Assembly (NCBI RefSeq): GCF_041438805.1
Contig: NZ_CP109190.1
Span: 3,782,001 to 3,846,000 of the forward strand
DNA: 64,000 nucleotides
DNA from: Streptomyces sp. NBC_01707
GTDB taxonomy: Bacteria; Actinomycetota; Actinomycetes; Streptomycetales; Streptomycetaceae
Reading direction: 5' to 3'
The translations under genes were made by a program, and so were the position numbers. The first letter of the stretch is position 1. Each line of letters begins with the position of its first letter. The notes under the pieces were generated by a model. The model did no database searches and was not told the DNA's origin. It saw only the letters and a program-made list of their open reading frames with translations. This document shows positions 1 to 64,000 of this stretch, piece after piece.

Positions 1-1
1 C

Positions 2-1339
2 CTGCCCAAGCGGCGCGGGGTCGAGCTCTCGCTCCTCATCGGGGCGGTCCTCATCTCCGTCTACGGCTACGCCGCCGTCGGTCTCGCGCGCAACGACGCG
101 GTCCCTCCCGATGTCGCCGGTTACGGCGCCGGCCTGGGGTTGCTCGCCCTCCTCGCGCACCTTGCCGTCCGCTTCCGCGCCCCGTTCGCCGATCCGCTGC
201 TGCTCCCCATCGCCGTGCTGCTCAACGGTCTCGGCCTGGTACTGATCTACCGGCTCGATCTGGAGACGCCCAAGGACCAGGCCGCACCCACCCAGCTGAT
301 CTGGTCGACGCTCGGTGTCGCGTTCTTCACCGTGGTCGTCGTCTTCCTCCGCGACCACCGGGTGCTCCAGCGGTACGCGTACCTCTCGGTCGCCGCCGCC
401 CTCGTCCTGATGATCGTGCCGATCTTCTTCCCGGCCGTGAACGGCGCCAAGATCTGGATCCGGGTCGGCGGATTCTCCTTCCAGCCCGGCGAGTTCGCCA
501 AGATTCTGCTCGCCGTCTTCTTCGCGGCGTATCTCGCCGCGAACCGCAACGCCCTCGCCTACACCGGCCGCAAGTTCTGGCGGCTCCAGCTCCCCACCGG
601 CCGTGTGCTCGGCCCGATCGTGGCGATCTGGCTGCTCAGCGTCTGCGTGCTGGTCCTCGAACGCGACCTGGGCACCTCGCTCCTCTTCTTCGGCCTCTTC
701 GTGATCATGTTGTACGTGGCGACCGGCCGGACCGGCTGGATCGCGGTGGGACTGCTGCTCGCCGCCGTCGGCGCCTTCGTCGTCGGCTCCTTCGAACCGC
801 ATGTGCACAGCCGGGTGCAGGACTGGCTCGATCCGTTCGCCACCATCGCCGCGGGCCGCGGGCCCAGCCAGCTCGCCCAGTCGCTGTTCGCGTTCGCCGC
901 GGGCGGGATGCTCGGTGCCGGGCTCGGTCTCGGCCACTCCATCCTCATCGGCTTCGCCGCCAAGTCCGACTTCATCCTGGCGACGGCGGGCGAGGAGCTC
1001 GGGCTGTCCGGGCTGACGGCGGTCTTCCTCCTGTACGCGCTGCTCGTCGCCCGCGGCTATCGGGCCGGCCTCGCCCTGCGCGACCCCTTCGGGCGGCTGC
1101 TGTCGATCGGGCTCGCCTCGATCCTGGCCCTCCAGGTGTTCGTCATCGCGGGCGGTGTGATGGGGCTGATCCCGCTGACGGGCATGGCGATGCCGTTCCT
1201 CGCCCAGGGCGGTTCGTCCGTCGTCACCAACTGGATCATCGTGGCGCTGCTCATCCGTGTCAGCGACGTCGCCCGCAGACCGCACCCCGACCAGGTGGAG
1301 ACCGGGGTCGTCGCACCGGTCGCGGAGGAGCAGTCGTGA
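2..1339 (+). CDS. FtsW/RodA/SpoVE-family cell-wall glycosyltransferase (5' end outside window)
   Basis: This is a polytopic membrane protein of the SEDS family. These enzymes polymerise lipid II into glycan strands together with a cognate class B transpeptidase. The frame is open to the left edge and begins inside the protein (KRRGVELSLLIGAVLISVYG), so the true start lies upstream. Many hydrophobic helices are visible. The conserved C-terminal block is present: GEELGLSG, then MGLIPLTGMAMPFLAQGGSS, the family signature. The last bases overlap the next gene as GTGA, so the two are translationally coupled. Streptomyces has several SEDS paralogues. By its neighbour and C-terminus this is the FtsW-like copy paired with a small PBP rather than the dcw-cluster ftsW, but the exact paralogue is inference. 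Confidence 0.9.
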   Translation: MPKRRGVELSLLIGAVLISVYGYAAVGLARNDAVPPDVAGYGAGLGLLALLAHLAVRFRAPFADPLLLPIAVLLNGLGLVLIYRLDLETPKDQAAPTQLIWSTLGVAFFTVVVVFLRDHRVLQRYAYLSVAAALVLMIVPIFFPAVNGAKIWIRVGGFSFQPGEFAKILLAVFFAAYLAANRNALAYTGRKFWRLQLPTGRVLGPIVAIWLLSVCVLVLERDLGTSLLFFGLFVIMLYVATGRTGWIAVGLLLAAVGAFVVGSFEPHVHSRVQDWLDPFATIAAGRGPSQLAQSLFAFAAGGMLGAGLGLGHSILIGFAAKSDFILATAGEELGLSGLTAVFLLYALLVARGYRAGLALRDPFGRLLSIGLASILALQVFVIAGGVMGLIPLTGMAMPFLAQGGSSVVTNWIIVALLIRVSDVARRPHPDQVETGVVAPVAEEQS

Positions 1340-2793
1340 TCCGCTACATCCGGCGGGCCGCCGCGTTCTGTCTGCTGCTGCTCATGGCGCTCCTGCTGAA
1401 CGCCGCCCGCATCCAGGTCTTCCAGGCCGACGAACTCGACGGCAACCCCGCCAACCGCCGCCGGACGATCGTCCGTTACGACCAGCCGCGCGGCGACATC
1501 ATGGTCGGCAAGAGGTCCGTCACCGGCTCCCGGAACACCGGCGAGCAGCTCAGCTACGAGCGCACGTACACCAACGGCCCGTTGTACGCACCGGTGACCG
1601 GCTATGCCTCGCAGACGTACGGCACGACGCTGATCGAGAACGCCGAGGACGGCATCCTCTCCGGCACCGACCCGATGCTCGCCCCGGTCCCCCTGTGGAA
1701 CGAGATCACTCGCAGCCAGCAGCCCGCGGGCGACGTCGTCACCACCATCAAGGACTCGACGCAACGCGCCGCGTACGACGGGCTGGGCAACCGGCGGGGC
1801 GCGGTCGCCGCCCTCGAGCCGTCGACCGGCAAGATCCTCGCTCTGGTCTCGACCCCCTCGTACGATCCGGGGCGGCTCTCCGGCACCGGTTCCTCGGTCA
1901 CCGACGCCTGGCGGCAGCTCAACGCGGACAGGAACCAGCCGATGCTGAACAGGGCGATCCGGCAGACCTATCCGCCGGGTTCCACCTTCAAGATCGTGAC
2001 AGCTGCGGCCGCGCTCGACGCGGACGTGGTCAAGGACCCCGACGCCTACACCGACACCCCGTCCCCCTATGTGCTGCCCGGGACCAGCACCACGCTCCCC
2101 AACGAGGCGCGCGGCTGTGAGGAGGCGTCGCTCGCCGAGGCGATCCGGGTGTCGTGCAACACCGTGATGGCCCATCTGGGGGTGCAGGTGGGGCTGGACG
2201 GGATGGTGGAAGCGGTGCGGAAGTTCGGCTTCAACGACACCGGGCTGAAGATCCCGTCCGGGGTGGCGAAGAGCAACTTCGACACCGACATGAGCGACGA
2301 CCAGCTGGCCCTGTCGTCGATCGGGCAGTACGACACGACGGCGACGCCCCTGCAGATGGCGATGGTGGCATCGGCCGTGGCGAACGGCGGGGAGCTCAAG
2401 TACCCGTACCTGGTCGACCGTACGACCACCAAGGGCGGCACCACCGTCCGTCAGAACACCACCCGCTCGTACCACCAGGCGATGAGCCCGCGTACGGCGT
2501 CGCAGCTGCAGCGGATGATGGTCGACGTCGTGGAGCGGGGCACCGGGTCGAACGGTGCGATCTACGGGGTGACGGTGGGTGGCAAGACCGGCACCGCGCA
2601 GCACGGCATCGACAACACCGGTATGCCGTACGCCTGGTTCATCTCCTGGGCCGAGTCCCCGGACTCGGGGCAGCCGGCGGTCGCCGTCGCGGTCGTCGTC
2701 GAGGACGCCGCCGCGAAGCGGGCGGACATCAGCGGGGGCGGGAGCGCGGCTCCGATCGCCAGGTCCGTCATGGAGGCGGCGCTGCGGGGCTGA
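1336..2793 (+). CDS. Penicillin-binding protein (class B-like D,D-transpeptidase)
   Basis: This 485-aa membrane-anchored transpeptidase probably cross-links the glycan made by the upstream SEDS protein. It has an N-terminal membrane anchor (about residues 9-24) and a PBP dimerisation-type region. All three active-site motifs are intact: STFK with nucleophile Ser216, SCN at 273-275, and KTGT at 417-420. It is shorter than typical FtsI, fitting the actinobacterial PbpA type. The GTG start overlaps the upstream stop as GTGA. A large shadow ORF lies on the opposite strand and is not a gene. Confidence 0.93.
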   Translation: MIRYIRRAAAFCLLLLMALLLNAARIQVFQADELDGNPANRRRTIVRYDQPRGDIMVGKRSVTGSRNTGEQLSYERTYTNGPLYAPVTGYASQTYGTTLIENAEDGILSGTDPMLAPVPLWNEITRSQQPAGDVVTTIKDSTQRAAYDGLGNRRGAVAALEPSTGKILALVSTPSYDPGRLSGTGSSVTDAWRQLNADRNQPMLNRAIRQTYPPGSTFKIVTAAAALDADVVKDPDAYTDTPSPYVLPGTSTTLPNEARGCEEASLAEAIRVSCNTVMAHLGVQVGLDGMVEAVRKFGFNDTGLKIPSGVAKSNFDTDMSDDQLALSSIGQYDTTATPLQMAMVASAVANGGELKYPYLVDRTTTKGGTTVRQNTTRSYHQAMSPRTASQLQRMMVDVVERGTGSNGAIYGVTVGGKTGTAQHGIDNTGMPYAWFISWAESPDSGQPAVAVAVVVEDAAAKRADISGGGSAAPIARSVMEAALRG

Positions 2794-2879
2794 AGGTACG
2801 ACTGCACGGTTGCGGACCGGGTCGTCTCGCGGCGCGGAACGGTCCGTGCGGCGCGGAGCGCGCTGATTACTGTGCGGCC

Positions 2880-3359
2880 ATGACATCTCTCGCGCCGCAG
2901 CCCGGCCACGAACTCGCGCAGGTGAACATCGCCCGACTCAGATTCCCGCTGGACTCCACCGAGTTGAAGGACTTCGTCGACGCTCTCGATCCGGTCAACG
3001 CGGTCGCCGACCGAGCCGCCGGCTTCATCTGGCGGCTCCGGAGCGAGACCGGGAACGCCACCGACGTACCGGTCTTCGGCGACTCCTGGCTGATCGTGAA
3101 CATGTCGGTGTGGCGGGACAGGGACGCCCTGACGGCCTTCATGTACCAGGGGCAGCACCGCGAGCTCCTCGCCCGGCGGCGCGAGTGGTTCGAGCGGGTG
3201 GCGGAGGCGATGACCGCCCTGTGGTGGGTGCCGGCCGGTGAACGCCCGACGGTGCAGGACGCCGAGGAGCGTCTGCGGCATCTGCGCGAGCACGGACCGA
3301 CGGAGCGGGCGTTCACCCTGCGGACCGTCTTCCCGGCCCCGACCGCCGCAGCGGGCTGA
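2880..3359 (+). CDS. DUF3291 family protein
   Basis: This small soluble protein of 159 aa resembles the DUF3291 family, which adopts a dimeric alpha/beta-barrel-like fold. The opening (HELAQVNIARLRFPLDS) and the central block (SWLIVNMSVWRD, then WWVPAGERPTVQDAEERL) are the typical conserved stretches. No catalytic function is established. The ATG was chosen because the conserved N-terminal region begins just after it. The stop at 3359 abuts the stop of the convergent gene at 3360 with no base between them, so there is no room for a separate terminator. Confidence 0.8.
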   Translation: MTSLAPQPGHELAQVNIARLRFPLDSTELKDFVDALDPVNAVADRAAGFIWRLRSETGNATDVPVFGDSWLIVNMSVWRDRDALTAFMYQGQHRELLARRREWFERVAEAMTALWWVPAGERPTVQDAEERLRHLREHGPTERAFTLRTVFPAPTAAAG

Positions 3360-4169
3360 TCAGCCGATCGGCCTGCGCGACTCGGCCCTGACCTGGGCCG
3401 TGTCCGCCGCCGCCTGCTCCAGGTCCACGCTCTTCGGGTCCTGGACCGCGATCTTGGGAGTGACCAGGCCGACGAAGGCCGCCGTGTTGTCGTCGCCCCA
3501 GGCGCACATGGGAATGGTGCTGGTCGTTCCGGCGTCCTTCGACGTCACGACCTGACAGGCCACCGTGATGTCGTATCCGTCGGGCGTGAACTCCCTGGCG
3601 GGTACGACGACGGTCATCCCCTTCTCTCCCGCGGCCCCTTCCAGGATCTTGTCCCGGGTGAACTCCGGCATCCTGATCCGGCCCCACATACCGGAGATGA
3701 CCAGAACGCCGTCCTCGGCGGAGGCGTACCGGGTGACGACGGCCTTCACATCACGGACGCTGGGGTCAGGGACCTCCTCGACCTCCTTGCCGTCGGTCGA
3801 CGACGTGTCCTCGGCGAGCGTGTACTCCTCGTCCAGCAGCTTCTTCGGCACGGTCAGCCGGTATTCGGCCTCGGGGAAGCCACCCACGACCGATTTCCCG
3901 GCCCCGACCAGCTGGAAGGCGGTGTAGCCGAGGGCGCCGACCGCCACCAGTGCGGCGGCGGCGATCCCGATGACCATGCCGGTCCGCTTCTTCCTCGGCG
4001 GCCGGGCGCCGGGCAGGCCGGGCATCCCCGGCTGCCCCCAGGGCCCTTGCGGCGGCAGTTGCTGCGGATAGCCGTACGGGGGCTGCTGGGCATACGGGTT
4101 GTGCTGCGGGTGCGGAGGCTGAGGCGGCCCGTACGGGCCCTGCGGCGGCTGCGGCGGCGGCATGGTCAT
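3360..4169 (-). CDS. Proline-rich single-pass membrane protein, function unknown
   Basis: I do not recognise a named domain. The 269-aa product begins with about 55 residues rich in Pro, Gln, Gly and Tyr (PPQPPQGPYGPPQPPHPQ). A basic RPPRKKR stop-transfer patch follows, then one transmembrane helix at about 67-90, then an extracytoplasmic domain of about 180 residues containing two cysteines. This is a common layout for secreted-domain proteins of unknown role in Streptomyces. An in-frame TTG at 4178 is an alternative start, but ATG at 4169 is preferred; neither has a strong ribosome binding site. Confidence 0.72.
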   Translation of the reverse strand: MTMPPPQPPQGPYGPPQPPHPQHNPYAQQPPYGYPQQLPPQGPWGQPGMPGLPGARPPRKKRTGMVIGIAAAALVAVGALGYTAFQLVGAGKSVVGGFPEAEYRLTVPKKLLDEEYTLAEDTSSTDGKEVEEVPDPSVRDVKAVVTRYASAEDGVLVISGMWGRIRMPEFTRDKILEGAAGEKGMTVVVPAREFTPDGYDITVACQVVTSKDAGTTSTIPMCAWGDDNTAAFVGLVTPKIAVQDPKSVDLEQAAADTAQVRAESRRPIG

Positions 4170-4223
4170 GGCGCCCAAGTTACGTCACTCATGCGAACGC
4201 CGATTCGACACAGGGTGGCCGTC

Positions 4224-5108
4224 TCAGCTCAGCGGCTCACGACTGCGCAGCCACCGGGCCGGCACTCCGTCGACGCCGGTGGCCGCGGCGACGACTCCGC
4301 CGGTGATGGCGCAGGTCGTGTCGACGTCGCCGAAGCCCTCGGCGGTGGCCCAGAGGGCCGCTTCCAGATCGCCCGCATGCCGGGCCGCGGTCCACAGCGC
4401 GAACGGGACCGTGTCGTCGGCCCGGATGCGCTGGCCGTTGCCGAGCAGATCGGCCGCCTTCCACGGTTCGGTGGTGAACGGCACGGCCGCGGCACGCCGG
4501 ATCCCGTCCCGTACCGGTCCTTCGGGCGTACGGTCGGCGACCGCCGTCAACGTGAACCCGCCCCGCACCTGCAGTGCGGCGGCGACGGCCACGGCCACCG
4601 CGCCCGCGATGCCCTGCGGGTGGGCGTGGGTGACCTCGGCCGACAACTGCGCCTGCCTGGCTACATGGTCGAGGTCCGCGTGGAACCGGGCGCCGAGCGG
4701 TGCGACCCGCATGGCGGCGCCGTTACCGAGGCTGCCGCCCTCGAACAGGTCGGGCGCGAGGGTACGCCAGTCGGCCGGTGCGGTGAGCAGCTCGGGCAGC
4801 AGGATGTGCATGCCGTGGCCGTAACCGCGGGCCGGGTCGATGTCGTACGTGAGGGCGAAGCAGGTGGCGAGCCGGTCCTGGTCGACCTCGCCGTGGTCGT
4901 CGAGGACGCGCTGCAGGGCGCGGGCCATCGCCGTGTCGTCGGTCCAGTGCCAGACCGGTTCGGCGGGTGCGCGACGGGCGCGGATCTCGTCACGGGCCTG
5001 CTGGGGCGAGCGGAAGAGCGGGAACCATCGCTCCCCGAAGGCATCACCGAGTGAGAGTCCTTCGAGGCTTCGGCGGGCGGCCGCCAGGTCTGCGCGCGGG
5101 GGCGTCAT
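4224..5108 (-). CDS. ADP-ribosylglycohydrolase family protein (DraG/ARH type)
   Basis: This 294-aa protein belongs to the ADP-ribosylglycohydrolase fold, which removes ADP-ribose from protein side chains or hydrolyses related N-glycosidic bonds using two Mg ions. The metal-binding motifs are visible in order: GLSLGDAFG near the N-terminus, WTDDTAM at about residue 53, the central GNGAAMRVAPLG, and the C-terminal GDVDTTCAITGGVVAA supplying the last aspartates. The catalytic set looks complete. The start at 5108 is favoured because an AGG lies 9 nt upstream. An ATG at 5117 is an alternative. The natural substrate cannot be deduced from neighbours. Confidence 0.88.
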   Translation of the reverse strand: MTPPRADLAAARRSLEGLSLGDAFGERWFPLFRSPQQARDEIRARRAPAEPVWHWTDDTAMARALQRVLDDHGEVDQDRLATCFALTYDIDPARGYGHGMHILLPELLTAPADWRTLAPDLFEGGSLGNGAAMRVAPLGARFHADLDHVARQAQLSAEVTHAHPQGIAGAVAVAVAAALQVRGGFTLTAVADRTPEGPVRDGIRRAAAVPFTTEPWKAADLLGNGQRIRADDTVPFALWTAARHAGDLEAALWATAEGFGDVDTTCAITGGVVAAATGVDGVPARWLRSREPLS

Positions 5109-5292
5109 GAGGGCCATCCTGGCGCCCGGCGGGAGCGGGTGTACATCCCTCATGGACGCGAACGGCCGGCGTCCGGCCCGAGATCTCGAGGAACTGTGCC
5201 CCGACATCCGCGCGTCACCGCCGAGGGCGTCGCCAAGACGCCCGCCGCACTGCCGCAGGCGCCGGTACGGGGAGTGACCGGTGGGCGGTCCC

Positions 5293-5318
5293 GCGGCCGG
5301 CCTCCGGACGCCGGCCGC
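5293..5318 (-). terminator. GC-rich stem-loop downstream of the ferritin-like gene
   Basis: A 9-bp perfect inverted repeat (5293-5301 with 5310-5318, GCGGCCGGC/GCCGGCCGC) and an 8-nt loop lie 24 bp past the stop of the minus-strand diiron gene. There is no U-tract, as is usual in Streptomyces. Confidence 0.5.
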
Positions 5319-5341
5319 TCGAGGGCCTGGTGGTGGGCCGC

Positions 5342-6445
5342 CTACGCCGAGCCGTCCGCTATCGCGTCCTCGACCTCCGCCACGCGGGCCTGTTCCTCCG
5401 CCGCGAACCGGTCTCGGTCCAGCTGTTCGGCGATCTCCTCGTCCTGGGCCATCAGCAGGTCCAGGTTGGAGTCGCCGAGCTCGAAGACGCCCATGTCGAC
5501 GTAGGCCTTCTGGAGCCTTTCGCCCCACAGTCCTATGTCCTTGACGCACGGGACTATCCGGCTGAACAGCAGCTTGCGGAAGAGCTGCAGATACTCCGAG
5601 TGCTCGGAGAGCTCCTTGGCCTCCTGCTTGCCCACGCCGAAGTTCTGCAGCACCTCGACACCGCTGAGCCGGTCCCGCATCAGGTAGCAGCCCTCGATGA
5701 CGAACTCCTCGCGTTCGCGCAGTTCGGCGTCGCTCAGCTGCTTGTAGTAGTCGCGCAGCGCCATTCGTCCGAAGGCGACATGGCGGGCCTCGTCCTGCAT
5801 GACGTACGCGAGGATCTGCTTGGGCAACGGCTTGGTCGTGGTGTCGCGGATCATGCCGAAGGCGGCGAGGGCGAGCCCCTCGATGAGGACCTGCATGCCG
5901 AGGTACGGCATGTCCCAGCGCGAGTCGCGCAGGGTGTCGCCCAGCAGGCCCTGCAGGTTGTCGTTGACCGGGTAGAGCATCCCGACCTTCTCGTGCAGGA
6001 ACCTGCCGTAGATCTCCGCGTGCCGGGCCTCGTCCATGGTCTGGGTCGCGGAGTAGAACTTCGCGTCCAGATCGGGGACCGACTCCACGATCCTGGCCGC
6101 ACAGATCATGGCGCCCTGCTCGCCATGGAGGAACTGGCTGAACTGCCAGGAGGTGTAGTGCTTGCGCAGCTCCCCCCGGTCCTTCTCGGTCATCTTCGCC
6201 CAGTGCGGTGTGCCGTACAGCGTGAGCGCCTCGTCCGGGGTGCCGAGCGGGTCGGCGGGGTCGACCTCCAGGCTCCAGTCGATGCGCTTGTTGCCGTCCC
6301 ACTGCTTGTCCTTGCCCTTCTGGTAGAGGGCGAGGAGGCGCTCGCGGCCGTCGTCGTACTCCCAGCTGAAGCGGGCGGCGCCGGAGGCGGGCACCTGCCA
6401 CAGCGGTTCCTCGGGGGCGGTGGTGTAGAGGTCGTGTGTCGACAC
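5342..6445 (-). CDS. Ferritin-like / R2-like diiron protein
   Basis: This 367-aa protein has the ribonucleotide-reductase-R2-like ferritin fold. The diiron ligand pattern is clear: Glu in FLHGEQGAM, DEARH in QTMDEARHAEIYG, Glu in VLIEGLALAAFG, and a second DEARH in QDEARHVAFGRM. These proteins act as oxidases or oxygenases or have redox functions; the substrate is unknown. The GTG at 6445 is chosen because a strong AAGGAG lies 6 nt upstream. The frame extends to a weaker start at 6511 with no such site. It is divergent from a second diiron protein (AurF-like) at 6624 and shares a 178-bp control region with it. Confidence 0.85.
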   Translation of the reverse strand: MSTHDLYTTAPEEPLWQVPASGAARFSWEYDDGRERLLALYQKGKDKQWDGNKRIDWSLEVDPADPLGTPDEALTLYGTPHWAKMTEKDRGELRKHYTSWQFSQFLHGEQGAMICAARIVESVPDLDAKFYSATQTMDEARHAEIYGRFLHEKVGMLYPVNDNLQGLLGDTLRDSRWDMPYLGMQVLIEGLALAAFGMIRDTTTKPLPKQILAYVMQDEARHVAFGRMALRDYYKQLSDAELREREEFVIEGCYLMRDRLSGVEVLQNFGVGKQEAKELSEHSEYLQLFRKLLFSRIVPCVKDIGLWGERLQKAYVDMGVFELGDSNLDLLMAQDEEIAEQLDRDRFAAEEQARVAEVEDAIADGSA

Positions 6446-6508
6446 GGACGGCTCCTTCGCCTCGCATGGTTCGATAAGTTCCGTGGCGGTTACGTCAGTT
6501 GGCAGGTT

Positions 6509-6609
6509 CACACGTTGGTAGACGCCGGGTCAACAAGTCGTGCGCAAGGGATTGACGGCCTTGCTGACAAGCAGTCTCATAAGAAGTGACCGCTGGTAAC
6601 CCACGTGTG
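6509..6609. promoter_or_regulatory. Divergent control region between two diiron genes with inverted half-sites
   Basis: The divergent intergenic region contains CACACGTTGG at 6509-6518 and its near-perfect inverted partner CCCACGTGTG at 6600-6609 (9 of 10 positions). One lies next to each gene. The TetR regulator at 7600 is a plausible ligand-responsive binder. This is inference; no binding site for it is known to me. Confidence 0.3.
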
Positions 6610-6623
6610 AGGTGCCCTCAGCC

Positions 6624-7558
6624 ATGACGACAGTGACCGAACGCGACGTGCAGACGCTTCGCGACGCACTCGGCCCGCTCCGGGACCGCGAGCAGATCGC
6701 CGAACGCCTCCTGGAGTCCTCGGCCAAGCACTCCTTCGACCCGGACACCGAGCTCGACTGGGATGCGGCCGTCGAGGACGGCAAGTGGTTCTGGCCGCCC
6801 GAGCTCGTCTCGCTCTACGACACCCCGCTGTGGCGGAAGATGTCCGAGGAGCAGCGGATGGACCTCGCCCGGCACGAGGCGGCTTCGCTGGCCTCGCTCG
6901 GCATCTGGTTCGAGATCATCCTGATGCAGCTGCTGGTCCGGCACATCTACGACAAGCCCGTGACCAGCAATCATGTCCGCTACGCACTCACCGAGATAGC
7001 CGACGAGTGCCGGCACTCGATGATGTTCGGCCGCATGATCCAGTGGGGCCAGGCACCCAACTACCCCGTTCCGCGCGTCTATCACAACCTCGCACGGGTG
7101 CTGAAGACGGTGTCCACACGCCCGGATCGTTCGCCGCGACCCTGCTCGGCGAGGAGATCCTCGACTGGATGCAGCGGCTGACGTTCCCGGACGAGCGCGT
7201 CCAGACTCTGGTGCGCGGCGTGACCCGGATCCATGTGGTCGAGGAGGCGCGGCATGTCCGCTACGCCCGCGAGGAGCTGCGCCGGCAGATGGTCACCGCA
7301 CCTCGCTGGGAGCGTGAGTTCACCCGGCTGAGCTGCGGGGAGGCGGCACGCGTCTTCTCCGTCTGCTTCGTCAACCCGCAGGTGTACGAGAACGTCGGCC
7401 TCGACCGCCGCGAGGCCGTCGCCCAGGTGAAGGCGAGCGGCCACCGTACGGAGGTCATGCAGACCGGCGCGAAGCGGCTGACGGACTTCCTCGACGACAT
7501 CGGTGTGCTGAACGGGGTCGGCCGCAGGCTGTGGAAGAGCTCGGGCCTGCTGGCCTGA
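6624..7558 (+). pseudogene. AurF-like diiron N-oxygenase family protein, interrupted by a frameshift
   Basis: Two adjacent frames together give one protein of the p-aminobenzoate N-oxygenase AurF type (diiron oxygenase; PF11583-like). The first half, up to about 7121, carries a ligand segment (EIADECRHSMMFGRM). The second half, from about 7125, carries VVEEARHVRYAREEL and the normal C-terminus. Reading KTVSTRP then GSFAATLLGEEIL requires one extra G in CCCGG at about 7121-7125, so one base is missing there. It may be a recent pseudogene or a sequencing error, because both halves show good coding character. ATG 6624 follows GAGG by 12 nt. The TetR gene follows 41 bp downstream and may control the locus. 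Confidence 0.8.
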
Positions 7559-7599
7559 CCCGGCTCCCCGCGCCGAGGGGACCGCTTACGCTTCGAGGT

Positions 7600-8352
7600 A
7601 TGACCTCCGCTGCCGCAGCCCCGCCGAACCGCGCGTACCAAAGGCTCAGCGTCGAGGAGCGCCGCACGCAACTCCTCGGTGCGGCGCTCACCCTCTTCGC
7701 GCACCGGGCTCCCGACGAGGTCTCGCTCGACGAGGTCGCGGCGGCGGCCGGAGTCTCCCGCCCTCTCGTCTACCGATACTTCCCCGGTGGGAGGCAGCAG
7801 TTGTACGAGGCTGCGCTCCGGTCCGCCGCCGACGAACTGGAGCTGTGCTTCACCGAGCCGCCCGTGGGCCCGCCCACCGAACGGGTGGCGCGGGTGCTCG
7901 GCCGCTATCTCGCCTTCGTCGACGAGCACGACACCGGGTTCAGCGCGCTGCTGCGCGGTGGCAGCGTCGCGGAGACGTCCCGGACGACGGCGATCGTCGA
8001 CGAGGTGCGGCGGGCGGCGGCCGAACAGATCCTGCTCCACCTCGGCCGCGGAGACACGCAGGCACCGGGCCCCCGGCTGCGGATGATGGTGCGCACCTGG
8101 ATCGCGGCCGTCGAGGCGGCCTCGCTGATCTGGCTGGACGAGGAGAAGCAGCCTCCGGCGGACGATCTGCGCGCCTGGCTGGTCGACCAGCTGATCACCC
8201 TGCTCGCCGCCACCGCGGCGACGGACCGGGAGACTGCATCCGTCGTGGCGGAGCTGCTGGCGCTGGAGACCGCCGACGGCCCGGCCGGACGGCTGGCCGC
8301 CCGGCTCGTCCCGGTGATCGCCGAAGCGGCGCACCTGCTGCCACCGGACTGA
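7600..8352 (+). CDS. TetR-family transcriptional regulator
   Basis: This 250-aa regulator has an N-terminal TetR helix-turn-helix (about residues 22-68). It contains the typical sequence RRTQLLGAALTLFA, then LDEVAAAAGVSRPLVYRYFP. A large, more divergent helical ligand-binding domain follows, containing WIAAVEAASLIWL. It lies directly downstream of the AurF-like gene in the same orientation. It could therefore regulate that gene and the divergent ferritin-like gene. The ATG has only a GAGG directly adjacent, so the exact start is moderately certain. Confidence 0.88.
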   Translation: MTSAAAAPPNRAYQRLSVEERRTQLLGAALTLFAHRAPDEVSLDEVAAAAGVSRPLVYRYFPGGRQQLYEAALRSAADELELCFTEPPVGPPTERVARVLGRYLAFVDEHDTGFSALLRGGSVAETSRTTAIVDEVRRAAAEQILLHLGRGDTQAPGPRLRMMVRTWIAAVEAASLIWLDEEKQPPADDLRAWLVDQLITLLAATAATDRETASVVAELLALETADGPAGRLAARLVPVIAEAAHLLPPD

Positions 8353-8386
8353 GTACCGGAACACGCCCCTGGGTCAGACTGGGGGC

Positions 8387-8653
8387 GTGAGAAGTGAGAA
8401 CACCACCTTCAGGGGCGGCCCGCTGGACGGGCGGGTCCTGCCCGTCCTCGTCGGCGCGACCGGCCATCCGCCCAAGTGGTACGAGGTCCCGGTGCCGGAT
8501 GCCGACGGCGGACCGGCCACCGTGTACACCTACCGGCGGGTCCCGGCCGGATACTCCAAGCGGCTGGGTGTGCAGCGCGGCTGGGTGTACGAATACGCGC
8601 CCGAGGGCCGCGAGCGCCACACTCCCAAGTGGCCCTGGTCGAAACCGAACTGA
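8387..8653 (+). CDS. Small conserved hypothetical protein (88 aa)
   Basis: This 88-aa protein starts at GTG directly after a G-rich stretch. It is rich in Gly, Pro and aromatic residues (FRGGPLDGRVLPVL near the N-terminus, YTYRRVPAGYSKRLGVQRGW in the middle, PKWPWSKPN at the end). It has no signal peptide or membrane helix. I recognise the pattern as a common Streptomyces small hypothetical but know no function. It sits 34 bp after the TetR gene and 84 bp before the kinase-like gene. Confidence 0.65.
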   Translation: MRSENTTFRGGPLDGRVLPVLVGATGHPPKWYEVPVPDADGGPATVYTYRRVPAGYSKRLGVQRGWVYEYAPEGRERHTPKWPWSKPN

Positions 8654-8737
8654 CCCGCGCGCATCCCGGCTGCGCGCACCGGACCCTCTAAGATCGACGG
8701 ATCCATGGTCACGAGACCGGTCACAAGGGGGTGCGCC

Positions 8738-11428
8738 ATGGAGGCGCTGCGTCAGGACGATCCACGCCGCTTCGGTCCGTACACCGTGGTGGCGCGGTTC
8801 CGCGAGACCGCGAGCGCCGTGCAGTACCTCGCGCACGACCCCGCCCTCGACGACACCGTCGTGATCACCGCGGCCCGCCCCGAACTCGCCGCGCTCCCCG
8901 CCTTCCGCCGCCGCTTCGAGGCGGAGGCACGCACGGCGGACCGGCTGGCGGGTGGCTGGGTCCAGCCACAGATCGTCACCCGTACGGCAGATCACCGGGA
9001 CGAGGACGCGGACGGCCCCGCGGACGAGCACCTGTGGACGGCCGCGACGTACGTGCCGGCGCTGACGCTCGCCGACGCGATCGACTTCGCGGGCCCCCTC
9101 CCCGAGCGTGCGGTGCGGATACTGGGCGCGGGCATCGCCGAAACCCTCTCCCGGGTGCACGCCACCGGGGCCGTACTGGAAGGGCTCGCCCCCAGGACGG
9201 TGCTGCTGGCCGAGGACGGGCCCCGGCTCACCGCCTTCGGCCCCCTGGGCGCGGCAGCCGACGCGGAGGCCCGGGCGGGCGGGCAGCTGTCCGTACGGCT
9301 CGGCTATCTCACCCCGGAACAGGTCGAGGGCAAGGAGGCCGGACCGGCCTCCGACCTCTTCGTGCTCGGGCTGCTGCTGGCGTACGCGGCGACCGGGACG
9401 ACCCCGCTCGCCGACGGGCCGGCGGCGGAGGCCGCCGACCGGATCGCCCGTACCGAACCGGAACTGGACGCGGTCCCGGAGGAACTGCGCGGCCTGATCG
9501 CGCGCTGCCTGGCCAAGGACCCGGCCGACCGGCCGACCGCGGGCGCGGTGGCGGCGGAACTGGCACTGGAGGGTGCGGCGGCCCTGGCCAAGGGCGGCTG
9601 GCTGCCGGATCCGCTGTCACGGCTGATCATGGAACAGGCCGGACACGTAAGAAAGTTGGCGGCGGATCCGGATGACGGTGCGGCCGACTCCGCCACCGGA
9701 ACCCCTGTCGACTCGCCGACCCACAGTCTGCTCGGCCCCCTCGACCATGACTCCGCCGACGCGGCCCCCGACGGACCCGCCGACGCCCGGCCCGACACCC
9801 CCGCCACCAGGGATGACGACGTCCGGACCACCCGCATCGGCAGTGTCGGCAGCCCCCGTGCGCCGGAGCCCGACCGGCCGACCACCCAGCTGTCGATCCC
9901 GCGGGAGCGCAGCGGACCTCCGGCCGAGCTGCCCACGGGTCTGCCACCTGTCGCACCGCTCGTGCCACGGCCTCTTCCCGCTCCCACGACGCCGGCCGCT
10001 CCGACACCGGCCGCCCCCGCATCGACCGCCCCGGCAACCACCCCCACCGCTCCCCCTGCCTCCCCTCCCCCTGCCGGCCCGCCCGACGCTCCCGCTTCCG
10101 CAGCCCCCTCCCTCGATCGTCGCACCCTGCTCGTCGGTGGCGTCGCGGGTGCTGCCGGGCTCGTCGTCGGGGGCGGGGCCGTACTCGCCTTCAGGTCCGG
10201 CGGTTCCGAGGACCAGGACGACGCCAAAGCCGCCCCGGCCCCCACGCGCCCCACCGTGGCCGGGCAGCCGCCGCAGCCGCGTTGGGTGTACACGCATCCC
10301 GACGCCGAGCCCGCGCCGCTCACCGCCGCCCTCTGGCTCGACCGACTGCTCGTCCTGACCGGCGACACACAGGCCACCGGGATCGATCTGCGCTCCGGCC
10401 ACCGCGTCTGGGAGTGTGCGGACGGAGCCAAGGGACAGGCGGCCCTGCCCGCCGGCGAGGATCTCTGCTTCGTCGCCGGGCCGTCCGAGTTCCTCTGGCT
10501 GTCGGCCCGGAACGGACAGGTCACCCACCGGGTGGCGTACGAGGACGGGTTCGAGGACACGCCGTATCTGACCGTGTCGGACATCGTCGGCCGGTCCGGG
10601 CCGGTCATCTGGTTCACCGGCTCCCACAAGGTCACCGTGAAGGCCAAGAAGCCGAAGAAGGGCAGGAAGCCCGGCAAGGACACCCAGGCCGTCGTGTCGT
10701 TCCTGTTCGCGTACGACGTCGTGCAGCGCAAGGAGGTGTGGCGGACCTCCGTACCCACCGGACGTGAATCGGCCGCCCCCGCCTACCGGTTGATCGCCCT
10801 GCGGCCGGACGACATCGTCGTACGCCAGACGAGCGCGACGCTCGCTCCGGGAGACGTCAAGGCCGCGAAGGGCAAGGCTGTCTTCCGCTGCTTCGACCGC
10901 GAGAGCGGGAAGCTGCTGTGGACCAAGTCGTTCGGCAGGGTCGCGCCGGACGGGGCGGCCGTCGGCGACGACCGGGGTCTGCTCTACGCGGCGGTGGGCG
11001 ACGACCTCCAGTCGTTCGAGATGCCCGGCGGCAAGCCGGAGTGGACCCTGAACGGCACCGCCGGCTCCGTGTTCGGGACCCCGGTACCGGCCGGAACGCT
11101 CCTGCACACCACCAACCGCAACCAGGAGGTCGGCGTGGTCGACCGGGTTACCGGAAAGCTGCGCTGGCGGCGGTCCACGGAGGCGGCGCCCGGCGGCGCC
11201 GCCCCCGCCGTCACCGTCAGTCTCTCCGGCAAGACCCTGCTGGCGGCCGGAGGGGCGCAGGTCACCGCGTTCGCGGCGGCGGACGGGCGACGGCTGTGGA
11301 AGTTCCAGGACATCGGCGTGCAGGATCCGAACGGGGCCACAGTCACCGCTCCGTACCGGGTGATGGCCTTCGGAAAAACCGCTGTGGTCCAGCGCGAACG
11401 GATCTTCTACGCGTTCCCGGTGGCGTGA
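8738..11428 (+). CDS. Pseudokinase (Ser/Thr kinase-like) fused to PQQ-type beta-propeller
   Basis: This 896-aa protein has three parts. Residues about 12-280 have a Hanks-type kinase fold. A Pro/Thr-rich linker (about 300-460) leads to one transmembrane helix (about 465-489). An extracytoplasmic PQQ-like WD-type propeller occupies about 510-896 (repeats such as LRSGHRVWE and RVTGKLRWRR). The catalytic loop is destroyed: where kinases have HRDLKP this protein has LEGLAP (147-152), and DFG is replaced by AFG (166-168). The VAVK lysine region reads VVITAARPE. It is therefore very likely catalytically dead and acts as a membrane sensor or scaffold. ATG 8738 is chosen because AAGGGG lies 6-7 nt upstream. 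Confidence 0.88.
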   Translation: MEALRQDDPRRFGPYTVVARFRETASAVQYLAHDPALDDTVVITAARPELAALPAFRRRFEAEARTADRLAGGWVQPQIVTRTADHRDEDADGPADEHLWTAATYVPALTLADAIDFAGPLPERAVRILGAGIAETLSRVHATGAVLEGLAPRTVLLAEDGPRLTAFGPLGAAADAEARAGGQLSVRLGYLTPEQVEGKEAGPASDLFVLGLLLAYAATGTTPLADGPAAEAADRIARTEPELDAVPEELRGLIARCLAKDPADRPTAGAVAAELALEGAAALAKGGWLPDPLSRLIMEQAGHVRKLAADPDDGAADSATGTPVDSPTHSLLGPLDHDSADAAPDGPADARPDTPATRDDDVRTTRIGSVGSPRAPEPDRPTTQLSIPRERSGPPAELPTGLPPVAPLVPRPLPAPTTPAAPTPAAPASTAPATTPTAPPASPPPAGPPDAPASAAPSLDRRTLLVGGVAGAAGLVVGGGAVLAFRSGGSEDQDDAKAAPAPTRPTVAGQPPQPRWVYTHPDAEPAPLTAALWLDRLLVLTGDTQATGIDLRSGHRVWECADGAKGQAALPAGEDLCFVAGPSEFLWLSARNGQVTHRVAYEDGFEDTPYLTVSDIVGRSGPVIWFTGSHKVTVKAKKPKKGRKPGKDTQAVVSFLFAYDVVQRKEVWRTSVPTGRESAAPAYRLIALRPDDIVVRQTSATLAPGDVKAAKGKAVFRCFDRESGKLLWTKSFGRVAPDGAAVGDDRGLLYAAVGDDLQSFEMPGGKPEWTLNGTAGSVFGTPVPAGTLLHTTNRNQEVGVVDRVTGKLRWRRSTEAAPGGAAPAVTVSLSGKTLLAAGGAQVTAFAAADGRRLWKFQDIGVQDPNGATVTAPYRVMAFGKTAVVQRERIFYAFPVA

Positions 11429-11454
11429 GCCTGCGGGACACCGGCCTTCCGAGG

Positions 11455-11484
11455 GAACCCCGCGGCCGCCACGCCGCGGGGTTC
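11455..11484 (+). terminator. Rho-independent-type stem-loop after the pseudokinase gene
   Basis: A 12-bp perfect inverted repeat (11455-11466 with 11473-11484) with a 6-nt loop lies 26 bp past the pseudokinase stop and is followed by a short T-containing tail. Confidence 0.8.
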
Positions 11485-11574
11485 TTGCATCACCGGACAC
11501 CCGGTGACCGTATGGACCTGTCGCGCTCACTCATGGGGTAGTCACGCGATCGCCCCGTCATCGGAGGTGATTCC

Positions 11575-12747
11575 GTGTCAGGCACGGTCCTGCGCACTGT
11601 CTGCTCCGCGGCGCTCGCCGCTCTCGTCATGGCCTCCCCCGCCGTTGCCGCCCCCGTGGCACCGGACCCCGGTCCCTCGGACGTGGCCACCGGCAAGGGC
11701 CCCGGCTCCACCAAGAGCATCGCCGAGCTGCTGACCGAGATGCGCACGCTGTACCGGCAGGCGGAGGAAGCCACCGAGACGTACAACGGGACCGTGGCCG
11801 AGCTGAAGAAACGGACCGCCGAGGCGAAACGGCTCGGTTCCGCCCTCGCCGCGGCCAGGCTCGCACTGTCCCGCAGCCACGACGAAGCGGGGCGGCTGGC
11901 CCGTGAGCAGTACCAGGGGCGGTCCGGCTTCTCCTCGTACGCACAGCTGTTGCTGGCCCGCGATCCCGAGCACGCCCTGGACCAGGGGCATGTGATCCAA
12001 CGGGTGGCCGCCGGCCGGGCCGCGACCGTGAAACGGCTCACCGACGCAGCGAAACACGCCGACGGCCTGGCCACCGCAGCCCGCAAGGTACGAGACAGAC
12101 AGCGGGTGCTGGCGGCGCGGCAGAAGAGGCAGCGCGACACCGTTCGGGCGCGGCTGCGGAACGTCGAGAAGCTGCTGGCCACCCTCTCGGCCGAAAAGAT
12201 CGCCCAGATGTCCCGGCTGGAGCAGCAGGCCACGGAGAAGGCCCAGGGCGCGCTGATCGCCTCGGGCGCGTTGTCCTCGTCCCGGCAGCCGTCCGAGGCG
12301 GGCGGCGAGGCGGTGAAGTACGCGATCGGGCAGGTCGGCAAGCCGTATGTGTGGGGCGCGGAAGGGCCGGGGTCGTTCGACTGCTCGGGGCTCACCTCAC
12401 GGGCCTGGGCGACCGCGGGCCGACCCATTCCGCGGACCTCGCAGGAACAGTGGCGGCGCCTTCGGAAGGTACGGCTGAACACGCTGCGTCCGGGTGACCT
12501 GGTGATCTACTTCCCGAAGGCCACGCACGTGGCGATGTACATCGGCAACGGTCTGGTGGTGCAGGCGCCCCGGCCGGGGACCCGGGTGAAGGTCTCACCG
12601 GTGGCGTCGAACCCGATGCTCGGTGCCGTGCGACCGGATCCGGAGGACGCGTCGCTGCGCACGTACGAGCGACCGGAGCTGCCCCGGCACGCGTCGGACG
12701 GCTCGGACACGGGGTACAGCGCGTCGTCCGCCCCCGGCGACGCGTAG
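11575..12747 (+). CDS. Secreted NlpC/P60 peptidoglycan endopeptidase with coiled-coil
   Basis: This 390-aa exported cell-wall hydrolase probably cleaves within peptidoglycan stem peptides. A signal peptide covers about residues 1-26 (ends SPAVAAP). A long coiled-coil (about 45-225), like that of RipA-type enzymes, follows. The NlpC/P60 domain covers about 240-355. Catalytic Cys270 is in FDCSGL and His318 is in ATHVAMYIG. The GTG start has an excellent GGAGGTGA site 5-6 nt upstream. The short tail after the domain is charged. It is a single-gene unit behind a terminator. Confidence 0.92.
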   Translation: MSGTVLRTVCSAALAALVMASPAVAAPVAPDPGPSDVATGKGPGSTKSIAELLTEMRTLYRQAEEATETYNGTVAELKKRTAEAKRLGSALAAARLALSRSHDEAGRLAREQYQGRSGFSSYAQLLLARDPEHALDQGHVIQRVAAGRAATVKRLTDAAKHADGLATAARKVRDRQRVLAARQKRQRDTVRARLRNVEKLLATLSAEKIAQMSRLEQQATEKAQGALIASGALSSSRQPSEAGGEAVKYAIGQVGKPYVWGAEGPGSFDCSGLTSRAWATAGRPIPRTSQEQWRRLRKVRLNTLRPGDLVIYFPKATHVAMYIGNGLVVQAPRPGTRVKVSPVASNPMLGAVRPDPEDASLRTYERPELPRHASDGSDTGYSASSAPGDA

Positions 12748-12883
12748 GCCGAGCTCCAGGTTCGTCACGTGAGCACCGCCAGGATTCGGCCCGTCGAACG
12801 CGAGCGCTGCCGCCCGAACGGCCGCCGCCCTCTTCGAGGCGACTCAGGGCTCGGCGCTCCGCTGCGTCGCGAGGAAGCCCGGC

Positions 12884-13471
12884 TCACTGCAATTCGGCGA
12901 GTCTGAGGACAAGCCCCATGTAGAGAGGGACGGAGATCGTCAGGACGAGAAAAATGATCACGGTGTGGATCGTGCGATGGTGTCGCGCCCCGAGACCGAG
13001 ATGAGCGCGCGCAGCCCGACTGACGCGTGGCCCACCTCGCGCGTCACCGCGGGCGTTTTGCAGCGCTCGCGCCAGAGCCCGCTGGCTTCTGAGCGTGGTG
13101 AGGCCGACGCGCGCACCGCTTCTGTCACGCACCACGACAGCGCGAAACGTACCGCCGTAGCCGAAGCCGGTGAGCAGTCGGACATCTCTGATGCGCGTGA
13201 GATCCACGGAACGCTCACCGGTCAGCGTTCGCGCGATCACACGAGACATCGAACAACGGACCAACCCGGTTTCCTGGCACAGCTCGGGCAGCAGGACGGC
13301 CCCTGCGAGTCCGCCGGTCAGAGCGCAGACGACGGACGCGCCCGCCGGAACAAGGCCTGCCAGTGCGAACAGCCACGCCACGAAGGGCGAAAGAACGAGG
13401 AAAGCGGCGACGGAGCTCGCGAGCCGTGCCCGTGACCGGGCCACAGCCGGTGCCCTCTCGGTGGAGTCCAC
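12884..13471 (-). CDS. Putative integral membrane protein, function unknown
   Basis: This 195-aa product has two hydrophobic segments at about residues 20-62 (probably a hairpin of two helices) and one at about 168-190. They flank a basic, probably cytoplasmic, central region. I see no recognised domain. Its base composition is less extreme than that of its neighbours, with more rare third-position A/T, and it lies beside a tRNA-like fragment. It could be an accessory gene. Coding status rests on frame length and the membrane pattern only. Confidence 0.5.
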   Translation of the reverse strand: MDSTERAPAVARSRARLASSVAAFLVLSPFVAWLFALAGLVPAGASVVCALTGGLAGAVLLPELCQETGLVRCSMSRVIARTLTGERSVDLTRIRDVRLLTGFGYGGTFRAVVVRDRSGARVGLTTLRSQRALARALQNARGDARGGPRVSRAARAHLGLGARHHRTIHTVIIFLVLTISVPLYMGLVLRLAELQ

Positions 13472-13672
13472 GGGAGCAGCGTAAGGGGCGGTCGCCGGCT
13501 TGTCCCCGGCCGGGCCGATCAGCTGTCACCGGCGCTTGCGGGGGAAGGCGGAGCCGGTCGGAGCGCCGAACATCTGCGACCGTCCGACGGGAGGATCGAC
13601 ACCCGCGACGTGTTCCGGAACCGCCCGGGCGACACGGCTGTGACAGGCCGCGTGATCCATGCGCGCACCCGC

Positions 13673-13713
13673 CTACGGATCAGAAGGCTGCAGGTCCGGG
13701 TCCTGCTGCGTGC
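13673..13713 (+). pseudogene. tRNA-Arg(ACG)-like 3' half (tRNA pseudogene or att scar)
   Basis: The segment reproduces the anticodon loop CTACGGA (anticodon ACG), the 3' anticodon stem TCAGA, a variable region, and a T-arm with perfect GCAGG/CCTGC stem and loop TCCGGGT. It matches actinobacterial tRNA-Arg(ACG) 3' halves closely. The matching 5' anticodon stem TCTGA and a normal D-arm are absent, so it is not a functional tRNA. tRNA-Arg(ACG) 3' ends are common integration sites, so it may be a leftover attachment site. A terminator-like hairpin follows directly, as for real tRNA genes. Confidence 0.5.
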
Positions 13714-13722
13714 ACTCGGCAT

Positions 13723-13750
13723 GGGCCCCGGGGAGATCGTCCCGGGGCCC
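13723..13750 (+). terminator. Stem-loop after the tRNA-like fragment
   Basis: GGGCCCCGGG at 13723-13732 pairs perfectly with CCCGGGGCCC at 13741-13750 across an 8-nt loop, followed by TCTTCG. It lies about 10 bp after the tRNA-like acceptor end and can also terminate the convergent minus-strand TPR gene. Confidence 0.6.
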
Positions 13751-13796
13751 TCTTCGCTGCACTCCGTGCTGAGATCAGCCCCGGGGTGTCGCGTGT

Positions 13797-14780
13797 TCAG
13801 TTCTCGCGGATACGGCGGGCCTTGGCCACGAGCTCGTCAGGCAACCCCGGCCCCGCGCACGCGTAGTCGATCAGCAGGTCCCGGTAGGAGGCGCTCGCGA
13901 GCTCCGGAGCCAGGACGATCAGGGCCCGCAGATCGTCGGACGAGCCGGACAGGCGCGTGCGATAGGCGGCACCCGCCGCGCGCAGGGAGACTTCCCCCGG
14001 TTCGTGTCGCAGGCCCTGGTCGACGAGACCCACGGCGGCGGCGAAATCGCCCTGCTCGGCGCGCACGTCGGCAAGGTCCAGACAGAGGGACCAGTTGGCA
14101 GGGTCCAGGGCCAGGGCGTCTTCGAAGGACTCCGCAGCCCGGTCCAGGTCGCCCATCGCACGCCAGGTGCCGGCACGGGCGGCCGCGGTCCACATGACCC
14201 GATCGACGGCATCGCCGCGGTCGCACAGGGCGAAGGCCAGCTCGTAGCGGCCGCAGGCACGGGGCAATCGGGCCATGGCGGCCAACGACTCCGGCACGGG
14301 ACTCCGTTCGGACACCACGTCGATGGCATGGAACCACGGCGTGAACCGCTCGCGCATCGCGTCGGTGTCCAGGTCGTGGCCGTAGTCCAGCGTCCGCAGA
14401 CACGCCTCCGCCAACGCCTCGGCACTCACCGCGCCGAGGAACCGCGCATCGCCGAACCAGGGGACGGTGCCCCATGCCACGTCGGGCCGAGCCCCCGTGA
14501 CCGAACCGAGGGACATCACCGCGTCGTCCATGTCCCCGTCGAGGAACAGGAAGTACGCCTGTGCCAGCACAGCGCTCAAGGAGCCGTCCCCTTCGAGGCC
14601 CTCCTTGAGCTCCGAGCGACGGTCCCGCCACAACTCGGCGAGGGCCGCATGGGGCTCCGGGGCCGCCGGAGCTGAGGCTATCGCCCCCGCCAGGAACTTC
14701 ACGGCGCCGACCGGGCTTCCGCCGCAGTGCGCCATCACACCGGCGAGAGCGAGTCCCGCTGTCACTGACTGATTCGACAT
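13797..14780 (-). CDS. Tetratricopeptide-repeat-like protein
   Basis: This 327-aa soluble protein is composed largely of helical TPR-like repeats. The clearest is residues about 205-260, with RAMGDLDRAAESFEDALALD followed by ADVRAEQGDFAAAVGLVDQG. No enzymatic domain is seen, so a protein-interaction role is likely. The ATG at 14780 was chosen because the upstream frame (to 14945) lacks repeat character. It stands alone between the tRNA-like fragment and the conservon operon. Confidence 0.7.
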   Translation of the reverse strand: MSNQSVTAGLALAGVMAHCGGSPVGAVKFLAGAIASAPAAPEPHAALAELWRDRRSELKEGLEGDGSLSAVLAQAYFLFLDGDMDDAVMSLGSVTGARPDVAWGTVPWFGDARFLGAVSAEALAEACLRTLDYGHDLDTDAMRERFTPWFHAIDVVSERSPVPESLAAMARLPRACGRYELAFALCDRGDAVDRVMWTAAARAGTWRAMGDLDRAAESFEDALALDPANWSLCLDLADVRAEQGDFAAAVGLVDQGLRHEPGEVSLRAAGAAYRTRLSGSSDDLRALIVLAPELASASYRDLLIDYACAGPGLPDELVAKARRIREN

Positions 14781-14979
14781 CGCCAGAGAATATCCATGGC
14801 CAAGGGTTCTGCGGACCGTTCCGCCTGCGCGGAGGCCGTCAGTGATCCGTGAGTGACGCCGACCATGGGTGCACCCGGTGCCGCTCGACGGCCGAGTGGT
14901 CCCTTCGGGGCGTCTGTGGGCCGTCCGAGGACGGCCCACAGCCACCGACGTCGACCGACGCCACCCGCTGCTTCGCTGG

Positions 14980-16227
14980 TCAGGCGGCCGATGCGGCGCC
15001 GGAGACCTGAGCCAGGTACGCGTTCGTCTTCTCCGGGTCGAAGAAGAAATTGTCGAAGTCCGCAGGGTTGTCGAACCCGTTGGCGAAGCGGTCGGCCACC
15101 GGCTGGAGCTGGCCGGCGGCGCCGATCAGGTTCAGCACGTGCTCCGGCGGTACGCCGAGCATGGCGTTCGTCCACTTCACGACGTGCTGCGCGGTGTCCC
15201 AGTAGCGGTCGAAGGTGGACTGCATCCAGTCCGCGTCGAACGGACGGTCGCCGTGCTCGATGATCGACCGGAGGTACGCGTCGGCGCACTTGGAGGCCGA
15301 GTTGGAGCCCTGACCGGTGATCGGGTCGTTGGCGACGACCACGTCCGCCACGCCGAGCACCAGACCGCCGCCGGGCAGGCGGCCGATCGGCTTGCGGACG
15401 GTCGGGGCATAACGGCCCGCCAGGGTGCCGTTGGCGTCCGTCAGTTCGACCTTGGTGGCACGGGCGTACTCCCACGGCGTGAACTGCTCCATGAGCTCCA
15501 GCGTCTTGGCGAGGTGCTCGGAGGGGTCCTTGATGCCCTGGAACACGTCCAGCGGACCACCCGGGACGCCCTCCCAGAACAGGATGTCGGCCCGGCCGGA
15601 CGTGGTCAGGGTCGGCATCACGAAGAGCTCGCCGACGCCCGGGACCAGGTTGCAGCGGACCGCGTCGAACTCGGGGTGCTCCGGGCGCGGGCCCATGCCG
15701 TGGACGTACGCGACGGCCAGTGCGCGCTGCGGGGCGTCGAACGGCGAACGGGACGCGTCCCGGCCGAACATGGAGACCAGCTCACCCTTGCCCGCGGAGA
15801 CCATCACCAGGTCGTAGGTGCGGGAGAAGTAGTCGAGGTCGGAGACGGCCGCACCGTGGATGACGAGCTGTCCGCCGCGCTGGGCGAACGTCTCCATCCA
15901 GCCGGCCATCTTCACGCGCTGGTCGACGGACTGGGCGAAGCCGTCCAGCTTGCCGACCCAGTCGATGGCGCGCGAGGAGTCGGGAGCGGCGACCGAGACG
16001 CCGAGGCCCTCGATGCGCGGGGCCTGGGACTCCCAGAAGTTGAGCTGGAGGTCGCGCTCGTGCTGCAACGCGGTGTCGAACATGCACTGCGTCGACATGA
16101 CCCGGCCGGACCGGATCTCGTCGGCCGTGCGGTTGGACATCAGGGTGACTTCGTACCCGCTGGACTGCAGTCCGAGGGCGAGCTGGAGACCGGACTGGCC
16201 GGCTCCGACTATGAGTATCTTCCGCAT
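14980..16227 (-). CDS. Styrene/indole monooxygenase-like FAD protein (StyA type)
   Basis: This 415-aa flavoprotein resembles the oxygenase component of styrene/indole monooxygenase, an external flavoprotein monooxygenase that epoxidises aromatic alkenes using FADH2 from a separate reductase. The N-terminal Rossmann motif is GAGQSGLQLALGL. The C-terminal flavin region contains GVADVVVANDPITGQGSNSA. No StyB-type reductase is nearby. It is the last gene of the conservon operon: only 43 bp separate it from the GTPase gene, and it has its own GGAG site 7 nt before the ATG. This placement parallels the cytochromes P450 found at the end of some conservons. Confidence 0.83.
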   Translation of the reverse strand: MRKILIVGAGQSGLQLALGLQSSGYEVTLMSNRTADEIRSGRVMSTQCMFDTALQHERDLQLNFWESQAPRIEGLGVSVAAPDSSRAIDWVGKLDGFAQSVDQRVKMAGWMETFAQRGGQLVIHGAAVSDLDYFSRTYDLVMVSAGKGELVSMFGRDASRSPFDAPQRALAVAYVHGMGPRPEHPEFDAVRCNLVPGVGELFVMPTLTTSGRADILFWEGVPGGPLDVFQGIKDPSEHLAKTLELMEQFTPWEYARATKVELTDANGTLAGRYAPTVRKPIGRLPGGGLVLGVADVVVANDPITGQGSNSASKCADAYLRSIIEHGDRPFDADWMQSTFDRYWDTAQHVVKWTNAMLGVPPEHVLNLIGAAGQLQPVADRFANGFDNPADFDNFFFDPEKTNAYLAQVSGAASAA

Positions 16228-16270
16228 CGAGGTTCTCCGTTACGTGTACGTGTACGTGCGCGTGGTGTGT

Positions 16271-16921
16271 CTACGCGGGTGTGGCGTCAAGAGCGTGGCC
16301 CACAAGGGCCAGCAGCGACTCGACGACCGTGATCCTGTTACGCGCGTCCATGATCACAACGGGTACGTGCAGGGGTATGGTCAGGGCCTCCCTGACGTCC
16401 TCCGGCTCGAATCCGGGTGTTCCCTCGAAGTGGTTGACGGCCACGATGTACGGCAGTCCGCAGCTCTCGAAGTAGTCGAGCGCGGGAAAGCAGTCGGACA
16501 GCCGCCGGGTGTCGGCGAGCACGACCGCTCCGATCGCGCCGCGCACCAGGTCGTCCCACATGAACCAGAAGCGCTGCTGTCCGGGTGTACCGAACACGTA
16601 CAGCACGAGGTCGTCGTCGAGGGTGAGACGGCCGAAGTCCATCGCGACGGTCGTGGTGACCTTGTCGGGCGTCGCGGTGAGATCGTCGGTCTCCTCGCTG
16701 GCCTGGGTCATCAGCGCTTCGGTCTGCAGCGGGGTGATCTCGGAGACCGACCCCACGAAGGTCGTCTTGCCGACCCCGAACCCGCCCGCGACCACGATCT
16801 TCGTGGCTATGGGGGCCCTGGTGTGGTCCAGCTGCCATGCCTGCAGTGACTCTTCGGTCTGGTCCTCCGGTCCCGGCTGACGGGGGGCGGACAGCAGCGA
16901 GTCAGAGACGGCGGAGTCCAT
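16271..16921 (-). CDS. Conservon small GTPase (CvnD type)
   Basis: This 216-aa Ras/MglA-like GTP-binding protein has P-loop GGFGVGKTT at about residues 46-54. The switch II region is YVFGTPGQQRFWFMWDD. The guanine-specificity position reads NHFEG instead of the classical NKxD, a variation seen in this family. In conservons it cycles with the roadblock and DUF742 partners at the membrane kinase as a G-protein-coupled-like signalling unit. It overlaps the DUF742 gene by 20 bp. Confidence 0.93.
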   Translation of the reverse strand: MDSAVSDSLLSAPRQPGPEDQTEESLQAWQLDHTRAPIATKIVVAGGFGVGKTTFVGSVSEITPLQTEALMTQASEETDDLTATPDKVTTTVAMDFGRLTLDDDLVLYVFGTPGQQRFWFMWDDLVRGAIGAVVLADTRRLSDCFPALDYFESCGLPYIVAVNHFEGTPGFEPEDVREALTIPLHVPVVIMDARNRITVVESLLALVGHALDATPA

Positions 16922-17315
16922 TCAGCACCCTTTCGAGCAGTGCGCGGTCGGGCTGGCCGGTGCCGTGACCGGTCCCGTACACACGGATCTTTCCCTGGTC
17001 GGCCAAGTCGCTGAGCAGCACTCGGACCACGCCGAGCGGCATCTTCAACAGGGCCGAGATCTCCGCGACCGTACGCATGCGGCGGCAGATTTCGACAATG
17101 GCCTGGAGCTCCGGCATCACGCGCGTGGTGAGACTGCCGTTGGTGAGCTCGCGGCGCTCATCGGGCGCTTCGAGCGCGGCCACGAACGTCTCGACGAGGA
17201 GGACGTGGCCGAAGCGGGTGCGGCCGCCGGTGAGCGAGTACGGGCGGACCCTGGCAGGCCGTCGGTCGGAACCGCGGACGGGGAGCCTGCGGGCGGGTTC
17301 AGCAGCGGGCATCAC
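16902..17315 (-). CDS. Conservon DUF742 protein (CvnC type)
   Basis: This 137-aa protein carries the DUF742 signature RVRPYSLTGGRT at about residues 22-33. A winged-helix-like C-terminal half follows (TVAEISALLKMPLGVVRVLLSDL). It is the third component of the conservon complex. The GTG start at 17315 overlaps the upstream stop as GTGA. An ATG one codon later (17312) is equally possible. Confidence 0.93.
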   Translation of the reverse strand: MMPAAEPARRLPVRGSDRRPARVRPYSLTGGRTRFGHVLLVETFVAALEAPDERRELTNGSLTTRVMPELQAIVEICRRMRTVAEISALLKMPLGVVRVLLSDLADQGKIRVYGTGHGTGQPDRALLERVLNGLRRL

Positions 17316-17791
17316 TGGGCGCTCTCCATCGATTTGCGCAGTTCACTGCGGAGTTCGGGGGTGAGTACATGTCCGGCACGGCCGACGAAGAGCGCCATGT
17401 GGTACGCGATGACGCTCATGTCGCAGTCGGGGGTGGCATGTACGCCGAGCAGGGATCCGTCGCTGATCGACATGACGAAGACGCTGCCCTCGTCCATGGC
17501 GACCATGGTCTGCTTGACGCCACCGCTGTCCATCAGCTTCGCGGCACCGATGGTGAGGGATCCGATGCCGGAGACGATGGTCGCGAGGTCGGCGCTGGAG
17601 CCCCTGGGGCCGTCCTGCCGGCCCGTCGCTCTGGCTGCGTGGTGGCCGGGGTCGGAGGAGAGAAGCATCAGTCCGTCGGACGAGACGACCGTGACCGAGT
17701 GGACCCCTGGCACCTCCTCGACGAGATTGCTCAGCAACCAGTGAAGGTTCCGGGCCTCGGTACTCAGCCCGAATGTGCTGGGCGCAGTCAA
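17312..17791 (-). CDS. Roadblock/LC7-domain protein (CvnB type)
   Basis: This 159-aa protein is a single roadblock/LC7 domain (LHWLLSNLVEEVPGVHSVTVVSSDGLMLL at its start). The family regulates MglA/Ras-like GTPases and here is the presumed partner of the CvnD-type GTPase. Its start overlaps the sensor kinase stop by four bases and its stop overlaps the DUF742 start. Confidence 0.94.
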   Translation of the reverse strand: MTAPSTFGLSTEARNLHWLLSNLVEEVPGVHSVTVVSSDGLMLLSSDPGHHAARATGRQDGPRGSSADLATIVSGIGSLTIGAAKLMDSGGVKQTMVAMDEGSVFVMSISDGSLLGVHATPDCDMSVIAYHMALFVGRAGHVLTPELRSELRKSMESAQ

Positions 17792-20772
17792 CTGCGTGCC
17801 TCCTCGACTGTGTCCCCCGTGTCATCGGTTCGACCGCCGGAACGGTCTGCCAGCTCGGTGTGGTCGCTCTGTGCGGTGCGTTCGCTCCGGTCGACGCCGA
17901 GGGCAGGGCCGGCGCCGACGGCACTGCCGACGCCTTCGGCGATCTCCGCCTCGACATCGCGGCGGCCGTCCTTCGCGCCCTGATGGAAGCCGCCGAGGCG
18001 ACGGCGCAGCGCTTCCTTGTCCAGGCTGCCCTTGCGCTCGGCGGCAGGGGCGGAGGTGGGCTTCACGACCTTGGGGGTGCGCTTGGGCAGCCCCTTGTCG
18101 GTGATGCGTTCGCTCTGCGGTTGCTGCTGTGGTTCCGGCTGCCGGGGGCCGGGAAAGGCCTCCGCGACGGTGGTGACGACCGGGGCGGGAGCGACGAAGG
18201 GATCCTGGCCCTCGTCCGCGGTGCGCTCGTGACGGTCGGGGCCGATGGTGTACGGGTCGGAGGCCACCGGGGCCGTAGGGGCGGGCGGGGCGTCCCGGAA
18301 CTCCGGGAGCCGGACCTGCATCGTGGTCTCGGCCTCGGTCTCGGCGGCGAACGGCTCAGGTGCGAACGGCTCGTTCACGACCGGCTCAGGTGCGGGCACC
18401 GGCTCGGTTGCAACCGGCTCGGCCGCAACCGGCTCAGGCGCGGGCACCGGCTCGGCGCCGGTCTCCGCTCCCGCGTCGCGGATCGACTGCTCGGCCGCGG
18501 CGATCAGCGGATCACCGGACAGCGCGAGCGTCCGGCCCGGCAGGGAGTTGGAGTTGGCCTCGGCCACCGAGCCCGGCAGGTTCAGCGCGGGCGCATCCCC
18601 CGGCACCCGCACCGGCGGCGGGGTGGCGGTCGGCGGCGCCTTCGGCAGCAGTGCCTGCGGCAGCACGACGACCGCCGTCACGCCGCTGCCCTTCTGTTCG
18701 CGCAGCTGGACCCGGACCCCGTGGCGACCCGCCAGCAGCGACGTCACCTGAAGGCCGAGGCCCGCTCCGTCCGCGCTCTGCCGACTCGCCTCGAACGACG
18801 CCGGGTCCGCCAGCCGGGCATTGAGCTCGCCCATCCGTACGGACGACATCCCGATGCCCTCGTCCTGAATGGAGAGCATCACCTCGCCGGACTCCAGCAG
18901 CCAGCCGGAGAGCTGGACATGGGAGTCGGGCGGCGAGAAGGAGGTCGCGTTCTCGAGGAGTTCGGCGACCAGGTGGCTGAGGTCGTCGGCGGCGAAGCCG
19001 GCGATCTGGGCGTGCGGCGGCAGCGACTGGATGGTGACCCGCTCGTACCGCTCGATCTCACTGACGGCCGCCCTCAGGACGTCGACCAGCGGGATCGGGC
19101 CGGAGTGCCCGTGACCGTGCTCGGCGCCCGCGAGAACCAGCATGTTCTCGCTGTGGCGGCGCATGACCGTCGCCATGTGGTCGAGCTTGAAGAGGGTGGC
19201 GAGCCGCTCCGGGTCCTGCTCGCGCTCCTCCAGGCTCTCGATGACACCGAGCTGGCGTTCGACGAGGCCGAGGGTGCGGAGCGAGAGGTTGACGAATGTG
19301 TGGTGGACCGTGTTCTTCAGCCGCTCCAGCTGGGCGGCCAGGTCGGCGGTGCGGACCTGGAGTTCGGCGCGCTGGACGGACAGGGCCTCGTGACCGGCGA
19401 CGAGCTCGCCGCGCTCCTTCTCCAGGTTCGCGAACCGGCCGTTGAACTCGTGGAGCAGTCCCTGCAGCTTGCCGTGCAGAGCGTTGAGGTTCCGTACGAC
19501 CTGGGCGAACTCGTCGTTGCGGCCGGTGTAGCGGACCGGCTCGGCGGTGCCGGGCTCCGCGGCGAGGCGGGCGGCACCGATCCGCAGGACGGCGAGCGGC
19601 TGGGTGAGCGTGCGGGCCACGGCGGTGGAGACGCCGACTGCGATCAGCAGACAGCCACCGAGCAGCGCGATGTGCAGTTCGAGCGCGGTGACGTCGTCGT
19701 CACGCAGCTGCTCCAGTCGCTGGATGCGGGCGGTGCCGAGTGCGGACTCGACGCTGCGCATCCGGTCGATGCGGGCGGAGAGTGCCGCCTCGACCTTCTG
19801 CCGGTTGACCTGCTGGTCGGAGTCCGACAGCTCGGGGCGGTCCGTGAGCGCGGCGAGGTACTTCTCCGCGCTGTTGACCTCGGGTCCGGTGACGGTGGAG
19901 GAGAGCTTCTCGCGGGCGGTGGAGCCCGCGGCCTGGTCGAAGTCCGCGAGCGCGGCGAGTTCCCGGACCCTGGCCTGCTGGGCCGCGGCGCTCAGCTCGT
20001 CACGGTTGCGGTCGTCCTCGCTCGGGCCCTCGTCCTGGGACTGCACGGGCAGCCCGGTGAACGGGTCGATCTGCGGGGTGGTGGGCACTTCGCGGGGCAC
20101 CGACAGCGCGGCGGTCAACAGCCCGCGGGTGGCGGAGGCCTGCTCGGCCGCCTGGCCTAGGGCGAGGGGCGCACGAGTGGCCTCGGACGCGCGCGGCGGA
20201 GTCTTCTCGGCCAGTTCGTCGGCGACGTCCTGCAGCTTGGCGATGACCTCGGAGTACGCCTGGTGGGCCGCGAGCGCCGAGCCCTTGCCGGTGAGCGCGG
20301 TACGCCGTAGCGAGGGGATCGTGGAGAGGTCGCGGCGCAGCGCGGCGGGAGCCGTGTCGCGGATCTCGTCGACCTGCTGGTCGACGCGCGCGCTGCGGCT
20401 GCTGGGTCCGTCGCTCTTCGGGCCGGACTTCTCGTCCCGGCCGCTCGCGATGTAGGCGGTGACCTCGTCGCGCTCGTCCGCGAGAGCGTGCGCGAGCGCC
20501 ACCGCCTGCTGATTCAGCTCGGCGAGCGTGACCAACCGCTGGGACTCGTTCAGTTCGGAGGAGGCACCGAGCGCCGCGGGCGCGCCCGCGGCGATGACGG
20601 TGATTCCGACGACCGCGACGCCGGCGACCAGCCGACTGCGTACGCGTACGGTGCGCCGGGTGGGCTCACCTTCGGCCGGCGGCAGAGGTGTCGCCCCGGA
20701 ACCGCTTCGCTTGCTGCCCTTGCTCCGAGGCCGCTTCTTCTGCACCGGTGCTCGCAATCTTGACTCGTCCAC
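17788..20772 (-). CDS. Conservon sensor histidine kinase-like protein (CvnA type)
   Basis: This 994-aa membrane protein has a first transmembrane helix at about residues 50-70, a helical nitrate/nitrite-sensing-like extracytoplasmic domain (about 75-360), and a second helix at about 372-392. A HAMP segment (LTQPLAVLRIGAARLAAE) and a coiled-coil come next. The dimerisation box is LDHMATVMRRHSENMLVLAG, followed by an HATPase (ELLENATSFSPP; GLGLQVTSLLAGRHG). The long C-terminal tail is Pro/Ala/Glu rich with EPVA/EPVP-type short repeats. It heads the conservon operon of five coupled genes. GTG is the start. Confidence 0.93.
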   Translation of the reverse strand: MDESRLRAPVQKKRPRSKGSKRSGSGATPLPPAEGEPTRRTVRVRSRLVAGVAVVGITVIAAGAPAALGASSELNESQRLVTLAELNQQAVALAHALADERDEVTAYIASGRDEKSGPKSDGPSSRSARVDQQVDEIRDTAPAALRRDLSTIPSLRRTALTGKGSALAAHQAYSEVIAKLQDVADELAEKTPPRASEATRAPLALGQAAEQASATRGLLTAALSVPREVPTTPQIDPFTGLPVQSQDEGPSEDDRNRDELSAAAQQARVRELAALADFDQAAGSTAREKLSSTVTGPEVNSAEKYLAALTDRPELSDSDQQVNRQKVEAALSARIDRMRSVESALGTARIQRLEQLRDDDVTALELHIALLGGCLLIAVGVSTAVARTLTQPLAVLRIGAARLAAEPGTAEPVRYTGRNDEFAQVVRNLNALHGKLQGLLHEFNGRFANLEKERGELVAGHEALSVQRAELQVRTADLAAQLERLKNTVHHTFVNLSLRTLGLVERQLGVIESLEEREQDPERLATLFKLDHMATVMRRHSENMLVLAGAEHGHGHSGPIPLVDVLRAAVSEIERYERVTIQSLPPHAQIAGFAADDLSHLVAELLENATSFSPPDSHVQLSGWLLESGEVMLSIQDEGIGMSSVRMGELNARLADPASFEASRQSADGAGLGLQVTSLLAGRHGVRVQLREQKGSGVTAVVVLPQALLPKAPPTATPPPVRVPGDAPALNLPGSVAEANSNSLPGRTLALSGDPLIAAAEQSIRDAGAETGAEPVPAPEPVAAEPVATEPVPAPEPVVNEPFAPEPFAAETEAETTMQVRLPEFRDAPPAPTAPVASDPYTIGPDRHERTADEGQDPFVAPAPVVTTVAEAFPGPRQPEPQQQPQSERITDKGLPKRTPKVVKPTSAPAAERKGSLDKEALRRRLGGFHQGAKDGRRDVEAEIAEGVGSAVGAGPALGVDRSERTAQSDHTELADRSGGRTDDTGDTVEEARS

Positions 20773-21110
20773 CCTTGAAGCAGAGGTGACGCTCGGTCAT
20801 ATGGAACGGCACCCCGACCGCCTGGTACGGCTTCTGACCATTCCAGTGCTTTTGAGAGGGGGGTGCGCATCGACCGCTCCGCCACCTGAACGAGTGAACA
20901 TCACTCCAGAGTTGACGAACAAGTCTCCCCACGCGCGTCGTCGTGCACACGTGGACCGTGGGCTGGAACTTCCGCTCAGCCTTTGGCAGGATGCCCGCCC
21001 GCACGCCGCTCGGAGCGGTTCCTTCCGCTCAAGAGGGGCTGCTGACCTGCCCGTACGGTCCAACACCGCACTCGTGCAGGGTCGGTGAAGGCGTCGTGCA
21101 GACTTGCCGT
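20773..21110. other. 338-bp divergent control region of the conservon and the PP2C-like gene
   Basis: No gene is seen. The stretch must contain the conservon promoter and that of the divergent PP2C-like gene. A TTGACG hexamer at 20912-20917 is the only obvious promoter-like element, and no matching -10 is evident. Confidence 0.4.
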
Positions 21111-21896
21111 ATGCGTATCGAACTCACCACCGTCCCCGGTAGCCCCGAGCGCCCCAACGAGGACTGGGCGGCCACCGCACTTCCCGCCTCCGGCCAGGGC
21201 GGGACGCTGGTCCTGCTCGACGGCGTCACTCCGCCGCAGGGGGACGACGGTTGTGTGCACTCCGTCCCGTGGTTCACCGCTCGACTGGGCGGCTCCCTGG
21301 TCGAACTGTCGGGTTCGCGACGGGATCTGCCCCTCACGGAGGTCCTCGCCGAGTCCATCCGGCGCACCGCCGACGCGCACTGCTCCTCCTGTGACCTTTC
21401 TCACGTGCGTACACCTCAGGCGACCGTCGTGATGGCGCGTTGGGACGAACGCGAGATCGAACACCTGGTGCTCTCCGACTCGGTGCTGCTGGTCGAGTCG
21501 ACGGACAGCTCGGTACGCGCGCTGCTCGACGACCGGCTCGATCGGCTGCCTCCGGGCTCCCTGACCACCGAGGCGATCGCCGACGCACGGGTACGCAACA
21601 AGGAAGGCGGCTTCTTCACCGCCGCCGCCGACCCCTCGGTGTCCGCCCGTGCCGTGACCGGGCGGACACCGCGCGCCGAGGTACGGGCGCTGGCCGCGCT
21701 GACGGACGGGGCGAGCCGCTGGACCGAGATGTTCCGCGAAGGGGACTGGGCGGCCTGCCTCGGGGTGCTCCACAAGGAGGGCACACAGGGGCTGATCGAC
21801 CGGGTCAGGGCACTGGAGGACGCGGACACCGAGCGCGCACATCTGCGGCGCAGCAAGACGCACGACGACGCCACGGCGGTCTACGCGGTGCTGTAG
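21111..21896 (+). CDS. Protein phosphatase 2C-like domain protein
   Basis: This 261-aa soluble protein resembles the PP2C/PPM fold. The N-terminal GSPERPNEDWAA corresponds to the motif supplying a metal-binding Asp. LVLLDGVTPP matches the DG motif, and the C-terminal KTHDDATAVYAVL resembles the terminal DD motif. Spacing is compact, and some metal ligands are hard to assign by eye, so activity is uncertain. ATG 21111 is where the conserved domain begins; the longer upstream frame has no family character. It is divergent from the conservon and could act in the same pathway. Confidence 0.7.
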   Translation: MRIELTTVPGSPERPNEDWAATALPASGQGGTLVLLDGVTPPQGDDGCVHSVPWFTARLGGSLVELSGSRRDLPLTEVLAESIRRTADAHCSSCDLSHVRTPQATVVMARWDEREIEHLVLSDSVLLVESTDSSVRALLDDRLDRLPPGSLTTEAIADARVRNKEGGFFTAAADPSVSARAVTGRTPRAEVRALAALTDGASRWTEMFREGDWAACLGVLHKEGTQGLIDRVRALEDADTERAHLRRSKTHDDATAVYAVL

Positions 21897-22018
21897 GTCG
21901 CCCGGGTACGGGGCCGGTCCGGGAGGCTGAAGGGCACCCTCCGGTGGGCGATCTCCCTGGGGCGGGGTCCGGGAGCACCCGGGACCGCCCGGCCGGTCGA
22001 GGTCGGGACCGGCTCGAG

Positions 22019-22516
22019 TCACTCCTCGGCGCGGGTGTTCAAGTGGTGCAGCAGCCGGGCCAGTTCCGCCACCTCGGCCCGGTCCCAGTCGGCGAGCTTG
22101 CGTACGTACCGCTCACGGCGGGCGTCGCGGACGCTGCGGTAACGCGCCAGTCCCTCGTCGGTGAGATGGACGAGGAAGGCCCGCCCGTCGGCCGGATCGG
22201 GTTCGCGCGCCACCAGTCCGAGGTCCTCCAGGGCGCGCAGTTGACGGCTCATGGTCGCCTTGCCGACCCCGAAGTACGCCGCGAGATCGGTGGCCCGCTG
22301 CCGGCCCGCCGACTCCAGTTGCACGAGGAGTCCGTACGCCGCGGACTCCAGGTCGGGGTGGACCTCGCGCGCCATTTCGCCGGAGCTCGACCGCGCCCGG
22401 CGCAGGAAGACCGCCAACTCCCGCTCCAGTGCCAGGAATTCGTGGTCCACACCAGTTGCCCCGGTCGCGCCGGGTTCACTACCGCTTCCGCTCCCGTGCA
22501 CGTCAACACCCCTCAT
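22019..22516 (-). CDS. MarR-family transcriptional regulator
   Basis: This 165-aa winged-helix regulator contains the DNA-recognition region RATDLAAYFGVGKATMSRQL, followed by the beta-wing REPDPADGRAFLVHLTDEG (about residues 75-125). The first 25 residues are Gly/Ser rich. Alternative GTG starts exist inside that stretch, for example at VDHEF. A perfect inverted repeat lies 15 bp upstream of the start and suggests autoregulation. The divergent neighbour is a secreted lysozyme. Confidence 0.9.
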   Translation of the reverse strand: MRGVDVHGSGSGSEPGATGATGVDHEFLALERELAVFLRRARSSSGEMAREVHPDLESAAYGLLVQLESAGRQRATDLAAYFGVGKATMSRQLRALEDLGLVAREPDPADGRAFLVHLTDEGLARYRSVRDARRERYVRKLADWDRAEVAELARLLHHLNTRAEE

Positions 22517-22531
22517 GAGCTTTCCTGCCGC

Positions 22532-22546
22532 TGAAAGTTTCTTTCA
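22532..22546. promoter_or_regulatory. Perfect inverted repeat upstream of marR-type gene
   Basis: TGAAAG-TTT-CTTTCA forms a perfect 6-bp-arm palindrome between the MarR gene and the lysozyme gene. Size and position fit a MarR operator. Confidence 0.5.
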
Positions 22547-22741
22547 CCGCCGGTCATCGCCGCAGCTCCGCCAGTATTTCGCAGGCGTAGACCAACGGCA
22601 GCGCCCAGGCCCCCTTCCGCCGCACGGGTCTACGTGCGTAGCGTCCTTCCTGACATGTTCACACCATCGCATGTCGCAGGGGTGCGTCGAGCCGCTCCCC
22701 TGGGTCGGCAGATCCCCCCACCGAGACCTCGGAGGCACGCA

Positions 22742-23590
22742 ATGCCCGTGCACAGATCCGGATCCGGAACGACCCGCCGCACACGCTTCGCGGCGTTGGG
22801 AACCCTTCTCGCAGCACTCTCGCTTCTGCTCACCCTGCCCGGTGCGGCCACTGCGGCCGACTCCCCCACCGCCACCACCACACCCGCCCGCGGGTCGGCC
22901 ACGATGGGCATGGGCGTCATCGCCCATGACGGTCAGGGCGGCCTGCCGCGTGACACGCGCGCCGTGCAGACCGAAGGCGTGGACGTCAGCAGTCACCAGG
23001 GCAACGTCGACTGGGCGACGCTCTGGAACAGCGGTGTCCGGTGGGCCTACACCAAGGCCACCGAAGGCACGTACTACACGAACCCGTACTTCGCGCAGCA
23101 GTACAACGGCTCGTACAACGTCGGCATGATCCGCGGCGCGTACCACTTCGCCACCCCGGACACCACGAGCGGTGCCACCCAGGCCAACTACTTCGTGGAC
23201 CACGGGGGCGGCTGGTCGCGGGACGGCAGGACGCTGCCGGGCGTCCTCGACATCGAGTGGAACCCGTACGGCGACCAGTGCTACGGCAAGACCGCGGCCG
23301 CCATGGTCTCCTGGATCCGCGACTTCGTGAACACGTACAAGTCACGCACCGGCCGCGACGCCGTCATCTACACCGCGACCAGCTGGTGGCAGGCCTGCAC
23401 CGGCAACAACGCGGGCTTCGCCGCCACCAACCCGCTCTGGGTGGCCCGCTACAACACCACCGTCGGTGAACTCCCGGCCGGATGGGGCTACTACACCATC
23501 TGGCAGTACACGTCGTCCGGCCCGTACGTCGGCGACCACAACCACTTCAACGGCGCCCTCGACCGCGTACAGGCACTCGCCAACGGCTGA
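22742..23590 (+). CDS. Secreted GH25 lysozyme (N-acetylmuramidase)
   Basis: This 282-aa exported muramidase of glycoside hydrolase family 25 hydrolyses the MurNAc-GlcNAc bond. The signal peptide is about residues 1-38 (ends GAATAAD). The catalytic domain starts at GVDVSSHQGNVDW, giving the first conserved Asp. The acid/base pair lies in LDIEWNP, and the domain ends WQYTSSGPYVG. There is no separate wall-binding domain. GGAGG lies 7 nt before ATG 22742. Likely roles are wall turnover or lysis of other bacteria. Confidence 0.94.
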   Translation: MPVHRSGSGTTRRTRFAALGTLLAALSLLLTLPGAATAADSPTATTTPARGSATMGMGVIAHDGQGGLPRDTRAVQTEGVDVSSHQGNVDWATLWNSGVRWAYTKATEGTYYTNPYFAQQYNGSYNVGMIRGAYHFATPDTTSGATQANYFVDHGGGWSRDGRTLPGVLDIEWNPYGDQCYGKTAAAMVSWIRDFVNTYKSRTGRDAVIYTATSWWQACTGNNAGFAATNPLWVARYNTTVGELPAGWGYYTIWQYTSSGPYVGDHNHFNGALDRVQALANG

Positions 23591-23611
23591 GTTCCGCCCC
23601 GCAGCGCCCCA

Positions 23612-23648
23612 CCGGGCCCCGGTGACGCACCCCGTCACCGGGGCCCGG
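23612..23648 (+). terminator. Strong terminator hairpin after the lysozyme gene
   Basis: A 16-bp perfect stem (23612-23627 with 23633-23648) and 5-nt loop lie 21 bp after the lysozyme stop. Confidence 0.85.
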
Positions 23649-23883
23649 TCGCGTCCACCGCACCGGCAGGGCCCGGCAGCCCGTCCCGACCGGGCACATC
23701 CACAAGGGCCCCGCGCCCGCGGCGCCGGGCATGCGTCGACGCACAGAAGAAGCGTGGCTGCACCTTCGTGACGGTCCCCCCGCCGAGGCCCCGTCCGAGC
23801 CGGCGCCGGGCACCGTCCACCGCCCCTGAGCACGGCCCCGCCACCGGCCGGCTGGAGACCGCCGGCACCCGGGGAGATGCGGA

Positions 23884-23918
23884 ACGGCCCGCACCGCCCT
23901 CTCGGGGGTACGGGCCGT
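23884..23918 (-). terminator. Stem-loop downstream of lon
   Basis: ACGGCCCG (23884-23891) pairs with CGGGCCGT (23911-23918), with further pairing inside the loop. It lies 45 bp past the lon stop on the minus strand. Confidence 0.6.
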
Positions 23919-23963
23919 CCGACCGGCCGCGCACGTCATGCCACGCCCGTCACGCCATGGCGC

Positions 23964-26384
23964 TCACGCCGCGGCCGGGATCCTCTCCTCCACCCTGGCC
24001 GAAGCCGGGGCGAGGGCGATCTCCAGCACCTGACGGACATCCGTCACCGGGTGGACCTCCAGCTTGTCGAGGACCTCGGCCGGCACGTCGTCCAGATCGG
24101 CCTCGTTCCGCTTCGGGATCACCACGGTGGTGATCCCGGCACGGTGAGCGGCCAGCAGCTTCTGCTTCAGACCGCCGATCGGCAGCACCCGTCCGGTCAG
24201 CGACACCTCGCCGGTCATCGCCACATCCGTACGGACCAGCCGCCCGGAGAGCAGCGAGGCGAGTGCCGTCGTCATCGTGATTCCTGCGCTGGGGCCGTCC
24301 TTGGGGACCGCGCCCGCCGGGAAGTGGATGTGCGCTCCCCGGTCCTTGAGATCGGCGACGGGCAGTTCCAGTTCGGCGCCGTGCGACCGCAGGAAGCTGA
24401 GCGCGATCTGCGCGGACTCCTTCATGACGTCGCCGAGCTGGCCGGTCAGGGTCAGTCCGGCGGCACCCGTCTCCGGATCGGCCAGCGACGCCTCCACGAA
24501 CAGCACGTCACCGCCGGCGCCGGTCACCGCGAGCCCGGTCGCCACGCCCGGCACCGCGGTGCGGCGCTCCGCCGGGTCCTGGGCGGACTCGGGAACGTGG
24601 TGCGGCCGTCCGATGAGACCTCGCAGGTCCTCGTCGGCGACGCTGAACGGGAGCTCCCGGTCGCCCAGCTCGTGCTGGGCCGCGACCTTGCGGAGCAGCC
24701 GGGCCACGGCCCGCTCCAGGTTGCGGACGCCCGCCTCGCGGGTGTACTCGCCGGCCAGCTTGCGCAGCGCCGACTCCTCGAGGGTCACCTCGTCCTTCTC
24801 CAGACCGGCCCGCTCCAGCTGGCGCGGCAGCAGGTGGTCCCGGGCGATGACGACCTTCTCGTCCTCGGTGTAGCCGTCGAGCCTGACCAGCTCCATGCGG
24901 TCGAGCAGGGCCTCCGGGATGGCGTCCAGGACGTTGGCGGTGGCCAGGAAGACCACGTCGCTGAGGTCGAGCTCGACCTCCAGGTAGTGGTCGCGGAAGG
25001 TGTGGTTCTGCGCCGGGTCCAGCACTTCGAGGAGCGCCGCGGCCGGGTCGCCGCGGAAGTCGGAGCCCACCTTGTCGATCTCGTCGAGCAGGACGACCGG
25101 GTTCATGGAACCGGCCTCCTTGACGGCGCGGACGATGCGTCCGGGGAGCGCACCGACGTAGGTACGCCGATGGCCGCGGATCTCCGCCTCGTCCCGCACA
25201 CCGCCGAGCGCGACACGGACGAACTTGCGTCCCATGGCGTGCGCGACGCTCTCGCCGAGGGACGTCTTGCCGACGCCGGGAGGCCCGACGAGGGCCAGCA
25301 CCGCACCACCGCGGCGCCCGCCGACGACCCCGAGACCACGGTCGGCGCGGCGCTTGCGCACGGCGAGGTACTCGGTGATCCGCTCCTTCACGTCCTCCAG
25401 GCCCGCGTGCTCGGCGTCGAGGATCTCCTTGGCGGCGCGGATGTCGTACGCGTCCTCGGTGCGCTCGTTCCACGGCAGTTCGAGGACGGTGTCCAGCCAG
25501 GTCCGGATCCAGGAACCCTCGGGGCTCTGGTCGGACGAGCGCTCCAGTTTGTCGACCTCCTTGAGTGCGGCCTCACGGACGTGCTCGGGAAGATCGGCGG
25601 CCTCGACGCGCGCCCGGTAGTCGTCGGACTCGTCCTCCGGATCGCCGTTGAGCTCGGACAGCTCCTTGCGTACGGCTTCGAGCTGGCGCCGCAGCAGGAA
25701 CTCGCGCTGCTGCTTGTCGACACCCTCCTGGACATCCTTCGCGATGGACTCGGCGACGTCCTGTTCGGCGAGGTGTTCGCCGAGCCACTGGATGGCGAGC
25801 TTCAGCCGGGCGACCGCGTCGGCGGTCTCCAGGAGCTGCACCTTCTGGGTGGTCGTGAGGAAGGGCGAGTATCCGGAATTGTCGGCGAGCGCGGAGATGT
25901 CGTCGATCTGCTGGACCCGGTCCACGACCTGCCAGGCGCCGCGCTTCTTCAGCCAGCTGGTGGCCAGGGCCTTGTACTCCTTGACCAGCTCGGCGGCGAC
26001 ACCGGGAAGCGGCTCGGGGACTGACACGTCCACACGTGTCCCCTCCACCCAGAGCGCGGCTCCGGGCCCGGTGGTCCCGGCGCCGATCCTCACCCGGTCA
26101 CGGCCGCGGATGAGCGCACCGGGGTCGCCGTCGGAGAGCCGGCCGACCTGCTCGACGGTACCGAGCACACCCGTGCCGGTGTACGTCCCGTCGATCCGCG
26201 GCACGAGCAGCACCTCGGGCTTGCCGCCACCCGGCCGGACGGCTGCCTGCGCGGCCTCCACGGCGGCCCGCACATCGGTGTCGGACAGGTCGAGAGGCAC
26301 CACCATTCCGGGCAGCACGACCTCGTCGTCGAGCGGCAGCACGGGCAAGGTCAGCGGAGTGACCGCGTTGGGCTCAGTAGCCAT
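23964..26384 (-). CDS. lon: ATP-dependent protease Lon
   Basis: This 806-aa Lon protease unfolds and degrades damaged or regulatory proteins in the cytoplasm. Order: N-terminal substrate-binding domain, AAA+ module with Walker A GPPGVGKTS and Walker B VVLLDEID, and a C-terminal peptidase with catalytic Ser699 (KDGPSAG) and Lys742 (GGLKQKL). The spacing of 43 residues matches E. coli Lon. ATG 26384 is preferred because GAAGGGGAG lies directly upstream; the in-frame ATG at 26405 has no site. A HAIR-like inverted repeat lies 22 bp upstream, in line with the known HspR control of lon in Streptomyces. Confidence 0.97.
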   Translation of the reverse strand: MATEPNAVTPLTLPVLPLDDEVVLPGMVVPLDLSDTDVRAAVEAAQAAVRPGGGKPEVLLVPRIDGTYTGTGVLGTVEQVGRLSDGDPGALIRGRDRVRIGAGTTGPGAALWVEGTRVDVSVPEPLPGVAAELVKEYKALATSWLKKRGAWQVVDRVQQIDDISALADNSGYSPFLTTTQKVQLLETADAVARLKLAIQWLGEHLAEQDVAESIAKDVQEGVDKQQREFLLRRQLEAVRKELSELNGDPEDESDDYRARVEAADLPEHVREAALKEVDKLERSSDQSPEGSWIRTWLDTVLELPWNERTEDAYDIRAAKEILDAEHAGLEDVKERITEYLAVRKRRADRGLGVVGGRRGGAVLALVGPPGVGKTSLGESVAHAMGRKFVRVALGGVRDEAEIRGHRRTYVGALPGRIVRAVKEAGSMNPVVLLDEIDKVGSDFRGDPAAALLEVLDPAQNHTFRDHYLEVELDLSDVVFLATANVLDAIPEALLDRMELVRLDGYTEDEKVVIARDHLLPRQLERAGLEKDEVTLEESALRKLAGEYTREAGVRNLERAVARLLRKVAAQHELGDRELPFSVADEDLRGLIGRPHHVPESAQDPAERRTAVPGVATGLAVTGAGGDVLFVEASLADPETGAAGLTLTGQLGDVMKESAQIALSFLRSHGAELELPVADLKDRGAHIHFPAGAVPKDGPSAGITMTTALASLLSGRLVRTDVAMTGEVSLTGRVLPIGGLKQKLLAAHRAGITTVVIPKRNEADLDDVPAEVLDKLEVHPVTDVRQVLEIALAPASARVEERIPAAA

Positions 26385-26405
26385 GATCTCCCCTTCGGCA
26401 TTCAA

Positions 26406-26426
26406 GTTGAGCTATGCAGGCTCAAT
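26406..26426 (-). promoter_or_regulatory. HAIR-like operator (HspR site) upstream of lon
   Basis: GTTGAGC-N7-GCTCAAT is a 6-bp-arm perfect inverted repeat with a 7-bp spacer. The HAIR consensus is CTTGAGT-N7-ACTCAAG. Spacing is exact and five core bases of each arm match. It lies 22 bp upstream of the lon start. Confidence 0.8.
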
Positions 26427-26990
26427 GCTCCTGAGCGCCTTAATGTTCCCGGGGCCGTGTTCGCTCTCAGCGATCTCTCTTCCGCCTCGCCGCCACCTGC
26501 GAAAACCCCCTCGCCGCCGCCTGGCGCGGAGGGCCGGCAGGGCCCCACACGGGTGACACGCGCGTGGACGACAGGGGCCCCGACCGAGGACGGGACCATC
26601 AGACGTGAAGGCTCACTGAGCCCGTACCGGCAGCGTGCGACCCCGTGGCACTCCCGGATGACCGATGCGTTCGACACCGCGCAACTGCGCAGCGCCTGCC
26701 TGTACGGCAGCATTCCGCGGGGCACAGCCATTCCCGGCGGCTCCGACCGGGAGCTGCCGCCGGCCCGCGCGCCGGACCGAAGCCGACTGCCGAGTGCGTC
26801 GCGGTGCACGGCCCGAAGGCAGCTCACCCCTGACCGAACCGCCGGCGTCCACGCGCCGGTGCGACAGCGGCGGGCGGGCCACCTGCCCTTCTGTTCCTCG
26901 CGCCCCACCCGGATGCACCGATTCCGGCTCCGCCCGCGCCGTCCGACGAGGATGGTGGGGATCCACCGCCGCCTACCGGAGACCGAGGAC
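26427..26990. other. 564-bp divergent region between lon and the spermidine-synthase-like gene
   Basis: The frame of the downstream gene stays open through most of this stretch (from 26457). Its translation is Arg/Pro rich and lacks any family character, so I read it as non-coding leader and promoter sequence. I see no tRNA, riboswitch or strong hairpin. Confidence 0.45.
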
Positions 26991-27683
26991 ATGCCGACCG
27001 CCGACCGCCACACCGCTCACAGCTCCGTCACACTCGACCGCCGCGAGGGACCGTACGGGGAGGTCGTCCTGCGGGAGCGCGGGGACGACTTCGAGATCAT
27101 CGCCAACGGGTGCTTTCTGATGGACACCGCGGACGGGCGCTCCGAACGGCTGCTGATCGATGCCGCACTCGCCGCGCTGCCCGCCGGGCGGACGGATCCC
27201 GCAGTACTCGTCGGAGGGCTCGGGGTCGGCTTCTCGCTGGCGCATGCCGCTGCCGAGCCGCGCTGGGGGCGGATCGCGGTGGTCGAGCGCGAGCAGGCGA
27301 TCATCGACTGGCACCTGGACGGGCCACTGGCCCGGATCTCCGCCGCGGCACTCGCCGATCCGCGGACGGCGATCCTGGCGACGGACCTCGTCACATATCT
27401 GCGTACGACTACGGACCGTTACGACGCATTGTGCCTGGACATCGACAACGGACCGGACTGGACCGTCACCGAGGACAATGGAAGTCTCTACTCCGCTTCC
27501 GGTCTGGCGGACTGCCGCGAACGGCTCAACCCGGACGGGGTGCTCGCAGTATGGTCCGCGCAGCCGTCCGCCGCCTTCGAACAGGCCCTGAAGAATGCCG
27601 GATTCATTGGAGTAAGGACGGAAGAGGTGCGCGTTGCCCGTGGTGTGCCCGACGTGGTTCATCTCGCACTTCGGGACGGCTGA
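26991..27683 (+). CDS. Spermidine-synthase-like protein
   Basis: This 230-aa protein has the Rossmann fold of spermidine synthase-like aminopropyl/methyl transferases. VLVGGLGVGFSLAHA is the cofactor loop, VVEREQAIIDWH supplies the acidic residue after strand beta-2, and LCLDIDNGPDW follows. The polyamine-site residues are not obviously conserved. It is smaller than true spermidine synthase, so the substrate is uncertain. ATG 26991 follows a GAGG by 3 nt and opens the conserved part. Confidence 0.75.
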   Translation: MPTADRHTAHSSVTLDRREGPYGEVVLRERGDDFEIIANGCFLMDTADGRSERLLIDAALAALPAGRTDPAVLVGGLGVGFSLAHAAAEPRWGRIAVVEREQAIIDWHLDGPLARISAAALADPRTAILATDLVTYLRTTTDRYDALCLDIDNGPDWTVTEDNGSLYSASGLADCRERLNPDGVLAVWSAQPSAAFEQALKNAGFIGVRTEEVRVARGVPDVVHLALRDG

Positions 27684-27703
27684 GGATCCCCGCCGGGCAT
27701 CCG

Positions 27704-27727
27704 TGGCCCCCGGACGCCCGGGGGCCA
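27704..27727 (+). terminator. Stem-loop after the spermidine-synthase-like gene
   Basis: TGGCCCCCGG (27704-27713) pairs with CCGGGGGCCA (27718-27727) over a 4-nt loop, 20 bp past the stop codon. Confidence 0.75.
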
Positions 27728-27918
27728 AGCGCCACAAGACAGACACACCGCCGCCTGCTTGCGGCCAACCCGTTCCCGTGCCGTTACACCCTGCGTAGCC
27801 GGGAGCAGCCTGCTGGCTTTACGCTGCTGAGCGGCAAACGGGATCACCCACGAAATTCACAAGCGAAGACCGTGCGTCCGGGGGAATGACCCCCGCGAGA
27901 ACGGGCAGGGGCGGGGCG

Positions 27919-28656
27919 ATGGAACAGACACACACCACCCACAACGGTGTCGCGGCCACCCCGGGCGCGCAGCGCCGGGTGCTGGTGGTCGAGGACGACG
28001 CGACGATCGTCGACGCCATTTCCGCACGCCTGCGGGCCGAGGGCTTCCTGGTGCAGACCGCGCTCGACGGCCCCGCAGCCGTCGACGCGGCCGAGGCCTG
28101 GCAGCCCGACCTGATGGTGCTCGACATCATGCTTCCGGGCTTCGACGGCCTGGAGGTCTGCCGCCGGGTTCAGGCCGCGCGGCCGGTGCCGGTGCTGATG
28201 CTGACCGCCCGGGACGACGAGACCGACATGCTGGTCGGCCTCGGTGTCGGCGCCGACGACTACATGACCAAGCCGTTCTCCATGCGTGAACTGGCGGCCC
28301 GGGTGCATGTCCTGCTCCGCCGGGTCGAGCGCGCGGCGCTGGCCGCGGTGACGCCGCGCAGCGGCATCCTGCGCCTCGGCGAGCTGGAGATCGATCACGC
28401 CCAGCGCCGGGTCCGGGTCCGCGCGGAGGACGTCCACCTGACGCCGACCGAGTTCGACCTGCTGGTCTGCCTGGCCAACACGCCGCGCGCGGTGCTCTCC
28501 CGGGAGCAGCTGCTCGCGGAGGTCTGGGACTGGGCGGACGCCTCCGGCACCCGTACCGTCGACAGCCACATCAAGGCGCTGCGCCGGAAGATCGGCGCGG
28601 AGCGGATCCGTACCGTGCACGGTGTCGGCTACGCCCTGGAGACCCCGGCGCCATGA
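27919..28656 (+). CDS. OmpR/PhoB-family response regulator
   Basis: This 245-aa regulator has a receiver domain (about 22-135) with acidic pocket VVEDD, phospho-acceptor Asp in MVLDIMLPG, and the conserved Lys in MTKPF. A C-terminal winged helix follows (LTPTEFDLLVCLA; SREQLLAEVW; RTVDSHIKALRRKI). ATG 27919 is preferred over the upstream in-frame start at 27886. Its stop overlaps the kinase start as ATGA, so the pair is translationally coupled. Confidence 0.95.
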   Translation: MEQTHTTHNGVAATPGAQRRVLVVEDDATIVDAISARLRAEGFLVQTALDGPAAVDAAEAWQPDLMVLDIMLPGFDGLEVCRRVQAARPVPVLMLTARDDETDMLVGLGVGADDYMTKPFSMRELAARVHVLLRRVERAALAAVTPRSGILRLGELEIDHAQRRVRVRAEDVHLTPTEFDLLVCLANTPRAVLSREQLLAEVWDWADASGTRTVDSHIKALRRKIGAERIRTVHGVGYALETPAP

Positions 28657-29729
28657 CCCGGCCCGGCTCCGGACTGCGCCCCTTCTCGATCAAGGCAAAG
28701 CTGGGCACGCTGGTCGTGGTCTCGGTGTTCATCACCACCGGGCTGCTGATGGTGGCGGTGCGCACCAGGACCGAGCTGCGGTTCATCACGGTCTTCTCGG
28801 TGATCGCGACGCTGTTGATCACCCAGTTCGTGGCCCACGGGCTGACGGCGCCGCTGGACGAGATGACGAGAGTCGCCCGGTCGATCTCGCACGGCGACTA
28901 CACCCGACGGGTGCGGGGCGCGGACCGGCGGGACGAGCTCGGTGATCTGGCCCAGACGATCAACCTCATGGCGGACGATCTGGAGGCCGTGGACCTGCAC
29001 CGCAAGGAGCTGGTGGCCAATGTCTCGCATGAGCTGCGCACTCCCATCGCGGCGCTGAGAGCCGTCCTGGAGAACGTCGTGGACGGGGTCTCCGCCGCTG
29101 ATCCGGAGACCATGCGCACGGCGCTGAAACAGACGGAGCGGCTCGGCAGGCTGGTGGAGACGCTGCTGGACCTGTCCCGGCTGGACAACGGGGTGGTCAC
29201 CCTCAAGGCCCGCCGTTTCGAGGTGTGGCCGTATCTCTCGGGCGTGCTCAAGGAAGCGAACCTCGCCGCCTCGCACCGCCGGCTGTCCTCCGGTTCCGGG
29301 AACCACACCCGCACGGACGTCCATCTGCACCTGGACGTGTCGCCGCCCGAGCTGACCGCGCACGCGGACGCGGAGCGGCTCCACCAGGTGGTGGCCAATC
29401 TCATCGACAACGCGGTCAAGCACAGCCCGCCGCACGGCCGGGTCACGGTGCGGGCACGGCGCGGCGCACTGCCGGAGTCGCTGGATCTCGAGGTCCTGGA
29501 CGAGGGTCCGGGCATTCCGGAGTCCGAGCGGCACCGGGTCTTCGAGCGCTTCAACCGCGGCAAGGTGGCGTCCCCGCACGGTCCGGGCAGTGACGGCGGT
29601 ACGGGCCTGGGCCTGGCGATCGCCCGTTGGGCCGTGGATCTGCACGGCGGTCGCATCGGGGTGGCCGAATCGGCTCGCGGATGCCGGATCCAGGTCACCC
29701 TTCCGGGGACCTCTCAACCGCGCAGTTGA
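28653..29729 (+). CDS. Two-component sensor histidine kinase
   Basis: This 358-aa membrane kinase has two transmembrane helices with almost no loop (about 17-36 and 43-62). It therefore senses within or near the membrane or via partners. HAMP follows, then HisKA with phospho-acceptor His in NVSHELRTPI. The HATPase has N box NLIDNAVKHSP and G boxes DEGPGIP and GTGLGLAIA. It is the partner of the upstream response regulator. The signal is unknown. Confidence 0.95.
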   Translation: MTRPGSGLRPFSIKAKLGTLVVVSVFITTGLLMVAVRTRTELRFITVFSVIATLLITQFVAHGLTAPLDEMTRVARSISHGDYTRRVRGADRRDELGDLAQTINLMADDLEAVDLHRKELVANVSHELRTPIAALRAVLENVVDGVSAADPETMRTALKQTERLGRLVETLLDLSRLDNGVVTLKARRFEVWPYLSGVLKEANLAASHRRLSSGSGNHTRTDVHLHLDVSPPELTAHADAERLHQVVANLIDNAVKHSPPHGRVTVRARRGALPESLDLEVLDEGPGIPESERHRVFERFNRGKVASPHGPGSDGGTGLGLAIARWAVDLHGGRIGVAESARGCRIQVTLPGTSQPRS

Positions 29730-29937
29730 CGCGGGACCCGAACCGGAAGGGCACGTTCTACGCATCGCCCCACGAGGGGATATGGTCCACGTGGCCGTAG
29801 CCACGGCCGCGCGTACCCGGAGTGAAGCGGAACCACGCTTGTTTCCCGCCATTTCCAGCGCCGAAACCCGCTCTTTGATGTGACTTGCACGACGAAGGCC
29901 GGCCCGGTCTGCATGGAACGGTCAAGGAGGCGTAGCC

Positions 29938-32900
29938 TTGATTTCCGCTGTCCATCACCTTGTGAAGCGGAAGAGGGCGGTTGCCGCCGTGTCGTCTCAG
30001 TCCCCCAGTAACTCGAGCATCTCGACCGACCAAGCCAGCCCGGGTGCAAACCCGGCTGCCGCTTTCGGCCCCAATGAGTGGCTCGTCGACGAGATCTACC
30101 AGCAGTACCTCCAGGATCCCAATTCGGTCGATCGCGCCTGGTGGGACTTCTTCGCCGACTACAAGCCGGGTACGTCCGGCACGGCGGACAAGCCCGTTCC
30201 CGGCGCCGCAGCCGCGGGGGCTGCGGTAACTCCGGCCCCGGCTGCCACCGCACCGGCGCAGACCGACCACGCCGCTCCTGCGCAGCCCGTGGCCCAGGCT
30301 CCGGCTCCGGCCGCCGCACCCGCCGCCCCGGCGGCTCCCGCGGTCGCCGCACCCGCTGCCCCGGCCGCTCCGGCGAAGGCCGCGCCCGCGGCACCCGCCG
30401 CACCGGCCGCGAAGGCCCCCGCCAAGGCGGCCCCGGCCACCACGGCGGCCGAGGGCCCCGAGTACGTGACGCTGCGCGGTCCGTCCGCCGCCGTTGCGAA
30501 GAACATGAACGCCTCGCTGGAGCTGCCGACGGCCACGTCCGTCCGCGCCGTTCCGGTGAAGCTGCTCTTCGACAACCGCATCGTCATCAACAACCACCTC
30601 AAGCGCGCCCGCGGCGGGAAGATCTCCTTCACGCACCTCATCGGGTACGCGATGGTGCAGGCCCTCAAGGCCATGCCGTCGATGAACTACTCCTTCGCGG
30701 AGAAGGACGGCAAGCCGACGCTGGTCAAGCCGGAGCACGTCAACCTCGGTCTGGCCATCGACCTGGTGAAGCCGAACGGCGACCGTCAGCTGGTCGTCGC
30801 GGCCATCAAGAAGGCCGAGACGCTCAACTTCTTCGAGTTCTGGCAGGCGTACGAGGACATCGTCCGCCGCGCCCGCATCGGCAAGCTCGGCATGGACGAC
30901 TTCACCGGAGTCACCGCCTCGCTGACCAACCCCGGCGGCATCGGCACCGTCCACTCGGTGCCCCGCCTGATGCCCGGTCAGGGCCTCATCATGGGTGTCG
31001 GCGCGATGGACTACCCGGCGGAGTTCCAGGGAACCTCCCAGGACACCCTGAACAAGCTGGGCATCTCGAAGGTCATGACCCTGACCTCGACGTACGACCA
31101 CCGGGTCATCCAGGGCGCCGCCTCCGGCGAGTTCCTGCGGATCCTGGCCCAGCTGCTGCTCGGCGAGAACGAGTTCTACGACGAGATCTTCAAGGCCCTG
31201 CGCATCCCCTACGAGCCGGTCCGCTGGCTCAAGGACATCGACGCCTCGCACGACGACGACGTCACCAAGGCCGCGCGGGTCTTCGAGCTGATCCACTCCT
31301 ACCGGGTCCGCGGTCACGTCATGGCCGACACCGACCCCCTGGAGTACCGCCAGCGCAAGCACCCCGACCTGGACATCACCGAGCACGGCCTCACCCTGTG
31401 GGACCTGGAGCGGGACTTCGCGGTCGGCGGTTTCGCCGGCAAGACGATGATGAAGCTCCGCGACATCCTCGGTGTGCTGCGTGAGTCGTACTGCCGCACC
31501 ACCGGCATCGAGTTCATGCACATCCAGGACCCGAAGCAGCGCAAGTGGCTCCAGGACCGGGTGGAGCGTCCGCGCCCGAAGCCGGAGCGCGAGGAGCAGC
31601 TGCGGATCCTGCGCCGCCTCAACGCCGCCGAGGCGTTCGAGACGTTCCTGCAGACCAAGTACGTCGGCCAGAAGCGGTTCTCGCTGGAGGGCGGCGAGTC
31701 CGTCATCCCGCTGCTCGACGCCGTCATCGACTCCGCCGCCGAGGCCCGCCTCGACGAGGTCGTCATCGGCATGGCCCACCGCGGCCGGCTGAACGTCCTG
31801 GCGAACATCGTCGGCAAGTCGTACGCGCAGATCTTCCGGGAGTTCGAGGGCAATCTCGACCCGCGGTCGATGCACGGCTCCGGCGACGTGAAGTACCACC
31901 TGGGCGCCGAGGGCACCTTCACCGGTCTGGACGGCGAGCAGATCAAGGTCTCGCTGGCCGCCAACCCCTCGCACCTGGAGGCGGTCGACCCGGTCCTGGA
32001 GGGCATCGCCCGCGCCAAGCAGGACATCATCAACAAGGGCGGCACCGACTTCACGGTCCTGCCCGTCGCGCTCCACGGCGACGCGGCCTTCGCGGGCCAG
32101 GGCGTCGTCGCCGAGACGCTCAACATGTCGCAGCTGCGCGGCTACCGCACCGGCGGCACCGTGCACGTGGTGATCAACAACCAGGTCGGCTTCACCGCCG
32201 CCCCGGAGTCGTCGCGTTCCTCCATGTACGCCACCGACGTGGCACGCATGATCGAGGCGCCGATCATCCACGTCAACGGTGACGACCCCGAGGCCGTCGT
32301 CCGGGTGGCCCGTCTCGCCTTCGAGTTCCGCCAGGCGTTCAACAAGGACGTCGTGATCGACCTCATCTGCTACCGCCGCCGCGGTCACAACGAGGGCGAC
32401 AACCCGGAGTTCACCAACCCGCAGATGTACACCCTGATCGACAAGAAGCGCTCGGTGCGCAAGCTGTACACCGAGTCGCTCATCGGTCGCGGCGACATCA
32501 CGCTGGAAGAGGCCGAGCAGGCGCTCCAGGACTTCCAGGGCCAGCTGGAGAAGGTCTTCGCGGAGGTCCGGGAAGCCACCTCGCACCCGGCTCAGACCCA
32601 TGTCCCGGACGCACAGGCCGAGTTCCCGGTCGCCGTCACCACCGCGGTCTCCCAGGAGGTCGTGAAGCGGATCGCCGAGTCCCAGGTCAACATCCCGGAG
32701 CGGATCACGGTCCACCCGCGCCTGATGCCGCAGATGCAGCGTCGTGCCGCCTCGGTGGAGAACGGCACGATCGACTGGGGCATGGGCGAGACCCTGGCCA
32801 TCGGTTCGCTGCTGATGGAGGGCACCCCGGTCCGGCTCGCCGGCCAGGACACCCGCCGCGGCACCTTCGGTCAGCGTCACGCGGTCCTCGTCGACCAGGT

Positions 32901-33819
32901 GACCGGCGAGGACTACACCCCGCTGCTCTACCTCGCCGACGACCAGGCCCGTTACAACGTCTACGACTCGCTGCTCTCCGAGTACGCGGCGATGGGCTTC
33001 GAGTACGGCTACTCGCTGGCCCGCCCGGAGTCGCTGGTCATCTGGGAGGCCCAGTTCGGTGACTTCGTCAACGGCGCGCAGACCGTCGTCGACGAGTTCA
33101 TCTCCTCGGCCGAGCAGAAGTGGGGCCAGACCTCCGGCGTCACGCTGCTCCTGCCGCACGGCTACGAGGGCCAGGGCCCGGACCACTCGTCCGCCCGCCC
33201 GGAGCGCTTCCTCCAGATGTGCGCGCAGGACAACATGACGGTCGCCATGCCGACCCTCCCGTCGAACTACTTCCACCTCCTGCGGTGGCAGGTGCACAAC
33301 CCGCACCACAAGCCGCTGATCGTCTTCACCCCGAAGTCGATGCTCCGTCTCAAGGCGGCGGCGTCGAAGGCGGAGGAGTTCACCACCGGCGGCTTCCGCC
33401 CGGTGATCGGCGACGACTCGGTCGACCCGAACGCGGTTCGCAAGGTCGTCTTCTGCGCCGGCAAGGTCTACTACGACCTGGAGGCCGAGCGCGAGAAGCG
33501 CGGTGTCACGGACACGGCGATCATCCGTCTGGAGCGCCTGTACCCGCTGCCGGGTGCCGAGCTCCAGGCCGAGATCGCCAAGTACCCGAACGCCGAGAAG
33601 TACCTGTGGGCCCAGGAGGAGCCGGCCAACCAGGGCGCCTGGCCGTTCATCGCCCTGAACCTGATCGACCACCTGGACCTGGCCGTCGGCGCCGACGTCC
33701 CGCACGGTGAGCGCCTGCGCCGCATCTCGCGGCCGCACGGCTCCTCCCCGGCGGTCGGCTCGGCCAAGCGGCACCAGGCGGAGCAGGCTCAGCTGGTCGC
33801 CGAGGTCTTCGAGGCCTGA
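29938..33819 (+). CDS. kgd: Multifunctional 2-oxoglutarate dehydrogenase E1-E2 / decarboxylase
   Basis: This 1293-aa actinobacterial fusion enzyme is the TCA-cycle entry for 2-oxoglutarate. A short E1 N-terminal segment (about 45-82, [14 protein letters not shown]) is followed by an Ala/Pro linker (about 84-170). An E2 succinyltransferase core has active-site His388 in [10 protein letters not shown]. The thiamine-diphosphate E1 domain runs from GD at 714-715 to NN at 747-748. The lipoyl domain is absent, so lipoyl groups come from another E2. The TTG start is supported by AAGGAGG 8 nt upstream; a GTG at MSSQSPS is the usual alternative. In relatives its E1 is inhibited by the FHA protein OdhI/GarA. 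Confidence 0.96.
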
Positions 33820-33835
33820 TCAGCGACTGTACGAA

Positions 33836-33881
33836 CCGGAGGGCCCGGCCCCGCGAGTGATCGCGGGGCCGGGCCCTCCGG
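33836..33881. terminator. Very strong bidirectional terminator between kgd and the Fxs island
   Basis: A 21-bp perfect stem (33836-33856 with 33861-33881) with a GTGA loop lies between the convergent stops of kgd and the TIR/NB-ARC/TPR gene. Confidence 0.92.
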
Positions 33882-33914
33882 CGTGTGCGGGGTGCGGCGG
33901 TCTCCGGCAGGACG

Positions 33915-36908
33915 TCAGATCAGCTGCGGCTCGAAATCCCAGAAGGGCCGGTTGCGCGAACGCGCCGAGACCGTGTGCACGTGCTGCGCACCCAGCGTCG
34001 AGACCAGGTCACCCAGCGCTTCGCTCTCCACCTTGTCGGCCCGGCGCCGGTCCCGGGTGCCGCGCAGATCCGCCGCGTACGCGATCCGGGCGGACAGGCT
34101 GAGCGGATGCGTGCGGCCGAGTGCCTCGGCGGCACGTGCGATGACCGATTCCGTCAAGGACGCCGCGGACTCCGGCTCACCCACGAGGTTGCGCAGCGCC
34201 GAGGCGTTGATGGCGACGCCGAGGGTCCACGGGTGGTTCTCACCGACGGCGCGCGTCATGTCCACGAGCGCGTTCTCGCCCAGGACGTGCGCCTGTTCGC
34301 GCTCTCCGACGTTGCGCAGAATCAGGGCATGGTTGGAGCGGACCCCCGCTACGTACGGGTGGTTCTCGCCGAGCATCCGTACGTACCCGTCGACGACGCG
34401 TTCGCTTATCGCCCTCGCCTGGTCGATGTCCGCGTGCTCGCGGGCGAAGCAGCTCTGTCCGGCCGCGAACATCATGGTGAGGGGGTCGTCCTCGCCGAGC
34501 ACCCGTTCGCTGCGCTCGAGTACGCGGGTGAAGAGGGACGCCGCTGCGGCCCGGTCGCCACCTCGGTAGAGACACAGGGCCAGATTGTGTTCGGACAGGA
34601 GCGTCTGCGGGTTGTCCTGGCCCAGGACGATGTGGTGCATGCGGGTGCTGCGTGTCTGGAGGGACTCGGCCTCGGCGTACCGGCCCAGGAGTCGCAGATC
34701 GGTCGAGTAGTTGATCTCGGAGCTCAGCGTCCAGCCGTGGCGGTGGCCCAGGCGGTCCCGGTGCTTGTCCAGGGTGCGCCGGTTGAGCTCCCGCGATTCC
34801 TCGTAACGGCCGAGCAGACGGAGCGAAATGGCCAGGTTGTTCTGGGCGGTGATGGTGCGGGAGTCGTCGCCGAGGATTTCGCGGTAGGAGTTCAGCAGCC
34901 GCTGGGACATCTCCAGGGCGTCCTCGTACCTGCCGAGTCCTCGGAGGTCCGCGGCAAGGCCGTTGCAGGCCCGGAGGAATTCCAGGTCCCTCTCGCCCCG
35001 CTCCGTGCGCAGATGGTCCACCGCGGCCTGCTCCATGGCTGCGGTCTCCGCGTAGTTGCCCACGGACCGCAGCAGGTTGGCGTAGTTGTAGCTGAGGTCC
35101 CAGATCCGCGGGTGGGTCTCGCCGAGCAACTCCTTCCAGGCGGTCATGGCCCGGCCCGCAAGCTTGATACCCGCCCGGTACTCCCCGGAGAAGTACATGT
35201 AGCGCAGGCAGTTGAGCACCAGGGTGTGCACGGCAGGATCGGTGCTGCGCAGGACATCGGCCCATTTGAGGTGGGGTGTGATCTCGGCGTAGGCGGGCCA
35301 CTGCCGGGAGTCGATGGGCCGGCCGGGGTCCGCCGCCGTGAGGGCGCGCCGTACGACGCCGGCGAACTCCTCCCGGTCCCGCTCCGGCATGTCCTTGCCG
35401 ATGATCTGGTGCACCATGCGGTGCAGGTAGACGGATTCCCCTGCGATGGACACCTCGTCGTCGGAGGACTCGTGGGACTCGAGCCGGACCACGGAGTACT
35501 GGCGGAGCTGGCTGATGGCACGGTTCCACAGCAGCGGGTCGTTCATCAGCCCGGCCAGTTGCTCGGGCAGATCGCCGGCGGGCATGTCCTTCAGCAGCCG
35601 CACCGGAATCGAACCGGGTGCGAAGAAGCTGCACAGGCGCAGCAGGTCGACGGACTCGGGGACGGTCTCCCTGAGCTTGTTCAGCAGTATCGACCATGCG
35701 GTCTGGAAGGCCAGCGGGAAGTCCGCGGACACCTTGACCACGTCCTGGTCGATGCCCCCGGCCAGGAGTTCGATGTACTCCTCGACCGACATGTCGGAGT
35801 CGTTGAGCCAGCCCGCCGTCTGGTCGAGCAGGAGGGGCAGATCCTCCAGGGCTTCGGCGAGCCGGTCCGCGTCGGAAGGGGTCAGCCGGGGCGCACGGCG
35901 GCGGATGAACGAGACCGACTCGTCCCTGCTGTAGACCGGGACCTCGACGAGATTGCTGTTGTGCTCACCCCACTCGGGGTTGCGCGAGGTGATCAGCACA
36001 TGGCCGGGGCCGGTCGGCACCAGGTCCCAGATGTGCTCGGGCTCGTCGGCGCCGTCCAGGACGAGAAGCCAGTGGGAATACGGATCGCCGCGCCGCAGGG
36101 AGTCGCGGACCGCCCGGAGCCGTTCGCCGTACTCGGCACCGGTGGGCAGACCGAGTTCGGGGGCGAGTTCGGCGAGTTTCTGGCGATACAGGGCTCGGCG
36201 GTCGGCCGGTACCCACCAGACCACGTCGTACTCGGACCCGAACCGGTAGACGTACTCGGCGGCCAGCTGCGTCTTCCCCACGCCGGACATCCCGTGGAAC
36301 GTGATGACGCCGGCACCGCGTCCGGCTCCCTGGAACGCGTGATACGTGTCGCCCAACAAGCGCTCGCGTCCGGTGAAGCGTGTGTTGCGACGGGGAACTC
36401 CGCCCCAGACCTCGGGGGTGTCCGCCGGGAAGCGCGGCCCGGGCCTGGTGTCCGCCTGGTCTGGCAGTGGGTCCGTGGGCAGGGAGAGGCTGACCAGCAT
36501 GCGGCGTTCGGCCTCGGCGGCGCCGACGTTGGTGAGATCGGCGGCTCCGAAGACGGAGGTGGCGGCAGGCAGCGCGGACGTGGTGAGCGAGACCGCGGCG
36601 AAGCGCTCGCGGTCGAGTGCGACGACATTCCGCAGCGCCCTGTTCCACTCGTCATGGCTCCGAGGGCCGAGCTGGAAGTACCACTCGCTGAGGACGACGA
36701 GGATGCGCCCCGGAGCAAGCATCAGATCCTGGAGCGATTCCTCCAGCGTGGCATCGTCCTGCGGATCCCAGCGCTGGTAGACGACATGCACTCCGCGCCG
36801 TTCGAGACGGTCCCCGATCCAGGCTGCCCAGGCTCGGTTGAATCCGGCGAAACTGATCGTGACGGATTGCGTCCCCGATGCTTCAACTTGCTTACCTGCT
36901 AGGGGCAT
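33915..36908 (-). CDS. FxSxx-COOH system TIR-like/NB-ARC/TPR protein (FxsT type)
   Basis: This 997-aa STAND-type protein has a TIR-like N-terminal domain (about 14-110; VTISFAGFNRAWAAWIGDRL, then ILVVLSEWY and SHDEWNRAL). A linker leads to an NB-ARC ATPase (about 178-450) with Walker A GMSGVGKTQ at 206-214 and Walker B HWLLVLDGADE. About ten TPR units (about 590-960) follow, with typical NLAxxLRxLGRYEEA repeats. It matches the TPR protein that accompanies FxSxx-COOH peptides. Such proteins sense a ligand through the TPRs and oligomerise; the TIR may hydrolyse NAD, which is inference. It is the last gene of the island. A GGGAG lies 8 nt upstream, in an A/T-richer leader. Confidence 0.88.
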   Translation of the reverse strand: MPLAGKQVEASGTQSVTISFAGFNRAWAAWIGDRLERRGVHVVYQRWDPQDDATLEESLQDLMLAPGRILVVLSEWYFQLGPRSHDEWNRALRNVVALDRERFAAVSLTTSALPAATSVFGAADLTNVGAAEAERRMLVSLSLPTDPLPDQADTRPGPRFPADTPEVWGGVPRRNTRFTGRERLLGDTYHAFQGAGRGAGVITFHGMSGVGKTQLAAEYVYRFGSEYDVVWWVPADRRALYRQKLAELAPELGLPTGAEYGERLRAVRDSLRRGDPYSHWLLVLDGADEPEHIWDLVPTGPGHVLITSRNPEWGEHNSNLVEVPVYSRDESVSFIRRRAPRLTPSDADRLAEALEDLPLLLDQTAGWLNDSDMSVEEYIELLAGGIDQDVVKVSADFPLAFQTAWSILLNKLRETVPESVDLLRLCSFFAPGSIPVRLLKDMPAGDLPEQLAGLMNDPLLWNRAISQLRQYSVVRLESHESSDDEVSIAGESVYLHRMVHQIIGKDMPERDREEFAGVVRRALTAADPGRPIDSRQWPAYAEITPHLKWADVLRSTDPAVHTLVLNCLRYMYFSGEYRAGIKLAGRAMTAWKELLGETHPRIWDLSYNYANLLRSVGNYAETAAMEQAAVDHLRTERGERDLEFLRACNGLAADLRGLGRYEDALEMSQRLLNSYREILGDDSRTITAQNNLAISLRLLGRYEESRELNRRTLDKHRDRLGHRHGWTLSSEINYSTDLRLLGRYAEAESLQTRSTRMHHIVLGQDNPQTLLSEHNLALCLYRGGDRAAAASLFTRVLERSERVLGEDDPLTMMFAAGQSCFAREHADIDQARAISERVVDGYVRMLGENHPYVAGVRSNHALILRNVGEREQAHVLGENALVDMTRAVGENHPWTLGVAINASALRNLVGEPESAASLTESVIARAAEALGRTHPLSLSARIAYAADLRGTRDRRRADKVESEALGDLVSTLGAQHVHTVSARSRNRPFWDFEPQLI

Positions 36909-36998
36909 TCAGCCGTCTCCCTGCATCATTACAAGCCCTACTAACTTATCATCAGGAAAGGTCGGTGACGGTGAATCACTGCCACGCGGGCGCCGCCG

Positions 36999-38384
36999 TC
37001 ACACACGACCGGAGTCGTTCCTCTGCTGCCATATCACGCGGGCCGTGCTCACATAGGCGCGCGCGCGGGCCAGGTGGCCTACCGGAGGCGGACAATCCGC
37101 CAGACGGTGGTAGAGCGTGATCAATTCATTGACGACGACCCTTCCCTCCGGCGTGAGCGCGCCGGAGCCGGCGAGGACCGGCAGAACCGCACCGGTCTGT
37201 TCCCGGCTGCGTGTGTGTTCGGTCCAGGCGAGGTCGCGCAGCCCGGCGCTCTGCGCGCCGAGCGCACACCGCTGCCAGAAGTCTGCGAGCGCGAGATGGG
37301 CGTACGCGCCCTGGAACAGCCCGTCGAAGGGCCGGGGGTCGGGTCGCCAGGGCGCGAAGTGACGCGGGGTCGAGTCCTCACGGTGCAGCGGAACCAGCGC
37401 GGCGAGCGCGGCCAGTTTGGTGTGCTGAAGTTCGTGCACGAGCGTCGAGGCCAGCAGGGCCGGGGAGACCGGCCTGCTGCTCAGGACGGCGCCGAACGCC
37501 TCGCGGCGGGTGCCGCTGCAGTGGGCGGGCCCGTCACCGGCACCGCCGGATCCGGGCGGCGGCGTGAGGGGGACCAGACATCGCAGCAGGGCGGCCGCCT
37601 CGGCGAGCCGGTGGGCGCCCCCGGTGTGCAGCAGGGGCGTCACGCGCGACCACCACGCCGCCCAGGCGCTCTGTTCCCCGGTGTCCCGCGGGGCGGCGTC
37701 GCCGAGACCGTGACGGCGCTGCCCGCTGCCGGACGTGCGGTAGGGGTCGAGGTCGTCGAGCGGCACGAGGACACCGCCTTCCACCAGGGCCGGAAGTGCG
37801 AGCAGGGGCAGCCAGCGCGGGTCGGCGGACTCGGCCCCGCTGCCGCCGAATCGGACGACGAGGTCCGTCGCGTCCCGCTGTCGTACCGTCAGCCACTCTC
37901 CGTCGAAATGGAGGTCGGCCTCGCCCGGGAGCGTACGCAACGAGCCGAGCGTGGGCAGCGGCAGCGTGGGGGCGACGGCAGTGAGCCGGGTGGTGAAGGG
38001 CAGCGCGGACCGGATGGCCGCCGCCGCGGCGACGGCTCCGAGGTGCGAGAGATCGGCCCCCGGCACCGGCCCGGCCCGTCCGGAGAGCAGACCGTACAGG
38101 CAACCGCGGACCCATGGGCCCACCAGCGGATAGAAGAGCACTGATCGCGCGGCGCCCCGGTCGGCTCGTTCCGCCGCCGCCAGTAGCGTCCAGTGGGTGT
38201 GGAGCCGATCGAGCCGGTCGGCGGGGCAGACGTCCACGGGCGCCTGACCGGCGGCGTCGAGCAGCGCCCGCAGGGAGGCGAGCCTGCGGGTGTGCTGGTC
38301 CCGGACGAGCAGATCGAGTGCCTCGGGCCCTCCTCCGGTCCGGCCCAACTCGCGCAGGAACCGGTCGGGGACGGCGGAGGTCAT
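36999..38384 (-). CDS. HExxH-type peptide-modification protein (FxsB-associated)
   Basis: This 461-aa protein carries HELQH at residues 317-321 (TLVHELQHTKLAALAAL). It is the signature of the HExxH putative peptide-modification family, recently described as 2-oxoglutarate-dependent peptide beta-hydroxylases that act on radical-SAM-made RiPPs. The motif is complete. In many genomes this domain is fused to FxsB; here it is separate. It is coupled to the radical SAM gene by an ATGA overlap, so the two enzymes very likely act on the same precursor. Confidence 0.85.
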   Translation of the reverse strand: MTSAVPDRFLRELGRTGGGPEALDLLVRDQHTRRLASLRALLDAAGQAPVDVCPADRLDRLHTHWTLLAAAERADRGAARSVLFYPLVGPWVRGCLYGLLSGRAGPVPGADLSHLGAVAAAAAIRSALPFTTRLTAVAPTLPLPTLGSLRTLPGEADLHFDGEWLTVRQRDATDLVVRFGGSGAESADPRWLPLLALPALVEGGVLVPLDDLDPYRTSGSGQRRHGLGDAAPRDTGEQSAWAAWWSRVTPLLHTGGAHRLAEAAALLRCLVPLTPPPGSGGAGDGPAHCSGTRREAFGAVLSSRPVSPALLASTLVHELQHTKLAALAALVPLHREDSTPRHFAPWRPDPRPFDGLFQGAYAHLALADFWQRCALGAQSAGLRDLAWTEHTRSREQTGAVLPVLAGSGALTPEGRVVVNELITLYHRLADCPPPVGHLARARAYVSTARVIWQQRNDSGRV

Positions 38385-39613
38385 GCGGGGGCTCCCGCGG
38401 TCGCGTCGGACAGCCCGGCAGCGACATGGCGGATCAGCCGGTCGAGGTCGGCGCAGTAGACGGAGGGGTTGATGAAGCCGTGTCCGGCACGGTACCGGTG
38501 GGCGTAGTGACCGCCGCCGCAGACCGTGAGCAGCGGGCAGGAACGGCATGTGGCGGCCAGCGCATCGGCGCCCGCCTGACGTGCGGCGACCCCCGGGTGA
38601 CGCAGGGCCCGGTCGAAGCTGTGCCGGAAGACGTCGAGTCCGGTGGCGGCTGCCGTGTCGTAGGCCGATTTGAGGGAGTCGACCTGTTCGATCGCCCCGT
38701 CGGTCTCCACGACCACGGCGTTGAGCGGATCGAGGCCGAGGGCCTCGGCCGCGGCCGGCAGCCCGAGCAACAGCGCGAGACATTCCTCGAAGAGCCGTAT
38801 CCGGGTCTCACGTCGTCCGGCCGGCCACCAGCGGTCGAATACGGCGCACAGCCAGTCGCCGTACGGGGTGGGCCGGCCACCGGTCCGTCGCACTCTCGCT
38901 GCCGTGGCGTCCCGCGGCCGGACGCCGGACATTCCGGGGGGTGGCGCGGACCAGTTCCCGTGCGGCAACAACAGGTCCAGGGTGGGCGGGCGGAGGTCGA
39001 GGAGCGAGGCGTACATCTCGACGGGATCGCTCTGCAGGTCGACCACGGTGAGGATGCCTGCGTAGGTCTCGGGATGGTGGTCGGCGAGGAGGCGTGCGCC
39101 CCGCAGAGCGGCGGGCCAGGACGGCCGGCCCGCGTGGTCGACGCGCTGGGTGTTGTGGGCGGGCAGACCTCCGTCGAGGCTGATGCCGACCCGGATGCCG
39201 GCGCCGGCCAGGGTCGCGATGCCGGCGTCGGTGAGCAGCGTCGCATTGGTCTGCACGGTGGTGTGCAGGACGCAACCGTCGGGAAGCCCCTCACGTACCC
39301 GGTCGGTGAAGGCCGCCAGCCGTCCGGCGCCGACCAGCAGGGGTTCGCCGCCGTGCAGTACGAGGGCCACCTCGGTCAGCCGGTGGGTTGCGGCGTGCTC
39401 GGCGATGCGGGACGCGGTGTGCTCCAGGACATCGGCCGGCGCCGCGGCCGGGCGGTCACGCCAGGTCCGGTCCGGCCCCGCGTACAGGTAGCAGTACCGG
39501 CAGGCGAGGTTGCAGCGGCCGTGCATCTTGACGATGAACTGCCCGAAGGGCACCGCGCCGTGGCGTTCGGGCCCGGTGTCGGACGACGCGTGCGTGGTCG
39601 TCTGTCGAGACAC
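38381..39613 (-). CDS. FxsB-family radical SAM/SPASM peptide maturase
   Basis: This 410-aa radical SAM enzyme has the 4Fe-4S motif Cys34-x3-Cys38-x2-Cys41 in RCNLACRYCYLY, then LVLHGGEPLLV (SAM contact). A SPASM-type C-terminal cysteine cluster follows (CRSCPLLTVCGG, later YCADL) for auxiliary clusters. Family members install C-C (cyclophane) cross-links in FxSxx-COOH peptides. The GTG start is chosen because GAGGGGG lies 5-6 nt upstream; the upstream in-frame region to 39706 is non-conserved. The precursor gene lies 198 bp upstream in the same direction. Confidence 0.9.
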   Translation of the reverse strand: MSRQTTTHASSDTGPERHGAVPFGQFIVKMHGRCNLACRYCYLYAGPDRTWRDRPAAAPADVLEHTASRIAEHAATHRLTEVALVLHGGEPLLVGAGRLAAFTDRVREGLPDGCVLHTTVQTNATLLTDAGIATLAGAGIRVGISLDGGLPAHNTQRVDHAGRPSWPAALRGARLLADHHPETYAGILTVVDLQSDPVEMYASLLDLRPPTLDLLLPHGNWSAPPPGMSGVRPRDATAARVRRTGGRPTPYGDWLCAVFDRWWPAGRRETRIRLFEECLALLLGLPAAAEALGLDPLNAVVVETDGAIEQVDSLKSAYDTAAATGLDVFRHSFDRALRHPGVAARQAGADALAATCRSCPLLTVCGGGHYAHRYRAGHGFINPSVYCADLDRLIRHVAAGLSDATAGAPA

Positions 39614-39751
39614 GCCGGCCCCCTCGCTGTGCGACCCACGACACGCTCTGCCGGACGGCCCCCGCCCTCGAGAGGAGTCTCTCTGGCCCGGCTGAACCGC
39701 AAACACCCCCCTGGCGAGGTTGCCCTGTTCGCTGGGGTGGACGGCCGAAAC

Positions 39752-39810
39752 CGGTCGGGTCGCCCTCCCGGCACGGGTCCGTCTCCCTGCCGGGGAGTAC
39801 GGCCCGACCG
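39752..39810 (-). terminator. Nested stem-loop between the peptide gene and its maturase (attenuator candidate)
   Basis: Outer arms CGGTCGGG (39752-39759) and CCCGACCG (39803-39810) enclose an inner hairpin CCCGGCA/TGCCGGG. It begins two bases after the precursor stop codon, where RiPP operons often have a partial terminator that raises precursor over enzyme levels. Confidence 0.55.
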
Positions 39811-39811
39811 T

Positions 39812-40015
39812 TCAAAGGGCGCTCTGGAAACCCCACAGCATCTCCCCCGGCCGTTCGGAACGACCGCGCAGGTCCTCGATCACCGCCTTGAGGACCGGAT
39901 GGTCCACGGTGCGCAGCGTCTCGAGATCGATCTCCAGCAGGTCGGGGAGGACCCCGGTGCCGCGCTCCGGCACCTGTGTCGGGCTTGCCTCGTCCTTACG
40001 TGCGGACACGCTCAT
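39812..40015 (-). CDS. FxSxx-COOH RiPP precursor peptide (FxsA type)
   Basis: This 67-aa peptide ends in GFQSAL, i.e. Phe-x-Ser-x-x-COOH at the extreme C-terminus, the defining feature of FxSxx-COOH proteins. The middle (TGVLPDLLEIDLETLRTVDHPVL, split here as TGVLPDLLEIDLE and TLRTVDHPVL) is the conserved leader-like region. The C-terminal core includes Trp, Phe and Ser near the end, the residues expected to be cross-linked by FxsB. It is too short for most gene callers' comfort but has a GGGAG 5 nt before the ATG. A GTG one codon earlier (40018) is an alternative. Confidence 0.88.
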   Translation of the reverse strand: MSVSARKDEASPTQVPERGTGVLPDLLEIDLETLRTVDHPVLKAVIEDLRGRSERPGEMLWGFQSAL

Positions 40016-40114
40016 CACCGCTCCCGGTTACGTCGTACTCGACTCACTGCCCTGCGCTCGTCCGTGGGCGCAAGGCACCTGGTGTTCCGGTTGCGAACGC
40101 ACGCCTTTGTGCGC

Positions 40115-43100
40115 TCATCGTTCAAGTTCGGCAAGGCGGGCCGCAGTCGCCTCACCCGCCGCGCCACCGCCGTCCGGCATCGTGCGCCACTCCTGGGCAG
40201 CCGCTCGGTAGGCCTCACGTGCCGCTCGGGGCCGATCTGCCTCTTCATACGTCATACCCCGACAGTGGTTGGCCTGAGCACTCAACTCCACTGCTTGTAG
40301 GAACTGTTGCGGATTCTCCCGCTCGGCTGCGGCCGTCCGGGCCGACTCGGCTGCGTCCCGGAACGCCTCGGCCGCCTCGTCCAGCCGCGCCGGCCGGCGC
40401 AGCACGTGGTACGCGTCGACGTGCGACCGGCCGAGTTCCAGCAGACACCGGGCGGCGGTCAGCGGATCGCGCGCTTCCCGGGCCGCGAGCCCGAAGAGAT
40501 GCTCGGCCTCCCGCAGATCGACCCGGTCCTCGGTGGCCCGGTGGCGCAGCATGAGAGCCCGGCCGAGCATGAGCAGCCGGTCCGCCTGGCTGTCGCTGTC
40601 CGAAGGGGTCTCTGTGCGGCAGTCGCGCAGGATGCGCACTGCCGTGCCGATGTACGGCCGCCCGTCGGGCAGTTCGGCACGACGCAGCATGATCTCGCCC
40701 CATTCGGCGAGCAGATCCGCGTGGGCCCGGGAGTCCCTCGGCATCCCGCGGGCGGCCCGGCCGAACCACTCCGCCGCGAGGCCGAGTTCGTCCGCGTCAC
40801 CGGTGTGCTCGTACCGGGCCGCGCTAACCCGGCCCGCTCTGAGCTGCAGCAAGGCGCGCGTGCGCTGGTCGCGTACGGTCGCAAGTGCCTGCTCGACCAG
40901 GGTCGCTGCCTCATCGGGCTCGGTGCCCGAGGCCAGCAGGGCGTCCACCAGGTCCAGCAGGATGCGTGTCTGCGCGCCGCCCATGGTGTGCTCGCCCCCC
41001 TCCCCGGAGAGCACCTTGCGCAGCGACCGGGCCCCCTGTCCCGCGTAGAGCCGGGACTGCTCGGGGTCGGCCGTCGCCCGGGCCAGATGCAGAAGTGTGC
41101 GGCCGTGCGCCAGCGCCAGGCTCATCGGGCGGTTCTCCTGATCGGGCCAGACGTCGGCGAACGCCTCCAGCATGCCCACCGCCCCCTGCAGCAGGGAGCT
41201 GTCGCCGCTGAGCCGCCATTGCGCCTCCATCGCCCGCACCCGCTCCAGGGTGAGCCGCAGCGCCTCGGCGGGGTCTAGCCCGGCCGCCGCACAGGCGATC
41301 GTGTACTCGGCGTCGGCGCGGCGCAGGAGATTCAGCGCCCCGCGCCGGTCGCCGCGCCGCCGCCGGTCGTCGGCCGCGGCGTGCAGCACCTTGGCCAGCA
41401 CGGCCCGCTCGCGTGCCGCCCCGGGCTGCGCGGCGGCGAGTTCCGCGGCGTGCTCGGCCTCGCGCAGCAGCTCACTGCCGCCCTGGACCTCCCACAGCCG
41501 CAGCACGCACCGGGCGTACTCGGCCCAGAGTTCCGGGTCGGCGCCAGGCCGCTCCTCGTGTTCGGTGGCGCCCCGCAGCAGCTGCACGGCGTCGATCAGG
41601 TACTGCACCATGCTGTCCGTGTCGAAATGGCGCAGGAGCGCGCGGGCGCTCTCCACCGCCGTGTGCGTCGTGCGGTCGGTGGCGCCGTGGCCGCGCCGGT
41701 CGCCGTAGAGCGCGAACTGCTCTGGCAAGGGCATGAAACGCTCCAGTACGCGGGCCGCGACCTCGGCGAAGGGGTGAGGGACGCGCGACCCGCTTCCACC
41801 CCTCTCCCCGCTCTCGTCACCCTCTTCGCTCTCCCCGTGCTCGCCGAAGCCGCCGCCGTGCGTGCGCGGCCCGATGTCCGTGACGTACGAGGAGGTGCCC
41901 CTGCCCTCCCCGAGCTGTGCGTACGCCAGCGCGGGAAAGTTCGGCCCGCCCTTGCCGAACCGCTGTTCTATGTACTCCGAGCAGTGCTTGAGCACGAGCA
42001 GTGCCTCATCCCGTCCCAGCGGTCCGAGCAGCGCCTCCTGGACACCGGGTGCGAACTCGTACCACTGCCCCATGCCCGTGACGTCGGCCCTGCTGCGCGA
42101 CAGCAGGCCGCTGAGCAGCACCTCGGCAAGCTCGGAGGGGCCCGAATCGGGCAGCATCGTCCGCTGCACCAGTTGCATCACCGGTAGGTAGAGCGGGGCC
42201 GCGGCGAGATAGACCGCCAGCTGTCCGGCGACCGGGGAGGCCGTCGAACGGAAGCGGCTGACCAACTGGAGCGACGACATCCGGTCGCCCGGACGCGGCG
42301 CGGGGGCCGCGGGCTGGTCTCCCCTGACCCAGCCGACCGCTCCGGAGATGCGACCGGCGCCGGTGCCGGAGAGCAGCCTGGCCCAGGCGGCGAGCGCGCC
42401 CGCCACCGGCGGCAGTACGGGGACGGCGAGGGCGCCGGGACGGGTGGTGGGCACACCGCCGGCCTCCTCGGTGACTTTCAGCACGGCGGCGCCGGAGAGC
42501 CCTTCGCCACGGGAGAGCGCGCCGTAGGTGACCGGCAGTCGGGTGCGGTTCCACATGCGCTGCGGCAGCGGCTGCAGTACGGCGGTCGGGGCCTGCCGGG
42601 CCAGCTGATGCAGCAGTCGGTGGGCCCGCCCGCTGTGCCAGAGCGGTCCGGCGCAGTCACTGACGAGTACGGTGACCCGGCGGCCGGTCGGATCGCTGAG
42701 CCGGTCCGCAGAGTTCAGTGGTGCGGCGGCCGGGTCCGGACTTCGGCTGACCGCGCAGGAGCCGTCGGGCCCGCGGTGCAGATAGCGCACCTGGACATCT
42801 CTGAATGCCCCCAACTGACTGAATACCTGTTGGAGTTCACCGAACATCCGGTCCCAGACGCGCATCGACGACGAGGCGTCCATGACGAACTGCAGGAGTG
42901 CGTCGGCCCGGGAGACACCACGGAACACCGGAATGATCAACCCGCCTGCCCTGGCGCTCAGTTCCGCGGTGGCCGTCTCGTCCAGGACGCGGCGCGTGGG
43001 GGGCGAGGCGGGGCGGTAGCGCTGCAAGGGGCGTAAGGCACGCTGGAGTTCGAGGGGCGCGGGGAGTGCGGGTGCGGCAGGCACGCCGAGGGTGAGGGTG

Positions 43101-43588
43101 GTGGCGGTGCGGCCCGCACGGCCGCGTAAGCCGTCCTCCTCATCGCTGCGCACGCCGTCCTGTGCCGCCGCGTTCGGCAGCGGTACGGGGTACAGGGAGA
43201 TGCGGTGGTCGGTGTCCCCGGGGTCCTCCTGCGCGGCGCCGTCGTCGACCGGTGCGGTGTCCGTGGTGACGCCATGCGCGTTCGCGGGCCGGACGGACGG
43301 CGTGGCCGGCCGTTCGCCGGGCAGCCGACCGTGTGAGGACGCACCGGTGACGCCGCTCTCCTCCTCCCCCTCGGGTGCGTCGGGTCGGCGGGTCCACCGG
43401 GCGAGCCAGAGGGCGTCGCAGAGCTGTTCGGCATCGGGGTCGAGTCCGGCCTCGCGCAGCCGGGCCACGAGTGCGGGCAGCAGATCTCCCGCGTAAGGCT
43501 CCGGCGCCCGCCCTTCCGGCTCCGAGCCAGGCTCCGAACCCGGAAGTGGACCGCCTTCCGGATCATGCCGTGCCGCGGCATGGGGCAT
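40115..43588 (-). CDS. SAV_2336-type protein with vWA domain and TPR-like C-terminus
   Basis: This 1157-aa soluble protein has an N-terminal helical segment (about 30-70), the SAV_2336-related region, then a low-complexity linker. A von Willebrand A domain (about 215-400) carries an intact MIDAS start D237-A-S239-S-S241 (FVMDASSSM) and a later VLVSDCAGPLW strand. A middle helical domain follows, and TPR-like helices run from about 640 to the end. vWA proteins next to MoxR ATPases act as metal-dependent adaptors that hand substrates to the ATPase. GAGG lies 8-9 nt before the ATG, and only 7 bp separate it from the MoxR stop. Confidence 0.83.
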   Translation of the reverse strand: MPHAAARHDPEGGPLPGSEPGSEPEGRAPEPYAGDLLPALVARLREAGLDPDAEQLCDALWLARWTRRPDAPEGEEESGVTGASSHGRLPGERPATPSVRPANAHGVTTDTAPVDDGAAQEDPGDTDHRISLYPVPLPNAAAQDGVRSDEEDGLRGRAGRTATTLTLGVPAAPALPAPLELQRALRPLQRYRPASPPTRRVLDETATAELSARAGGLIIPVFRGVSRADALLQFVMDASSSMRVWDRMFGELQQVFSQLGAFRDVQVRYLHRGPDGSCAVSRSPDPAAAPLNSADRLSDPTGRRVTVLVSDCAGPLWHSGRAHRLLHQLARQAPTAVLQPLPQRMWNRTRLPVTYGALSRGEGLSGAAVLKVTEEAGGVPTTRPGALAVPVLPPVAGALAAWARLLSGTGAGRISGAVGWVRGDQPAAPAPRPGDRMSSLQLVSRFRSTASPVAGQLAVYLAAAPLYLPVMQLVQRTMLPDSGPSELAEVLLSGLLSRSRADVTGMGQWYEFAPGVQEALLGPLGRDEALLVLKHCSEYIEQRFGKGGPNFPALAYAQLGEGRGTSSYVTDIGPRTHGGGFGEHGESEEGDESGERGGSGSRVPHPFAEVAARVLERFMPLPEQFALYGDRRGHGATDRTTHTAVESARALLRHFDTDSMVQYLIDAVQLLRGATEHEERPGADPELWAEYARCVLRLWEVQGGSELLREAEHAAELAAAQPGAARERAVLAKVLHAAADDRRRRGDRRGALNLLRRADAEYTIACAAAGLDPAEALRLTLERVRAMEAQWRLSGDSSLLQGAVGMLEAFADVWPDQENRPMSLALAHGRTLLHLARATADPEQSRLYAGQGARSLRKVLSGEGGEHTMGGAQTRILLDLVDALLASGTEPDEAATLVEQALATVRDQRTRALLQLRAGRVSAARYEHTGDADELGLAAEWFGRAARGMPRDSRAHADLLAEWGEIMLRRAELPDGRPYIGTAVRILRDCRTETPSDSDSQADRLLMLGRALMLRHRATEDRVDLREAEHLFGLAAREARDPLTAARCLLELGRSHVDAYHVLRRPARLDEAAEAFRDAAESARTAAAERENPQQFLQAVELSAQANHCRGMTYEEADRPRAAREAYRAAAQEWRTMPDGGGAAGEATAARLAELER

Positions 43589-43595
43589 CAGCTCA

Positions 43596-44642
43596 TCACC
43601 TCGGCCGGTCGAGTCGCTGGATCAGCAGGTCGGCGAGCCGGTCCCGGCCGGCCGGGGCAGCGGCGTCGGTGAGGTAGATCGCGTTCAACAACTGGTCGGT
43701 GGCGAGGAGTTCGCTGCGTGACCGTTCCAGGAAGTGGGCGATGAGATCATCCCCGGAACGCGCCGCCTCGTCGCCGAGATGGGCGCGGACGAAGGTGGCC
43801 AGCCGCTGGTGGTCGGGGCGCCCCAGCTCCAGGTGGATGCAGCGGCGCATCAGTGGGGCCGGGAAGTCGCGTTCGCCGTTGCTGGTGAGCACGACGAACG
43901 GGAAGGCCGCGCACTGCACCCGGCCGTCCTTGACCGTCACTCTGGTGCCGTCGTCGGTCAGCACCTCGGCCTCCCCGTCAGGCAGCCGGTCGGCGATCCG
44001 CTCCAGTTCGGGGATGCCGAACTCGCCCTCCTCCAGCACGTTCAGGAGGTCGTTCGGCAGGTCGATGTCGCTCTTGTCGAGCTCGTCGATGAGCAGCACA
44101 CGGGGCCGGTCGGAGGGCAGCAGTGCGGTGCCGAGGGGGCCGAGGCGGATATAACTGCCGACGTTGTCCGCCGCGTCGGCTCCGGGCCTTCCGGTAGCGG
44201 CGCTGTGCGCGGCGATCTGCACGTCCTGCAGCCTGGCGATCGCGTCGTAGTGGTAGAGGCCGTCAAGGAGGGTGGAGCGGCTGACGATGGGCCAGCGCAG
44301 GACCCGGCCGAGCCCGAGTTCATGGGCGACGGAGTGCGCCAGCGTGCTCTTTCCGGCACCGGGGCTGCCGGTGACCAGCAGCGGACGACGCAGATAGAGC
44401 GCGGCGTTGATCATTTCGAGCTCCTCGGCGCCGGGCCGGTGGAGTTCGGCGAGGTGCCGGTGGCCGCCGAGCCGTCGGGTGGCCGAGCCGTCGGTGAGCG
44501 CACCGTCATCGTCCGCGTCGTCGGAGTCCGGGGCGCCGCGGCCCGCGAAGTCACGCCACGGGGGCGGGGGCGGCAGCTGTTCGATACCCCCGTGCGGTTC
44601 GCCGGCCCCTCGGTAGATGAGCCACTCGCTCGGTTCATTCAT
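43596..44642 (-). CDS. MoxR-family AAA+ ATPase
   Basis: This 348-aa AAA+ protein has Walker A TGSPGAGKST (residues 91-100), Walker B VLLIDELDKSDID (186-187 acidic pair), sensor 1 FVVLTSNGERDFP and an arginine-finger region (PLMRRCIHLEL). It has an unusual 60-residue Pro/Asp-rich N-terminal extension. MoxR proteins remodel or activate client complexes together with vWA partners, as with the gene directly downstream. It is transcribed with the protease and Trypco1 genes upstream (118-bp gap). Confidence 0.92.
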   Translation of the reverse strand: MNEPSEWLIYRGAGEPHGGIEQLPPPPPWRDFAGRGAPDSDDADDDGALTDGSATRRLGGHRHLAELHRPGAEELEMINAALYLRRPLLVTGSPGAGKSTLAHSVAHELGLGRVLRWPIVSRSTLLDGLYHYDAIARLQDVQIAAHSAATGRPGADAADNVGSYIRLGPLGTALLPSDRPRVLLIDELDKSDIDLPNDLLNVLEEGEFGIPELERIADRLPDGEAEVLTDDGTRVTVKDGRVQCAAFPFVVLTSNGERDFPAPLMRRCIHLELGRPDHQRLATFVRAHLGDEAARSGDDLIAHFLERSRSELLATDQLLNAIYLTDAAAPAGRDRLADLLIQRLDRPR

Positions 44643-44760
44643 AGCGTGTTCCTCGTCGTCACTCGTCCGCCAAGGCGTCTTTGAGGGGCAGCAGCCGTCG
44701 ACCGTGCCTCACGGTAGCGATCCGGGCACTCCCCCGTAAGGGGCGCACCGGCGCGCCCGT

Positions 44761-46842
44761 TCACGGCGCCTCCAGGAGCTGACCCGAGCCGGGCAGAGAA
44801 TAGTGCGGATCGTCATAGAACAGGGCAATACCGTCCGACCAGTACGTCTCCGTGCGACCCGCGCGCACGCCCTGTCTCAATTCGTGGATCTTCTGCGGCA
44901 ACCGGTCGGAGGTGCGGACCTCCGCGACGGTGTCGGCCGCGCGCCGGTGGAATTCCGTACAGACCGCGTCGGCCTCACCCGTCCGCCGCCACAGGGCCAC
45001 ACCGAAGCCGCCTTCGAGCACCCGCACCAGTCCGGCCGCGGTCTCCGGGCCCGGCCGGTCGCCGTACCGGCAGAGCACCGGCACGGTCTCGTGCGCCAGG
45101 GCGTGCAGCGCCGTCAACTCCGGTACGCGGACGGCCATCCCGTCCTCGCAGTCGACGACCTCGGCCTGCATCGAGGAGTTCCTGGTGCTGTTCCAGCGGG
45201 TCCGGCGCAGCCGGTCCAGTTCATCGGTCGGCTGCCCCCGCTCCGAGCGGCGGACGACCACCGGACGTACGACGCCGAGCGGCAGCCCGTCGGGGGTCAC
45301 CTGCCAGCCGTCGACGTCCAGGCCGAAGAGCGCCGGTACGACCGCGACCTGGAGCACGGCGGGGCTGTCCGGTTCGTCGCACCGCCTGAAGGCCTCGGCG
45401 AGCGGGGCGGCGAGCCGCTCCGGCAGGGCGCCGAGCCCCGTGCCCTGGCTGTCCTCGGCGACGGGCAGGACCTCCCCGGTGGGGCGGGCGACGCCGATCC
45501 GCCAGTCGTACAGGTCCCGTTCCCAGCCCCGCGGCTCCAGCTCCAGCAGGACGAAGGCGCGTTCGCCGTACCGGGCGGGCTCGTTCGTCGGGGCGGGGGC
45601 CCGTTGGTGCTCCTGGTCCCGGCGCTGCCGTACGGCGCGCCAGTGCAGCACGAGTTCCTGCCGGAAATCCCGGGAGAGGTCCTCGTCGGCGACCCGTTTC
45701 ACCCATTCCCAGAGGGACTTCGTGGCGGTGCGGGTGGAAGGCACGTCGAAGGGGCGGTCGGCGGCGAGGACGCCCATGCAGTAGCGCAGGACGAGTTCGA
45801 GCGCGGCGTCGCGGTCGCGGACGCGTGCGTCGTACAGCGAGCCGAGGCCGTCGCGCCACCCGCGCGGCGCCGGGCGGAGGTCGCGCGCGTGGACGTTCGG
45901 CAGGCCGTCGAGGAGCGCCAGCAGATTGCGGGTGCTGACCGGGGGCGGGAACTCGGCGAGCCTGCCCAGCAGATCGATCCGCCGCTTGGGGCTGAGCACC
46001 CGGCCGGGCGGCCCGGGCAGGTCGCTCTGCACATCGGCCCAGGTCCGCTCGGTGGAGGCGGGGCTGTTGTGCCGGTCGGCGTGGTAGCGGTCGTGGGCGT
46101 GGAAGACGGCCTGGTACGTATCGTCCGACTCGGTCTCCACGGGGCCTGCGGGGACCGTCAGGGAGCGCAGCCGCTCGATGCCTACGGCGGTGCCGCCCTG
46201 GTGGTCGTCGAGCCGCGACTTGATCACGCCGACCACCTCGCCCCGGGCCACGTCCACGACGGGGCCGCCGGACATTCCGGGCTCCAGCCAGTCCCCGTCG
46301 AGCCGGATCTGCTGGTCGGCGTCGGCCCAGCCGCCGTACGTGCCCTTCACCTCGCAGTCACCGCTGAGCGTCGTCAGCCCGCCGCCCGGCGAGGGCGCCC
46401 AGCCCACGCAGCGGACCTTGCGGCCGCGGAGCATGGCCTCCGAGCGCTCGGTGACGTACACACAGGTGTGTTCGACGGGCCGCCGGAGCTGGATGAGCGC
46501 GAGGTCGGGAGCGGGCCAGCCGGTGGCCCCGGCGGGCCGGCTCTCGGGCAGTGCGGCGAGCACCACACCGGGCACCTCGGTGAGCTCGGCGCTGTACGGA
46601 TCGGCCCTGAACAACACGTTCACCTCGCGCCCCTCCCCCCGCATGGCCACATGCGCGCACGTGAGGACCCAGCTCGGGGCGATGAAGAAGCCGCTTCCCA
46701 GGAATCCCTGGCCGGGTCCGTCAGTGGCATACCCGGCACCCGGGCGATGGATGCGTACGGTGGCGTCCCGCACGAGGTCCATGAGCGCGGTCTCAGCCTG
46801 GCCCGGACCCCCCTCCGCGCCCCCGCCGGCCTCCTGCGTCAT
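44761..46842 (-). CDS. Trypsin-like serine protease with VMAP-like C-terminal region
   Basis: This 693-aa protein has an N-terminal chymotrypsin-fold protease with a complete triad: His64 (TCAHV), Asp113 (PDLALIQL) and Ser191 (GMSGGPV). A helical effector-associated-like region follows (about 280-380). The C-terminal half (about 415-690) carries the PxxxGxPLGVVRPVVVRRSER and ALWRRTGE patterns of VMAP-type domains. There is no signal peptide, so it is cytoplasmic, unlike most trypsins. This combination is known from vWA-MoxR-associated ternary systems proposed to act in biological conflict. It overlaps the upstream gene as ATGA. Confidence 0.85.
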   Translation of the reverse strand: MTQEAGGGAEGGPGQAETALMDLVRDATVRIHRPGAGYATDGPGQGFLGSGFFIAPSWVLTCAHVAMRGEGREVNVLFRADPYSAELTEVPGVVLAALPESRPAGATGWPAPDLALIQLRRPVEHTCVYVTERSEAMLRGRKVRCVGWAPSPGGGLTTLSGDCEVKGTYGGWADADQQIRLDGDWLEPGMSGGPVVDVARGEVVGVIKSRLDDHQGGTAVGIERLRSLTVPAGPVETESDDTYQAVFHAHDRYHADRHNSPASTERTWADVQSDLPGPPGRVLSPKRRIDLLGRLAEFPPPVSTRNLLALLDGLPNVHARDLRPAPRGWRDGLGSLYDARVRDRDAALELVLRYCMGVLAADRPFDVPSTRTATKSLWEWVKRVADEDLSRDFRQELVLHWRAVRQRRDQEHQRAPAPTNEPARYGERAFVLLELEPRGWERDLYDWRIGVARPTGEVLPVAEDSQGTGLGALPERLAAPLAEAFRRCDEPDSPAVLQVAVVPALFGLDVDGWQVTPDGLPLGVVRPVVVRRSERGQPTDELDRLRRTRWNSTRNSSMQAEVVDCEDGMAVRVPELTALHALAHETVPVLCRYGDRPGPETAAGLVRVLEGGFGVALWRRTGEADAVCTEFHRRAADTVAEVRTSDRLPQKIHELRQGVRAGRTETYWSDGIALFYDDPHYSLPGSGQLLEAP

Positions 46843-47420
46843 GACCCGCCGCCGTCAGCGGCCGCGGCCGCATCGGGATGCGCCGGTGCGCCGGCGGGTG
46901 CCCCGGCGGGCGGCGACGGGGGCGCGGGCTCCGGTTGTACGGGGGGAGCCGAAGGCACCGGGGGCGCCTGGGCCGCAGGTGGCGTGGACGGGATCGGGGG
47001 CGCGGCCGGTGCGGCGGCCTGTGCGGGCACCTGGGGCGTGATCGGCGGATCGACGGGCGGTCCGCCGCCGTTCCAGGTGAGCGTGACCTTGATGGCGCCC
47101 TTGGCCTCCCCGTCCGCGAGGAGCCCGACGACCTTGCCCGCCTTGGCGGTGAGCTCGATGCCGAATTCGACACTGACCTCGTCCGGCTGCACGGCCCGCA
47201 GCGGCCCGGCGAGCGACCGCGCGACGCCGGTCACCACCCCCTGCAGGCTCTCCACCCGGGCCTGCACCTGGTCGGCGAAGTCCGAGAAGCCGGTGTCCGT
47301 GTAGGACAGGCCGCTGCCGGCCGGCGTTCGCCGAAGTTCCTCGGCCCCGGAGATCCGCGCCCAGACCGGCGTACCGTCCGGCAGCTCGATGCGCGTGATA
47401 CGGGCCTCGCTGTCGCTCAT
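46839..47420 (-). CDS. CU044_2847-type / Trypco1-like protein
   Basis: This 193-aa protein has a compact N-terminal domain (about 1-117: RITRIELPDGTPVWARI, then SVEFGIELTAKAGKVVGLLADGEAKG). It is of the CU044_2847 family, the trypsin-co-occurring domain 1. A 70-residue Pro/Ala tail follows. The domain is thought to be the sensor or target partner of the cytoplasmic trypsin encoded next; the four-base overlap between the genes supports this. ATG 47420 is preceded by a G-run. It is the first gene of the island. Confidence 0.85.
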   Translation of the reverse strand: MSDSEARITRIELPDGTPVWARISGAEELRRTPAGSGLSYTDTGFSDFADQVQARVESLQGVVTGVARSLAGPLRAVQPDEVSVEFGIELTAKAGKVVGLLADGEAKGAIKVTLTWNGGGPPVDPPITPQVPAQAAAPAAPPIPSTPPAAQAPPVPSAPPVQPEPAPPSPPAGAPAGAPAHPDAAAAADGGGS

Positions 47421-47584
47421 GGCACCCCCCGTTCCCTGAACTCCCCGCAGGCTAACGGCAGTACGTGACCGACGCGAGGCACATCGGTCATGACACCTGG
47501 TCGGGGCACGCCGGTTCCAGGGGCCGTCCTCATCGTCGCGCGGGGCCCGGTCGGGGGCGCTCACCAGGCATTAAACTTGCCGCC

Positions 47585-47770
47585 ATGTACTTCACCGACC
47601 GTGGCATCGAGGAGCTGGAGAAGCGGCGCGGCGAGGAGGAGGTCACCTTCGAGTGGCTCGCCGAGCAGCTGCGTACCTTCGTCGATCTCAACCCCGACTT
47701 CGAGGTTCCCGTCGAGCGCCTCGCGACCTGGCTCGCCCGGCTCGACGACGAGGACGAGGACGACGAGTAG
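47585..47770 (+). CDS. Small acidic protein (DUF6104-like)
   Basis: This 61-aa acidic protein starts MYFTDRGIEELEKRRGEEE and ends in a run of Asp/Glu (DDEDEDDE). I recognise it as the DUF6104 family, widespread in Streptomyces with no known function. It is monocistronic and divergent from the Trypco1 gene. Confidence 0.82.
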   Translation: MYFTDRGIEELEKRRGEEEVTFEWLAEQLRTFVDLNPDFEVPVERLATWLARLDDEDEDDE

Positions 47771-47824
47771 AGCGACGCGAGGAGCCCTGGTGCCCCCGTC
47801 GGCAAGCTTCACCCCGTCACGGCA

Positions 47825-48670
47825 CTAGGGTCCGCCGTCCCGGATCCGGTCGTACGCGAGGCCGGCCGTCCCGTGCGCGAGCAGCAGTGCCCCCGCGAAG
47901 GCCCACCCTCCACTGCGTCGCCCGATCCCCCAGGCGACGAGCGGGAGACCCGCGGCGAGCTGGGCCGCGGCGAGTGCACGTGCCCTGGGGCCGCGCACCC
48001 ACGGGCCGAGGCCGCTGTTCTCGACCGCGTCGAGTTCCAGCTTCACCGCATCGAGCCAGCCCGCCCACGCGATCCGTTGCGTTTCGGGCCGGCCGTCGGC
48101 CGCGGTGTGCAGCCGGTCGGCGGGTTCGCCGGGTTCGAGGCCCGGCGGGAGCATCACGCCGATGCGGGCGAGGACGGCGATCAGCCCGCGCAGCCGGGTA
48201 CGGGCGTCCGCCCCGGGGTCGGGCCGGGTCAGCGCTTCGAGTTGCTGGATGTCCATCACGGGATCGAGGCCGAGCCGGGCGGCGAACGTACGCATCGCCT
48301 CGTCCTCCCCGGCCGGGGTGCCGTCCGTCAGCCAGACGTAGCCGACGGGCCGCCGGAAGCCGGACGCGAGTGTGTAGCCCGCCCGGTCGCCGTCCCACCA
48401 CAGCGCGAGCACCGGCCAGGTCGAACCGACCGCGAGTGCGGTGGCCCAGCCGGCCAGCACACTGTCGACCGGTTGCTCCCCCTCCGCCTCCGCCACGCTC
48501 AGCTTTTCCTGCCTGTCCTGCCAGGGCGTGCCCTCCGGGACGAGGACGCTCCACTCGTCCCCGGCGGGCGCGAGCAGCATCCGCTCGCGCAGCAGATGGG
48601 CCACCGGCCGCACGGATCCGGGCCCGGCCCGGCACAGCAGCAGCGCGCCCACGGATGATGTCGCGTTCAT
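47825..48670 (-). CDS. Conserved hypothetical protein (281 aa)
   Basis: I do not recognise a characterised domain. The protein is mostly soluble (WPVLALWWDGDRAGYTLASG in the middle; GVMLPPGLEPGEP later). It has weakly hydrophobic C-terminal segments at about 235-270 that could be one or two membrane helices. The ATG at 48670 starts the consistent coding frame. It stands between DUF6104 and the divergent DUF4097/PadR operon. Confidence 0.7.
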   Translation of the reverse strand: MNATSSVGALLLCRAGPGSVRPVAHLLRERMLLAPAGDEWSVLVPEGTPWQDRQEKLSVAEAEGEQPVDSVLAGWATALAVGSTWPVLALWWDGDRAGYTLASGFRRPVGYVWLTDGTPAGEDEAMRTFAARLGLDPVMDIQQLEALTRPDPGADARTRLRGLIAVLARIGVMLPPGLEPGEPADRLHTAADGRPETQRIAWAGWLDAVKLELDAVENSGLGPWVRGPRARALAAAQLAAGLPLVAWGIGRRSGGWAFAGALLLAHGTAGLAYDRIRDGGP

Positions 48671-48738
48671 GCCCCACACCGTATGGCAATTTGCCCGGAT
48701 TTGGCGGCCTTTGATCGATCCGCGGCACCCCATCCCTC

Positions 48739-48793
48739 TTGACTTCCCCTATCCGCGATATATCGTGTTGCGCAAGAGACGCGATATGTTGCG
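48739..48793 (+). promoter_or_regulatory. Promoter and twin palindromic operators of the DUF4097-PadR operon
   Basis: TTGACT (48739-48744) and TATCGT (48761-48766) are spaced by 16 bp. The -10 region lies inside the perfect palindrome CGATATATCG (48756-48765). A second related copy, CGATATGTTGCG, occupies 48782-48793. Overlap of operator and promoter fits repression by the PadR protein of the same operon. Confidence 0.6.
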
Positions 48794-48823
48794 TCGCGCC
48801 GCGTTCCCCGGGAGGTCAGATCC

Positions 48824-49681
48824 ATGCCTGTGTCGACGTGGGCCATCACCGCGCCTCAGAAGCTGACCTTCGACGAACCGGTGACGTCGCTGAATGTGCG
48901 CATCGTCAACGGCACGGTCAATGTCGTGGGCACCGAGGAGCCGACCGCCCGGCTGGAGGTCTCCGGGATCGAGGGCCCGCCGCTCATAGTGACGCAAGAG
49001 GGCGGCACCCTCTCCGTCGCCTACGAGGACCTGCCCTGGCACGGCTTCCTGAAGTGGTTCGACCGCAAGGGGTGGCACCGCAGCGCGGTCGTCTCGCTCG
49101 CCGTGCCGGCCGGGTCGACGGTGGAGGTCGGCGTGGTGGGAGCCGGGGCGTTCGTGTCCGGCATCCGGGGGCGTACGGACGTGCGGGGCGTCAGCGGCGA
49201 CACCACGCTTGCCGGCCTGGCCGGGGCGGTCCGGGCGGACACGGTCTCGGGCAATGTGGAGGCCCAGGCCGTCACCGGCGACCTCCGCTTCAAGTCGGTC
49301 TCCGGCGATCTGACGGTCGTCGAGGGCGCCGGGGCCTCCGTACGGGCCGATTCGGTCAGCGGAGACATGGTGCTGGACCTGGACCCGACCGGGAAGCCCA
49401 CGGACATCCGGCTGACCACGGTCTCCGGCGAGGTGGCGATCCGGCTGCCGCACCCGGCGGACGCGAGGGTCGAGGCGAGTACGGCGAGCGGCACCGTCTC
49501 CAACGGCTTCGAGGACCTGCTGGTCAGCGGCCAGTGGGGGGCGAAGAAGATCACCGGAACGCTCGGCGCCGGTACCGGAACGCTGAAGGCCACGACCGTC
49601 TCGGGATCGATCGCCGTGCTCCGCCGTCCACCGGCCGAGGAAGATCCGTACGACGCCGAGCCGACCGGAAAGGTGCTCTGA
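48824..49681 (+). CDS. DUF4097-family beta-strand repeat protein
   Basis: This 285-aa protein has a right-handed parallel beta-helix-like repeat pattern. It shows repeated short units such as VRGVSGDTTLAGL, VRADTVSGNVEAQ, LRFKSVSGDLTVV and VRADSVSGDMVLD, typical of DUF4097/adhesin-like proteins. It has no signal peptide. The biological role is unknown. It is directly followed (1 bp) by a PadR regulator, a common Streptomyces pairing, and is probably co-repressed with it. Confidence 0.85.
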   Translation: MPVSTWAITAPQKLTFDEPVTSLNVRIVNGTVNVVGTEEPTARLEVSGIEGPPLIVTQEGGTLSVAYEDLPWHGFLKWFDRKGWHRSAVVSLAVPAGSTVEVGVVGAGAFVSGIRGRTDVRGVSGDTTLAGLAGAVRADTVSGNVEAQAVTGDLRFKSVSGDLTVVEGAGASVRADSVSGDMVLDLDPTGKPTDIRLTTVSGEVAIRLPHPADARVEASTASGTVSNGFEDLLVSGQWGAKKITGTLGAGTGTLKATTVSGSIAVLRRPPAEEDPYDAEPTGKVL

Positions 49682-49682
49682 C

Positions 49683-50699
49683 ATGCCCCCCGTATTCGCC
49701 CATGGGCGCCTGCGCCTCTACCTGCTGAAGCTTCTGGACGAGGCCCCACGCCACGGCTACGAGGTGATCCGGCTCCTGGAGGAACGCTTCCAGGGTCTGT
49801 ACGCACCGTCGGCCGGCACGGTCTATCCCCGGCTGGCCAAGCTGGAGGCCGAGGGCCTGGTCACGCATGCCACCGAGGGCGGCCGCAAGGTCTACTCGAT
49901 CACCGACGCGGGCCGCGCCGAGCTGGCGGGCCGCACCGGCGAACTGGCCGATCTGGAACTGGAGATCCGCGAATCGGTCTCCGAACTGGCTGCCGAGATG
50001 CGGGACGACGTGCGCGGCGCGGCGGGCAAGCTGCGCAGCGAGATGCGGGCCGCTGCAGGGGAGACCCGTCACACGTCCGCCACCGGGACCGGCGCGAAGG
50101 GCGAACGGGGATCCCCGTTCGGCGACTTCGGTGACTTCGGCGACAACGAGGCGTGGCGCACCGCCAAGGAGGAGCTTCGCAAGGCCAAGCAGGAGTGGAA
50201 GGAGCAGGCCCGCCGGGCGAAGGACGAGTCGCGCCGCGCCCGCGAGGAGGCTCAGCAGGCCCGCCGCCAGGCCAAGGAGGCCCAGGAGCGGGCACGCGAG
50301 CAGATGCAGAACGCGGCCCGGCAGGTCCAGGAGCACTTCGCCCGGGGCGACTGGCCGACCGGCGTACGGGAAGGGCTGGCGGAGATCACCGGTCGGCTGG
50401 GCGGTTTCGCCGCGACGGGCGGCTGGCCCCCGTACATCAAGCCGGACCCGGCCGAAGCGGATCCCGAATGGGGCAAGGACACGGCCGGTACGGGCGACCC
50501 GGCGCGTGACCTGGACCGCCTGCTGGACCGCTTCCGCGACGACATCCGTGACGCGGCCCGGGACCAGGGCGTCACGGAGGCCCAGCTGACGGAGGCCCGC
50601 CGCCATCTGTCGACGGCGGCAGCCCACATCGGCACACTGCTGCGGAAGGACACCGGCACCAGGAGCACCGGCACCGAGGGCCCGGACGACTCCCGGTGA
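49683..50699 (+). CDS. PadR-family transcriptional regulator with long charged C-terminus
   Basis: This 338-aa regulator has an N-terminal PadR winged helix (LYLLKLLDEAPRHGYEVIRLLEE; GTVYPRLAKLEAEGLV; YSITDAGRAEL). Unusually, it continues for 230 residues with a strongly charged coiled-coil (about 160-225, EELRKAKQEWKEQARRAKDE-like heptads) and a helical end. The coiled coil probably drives dimerisation or partner binding. It presumably represses its own operon through the palindromes upstream of the DUF4097 gene. Confidence 0.88.
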   Translation: MPPVFAHGRLRLYLLKLLDEAPRHGYEVIRLLEERFQGLYAPSAGTVYPRLAKLEAEGLVTHATEGGRKVYSITDAGRAELAGRTGELADLELEIRESVSELAAEMRDDVRGAAGKLRSEMRAAAGETRHTSATGTGAKGERGSPFGDFGDFGDNEAWRTAKEELRKAKQEWKEQARRAKDESRRAREEAQQARRQAKEAQERAREQMQNAARQVQEHFARGDWPTGVREGLAEITGRLGGFAATGGWPPYIKPDPAEADPEWGKDTAGTGDPARDLDRLLDRFRDDIRDAARDQGVTEAQLTEARRHLSTAAAHIGTLLRKDTGTRSTGTEGPDDSR

Positions 50700-50784
50700 G
50701 CGGGACGAGGTGGCATGCCGCACGGGTCATGCCACCTCGTGATCACCCGCACCGGCCGGAGGAAGCCCCGATCCCTCCCGCCCC

Positions 50785-51363
50785 TCAGCTCGCCTCTGCC
50801 TGCCCCTCCGCTCCCCCGTCCCCGTAGAGCGCACGCGTCACCGTGCCGTGCGTCGCCCCGTGCTCCGCCAGCACATCGGCGACCACACCGGGGATGACGG
50901 TGAACGCCAGCAGGATGTGCTCCTCACCGATGAACCGGTCGCCGCGTCCGAGCGCGATCCGCAGCGACTTCTCCAGGACGGTCTTCGCACCACGACCGAA
51001 GGACGGTCGCCCCGACCGCCCCCGGCGGTCCTTCCGGTCGCCCACCAGCGCACCCTCGCCGTGGGCACCTTCGATCCGGGCGACGATCTCCGTCAGGTCG
51101 ATACCGATACCGGCGAGTGCGTCCGTATCGGCCTTGGTCAGGCCGCCCCGGCGGGCCGCGTCGGCGAGCGCCGCCTCCACCGATGCGCGACGGTCGGCGA
51201 GACCGAGCGCGGTGACGGCGAAGGAGGACCGGCTGCCGCCCGGCCGATCCAGCAGGGCGAGCAGCATGTGCTCCTCGGTGACGGAGCGGGAGCCCGCCCT
51301 TCGTGCCTGGTCCACTGCTCCGGTCACGACGGCGCGGGCATCGGCAGTGAATCGTTCGAACAT
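50785..51363 (-). CDS. Stand-alone Clp N-terminal domain protein
   Basis: This 192-aa protein consists of two Clp-N repeats (MFERFTADARAVVTGAVDQA, then SVTEEHMLLALLDRP; the second with FIGEEHILLAFTVIPG) and no ATPase. Such ClpC/ClpB N-domain-only proteins are adaptor-like or bind phospho-arginine or degron signals; the role here is unknown. Its ATG overlaps the stop of the small HTH gene by one base (TGATG), so the pair is coupled. Confidence 0.87.
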   Translation of the reverse strand: MFERFTADARAVVTGAVDQARRAGSRSVTEEHMLLALLDRPGGSRSSFAVTALGLADRRASVEAALADAARRGGLTKADTDALAGIGIDLTEIVARIEGAHGEGALVGDRKDRRGRSGRPSFGRGAKTVLEKSLRIALGRGDRFIGEEHILLAFTVIPGVVADVLAEHGATHGTVTRALYGDGGAEGQAEAS

Positions 51364-51572
51364 CAATTCCTCCCGTACTTCTTGTGCACGGCCTGTCGGC
51401 TGACGCCCAGTTCGGCGGCGATCTCCTGCCACGACCAACCCTGGACGCGAGCGCTTCTGACTTGGACGGCTTCGAGCTGCTCCAGCAGCCGCCGCAGCGC
51501 GACGACGGCCCGCAACCCGACGCGCGGGTCGCGATCGCCCGCACGTGCGGCGAGATCCGTTGCTTCGGTCAT
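51363..51572 (-). CDS. Small helix-turn-helix regulator
   Basis: This 69-aa protein is almost only a DNA-binding domain. Residues about 45-66 (GWSWQEIAAELGVSRQAVHKKY) form an HTH. It heads a two-gene operon with the Clp-N protein. The start codon lies 3 bp from one copy of a perfect operator. The promoter predicts a leaderless transcript beginning at or near the ATG. The partner Clp-N protein may control its stability. Confidence 0.85.
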   Translation of the reverse strand: MTEATDLAARAGDRDPRVGLRAVVALRRLLEQLEAVQVRSARVQGWSWQEIAAELGVSRQAVHKKYGRN

Positions 51573-51574
51573 GA

Positions 51575-51628
51575 TGTCAACTTACGTTGACACACTCTCC
51601 ATGTCAACCGTGGTTGACATGGAGAGTG
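51575..51628 (-). promoter_or_regulatory. Promoter and tandem TGTCAAC-N4-GTTGACA operators of the HTH/Clp-N operon
   Basis: Two perfect 7-bp-arm palindromes lie at 51575-51592 (spacer TTAC) and 51602-51619 (spacer CGTG), 27 bp apart centre to centre. The second sits within a longer 17-bp-arm inverted repeat (51593-51609 with 51612-51628). On the minus strand they supply -35 TTGACA and, 17 bp later, -10 TAAGTT, six bases before the ATG. The remainder to 51914 shows no gene. Confidence 0.8.
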
Positions 51629-51914
51629 GCGAGTCGTCCCGGGAGATTTGGTGGGTGCCCGATTCGGGGCCTCTTGGCACGCAGATCGCCGAGACCCCTC
51701 CCGGAGACGGCGAGCGAGGGTCGGGCCGTGAGGACGTTCGGCCACGTGCGGTCGCGGACCACCGACGGGGACGCGCGTGGGCGGCGGGGCGAGAGGCCCC
51801 GCCGCCGGCACGGGTGAGGTGACAACCGCCATGGGTGCGCCGCCCCTACGCACGGCGCAGACCCCACCCAAGGACTGACGCGCCGTCAAGGGCACGCCGG
51901 GAGAGCGGACGGAC

Positions 51915-52880
51915 TCAGGACGCGGTGAGCACGATCTTCCCGAACTGGTCGCCCGCGGCAAGACGTTCGAACCCTTCACGGGCCCGGTCCAACGGCAGCA
52001 CCTCGTCGATGACGGGCCGCACACCGGTCGTCGCGCAGAACGCGAGCAGGTCCTCCAGCTCGTCCTTGGACCCCATCGTCGAACCGACGACCTTCAGCTC
52101 CAGGAAGAAGATCCGGGTCAGCTCGGCGTGCGAGGGCCGGTCGCCGCTGGTCGCACCGGAGATGACCAGGGTGCCGCCGGGACGCAGCGACTTCACCGAG
52201 TGCGACCAGGTTGCGGCGCCGACGGTCTCGATGACGGCGTCGACACGCTGCGGCAGCCGCGCGCCCGGCTCGTACGCCTCGATCGCACCGAGCTCGACGG
52301 CCCGCTTGCGCTTGGCCTCATCACGACTGGTCGCGTAGACCCGCAGGCCCGCGGCGCGACCGAGGACGATCGCGGCGGTGGCGACACCGCCGCCCGCGCC
52401 CTGCACGAGCACCGAGTCCCCGGGCCGTACACCGGCGTTGGTGAACAGCATCCGGTACGCGGTGAGCCAGGCGGTCGGCAGACAGGCGGCCTGCTCGAAG
52501 GTGAGCTCCTTCGGCTTGGGCAGCACGTTCCAGCTGGGAACGGTGACCTGCTCGGCGAACGTGCCCTGGTAGCGCTCGGTGAGGATGGAGCGGGGTTCCT
52601 TCGGGCCGACACCGTGCCCGGTCTGGCCGATGACGGAGTGCAGAACGACCTCGTTGCCGTCCTCGTCGATGCCGGCGGCGTCACAGCCGAGGATCATCGG
52701 CAGCTTGTCCTCGGCGAGGCCGACACCACGGAGCGACCAGAGGTCGTGATGGTTGAGGGAGGCGGCGCGGACGTTGACGGTGGTCCAGCCGGGACGCGCC
52801 TCGGGGGCGGGGCGCTCGCCCAGCTCAAGGCCGTTGAGGGGCTGGTCGCGGTCGATGCGGGATGCGTAGGCGGCGAACAT
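51915..52880 (-). CDS. Zinc-type alcohol dehydrogenase-like / quinone oxidoreductase
   Basis: This 321-aa medium-chain dehydrogenase/reductase has an N-terminal GroES-like domain (NVRAASLNHHDLWSLRGVG; ILGCDAAGIDEDGNEV) and a C-terminal NADPH Rossmann domain with VQGAGGGVATAAIVLGRAAG. The catalytic and structural zinc cysteines are not apparent, so it resembles the quinone-reductase branch (NADPH-dependent, Zn-free). The substrate is unknown. ATG 52880 begins the conserved domain; the longer upstream frame is GC-rich non-homologous sequence. Confidence 0.87.
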   Translation of the reverse strand: MFAAYASRIDRDQPLNGLELGERPAPEARPGWTTVNVRAASLNHHDLWSLRGVGLAEDKLPMILGCDAAGIDEDGNEVVLHSVIGQTGHGVGPKEPRSILTERYQGTFAEQVTVPSWNVLPKPKELTFEQAACLPTAWLTAYRMLFTNAGVRPGDSVLVQGAGGGVATAAIVLGRAAGLRVYATSRDEAKRKRAVELGAIEAYEPGARLPQRVDAVIETVGAATWSHSVKSLRPGGTLVISGATSGDRPSHAELTRIFFLELKVVGSTMGSKDELEDLLAFCATTGVRPVIDEVLPLDRAREGFERLAAGDQFGKIVLTAS

Positions 52881-53091
52881 GGCCTTGACGATAGGCCGGG
52901 GGGCGCGCCGACGTAAGCGATCACGGGTGTGACGCGTGCCGCGCGTACAGGTCGCCCCCGGCGGAACTTCGCGGGCGGAGATCCGGCCTCGCCGTCGTCC
53001 GCGGCGCGGGGGCCGGGCGGCCCTTGCCACGGAAAGGGGCGAGGTCGGGGAACGGGCCCCACAAGCACCCGGCCCCGCCCCGCCCCGAATC

Positions 53092-54303
53092 TCAGCGTCG
53101 AGCCACGCCCTCCGCCCGCGCCGCCGCGGCAACCGCCGCCGTCACGGCCGGAGCGACCCGCTCGTCGAACGGTGACGGAATCACGTAGTCCGCGGCCAGC
53201 TCGTCACCCACGACATCCGCCAGCGCGTTCGCGGCGGCGAGCTTCATGCCCTCCGTGATCCGGGACGCCCGCACCTGCAGCGCCCCCGCGAAGATGCCCG
53301 GGAACGCCAGCACGTTGTTGATCTGGTTCGGGTAGTCGGAGCGTCCCGTCGCCACCACGGCCGCGTACTTGTGCGCGATGTCGGGGTGGACCTCGGGGTC
53401 CGGATTGGCCATGGCGAAGACGAAGGCACCGGGCGCCATCGACGCGACCGCCGACTCCGGCACCGTACCGCCGGACACACCGATGAAGACGTCCGCGCCG
53501 ACCAGGGCGGTCTCCAGCGAGCCGGAGATACCGGCCCTGTTGGTGAGCTCCGCGAGCTCGCGCTTGACGTCCGTCAGGTCCTCACGGTCCCGGCTGACGA
53601 CACCCTTGCGGTCGGCCACGGCGACGTCCCCGAGCCCCGCCTCCAGCAGGAACTTCGCGATGGCCACCCCGGCCGCACCGGCGCCGGAGATGACACCGCG
53701 CAGATCGCCGAGGGTCCGCCCGGACAGCTTCGCGGCATTCCGCAGGGCCGCCAGCGTCACGACGGCGGTGCCGTGCTGGTCGTCGTGGAAGACCGGGATG
53801 TCGAGCCGCTCCTTGAGCTTGCGCTCGATCTCGAAGCAGCGGGGCGCCGAGATGTCCTCCAGGTTCACGCCTCCGAAGGACGGCGCGAGGCGGACGACCG
53901 TCTCGACGATCTCGTCCGCGTCGGTGGTGGCGAGCGCGATCGGCACGGCGTCGACGCCACCGAACTGCTTGAAGAGGATCGCCTTGCCCTCCATCACCGG
54001 AAGGGACGCCTCGGGGCCGATGTCGCCCAGTCCGAGCACCGCGGTGCCGTCCGTCACGACGGCGACGACCTGCGACTTCCAGGTGTAGTCGTGGACCAGC
54101 TCGGGGTTCTCGGCGATGGCGCTGCACACCTTGGCGACGCCGGGCGTGTACGCGAGGGACAGGTCGTCCTTGTCCCGGATGGGGACGGTGGCCTGCACGG
54201 CCATCTTTCCGCCGCGGTGAAGCGCGAAGGCCGGATCGAACGGCTCGTCGGTGCTGCTGTCGGTGTTGCTGTCGCTGCGAGGATTGACGATCTCCGCTGC
54301 CAT
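53092..54303 (-). CDS. NAD(P)-dependent malic enzyme
   Basis: This 403-aa malate oxidoreductase (decarboxylating) makes pyruvate, CO2 and NAD(P)H from malate. The malic N-domain has SLAYTPGVAKVC and the metal/substrate region PVFHDDQHGTAVV. The NAD-binding domain carries VISGAGAAGVAIAKFLLEAG. Its length fits the small bacterial type without a phosphotransacetylase domain. AAGGGG lies 9 nt upstream of the ATG. Together with kgd it serves central carbon metabolism. Confidence 0.95.
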   Translation of the reverse strand: MAAEIVNPRSDSNTDSSTDEPFDPAFALHRGGKMAVQATVPIRDKDDLSLAYTPGVAKVCSAIAENPELVHDYTWKSQVVAVVTDGTAVLGLGDIGPEASLPVMEGKAILFKQFGGVDAVPIALATTDADEIVETVVRLAPSFGGVNLEDISAPRCFEIERKLKERLDIPVFHDDQHGTAVVTLAALRNAAKLSGRTLGDLRGVISGAGAAGVAIAKFLLEAGLGDVAVADRKGVVSRDREDLTDVKRELAELTNRAGISGSLETALVGADVFIGVSGGTVPESAVASMAPGAFVFAMANPDPEVHPDIAHKYAAVVATGRSDYPNQINNVLAFPGIFAGALQVRASRITEGMKLAAANALADVVGDELAADYVIPSPFDERVAPAVTAAVAAAARAEGVARR

Positions 54304-54827
54304 GGTGTTGACCCCTTAAGTCTTCAACGTTTGAGGGTGGCCACTCCTGATTGAGGAGGGGTGGGCGGGCACCGCGTACGTTCCCTGCGCCGGGCGATTG
54401 GCCCGCCCCGGCAGGGGGAGGTACGTACGCGCGGGCGCGCCGCACACGCGCCCTGGGCCCCGGATGAGGGGTGTAAACGTCTTTCTTACCGGACGGACCG
54501 CTTCACGGACGAGTCCATACCGGCGCGGTGACGTGCCTCATATTCGAATATCTGGACAAGTCCGCCAACACACGAAATATGGGCCAGCATGTGAGACACG
54601 CCGTAGATTCTCCGGCCGGAAGAAGGAAACCCCTTGGAAGGTCCGGCCTTGATGTACCGGCCTCTTGGGGTGCGGGGATCGCCCGTTACCCGATTTTGAC
54701 ATGACTGGCACCCTGAATGGGCTAGTCCGAATGGCAAGATGCCCCTAATCGCACGAGGCGGCGACATCCGACGATGTGTGCCATACCGCCTGGCAACTCC
54801 ACCCTTACCTGCCGGAGGAACCCGATC
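54304..54827. other. 524-bp divergent region between malic enzyme and the ABC importer
   Basis: No gene is seen. It contains a 12-bp perfect palindrome ATATTCGAATAT (54540-54551) in a local A/T-richer stretch, and a consensus -35 hexamer TTGACA (54696-54701) facing the importer genes. The matching -10 is unclear (CTAGT near 54722). Confidence 0.5.
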
Positions 54828-55793
54828 ATGACCGCACGCACCACCCGTCGCACGGCCGCAACATCCAGGATTGCAGCGGTCTGCGCCATCGCGGTCGCCG
54901 GCACCATGCTGCTGACCGCCTGCGGCGACCAGACCAAGAGCGACGACACGAAGAAGAGCACGGGCTCCTCCAAGTCCGCCGCGCCGCTCGCCAACCTGCT
55001 GCCGGCCGACATCAAGGCCAAGGGCAAGATCATGGTCGGCTCCGACATCGCGTACGCGCCGGTCGAATCCACGGACGCCTCGGGCAAGACGGTGGGCATC
55101 GACCCGGACATCGCCGAGGCCCTCGGCAAGCAGCTCGGGGTGACGTTCGAGTTCCAGAACGGCAAGTTCGCCGACCTCATCGCCGGTCTCGCGGCAAAGC
55201 GGTACGACATCGCCATGTCGGCCATGACGGACACCAAGGACCGTCAGAACGGCATCGACGGCGACACCAAGAAGAAGGTCGGCGCGGGCGTCGACTTCGT
55301 CGACTACTTCACCGCCGGTGTCTCGATCTACACGAACAAGGGCGCCGACAACGGCATCAAGACGTGGGACGACCTCTGCGGCAAGTCGATCGGCGTGCAG
55401 ACGGCCACCTTCTCGCAGGACCTCGCCAAGGCCCAGGCCAAGAAGTGCACCGCGGCCGGCAAGAAGACCGTGAAGATCGAGGACTTCCCGACCAACCCCG
55501 AGGCCGAGACGCGGATGCGCTCCAAGGGCGTCGACGCGGTGTCCGCGGACTTCCCGATCGCCGCGTACTCGGTCAAGCACTCCGGCGACGGCAAGTACTT
55601 CGAGATCGTGGGCGACCAGGTCGAGGCAGGCCCGTACGGGATCGCGCTCGCCAAGGGCAACGACAAGCTGCGGGATGCCATCCAGGCCGCTCTGCAGGCG
55701 ATCATCAAGAACGGTGAGTACGACAAGATCATCGCCAAGTGGGGCGTCGAGGCCGGTGCCAACCACGACGCGAAGATCAACGGTGGCTCCTGA
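54828..55793 (+). CDS. Glutamate-type ABC transporter substrate-binding lipoprotein
   Basis: This 321-aa extracytoplasmic solute-binding protein has a lipoprotein signal peptide with lipobox LLTAC, lipidated Cys32, and a Ser/Lys/Thr-rich spacer. A family-3 amino-acid-binding domain follows (MVGSDIAYAPVESTDASG; GIDPDIAEALGKQLGV; ADLIAGLAAKRYDIAMSAM). It captures a polar amino acid, probably glutamate, for the permease and ATPase encoded downstream. GGAGGAA lies 8 nt before ATG 54828. Confidence 0.93.
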   Translation: MTARTTRRTAATSRIAAVCAIAVAGTMLLTACGDQTKSDDTKKSTGSSKSAAPLANLLPADIKAKGKIMVGSDIAYAPVESTDASGKTVGIDPDIAEALGKQLGVTFEFQNGKFADLIAGLAAKRYDIAMSAMTDTKDRQNGIDGDTKKKVGAGVDFVDYFTAGVSIYTNKGADNGIKTWDDLCGKSIGVQTATFSQDLAKAQAKKCTAAGKKTVKIEDFPTNPEAETRMRSKGVDAVSADFPIAAYSVKHSGDGKYFEIVGDQVEAGPYGIALAKGNDKLRDAIQAALQAIIKNGEYDKIIAKWGVEAGANHDAKINGGS

Positions 55794-55841
55794 CCCGCGT
55801 TCCATATCGCTCCTCAACGGGGGAACTGAAAGGCACCATCG

Positions 55842-56789
55842 GTGACTGTTGACGTCAGCAAGACGGACGGCCCCGCCGACACTCCGCCGCCCGCCGCCGG
55901 ATCGGAGGCCATCAAGGCCGTCCCGGTCCGGCACCCGGGGCGTTATGTGTCCGCAGCCGTCGCGATCGCCCTCCTCGTGGGGATCGTGTACGCCTTCTCG
56001 CAGGGCAAGATCAACTGGGGCACCATCCCCGACTACTTCTTCAACGACCGGATCGTCACCGGCGTGTGGAAGACCCTCGAGCTGACCCTGCTCTCCATGG
56101 CCATCGGTATCGCGGGCGGTCTGCTGCTCGCCGTGATGCGGATGTCCAAGAATCCGGTGACCAGCTCCATCGCCTGGTTCTACATCTGGTTCTTCCGCGG
56201 CACGCCGGTCCTGGTCCAGCTCTTCGTCTGGTTCAACCTGGGTCTGGTCTTCGAGTACATCAACCTCGGACCGCTCTACAAGGACTACTGGGCCAGCTTC
56301 ATGACGCCGCTGCTGACGGCGCTGCTGGGGCTCGGGCTCAACGAGGCCGCGTACATGGCCGAAATCTGCCGCGCCGGTCTGCTTGCGGTCGACGACGGCC
56401 AGACCGAGGCCGCCCACGCGCTCGGCATGAGCCACTCCAAGACCCTGCGCCGGATCGTGGTCCCGCAGGCGATGCGGGTCATCGTGCCGCCCACGGGCAA
56501 CGAGGTCATCAACATGCTGAAGACGACCTCACTCGTCTCGGCGGTGCAATTCCTCGATCTGTTCAAGGTCGCGCAGGACATCGGGCAGACATCGGGGTCC
56601 CCGGTGGAGATGTACTTCCTCGCCGCCGCCTGGTACTTGGTGCTGACCTCGATCTTCAGCATCGGCCAGTACTACCTGGAGCGGTATTACGCACGCGGCT
56701 CGACCCGCGCCCTACCGCCCACCCCGCTCCAGCGACTGCGCACCACGCTCGGCCGCCGCTCCGCCCGCTCCGAGGGAGGCATCGCATGA
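55842..56789 (+). CDS. Amino-acid ABC transporter permease
   Basis: This 315-aa inner-membrane permease of the polar amino-acid (HisMQ/GltJ) type has an N-terminal helix (about 38-55) and a conserved transport core. The EAA loop is [20 protein letters not shown], and [20 protein letters not shown] follows. Only one permease gene is present, so it should act as a homodimer. The GTG start lies 48 bp after the binding-protein gene. The stop overlaps the ATPase start as ATGA. Confidence 0.94.
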
Positions 56790-57553
56790 GCACCCACGCG
56801 ATGGTGAAGGCCGAGGGCGTCCACAAGTCCTACGGCAGCGTCGAGGTCCTCAAGGGCATCGACCTGGAGGTCGCCCCCCAGGAGGTCTTCTGCCTGGTCG
56901 GTCCGTCCGGTTCCGGCAAGTCGACGTTCCTGCGGTGCATCAACCACCTGGAGCAGATCAACGCCGGGCGGCTCTACGTCGACGGGCAGCTGGTGGGCTA
57001 CCGCCAGAAGGGCGACAAGCTCTACGAGCTCAAGGACAGCGAGGTCGCCCTGAAGCGCCGGGACATCGGCATGGTCTTCCAGCGCTTCAACCTCTTCCCG
57101 CACATGACGGCCATCGAGAACGTCATGGAGGCACCCGTCCAGGTCAAGGGCGAGGCGAAGGCCGTCGCCCGGGCCCGCGCGGAGCGGCTCCTGGACCGGG
57201 TCGGGCTCGGCGACAAGGCGAAGAACTACCCGTCGCAGCTCTCCGGCGGCCAGCAGCAGCGGGTGGCCATCGCCCGTGCCCTGGCCATGGAGCCGAAGCT
57301 GATGCTCTTCGACGAGCCGACGTCGGCGCTCGACCCCGAGCTGGTCGGCGACGTCCTGGACGTCATGCGTGGTCTCGCGGAGGACGGCATGACGATGATC
57401 GTCGTCACCCACGAGATGGGCTTCGCCCGTGAGGTCGGCGATGCGCTGGTCTTCATGGACGACGGCGTGGTGGTCGAGGCGGGCCACCCGCGCGACGTAC
57501 TGACGAACCCTCAGCACGACCGGACGAAGTCGTTCCTGTCAAAGGTGCTGTAG
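56786..57553 (+). CDS. Amino-acid ABC transporter ATP-binding protein
   Basis: This 255-aa ATPase has Walker [10 protein letters not shown] loop [13 protein letters not shown], signature LSGGQQQR, Walker [15 protein letters not shown] and switch His in VTHEMG. It is of the GlnQ/GltL type and powers the upstream permease. GGGAGG lies upstream and the gene overlaps the permease by four bases. A terminator follows. Confidence 0.96.
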
Positions 57554-57570
57554 CGGTACGGGCATGACGA

Positions 57571-57604
57571 GAGGGCGGTGCGGACTCCGGTCCGTACCGC
57601 CCTC
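57571..57604 (+). terminator. Stem-loop terminator between the ABC operon and the anti-sigma gene
   Basis: A 15-bp stem with one G-T wobble (57571-57585 with 57590-57604) and loop TCCG. Its core GGCGGT(A/G)CGGAC recurs in the stem-loop at 58969-59002. Confidence 0.85.
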
Positions 57605-57618
57605 TTCCGCATCCCCGG

Positions 57619-58389
57619 CTACTGCTTCGCCAGCAGCTCCGGGCTGAGCATCAGCGTGCGCAGCTGCGCACGGGTGAGCGGCGGGGTCTTGAGGAGCGGG
57701 CCCTGCGCCTGCTCGCTCTTGAGACCGGTGCTGTCGCGGACGGACAGCAGCCCGCTGTCCTTGAGAGTGAGCCGGGCGACGAGCTCGGGCCCCCACAGGG
57801 GCGTGCCCCCGTAGTTCATCGGGTCGCTCCAGATCGTCAGGATCCGCCCGTCCGGGAGCTCTTCGCGTACGCACTGCGCCGGGCGGGGCTCCCCGTTGGT
57901 GGGCTCGCAGAGGTTCACGGCGGGGTCGACTCCGCCGGACTTCTGCCGGACCTGCTTGCCCGTCCTGACGTCGACGACGAGGTAACCGACTCCGCCGTCC
58001 CTGCGAACGGAGTACTGCCCGTCCAGCGGCCCCACCGGATGCTCCTTCGCCTGGGCTGCGGTGGCGTGTTTGATGATCACGGCGAGGGAGACCTGCTCGA
58101 CCCGGCCGACGCCCTTGGGCAACAGCTTGACCAGTTGCTTCGCCCGGCCGCTGTCGCCGGCCGCCTCGGCCGGGGCGCCCACCGAGGCGTTCTGCTCCTG
58201 CTTCGTCTGCGACGCGAATCCGGGCACCGCGACCGCTCCGGCCGCGACGACCGCGAATGCGGCCGCCGCAACCGTGGCCCGGCGCCGCCGGCGCACCCTG
58301 GCGGCCCTGGAGTACACCACCTCGACGCTGATGACCGGCTGCCCCGCGTGCTCGGCGGCCCGCCCCAGCAGCTCCCTGACGTCGTTCAT
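57619..58389 (-). CDS. Putative anti-sigma-like membrane protein
   Basis: This 256-aa protein has a short cytoplasmic N-terminus (MNDVRELLGRAAEHAGQPV) and a basic RRRRR stop, then one transmembrane helix at about 37-58. An extracytoplasmic domain follows, with two Cys (NLCEPTNGEPRPAQC). It is coupled by ATGA to a SigE-family sigma gene, so it is probably that factor's membrane regulator. No zinc-type anti-sigma motif (HxxxCxxC) is present, so control would be by a different mechanism. Confidence 0.75.
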   Translation of the reverse strand: MNDVRELLGRAAEHAGQPVISVEVVYSRAARVRRRRRATVAAAAFAVVAAGAVAVPGFASQTKQEQNASVGAPAEAAGDSGRAKQLVKLLPKGVGRVEQVSLAVIIKHATAAQAKEHPVGPLDGQYSVRRDGGVGYLVVDVRTGKQVRQKSGGVDPAVNLCEPTNGEPRPAQCVREELPDGRILTIWSDPMNYGGTPLWGPELVARLTLKDSGLLSVRDSTGLKSEQAQGPLLKTPPLTRAQLRTLMLSPELLAKQ

Positions 58390-58874
58390 ACGAGTTCCTC
58401 CGCCATCTCGGCGCGCAGCGCCGCCAACCCCCGAGCCGTATGGCTCTTGACCGTGTTCTCCCGCATCCCGAGCAGCTCGGCCGTGGCCTCGACGCTCAGG
58501 TCCTCCCAGTAGCGCAGCACCAGCACGGCACGCTGTCTGGCCGTGAGCCGGGCGAGAGCCGCCCGCACCGCAAGGCCGGTGTCCGTGTCGGGAGAGTCGC
58601 CCGCCCGGTCGGGGACTTCGCCGTACGCCTGCTCCCGCCGCCAGAACCGGCGGCGGGCGGCGATGAAGGTGTTGACCAGGGTCTTGCGCGCGTACGCCTC
58701 GATGTTGTCGAGCCGTCCGTACCGCCGTCCGCCGAGGACGACCTTCACGAGTGTCGACTGGACCAGGTCCTCGGCCTCGTGCCGGTCGCCGCAGAGCAGA
58801 TAGGCGCTGCGGAACAGTGCCGTACGCCTGCCTTCGACGAAGGCGTGCAGCGCGGCATCGTCAGCGATCCGCAT
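58386..58874 (-). CDS. SigE-family ECF RNA polymerase sigma factor
   Basis: This 162-aa ECF sigma factor of the actinobacterial SigE family (SigE-like group 41 type) has region 2 (RTALFRSAYLLCGDRHEAEDLVQSTLVKV). Region 4 is LARLTARQRAVLVLRYWEDL with HTH VEATAELLGMRENTVKSHTA. It directs transcription in response to an unknown signal and is regulated by the coupled membrane protein downstream. Confidence 0.92.
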   Translation of the reverse strand: MRIADDAALHAFVEGRRTALFRSAYLLCGDRHEAEDLVQSTLVKVVLGGRRYGRLDNIEAYARKTLVNTFIAARRRFWRREQAYGEVPDRAGDSPDTDTGLAVRAALARLTARQRAVLVLRYWEDLSVEATAELLGMRENTVKSHTARGLAALRAEMAEELV

Positions 58875-58968
58875 CGTCGGCGCCCCTTCCCGGGTCCGCG
58901 GGTGCGGACCGTCTCACCCTTCCAGTGCGCCGGGGTGCGCGGCGGGTTGCAGCGGCCGGACAGAAAGT

Positions 58969-59002
58969 CGGGGCGGTACGGACCGGAGTCCGTACCGCCC
59001 CG
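58969..59002. terminator. Stem-loop upstream of the sigma gene, terminator of the methyltransferase gene
   Basis: A 15-bp perfect stem (58969-58983 with 58988-59002) with loop CGGA lies 18 bp past the methyltransferase stop. It repeats the core of the hairpin at 57571-57604 in inverted orientation. Confidence 0.8.
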
Positions 59003-59020
59003 TCGCGGGCATGCTGCCCG

Positions 59021-59782
59021 CTACTTCACCGCGAGCACCAGGGAGTCGGAGGGCGAGGCCCAGACGGCCCGTGCCTCGCCGAAACCCGCCGCCCGCAGCG
59101 TCTCCGCGTGCCAGCGGGCGGACGGCATGTCGCCGTCCGCGTGCTCGCCGTAGATCTTGTACCGTTCGGCGGTCGGTGCGGCGAGGACCGGGTCCTCAGC
59201 GGCGAGGGCCCACCAGTCCGCCCAGTCGAGGGCGCCCGCGGCCTTGGCGCGGTCCATGGCGGCGTGCCGGTGGGCGCGTTCGGCCGCGTTGATCCGGGGG
59301 GTCGCGGTGTCGATCATGCGGTCGGCGTTCATGAACACCCCGCCGTCCCGGACGAGCCCGGCGAGCTGCCCGTAGAGCGTGGTGAGCGGTTCGCTGTGCA
59401 GCCAGTGCAGGGCGGTGGCGGTGAGGACGGCGTCGTAGGTGTCGTGCGGCAGCCGCTCCACCCACTCCGGGTCCTTGAGATCGGCGGTTACGAACGTGGC
59501 GCGCTCGTCGCCGGCGAAGGAACCGCGGGCGATGGCGAGCAGCGCGGGGTCGAGGTCGACGCCGGTACCGGTGGCCTCGGGGAACCGCTTGAGCAGCCGG
59601 TCCGTAATACTTCCCGTACCGCACGCGAGGTCGAGCACCCTTGGTTCGGGCCCCACCACGGCCTCGACCATGTCCAGCATCACCCGGAACCGCTCCTCGC
59701 GGTCGGGCATGTACCACTCCTGCTGTCGGTCCCAGCTCCGCTGCCAGGCCTGCCAGTCGGTCCCTGCCGCTGTCTCCGTCAC
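59021..59782 (-). CDS. SAM-dependent class I methyltransferase
   Basis: This 253-aa methyltransferase has motif I VLDLACGTGSITDRLL, acidic motif II TGVDLDPALLAIA, and motif post-II VTADLKDP. The substrate is not evident. The GTG start is used. It is divergent from the CGNR gene with a 94-bp spacer. It is not part of the sigma operon because a strong stem-loop separates them. Confidence 0.9.
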   Translation of the reverse strand: MTETAAGTDWQAWQRSWDRQQEWYMPDREERFRVMLDMVEAVVGPEPRVLDLACGTGSITDRLLKRFPEATGTGVDLDPALLAIARGSFAGDERATFVTADLKDPEWVERLPHDTYDAVLTATALHWLHSEPLTTLYGQLAGLVRDGGVFMNADRMIDTATPRINAAERAHRHAAMDRAKAAGALDWADWWALAAEDPVLAAPTAERYKIYGEHADGDMPSARWHAETLRAAGFGEARAVWASPSDSLVLAVK

Positions 59783-59876
59783 GAGAATCCCTCCGATGTA
59801 ATACCCTGAAACTGCAAACGCCTATTACTTCGATCGCCCGCACGACGACCCTAGACCGACCCGGTAAGGACTACAA

Positions 59877-60506
59877 GTGGAACTGGCCTATTACTCGGAC
59901 TATGCGGTGCGCTTGGTCAACACCGAGGAGCCGGCCCGCAACAAGGACGTCCTCACCTCCGTCGAGGCGGTCCGCGAGCTGTTCGGCGTCAACGCGCAGG
60001 CCGCGAGGCGTGCCACCGACGCGGATGTGACCCGCTTCCGGTCGGTACGGGCACGGCTGCGCGCCGTCTTCGAAGCCGCCGACAGCGGAGACGAGACGCT
60101 CGCCGTCGACCTGCTGAACTCGCTGCTGCTGGAGTTCCCGGTCAGCCCGCAGATCTCCGGTCACGACACCCGTGACGAGGACGGCAAACCGGACTGGCAC
60201 ATGCACCTGGCCGACCACCCGTCGAACGCGACGGCCGGATACGCCGCCATCGCGGCGATGGGGCTCGCCTTCCACCTCACGTCGTACGGCGTGGACCGAC
60301 TCGGTCTGTGCGAGGCGGCGCCGTGCCGCAACGCCTATCTCGACACCTCGACCAACCGGTCCCGGCGCTACTGCTCGGACCGCTGCGCGACCCGCGCCAA
60401 CGTGGCCGCCTACCGAGCCCGCAAACGCCTGGAGGCGGAGCGCACGGCCGACACCGGCCGCAGCGTGGTCACCGCCCAGCCCAGCAGCCCGAGCACCGAC
60501 CTCTGA
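59877..60506 (+). CDS. CGNR zinc-finger protein (ABATE-domain type)
   Basis: This 209-aa protein has an N-terminal ABATE-like helical domain (about 1-140) followed by a CGNR zinc finger at about 145-185. The motif is CEAAPCRNAYLD (Cys-x4-Cys) then RRYCSDRCATRANVAAYRAR (Cys-x3-Cys). Such proteins are putative DNA-binding stress regulators. GTG is the start. Its 3' end overlaps the convergent sodX gene by 97 bp. Confidence 0.86.
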   Translation: MELAYYSDYAVRLVNTEEPARNKDVLTSVEAVRELFGVNAQAARRATDADVTRFRSVRARLRAVFEAADSGDETLAVDLLNSLLLEFPVSPQISGHDTRDEDGKPDWHMHLADHPSNATAGYAAIAAMGLAFHLTSYGVDRLGLCEAAPCRNAYLDTSTNRSRRYCSDRCATRANVAAYRARKRLEAERTADTGRSVVTAQPSSPSTDL

Positions 60507-60904
60507 TCCTTCCTCAACGGCCGGTAGCGGACCCGGACCCTGGCCAGCACCAGCTCCTCGGGCACCGTCCCGTAATCCGTGCTGTCCCCGCCCGCGAACG
60601 TGTTGTCGCCCAGCACCCACCAGCCGCCCGCACGGCGCTCGACGGCCCGTTTGACGACCAACAGGTCCTGCTGGAACGGATGGCGCAGAATCACCACATC
60701 ACCCGGCCGCACGGGCGCCCCGTGCTGTACGAGCAGCCAGTCCCCGTGGTGGAGCGTGGGCACCATCGAAGGCCCCGTCACCTCCACCACCTGGAACGGC
60801 ACTCGCGCCGCCAGCCCGCGCGCGGGCTCCTGTGTCAGCTCCGACCCCTCCGGCATTTCCGGCACCTCCCCGGTCCGTTCCGCACATTCGGCCACTGGTC
60901 CCAT
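60410..60904 (-). CDS. sodX: Nickel-type superoxide dismutase maturation protease (SodX)
   Basis: This 164-aa S26-type signal peptidase-like protease removes the leader of SodN. Catalytic Ser46 is in VTGPSMVPTLHHGDW and Lys85 is in LLVVKRAV. The conserved WWVLGDN motif follows. It has no clear transmembrane helix, as expected for a cytoplasmic SodX. It is divergent from sodN, the known arrangement. The product's last 32 residues are encoded antisense to the CGNR gene. Confidence 0.9.
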   Translation of the reverse strand: MGPVAECAERTGEVPEMPEGSELTQEPARGLAARVPFQVVEVTGPSMVPTLHHGDWLLVQHGAPVRPGDVVILRHPFQQDLLVVKRAVERRAGGWWVLGDNTFAGGDSTDYGTVPEELVLARVRVRYRPLRKDQRSVLGLLGWAVTTLRPVSAVRSASRRLRAR

Positions 60905-61010
60905 CCTCACCCCGGACTTTTGGCCTAAGCCCATGGGGGCACCCACTAAAACGCGTCCCTCACGGAGTAATGTCCCACCTGAGAAGACGATCACGAGGAA
61001 GGACAGCTCA

Positions 61011-61406
61011 ATGCTTTCCCGCCTGTTTGCCCCCAAGGTGAAGGTCAGCGCCCACTGCGACCTGCCCTGCGGCGTGTACGACCCGGCCCAGGCCCGCATC
61101 GAGGCGGAGTCCGTCAAGGCCGTCCAGGAGAAGTTCCAGGCCAACGAGGACCCGCACTTCCGGGCCCGCGCGGTGGTCATCAAGGAGCAGCGCGCCGAGC
61201 TCGCGAAGCACCACATCTCGGTGCTGTGGAGCGACTACTTCAAGCCCCCGCACTTCGAGAAGTACCCGGAGCTGCACCAGCTGGTCAACGACGCCCTGAA
61301 GGCGCTGTCGGCCGCGAAGGCCTCCACCGACCCGGCGACGGGCCAGAAGGCGCTGGACTACATCGCCCAGATCGACAAGATCTTCTGGGAGACCAAGAAG
61401 GCTTGA
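61011..61406 (+). CDS. sodN: Nickel-containing superoxide dismutase
   Basis: This 131-aa enzyme precursor has a 14-residue leader (MLSRLFAPKVKVSA) that is cut before His15. Mature residues HCDLPCG form the nickel hook (His1, Cys2, Cys6 of the mature protein). The hexamer disproportionates superoxide in the cytoplasm. GAGGAAGGA precedes the ATG. In S. coelicolor it is induced by nickel, with Nur acting indirectly through a small RNA from sodF. The integrase remnant starts only 7 bp after its stop, and no terminator is left between. Confidence 0.97.
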   Translation: MLSRLFAPKVKVSAHCDLPCGVYDPAQARIEAESVKAVQEKFQANEDPHFRARAVVIKEQRAELAKHHISVLWSDYFKPPHFEKYPELHQLVNDALKALSAAKASTDPATGQKALDYIAQIDKIFWETKKA

Positions 61407-61413
61407 TCTCTGG

Positions 61414-62569
61414 TTAGGCCGTCTGACCTGCGGTTTCGTTGGTCAGATCGGCTACCTGTCCGCACCCGGTCCGCAGGCCGCCGAGAACGGCGTCCATCAC
61501 GGACCGGGTGCGGTCTTCTTCTCCCGGCCACAGATGCGCGTAGATCCGCAGGGTGATGACGGCGGACGCGTGGCCGAGGACCAGCTGCACCTGCTTGACG
61601 CTCGCCCCGCCGGCGATCAGCGCGGAGGCGTAGAAGTGCCGCAGGTCGTGGGTCACCATGTGCGGCAGCGTGACGGGCTTGCGACCCTCGCGCCCGGCCG
61701 CTTCTTTCTCCTCCGCCTGGAGCCCCCTGCGGGCGCAGTTCCATTCGGTCTTCCACCGCCGGTAGTTCAGCGGCTCCCCCTCCTCCATCGTGAACAGCCA
61801 CTCCGTGGAGGGGCGCGCGGCGAGGTGCCCGAGGAGCGCGTCGGTGACGACCTCTCCGACCGGGACGGTACGCCGCGACTTGCTGGTCTTGGGCGGTCCG
61901 ATCAGGCCGGACTGGAGTCGCTGCCGCTCGACGCGGATGGTGCCGTTCTTGAAGTCGACGTCCGAGACCTTGAGGCCCAGCAACTCACCTATGCGCAAGC
62001 CCGATCCGGCCAGGACGACGATCGCGGGCGGATGTACGGCGGCATGACGCCGGCCATCGCTCCGACCTGCGCGACGGTCGGCGGAGTGATCTCCTCGTCG
62101 GGCATGGCCGGAAGCGCGACCGCTTGCAGGGGCTGGCCGCGATGACCTTGTCCTCGACAGCGGCCGTCATGACGCGGACCAGGACGTCGTAGACGTTGCG
62201 CACGCTGCCGGGGCCCAGCAGCTCGGAAAGCTGCTTAAAGAGGGCCTGGATGTGCGTCCGGCGCAGGGACGACATCGCGTGGGAGCCGAGCGCGGGTATG
62301 AGGTGAACCCGTAGGGCGTTGTCGGTGATTCGGGCCCCGGCCTCACCGGCTATCTGCTCGCCCTCCCACTTCGTCGCATACTTCTCGAAGGAGATCTTGC
62401 CCGCGCGGGGATCGACGTACAGGCCGGTGACCCATGCTGGTCGTCACCTCGTCGAGCCAGCGCTGGGCGTCGAGTTTGCGGTCGAAGTGGCGGGCGTGCT
62501 CCTTGCCGTCGACGTCGCGGTAGCGGGCACGCTCCACTTGCCGTTGGGGCGCTTCTGAATGTTGGCCAA
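61414..62569 (-). pseudogene. Tyrosine-type phage/ICE integrase, frameshifted about four times
   Basis: Joining reading frames gives a full SAM-like/tyrosine recombinase. The N-terminal AP2-like domain (MANIQKRPNGKW, then RARYRDVDGKEHARHF) is followed by the core-binding domain (SSLRRTHIQALFKQLSELLG). The catalytic domain has Arg (GLRIGELLGL), HDLRHFYAS, LGHAS and the nucleophile Tyr in RIYAHLW. Frame changes are needed at about 62535, 62432, 62120 and 62026. The TTG start at 62569 has AAGGAG 7 nt upstream. Either decay or local sequence error explains this. It identifies an integrated element next to sodN. Confidence 0.85.
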
Positions 62570-62590
62570 GTCGGTTCTCCTTATGGGTGG

Positions 62591-62775
62591 TTACTGGTAA
62601 TAGCCGCCCTCGATGTTCTCGGTGAGCGTGCGTGCGTCGCGCTCTTCGCCCATGAGGCGGAGGCACTGCTTATGGATGGCCCTCGACCCGTCGGGGTGGG
62701 CCTCGATGTACTCGGCGGTGGCGACCACCGCGCGATGGAGGCGGTCCTGGGCGTCACGGGACTCGTAGAACGCTA
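62591..62775 (-). pseudogene. Remnant small CDS upstream of the integrase (excisionase-position)
   Basis: A short frame too small for the usual caller reads AFYESRDAQDRLHRAVVATA, then EYIEAHPDGSRAIHKQCLRL and GEERDARTLTENIEGGYYQ to the stop at 62591. Its codon use looks real. No start is found before the sequence runs into the divergent AAA gene, so it appears truncated. Position suggests an excisionase or element-specific gene; its function is unknown to me. Confidence 0.4.
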
Positions 62776-63706
62776 GAGGACTTGGTCCGCGCCCAGCGCG
62801 AGCGTTCCTCCACGACAGGTGGCTCGCGCCTGGACCGGTACATGAGCGACGGGTGGGACTTCGTCACCGAGGCCGGTGCGCCGGCCGACCCCGTGTTGGG
62901 TACGTCCGAGCAGACCGCCTGGGCCAAAGGCGAGAGCCTGATGATCGTCGGCCCTCCGGGGTCGGCAAGACCACGCTCGCCCACCAGGTCGTCCTCGCCC
63001 GCCTCGGCGTGTACGAGGCCGTACTGGACCTGCCGGTGACCGAGGGCGAGCGCGTGCTGTACCTCGCCCTGGACCGGCCGCCGCAGATCGCCCGAGCCCT
63101 GCGCCGTCACCTCAACCCGAGGGACGAGCCGATGCTGCGTGACCGGCTGCGCGTGTGGTCCGGTCCGCTGCCCACCACCCTCGACAAGGAGCCGCACCTG
63201 CTCGCCGAACTCGCAGCGCACCACAAGGCGGACGCCATCGTGATCGACAGCCTCAAGGACGCGGTCAGCCGCCTGACCGAGGACGAGGCCGCCATCGCAT
63301 ACAACAACGCCCGCCAGCACGCACTGCGCGAGAGTGCCGAGGTCCTGGAGCTGCACCACCAGCGCAAGTCCACCGCCGAGGCCCCACGCGACCAACGCCC
63401 TGTCCTGGACCGGGTGTACGGCTCGACCTGGTTCGTCGGCGGCGCGGGCAGCGTGCTGTTCATCGCCGGTGAGGCCGGCGACCCGGCGGTCAAGGTCCAC
63501 CACCTCAAGACCCCGACCGGGGAGATCGGTCCGCTGCCCGTGATCCACAACCACGAGCGCGGCACCTCCTACGTCGAGCAGACCCTCGACCCACTGGCCC
63601 TCGTGCAGGCATCGCCCGAAGGTCTGACCCCACGCGAGCTGGCCTCGCGTCTGACGGAAGCCGTGAGGCCGAGACGTACAAGTCACTGGCCTATCGGGGC
63701 CGTTGA
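62755..63706 (+). pseudogene. AAA/RecA-like ATPase of a mobile element, frameshifted and 5'-truncated
   Basis: The first frame (from about 62782, VRAQRERSSTTGGSRLDRYM to LMIVGPPG) continues in a second frame as VGKTTLAHQVVLARLGVYEA, making a Walker A GPPGVGKTT if one G is restored near 62960. Walker B-like DAIVIDSLKDAVS follows. The C-terminus shifts again near 63663 to end EAETYKSLAYRGR at 63706. It resembles the RecA-like helicase half of primase-helicase replication proteins from actinobacterial plasmids and ICEs. The N-terminal part is missing at a junction near 62775. Confidence 0.7.
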
Positions 63707-63966
63707 CGCCCGCGCAATAGGCCGAAGATGCCATCCCGTAGCTGCCTAATCTCGGTGTACAGCTCCAGCAGAGGGTGGCTGACGTACGAGCGCGCGAGCC
63801 GCGCCACGTCAGCCTCCAGCTGCTCGACGATCAGCTCGTCGGCATTGCGCTGCGCGATGAACCGGGCGAACTCGGCGGACGACGAAGCGTCCGCCGACAC
63901 TGCGTCGGCCACCGATCGCTCGGCCGGGCTCAGCACCGCCGGACCGTCCGAGCCTTCCGCATCCAT
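63691..63966 (-). CDS. Small hypothetical protein of the mobile-element remnant
   Basis: This 91-aa helical protein (AEFARFIAQRNADELIVEQL, then LYTEIRQLRDGIFGLLRG) is unrecognised. The frame stays open past the ATG at 63966 to the window edge (VAKSKQRRDDE), so the true start may lie outside. It overlaps the 3' end of the AAA gene by 16 bp convergently. Confidence 0.5.
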   Translation of the reverse strand: MDAEGSDGPAVLSPAERSVADAVSADASSSAEFARFIAQRNADELIVEQLEADVARLARSYVSHPLLELYTEIRQLRDGIFGLLRGRQRPR

Positions 63967-64000
63967 CTCATCGTCACGACGCTGCTTGCTCTTCGCGACA

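Follow-up and report, generated by a model that had tools for sequence, protein, structure and literature searches.

A VMAP-ternary and FxSxx peptide cassette between kgd and DUF6104 in Streptomyces sp. NBC_01707

Gene content of the island

In the window (the whole 64,000-nucleotide stretch of DNA that was analysed), ORF calls and family searches placed eight genes on the minus strand at 33915-47420, between kgd and a DUF6104 gene:

29938..33819, plus strand: kgd (name taken from the initial annotation; start uncertain), one flank of the insertion site
33836..33881, unstranded: hairpin between FxsT and kgd, 21 perfect pairs, 4-base loop
33915..36908, minus strand: FxsT (TIR / NB-ARC STAND / TPR), 997 aa; NF040586, 849.8 bits (cut-off 300)
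36999..38384, minus strand: HExxH protein, aKG-HExxH-type peptide beta-hydroxylase family; TIGR04267, 167.6 bits (cut-off 40)
about 38381..39616 (start uncertain), minus strand: FxsB radical SAM/SPASM maturase; TIGR04269, 409.8 bits (cut-off 370)
39812..40015, minus strand: precursor peptide, 67 aa; TIGR04268, 44.9 bits (cut-off 28)
40115..43588, minus strand: vWA protein, 1157 aa; SAV_2336-type N-terminal region, MIDAS DxSxS intact
43596..44642, minus strand: MoxR-like AAA+ ATPase, 348 aa; Walker A and B intact
44761..46842, minus strand: trypsin-VMAP protein, 693 aa; HtrA/trypsin-type protease, helical middle, VMAP-C
46839..47420, minus strand: Trypco1 protein (PF19493), 193 aa; first island gene, ATGA overlap with the trypsin-VMAP gene
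47585..47770, plus strand: DUF6104 gene (PF19599 family match), other flank of the insertion site

The ORF coordinates confirmed the single strand, two ATGA overlaps (Trypco1/trypsin-VMAP and FxsB/HExxH) and 7-bp gap (MoxR/vWA) described in the initial annotation. As wider gaps of 118, 99, ~195 and 90 bp also lie within the island, co-transcription as one unit is only putative; searches for sigma-70 promoters and T-run terminators gave no signal above shuffles. The eight component types named in that annotation were borne out by Pfam and NCBIfam families and intact residues, with FxsB, HExxH, peptide, FxsT, the SAV_2336 region, VMAP-C, Trypsin_2 and Trypco1 all passing curated cut-offs. The vWA protein had no Pfam match, Pfam and NCBIfam gave no transporter match for any of the eight proteins, and PADLOC, run on seven island proteins, returned weak partial matches only.

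The stem at 33836-33881 (fold z -8.35, no T run after it) had been taken as a terminator closing the island. The 21 pairs are present, but perfect stems of at least 14 pairs lie 3′ of kgd at 25/61 cassette-free as well as 27/48 cassette-bearing sites, and an island-specific role was rejected. Since such stems follow kgd with and without a cassette, this hairpin more probably serves kgd itself or acts as a bidirectional terminator.

In the protease/ATPase half, the trypsin-VMAP protein consists of a protease (PF13365, Trypsin_2; modelled at about residues 7-251), a helical middle and VMAP-C (443-679; PF20028, 136.3 bits, cut-off 27). Across alleles A-D at this site, the protease Asp and Ser were kept in 38/38 and the MoxR Walker K, D and E in 38/38; the protease His (H64) was kept in at least 90% of 54 relatives. 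The MIDAS Asp was kept in 38/40 (two gaps), and two A loci carry T/A at the MIDAS Ser positions. The overall fold of VMAP-C was modelled as a CHAT/separase (caspase-type protease) fold, with a best Foldseek match at TM 0.49 and 8% identity. Unlike Craspase TPR-CHAT (Csx29) and separase, VMAP-C did not match the Pfam CHAT profile: 47/47 members matched only PF20028 (E up to 5), and Pfam and PDB profile searches gave no sequence link to CHAT. Residues C591 (50/54), C628 (52/53) and H632 (46/54) are conserved; read without a residue-level structural alignment, no His-Cys pair was recognised at the expected strand ends. If the modelled fold is correct, the signature domain of a large conflict-system family would join the caspase-like clan with Craspase and separase, and would hint at a switching mechanism for the partner protease.

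In the peptide half, the precursor leader contains LPDLLEIDLETLRTVDHPVL and the C-terminal core is LWGFQSAL (tail FQSAL); an alternative GTG start is possible at 40018. FxsB has its CxxxCxxC and four auxiliary Cys intact, and its nearest solved relative is ChlB (9gm3, 2.7e-65). A precursor above the TIGR04268 cut-off and an FxsB-family maturase with intact cluster Cys place this half among FxSxx-COOH RiPP systems. The HExxH protein, which scores above the TIGR04267 cut-off and carries both the HExxH motif and a conserved later His, is homologous to the alpha-ketoglutarate hydroxylase ChlH (8s5f, 7.1e-7) and to 22nu (3.6e-26; titled radical SAM core domain-containing protein); on this homology it is predicted to be alpha-ketoglutarate-dependent hydroxylase kin. 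Across alleles A-D, the radical-SAM Cys were kept in 40/41 (one gap), HExxH and H334 in 32/32 and the FxsT P-loop Lys in 40/40. The FxsT TPR region matched kinesin light chain TPR (1.5e-14). The TIR Glu, which we take to be the catalytic residue, is Ala in 6/6 C alleles and Gln in 2/9 B alleles.

In the window, the stretch after the precursor (39690-39811) has a stable predicted fold (z -2.54). An intercistronic attenuator was considered here and rejected, as in relatives the first 85 bases after the precursor stop showed no unusual stability (mean z -0.57 over 22 allele-A loci, two below -2).

Linkage and co-inheritance of the two halves

That the two halves form one pathway had been proposed, with co-occurrence within 20 kb as a check. 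At least 31 of 70 stand-alone FxsB genes had VMAP-C within 20 kb, compared with 0.42 expected; 31 is a lower bound, from 150 listed VMAP-C matches. Co-occurrence was thus above chance, and chance linkage was rejected. Stand-alone and fused FxsB were separated by score (<500 versus >500 bits) and not by gene length; at least one FxsB above 500 bits has a short frame. Order and strand were kept in 39/39 linked loci, and order in 56/63 complete named loci. In a 196-genome sample of the class, compared by eye, FxsB and VMAP-C lay within 20 kb of each other in only one genome from outside the host's taxonomic order, on opposite strands.

In agreement, protein distances of the conflict half correlated with those of the RiPP half at 0.93-0.98 (30 loci), compared with 0.31-0.43 for flanking genes. 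This test covered alleles A, C and D. Partial correlations given the flank were 0.92-0.98 over these alleles and 0.11-0.80 within A alone; in allele A, cassette and flank are both vertical, and the allele follows the flank (0.79-0.95). The MoxR and FxsB trees gave the same allele groups. That the halves are merely adjacent and function independently is very improbable in view of this linkage, fixed order, matching trees and partial correlation, even though FxsB was unlinked in 27/69 fetched stand-alone loci, 119 of the 150 listed VMAP-C matches had no stand-alone FxsB within 20 kb, and among the 63 complete named loci six had no MoxR match and seven no VMAP match in the stretch. These data support the two halves as one inherited unit.

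The one-pathway proposal stood in this respect but not as a novelty, because a joint VMAP-ternary and FxSxx peptide system was already described by Kaur, Burroughs, Iyer and Aravind in 2020 (PMC7159879, cited here from its accessible part). Indeed, the island has a VMAP protein with VMAP-C, then MoxR, then vWA on the minus strand, and its trypsin-type VMAP adjoins Trypco1 (PF13365, PF19493). It shares with the published FxSxx type the gene set, the VMAP-MoxR-vWA order, a separate downstream TIR-AP-ATPase-TPR protein, a radical-SAM/SPASM enzyme, an HExxH protein ('zincin' there) and an FxSxx peptide. The frequency is also alike: FxsB lies near at least 31 of the 150 VMAP-C matches listed, compared with about 20% there. 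In contrast to that account, the HExxH protein here reads as hydroxylase kin, the core is mostly FxN in named relatives, and the modelled VMAP-C fold differs. Neither a Y-E-D variant (radical-SAM, no HExxH) nor an HExxH-only variant with separate FxsT could be recognised among the four types in the accessible part of that paper. Our literature search found no experimental test of the composite predicted in 2020.

Alleles at the kgd/DUF6104 site

The cassette is inherited as one piece between kgd and DUF6104. Whole different cassettes occupy the same kgd site in close species, and 67/124 same-genus genomes have no room for a cassette there; the kgd sites G075, G087, G088 and G137, which lie on very short contig ends, were left out. 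Named loci (L211-L290) and G loci overlap in part, and their counts are kept separate.

Core type tracks enzyme set across alleles. Tails in 80 named relatives were FxN (53), FxS (18), YxS (4), WxN (3) and FxR (2), the third core residue by this pattern being mostly Asn. Ten of the sequences recovered by the precursor profile had also served as its seeds. Alleles C and D are without the HExxH gene, and three class D precursors have YED cores; class E has HExxH but no radical-SAM. The F/Y/W-x-S/N tail was absent in 4/32 double-enzyme loci, and no precursor was found in two more HExxH-less linked loci (L083, L099). Since alleles C and D group together in both the MoxR and FxsB trees, the 9/9 match of core and enzymes in HExxH-less loci may reflect one historical event. 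Cyclophanes of the Phe-Ser, Phe-Asn and Tyr-Asp types have been described (PMC11002830, accessible part). The island shares maturase and precursor families and aromatic-x-S/N/D core motifs with triceptide/cyclophane RiPPs (ChlB/ChlH, MscB, YxdB; TIGR04268/TIGR04269, NF041709), but it lies inside a conflict cassette and has no transporter gene.

Proposed working of the cassette

Considering the observed gene content, intact catalytic residues, co-inheritance and agreement of core type with enzyme set, we tentatively read the island as an FxSxx-peptide-type VMAP-ternary conflict system, working as one cassette in which the peptide may be an internal ligand that gates the FxsT/TIR response. For its reactions, binding partners, trigger and outcome, we infer the following. 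The precursor leader would dock FxsB, which would cross-link the aromatic ring of F63 to S65, the third core residue, whose place is taken by Asn in most relatives. The HExxH protein would hydroxylate the core. It is unlikely that HExxH instead releases the core, as a peptidase (the 2020 reading) or an oxidative backbone cleaver. PflC and PosC, alpha-ketoglutarate HEXXH enzymes, cleave oxidatively and PflC proteolyses without a leader (PMC12636437, preprint, accessible part), and class E has HExxH without radical-SAM, whereas the solved relatives are ChlH and 22nu, the NCBIfam name is beta-hydroxylase, and the gene is absent from alleles C and D, where release must therefore do without HExxH.

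As the cassette encodes no exporter, and the trypsin-VMAP protein is its only protease, the mature peptide would be retained inside the cell. Export as a signal or bacteriocin, with FxsT/VMAP as immunity or signal readers, appears improbable: an allele-variable core would fit a signal, and Kaur et al. (PMC7159879, accessible part) name the peptide a toxin or signal, but the eight proteins match no transporter family and the predicted core forms the very C-terminal end of a protein of 67 aa.

In the favoured internal-ligand reading, either the FxsT TPRs or the vWA/VMAP complex would bind the cassette's own peptide, which would keep the system off or prime it. TPR divergence between alleles was not above that of other FxsT parts; receptor-specific divergence was rejected, a result that does not speak for a peptide-reading TPR. 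The VMAP middle region would sense invasion, upon which MoxR would remodel the vWA/VMAP complex and free the HtrA-type protease, which would alter the peptide or FxsT. FxsT would then assemble via its NB-ARC part and its TIR would act, probably on NAD+, to halt the infected hypha.

A role in hyphal development or stress signalling rather than defence also seems unlikely. VMAP systems show a strong association with multicellular bacteria (PMC7159879, accessible part) and allele A tracks the flank, as a house function would; yet many same-genus genomes have no room at the site, and differing whole cassettes in close species would be unusual for a core developmental gene. A further possibility, which we consider rather doubtful, is that kgd marks a multi-allele recognition locus, each allele pairing its own peptide chemotype with a TIR-STAND receptor that reads it, and that VMAP is a two-protease-fold switch. 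The chemotypes may be an F-x-N/S cyclophane plus hydroxylation, a Y-E-D cyclophane or a hydroxylation-only core, and whole alleles may be swapped between close species, by analogy with self/non-self loci. The modelled switch may pair an active HtrA-type protease with a CHAT/separase-fold domain, the latter probably a regulatory pseudoprotease. The fixed insertion site, comparator genomes free of the cassette and the three naturally occurring chemistries offer ready genetic controls for work on the role of the peptide.

The same genome also holds a stand-alone FxSxx system (C1, 7.60-7.61 Mb), with no vWA, MoxR or VMAP match in 19.9 kb (L133). It shares the peptide, radical-SAM and an FxsT relative with the island; its maturase is fused to an HExxH part (FxsBH) and its FxsT is about 1311 aa.

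Gene content and the known system

The eight genes between kgd and the DUF6104 gene all lie on the minus strand (33915..47420) of this 9.9-Mb genome, and the initial annotation was right about both ATGA overlaps, the gap of 7 bp and the stem of 21 bp. Matches above curated cut-offs were obtained for VMAP-C with Trypsin_2, Trypco1, Radical_SAM and TIR_2, and for the SAV_2336 N-terminal domain, the FxSxx-COOH peptide, FxsB (radical SAM/SPASM maturase), aKG-HExxH and FxsT (TIR/NB-ARC/TPR protein); the MoxR gene matched AAA_5 and AAA. This locus is an FxSxx-type VMAP-ternary system, as already described by Kaur et al. 2020 (PMC7159879). In the relevant passages of that paper, ∼20% of the VMAP-ternary systems of actinobacteria are said to include a peptide-processing system; the FxSxx type is described as combining a radical-SAM/SPASM gene with a vWA protein that has TPRs only and a separate TIR-AP-ATPase gene downstream, and the HExxH protein is read as a metallopeptidase. 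What the present analysis adds to this known system is where the cassette inserts, its allelic forms, the variants in peptide chemistry and the modelled fold of VMAP-C.

VMAP may be the sensor, as in Kaur et al. 2020, or sensing may fall to the vWA protein with VMAP acting as effector, as outlined in part of another paper (PMC10907252). In this cassette, the catalytic residues are intact and the genes are inherited jointly; we infer the reactions, a ligand role for the peptide, the trigger and the TIR outcome. Solved relatives of the HExxH protein are 22nu (3.6e-26) and ChlH (8s5f; 7.1e-7), and FxsB matched ChlB (9gm3) at 2.7e-65. According to the pertinent sections of a preprint (PMC12636437), ChlH is a hydroxylase that acts on Asp and His in a cyclophane peptide, and two other such enzymes also carry out oxidative backbone cutting. 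The three-residue cyclophanes covered in the corresponding part of a review (PMC11002830) include Phe-Ser, Phe-Asn and Tyr-Asp. Elsewhere, the window encodes a protein whose C-terminal part is an ADP-ribosylglycohydrolase domain (PF03747; 4224-6467) and another in which PQQ-type propeller repeats are fused to a protein kinase domain (8705-11428).

Co-occurrence of the two halves

The initial annotation placed the RiPP and vWA–MoxR–trypsin–Trypco1 halves in one pathway, to be checked by co-occurrence within 20 kb, and this linkage held within the order. An FxsB search of the window's genome and 146 others (147 genomes; 133 of the 146 from the same genus) gave 137 rows, split by score into 67 of the fused type (≥500 bits) and 70 of the stand-alone type (<500 bits); VMAP-C gave at least 150 rows. 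At least 31 of the 70 stand-alone FxsB genes lay within 20 kb of VMAP-C, compared with 0.42 expected under uniform placement, and VMAP-C in these pairs was always on the same strand, 5.4–8.4 kb upstream of FxsB. For fused FxsB, the corresponding values were at least 3 of 67 and 0.17. Inspection of every stand-alone locus other than that of the window (69 in total) revealed vWA and MoxR genes in 39, each with the one-strand order VMAP, MoxR, vWA, FxsB, (HExxH), FxsT (HExxH in 28, a Trypco1 match in 30); 27 of the 69 were unlinked and 3 were interrupted by contig ends. Among 80 named relatives of the window's FxsB (78 titled Streptomyces, 2 Actinobacteria bacterium), 63 loci had enough flank and seven genes stood in order in 56; MoxR and VMAP matches were absent in 6 and 7 of the 63, respectively. 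In a sample of 196 genomes from the class, FxsB occurred in 41 and VMAP-C in 35, and beyond the order the two genes were within 20 kb in one genome only, on opposite strands.

Two genomes from another family of the order (L083, L099) carry a diverged cassette with FxsB, MoxR, vWA, VMAP and FxsT, in which no HExxH match or precursor was found. The window's genome has a second FxSxx locus (C1:7596000-7615900), whose peptide has the C-terminus FSSAL and scores 25 bits, short of the 28-bit cut-off. At this locus, FxsB and an HExxH-like part form one fused protein of 754 aa and the FxsT relative has ∼1311 aa; the VMAP half was not found within that stretch. Another locus (L128) combines FxsB and a Y-E-D precursor with FxsT 6.3 kb off and a weak MoxR-like match downstream, and does not keep the window's order.

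Occupancy and alleles beside kgd

All 147 genomes contain kgd and 139 contain the flank gene F3 (DUF4097); the two share one contig in 124 of 134 same-genus genomes, spaced 0.4–5.1 kb apart in 67 and ≥6 kb apart in 57. In the 67, no VMAP-C among the matches listed and no stand-alone FxsB was found within 45 kb downstream of kgd. In the 57, stand-alone FxsB lay between kgd and F3 in 37 and VMAP-C in at least 44, and 6 had neither FxsB nor VMAP-C among the matches listed. Four of these six were inspected: G031 has a class E cassette, and G022, G082 and G085 gave no cassette match in the stretch examined. A further 77 kgd sites were inspected. Of 60 sites without a MoxR match, 52 had 82–586 bp between the kgd stop and the DUF6104 start, and the longest distance among the 60 was 4505 bp, in G106; in 41 sites with a MoxR match, the distance was 7.8–17.2 kb. 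Therefore, the cassette is a block, present at some sites and absent from others, in a gap that is mostly shorter than 1 kb. The G106 site, from one of the 67 narrow-spaced genomes, has a lone FxsT beside kgd (L195), and that of G093 has FxsT together with matches to parts of FxsB and HExxH (L187); both are possible remnants. The G104 site (L194) holds a short cassette (kgd–DUF6104, 7.8 kb) with vWA, MoxR, VMAP and Trypco1 matches, no peptide-module match and only a weak FxsT match.

Cassettes from one genome per species were grouped by protein similarity into alleles A (22 loci, the window's among them), B (10), C (6), D (3) and E (12). In trees of MoxR (51 rows) and FxsB (40 rows, without E), every group formed one side of a branch (E in the MoxR tree only). 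MoxR and FxsB support was 99–100 for C and D, 99 and 94 for B, and 89 for E, but A reached only 57 and 47; C and D join in both trees (89 and 97). Flank proteins F3 and F4 are 93% identical between G064 (C) and G095 (A), compared with 65, 62, 40, 41 and 35% for MoxR, FxsB, FxsT, vWA and VMAP. Within alleles, the flank and these five proteins share 91% and 94, 83, 92, 84 and 81% (G095 and G066, both A), or 89% and 98, 93, 92, 83 and 92% (G064 and G018, both C). Across 30 A, C and D loci, distances correlated at 0.93–0.98 among cassette proteins and 0.31–0.43 with the flank; in A alone (21 loci), cassette distances track the flank at 0.79–0.95. On the flank tree (99 genomes), occupancy required 21 changes, compared with a mean of 31 and a minimum of 22 in 500 shuffles, and class label required 25, compared with a mean of 37 and a minimum of 33. 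Thus, these states are clustered, yet change often. Our reading is that allele A is old and vertically inherited, and that other alleles replaced A or came to the same spot. At seven class B sites (L089, L096, L111, L115, L116, L120, L132), which gave no Trypco1 match, F3 is oppositely oriented and 23–29 kb away from kgd, as would follow from an inversion of the flank.

Precursor peptides and core chemistry

A precursor was found at 53/53 A–E loci with a profile seeded with ten of these precursors. Most share a leader like LPDLxxLDLxxLRxxDHPVL, which is shorter in C and has DDP or similar instead of DHP in E. An aromatic-x-S/N tail is present in 28 of 32 loci with FxsB and HExxH (exceptions: L081, WTFDEF; L086, WAFDEF; L110, FDAVL; L087, DYAERAS). 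C and D loci have FxsB, with FxsT starting shortly after it, and no HExxH match, and in all nine of their precursors Y-E-D is followed by just a short tail at the C-terminus. In E loci, HExxH is present and the FxsB search gave no stand-alone row; neither motif occurs in their 12 precursors, whose tails mostly have Trp near acidic residues. Because of the topology of the MoxR and FxsB trees, this match between core and enzymes perhaps reflects two historical switches rather than dozens of independent cases. With one peptide per class tested, D scored over and C under the cut-off of the YxD family NF041709; the E peptide had no family match, and PF27839 is carried by four of seven close class E relatives.
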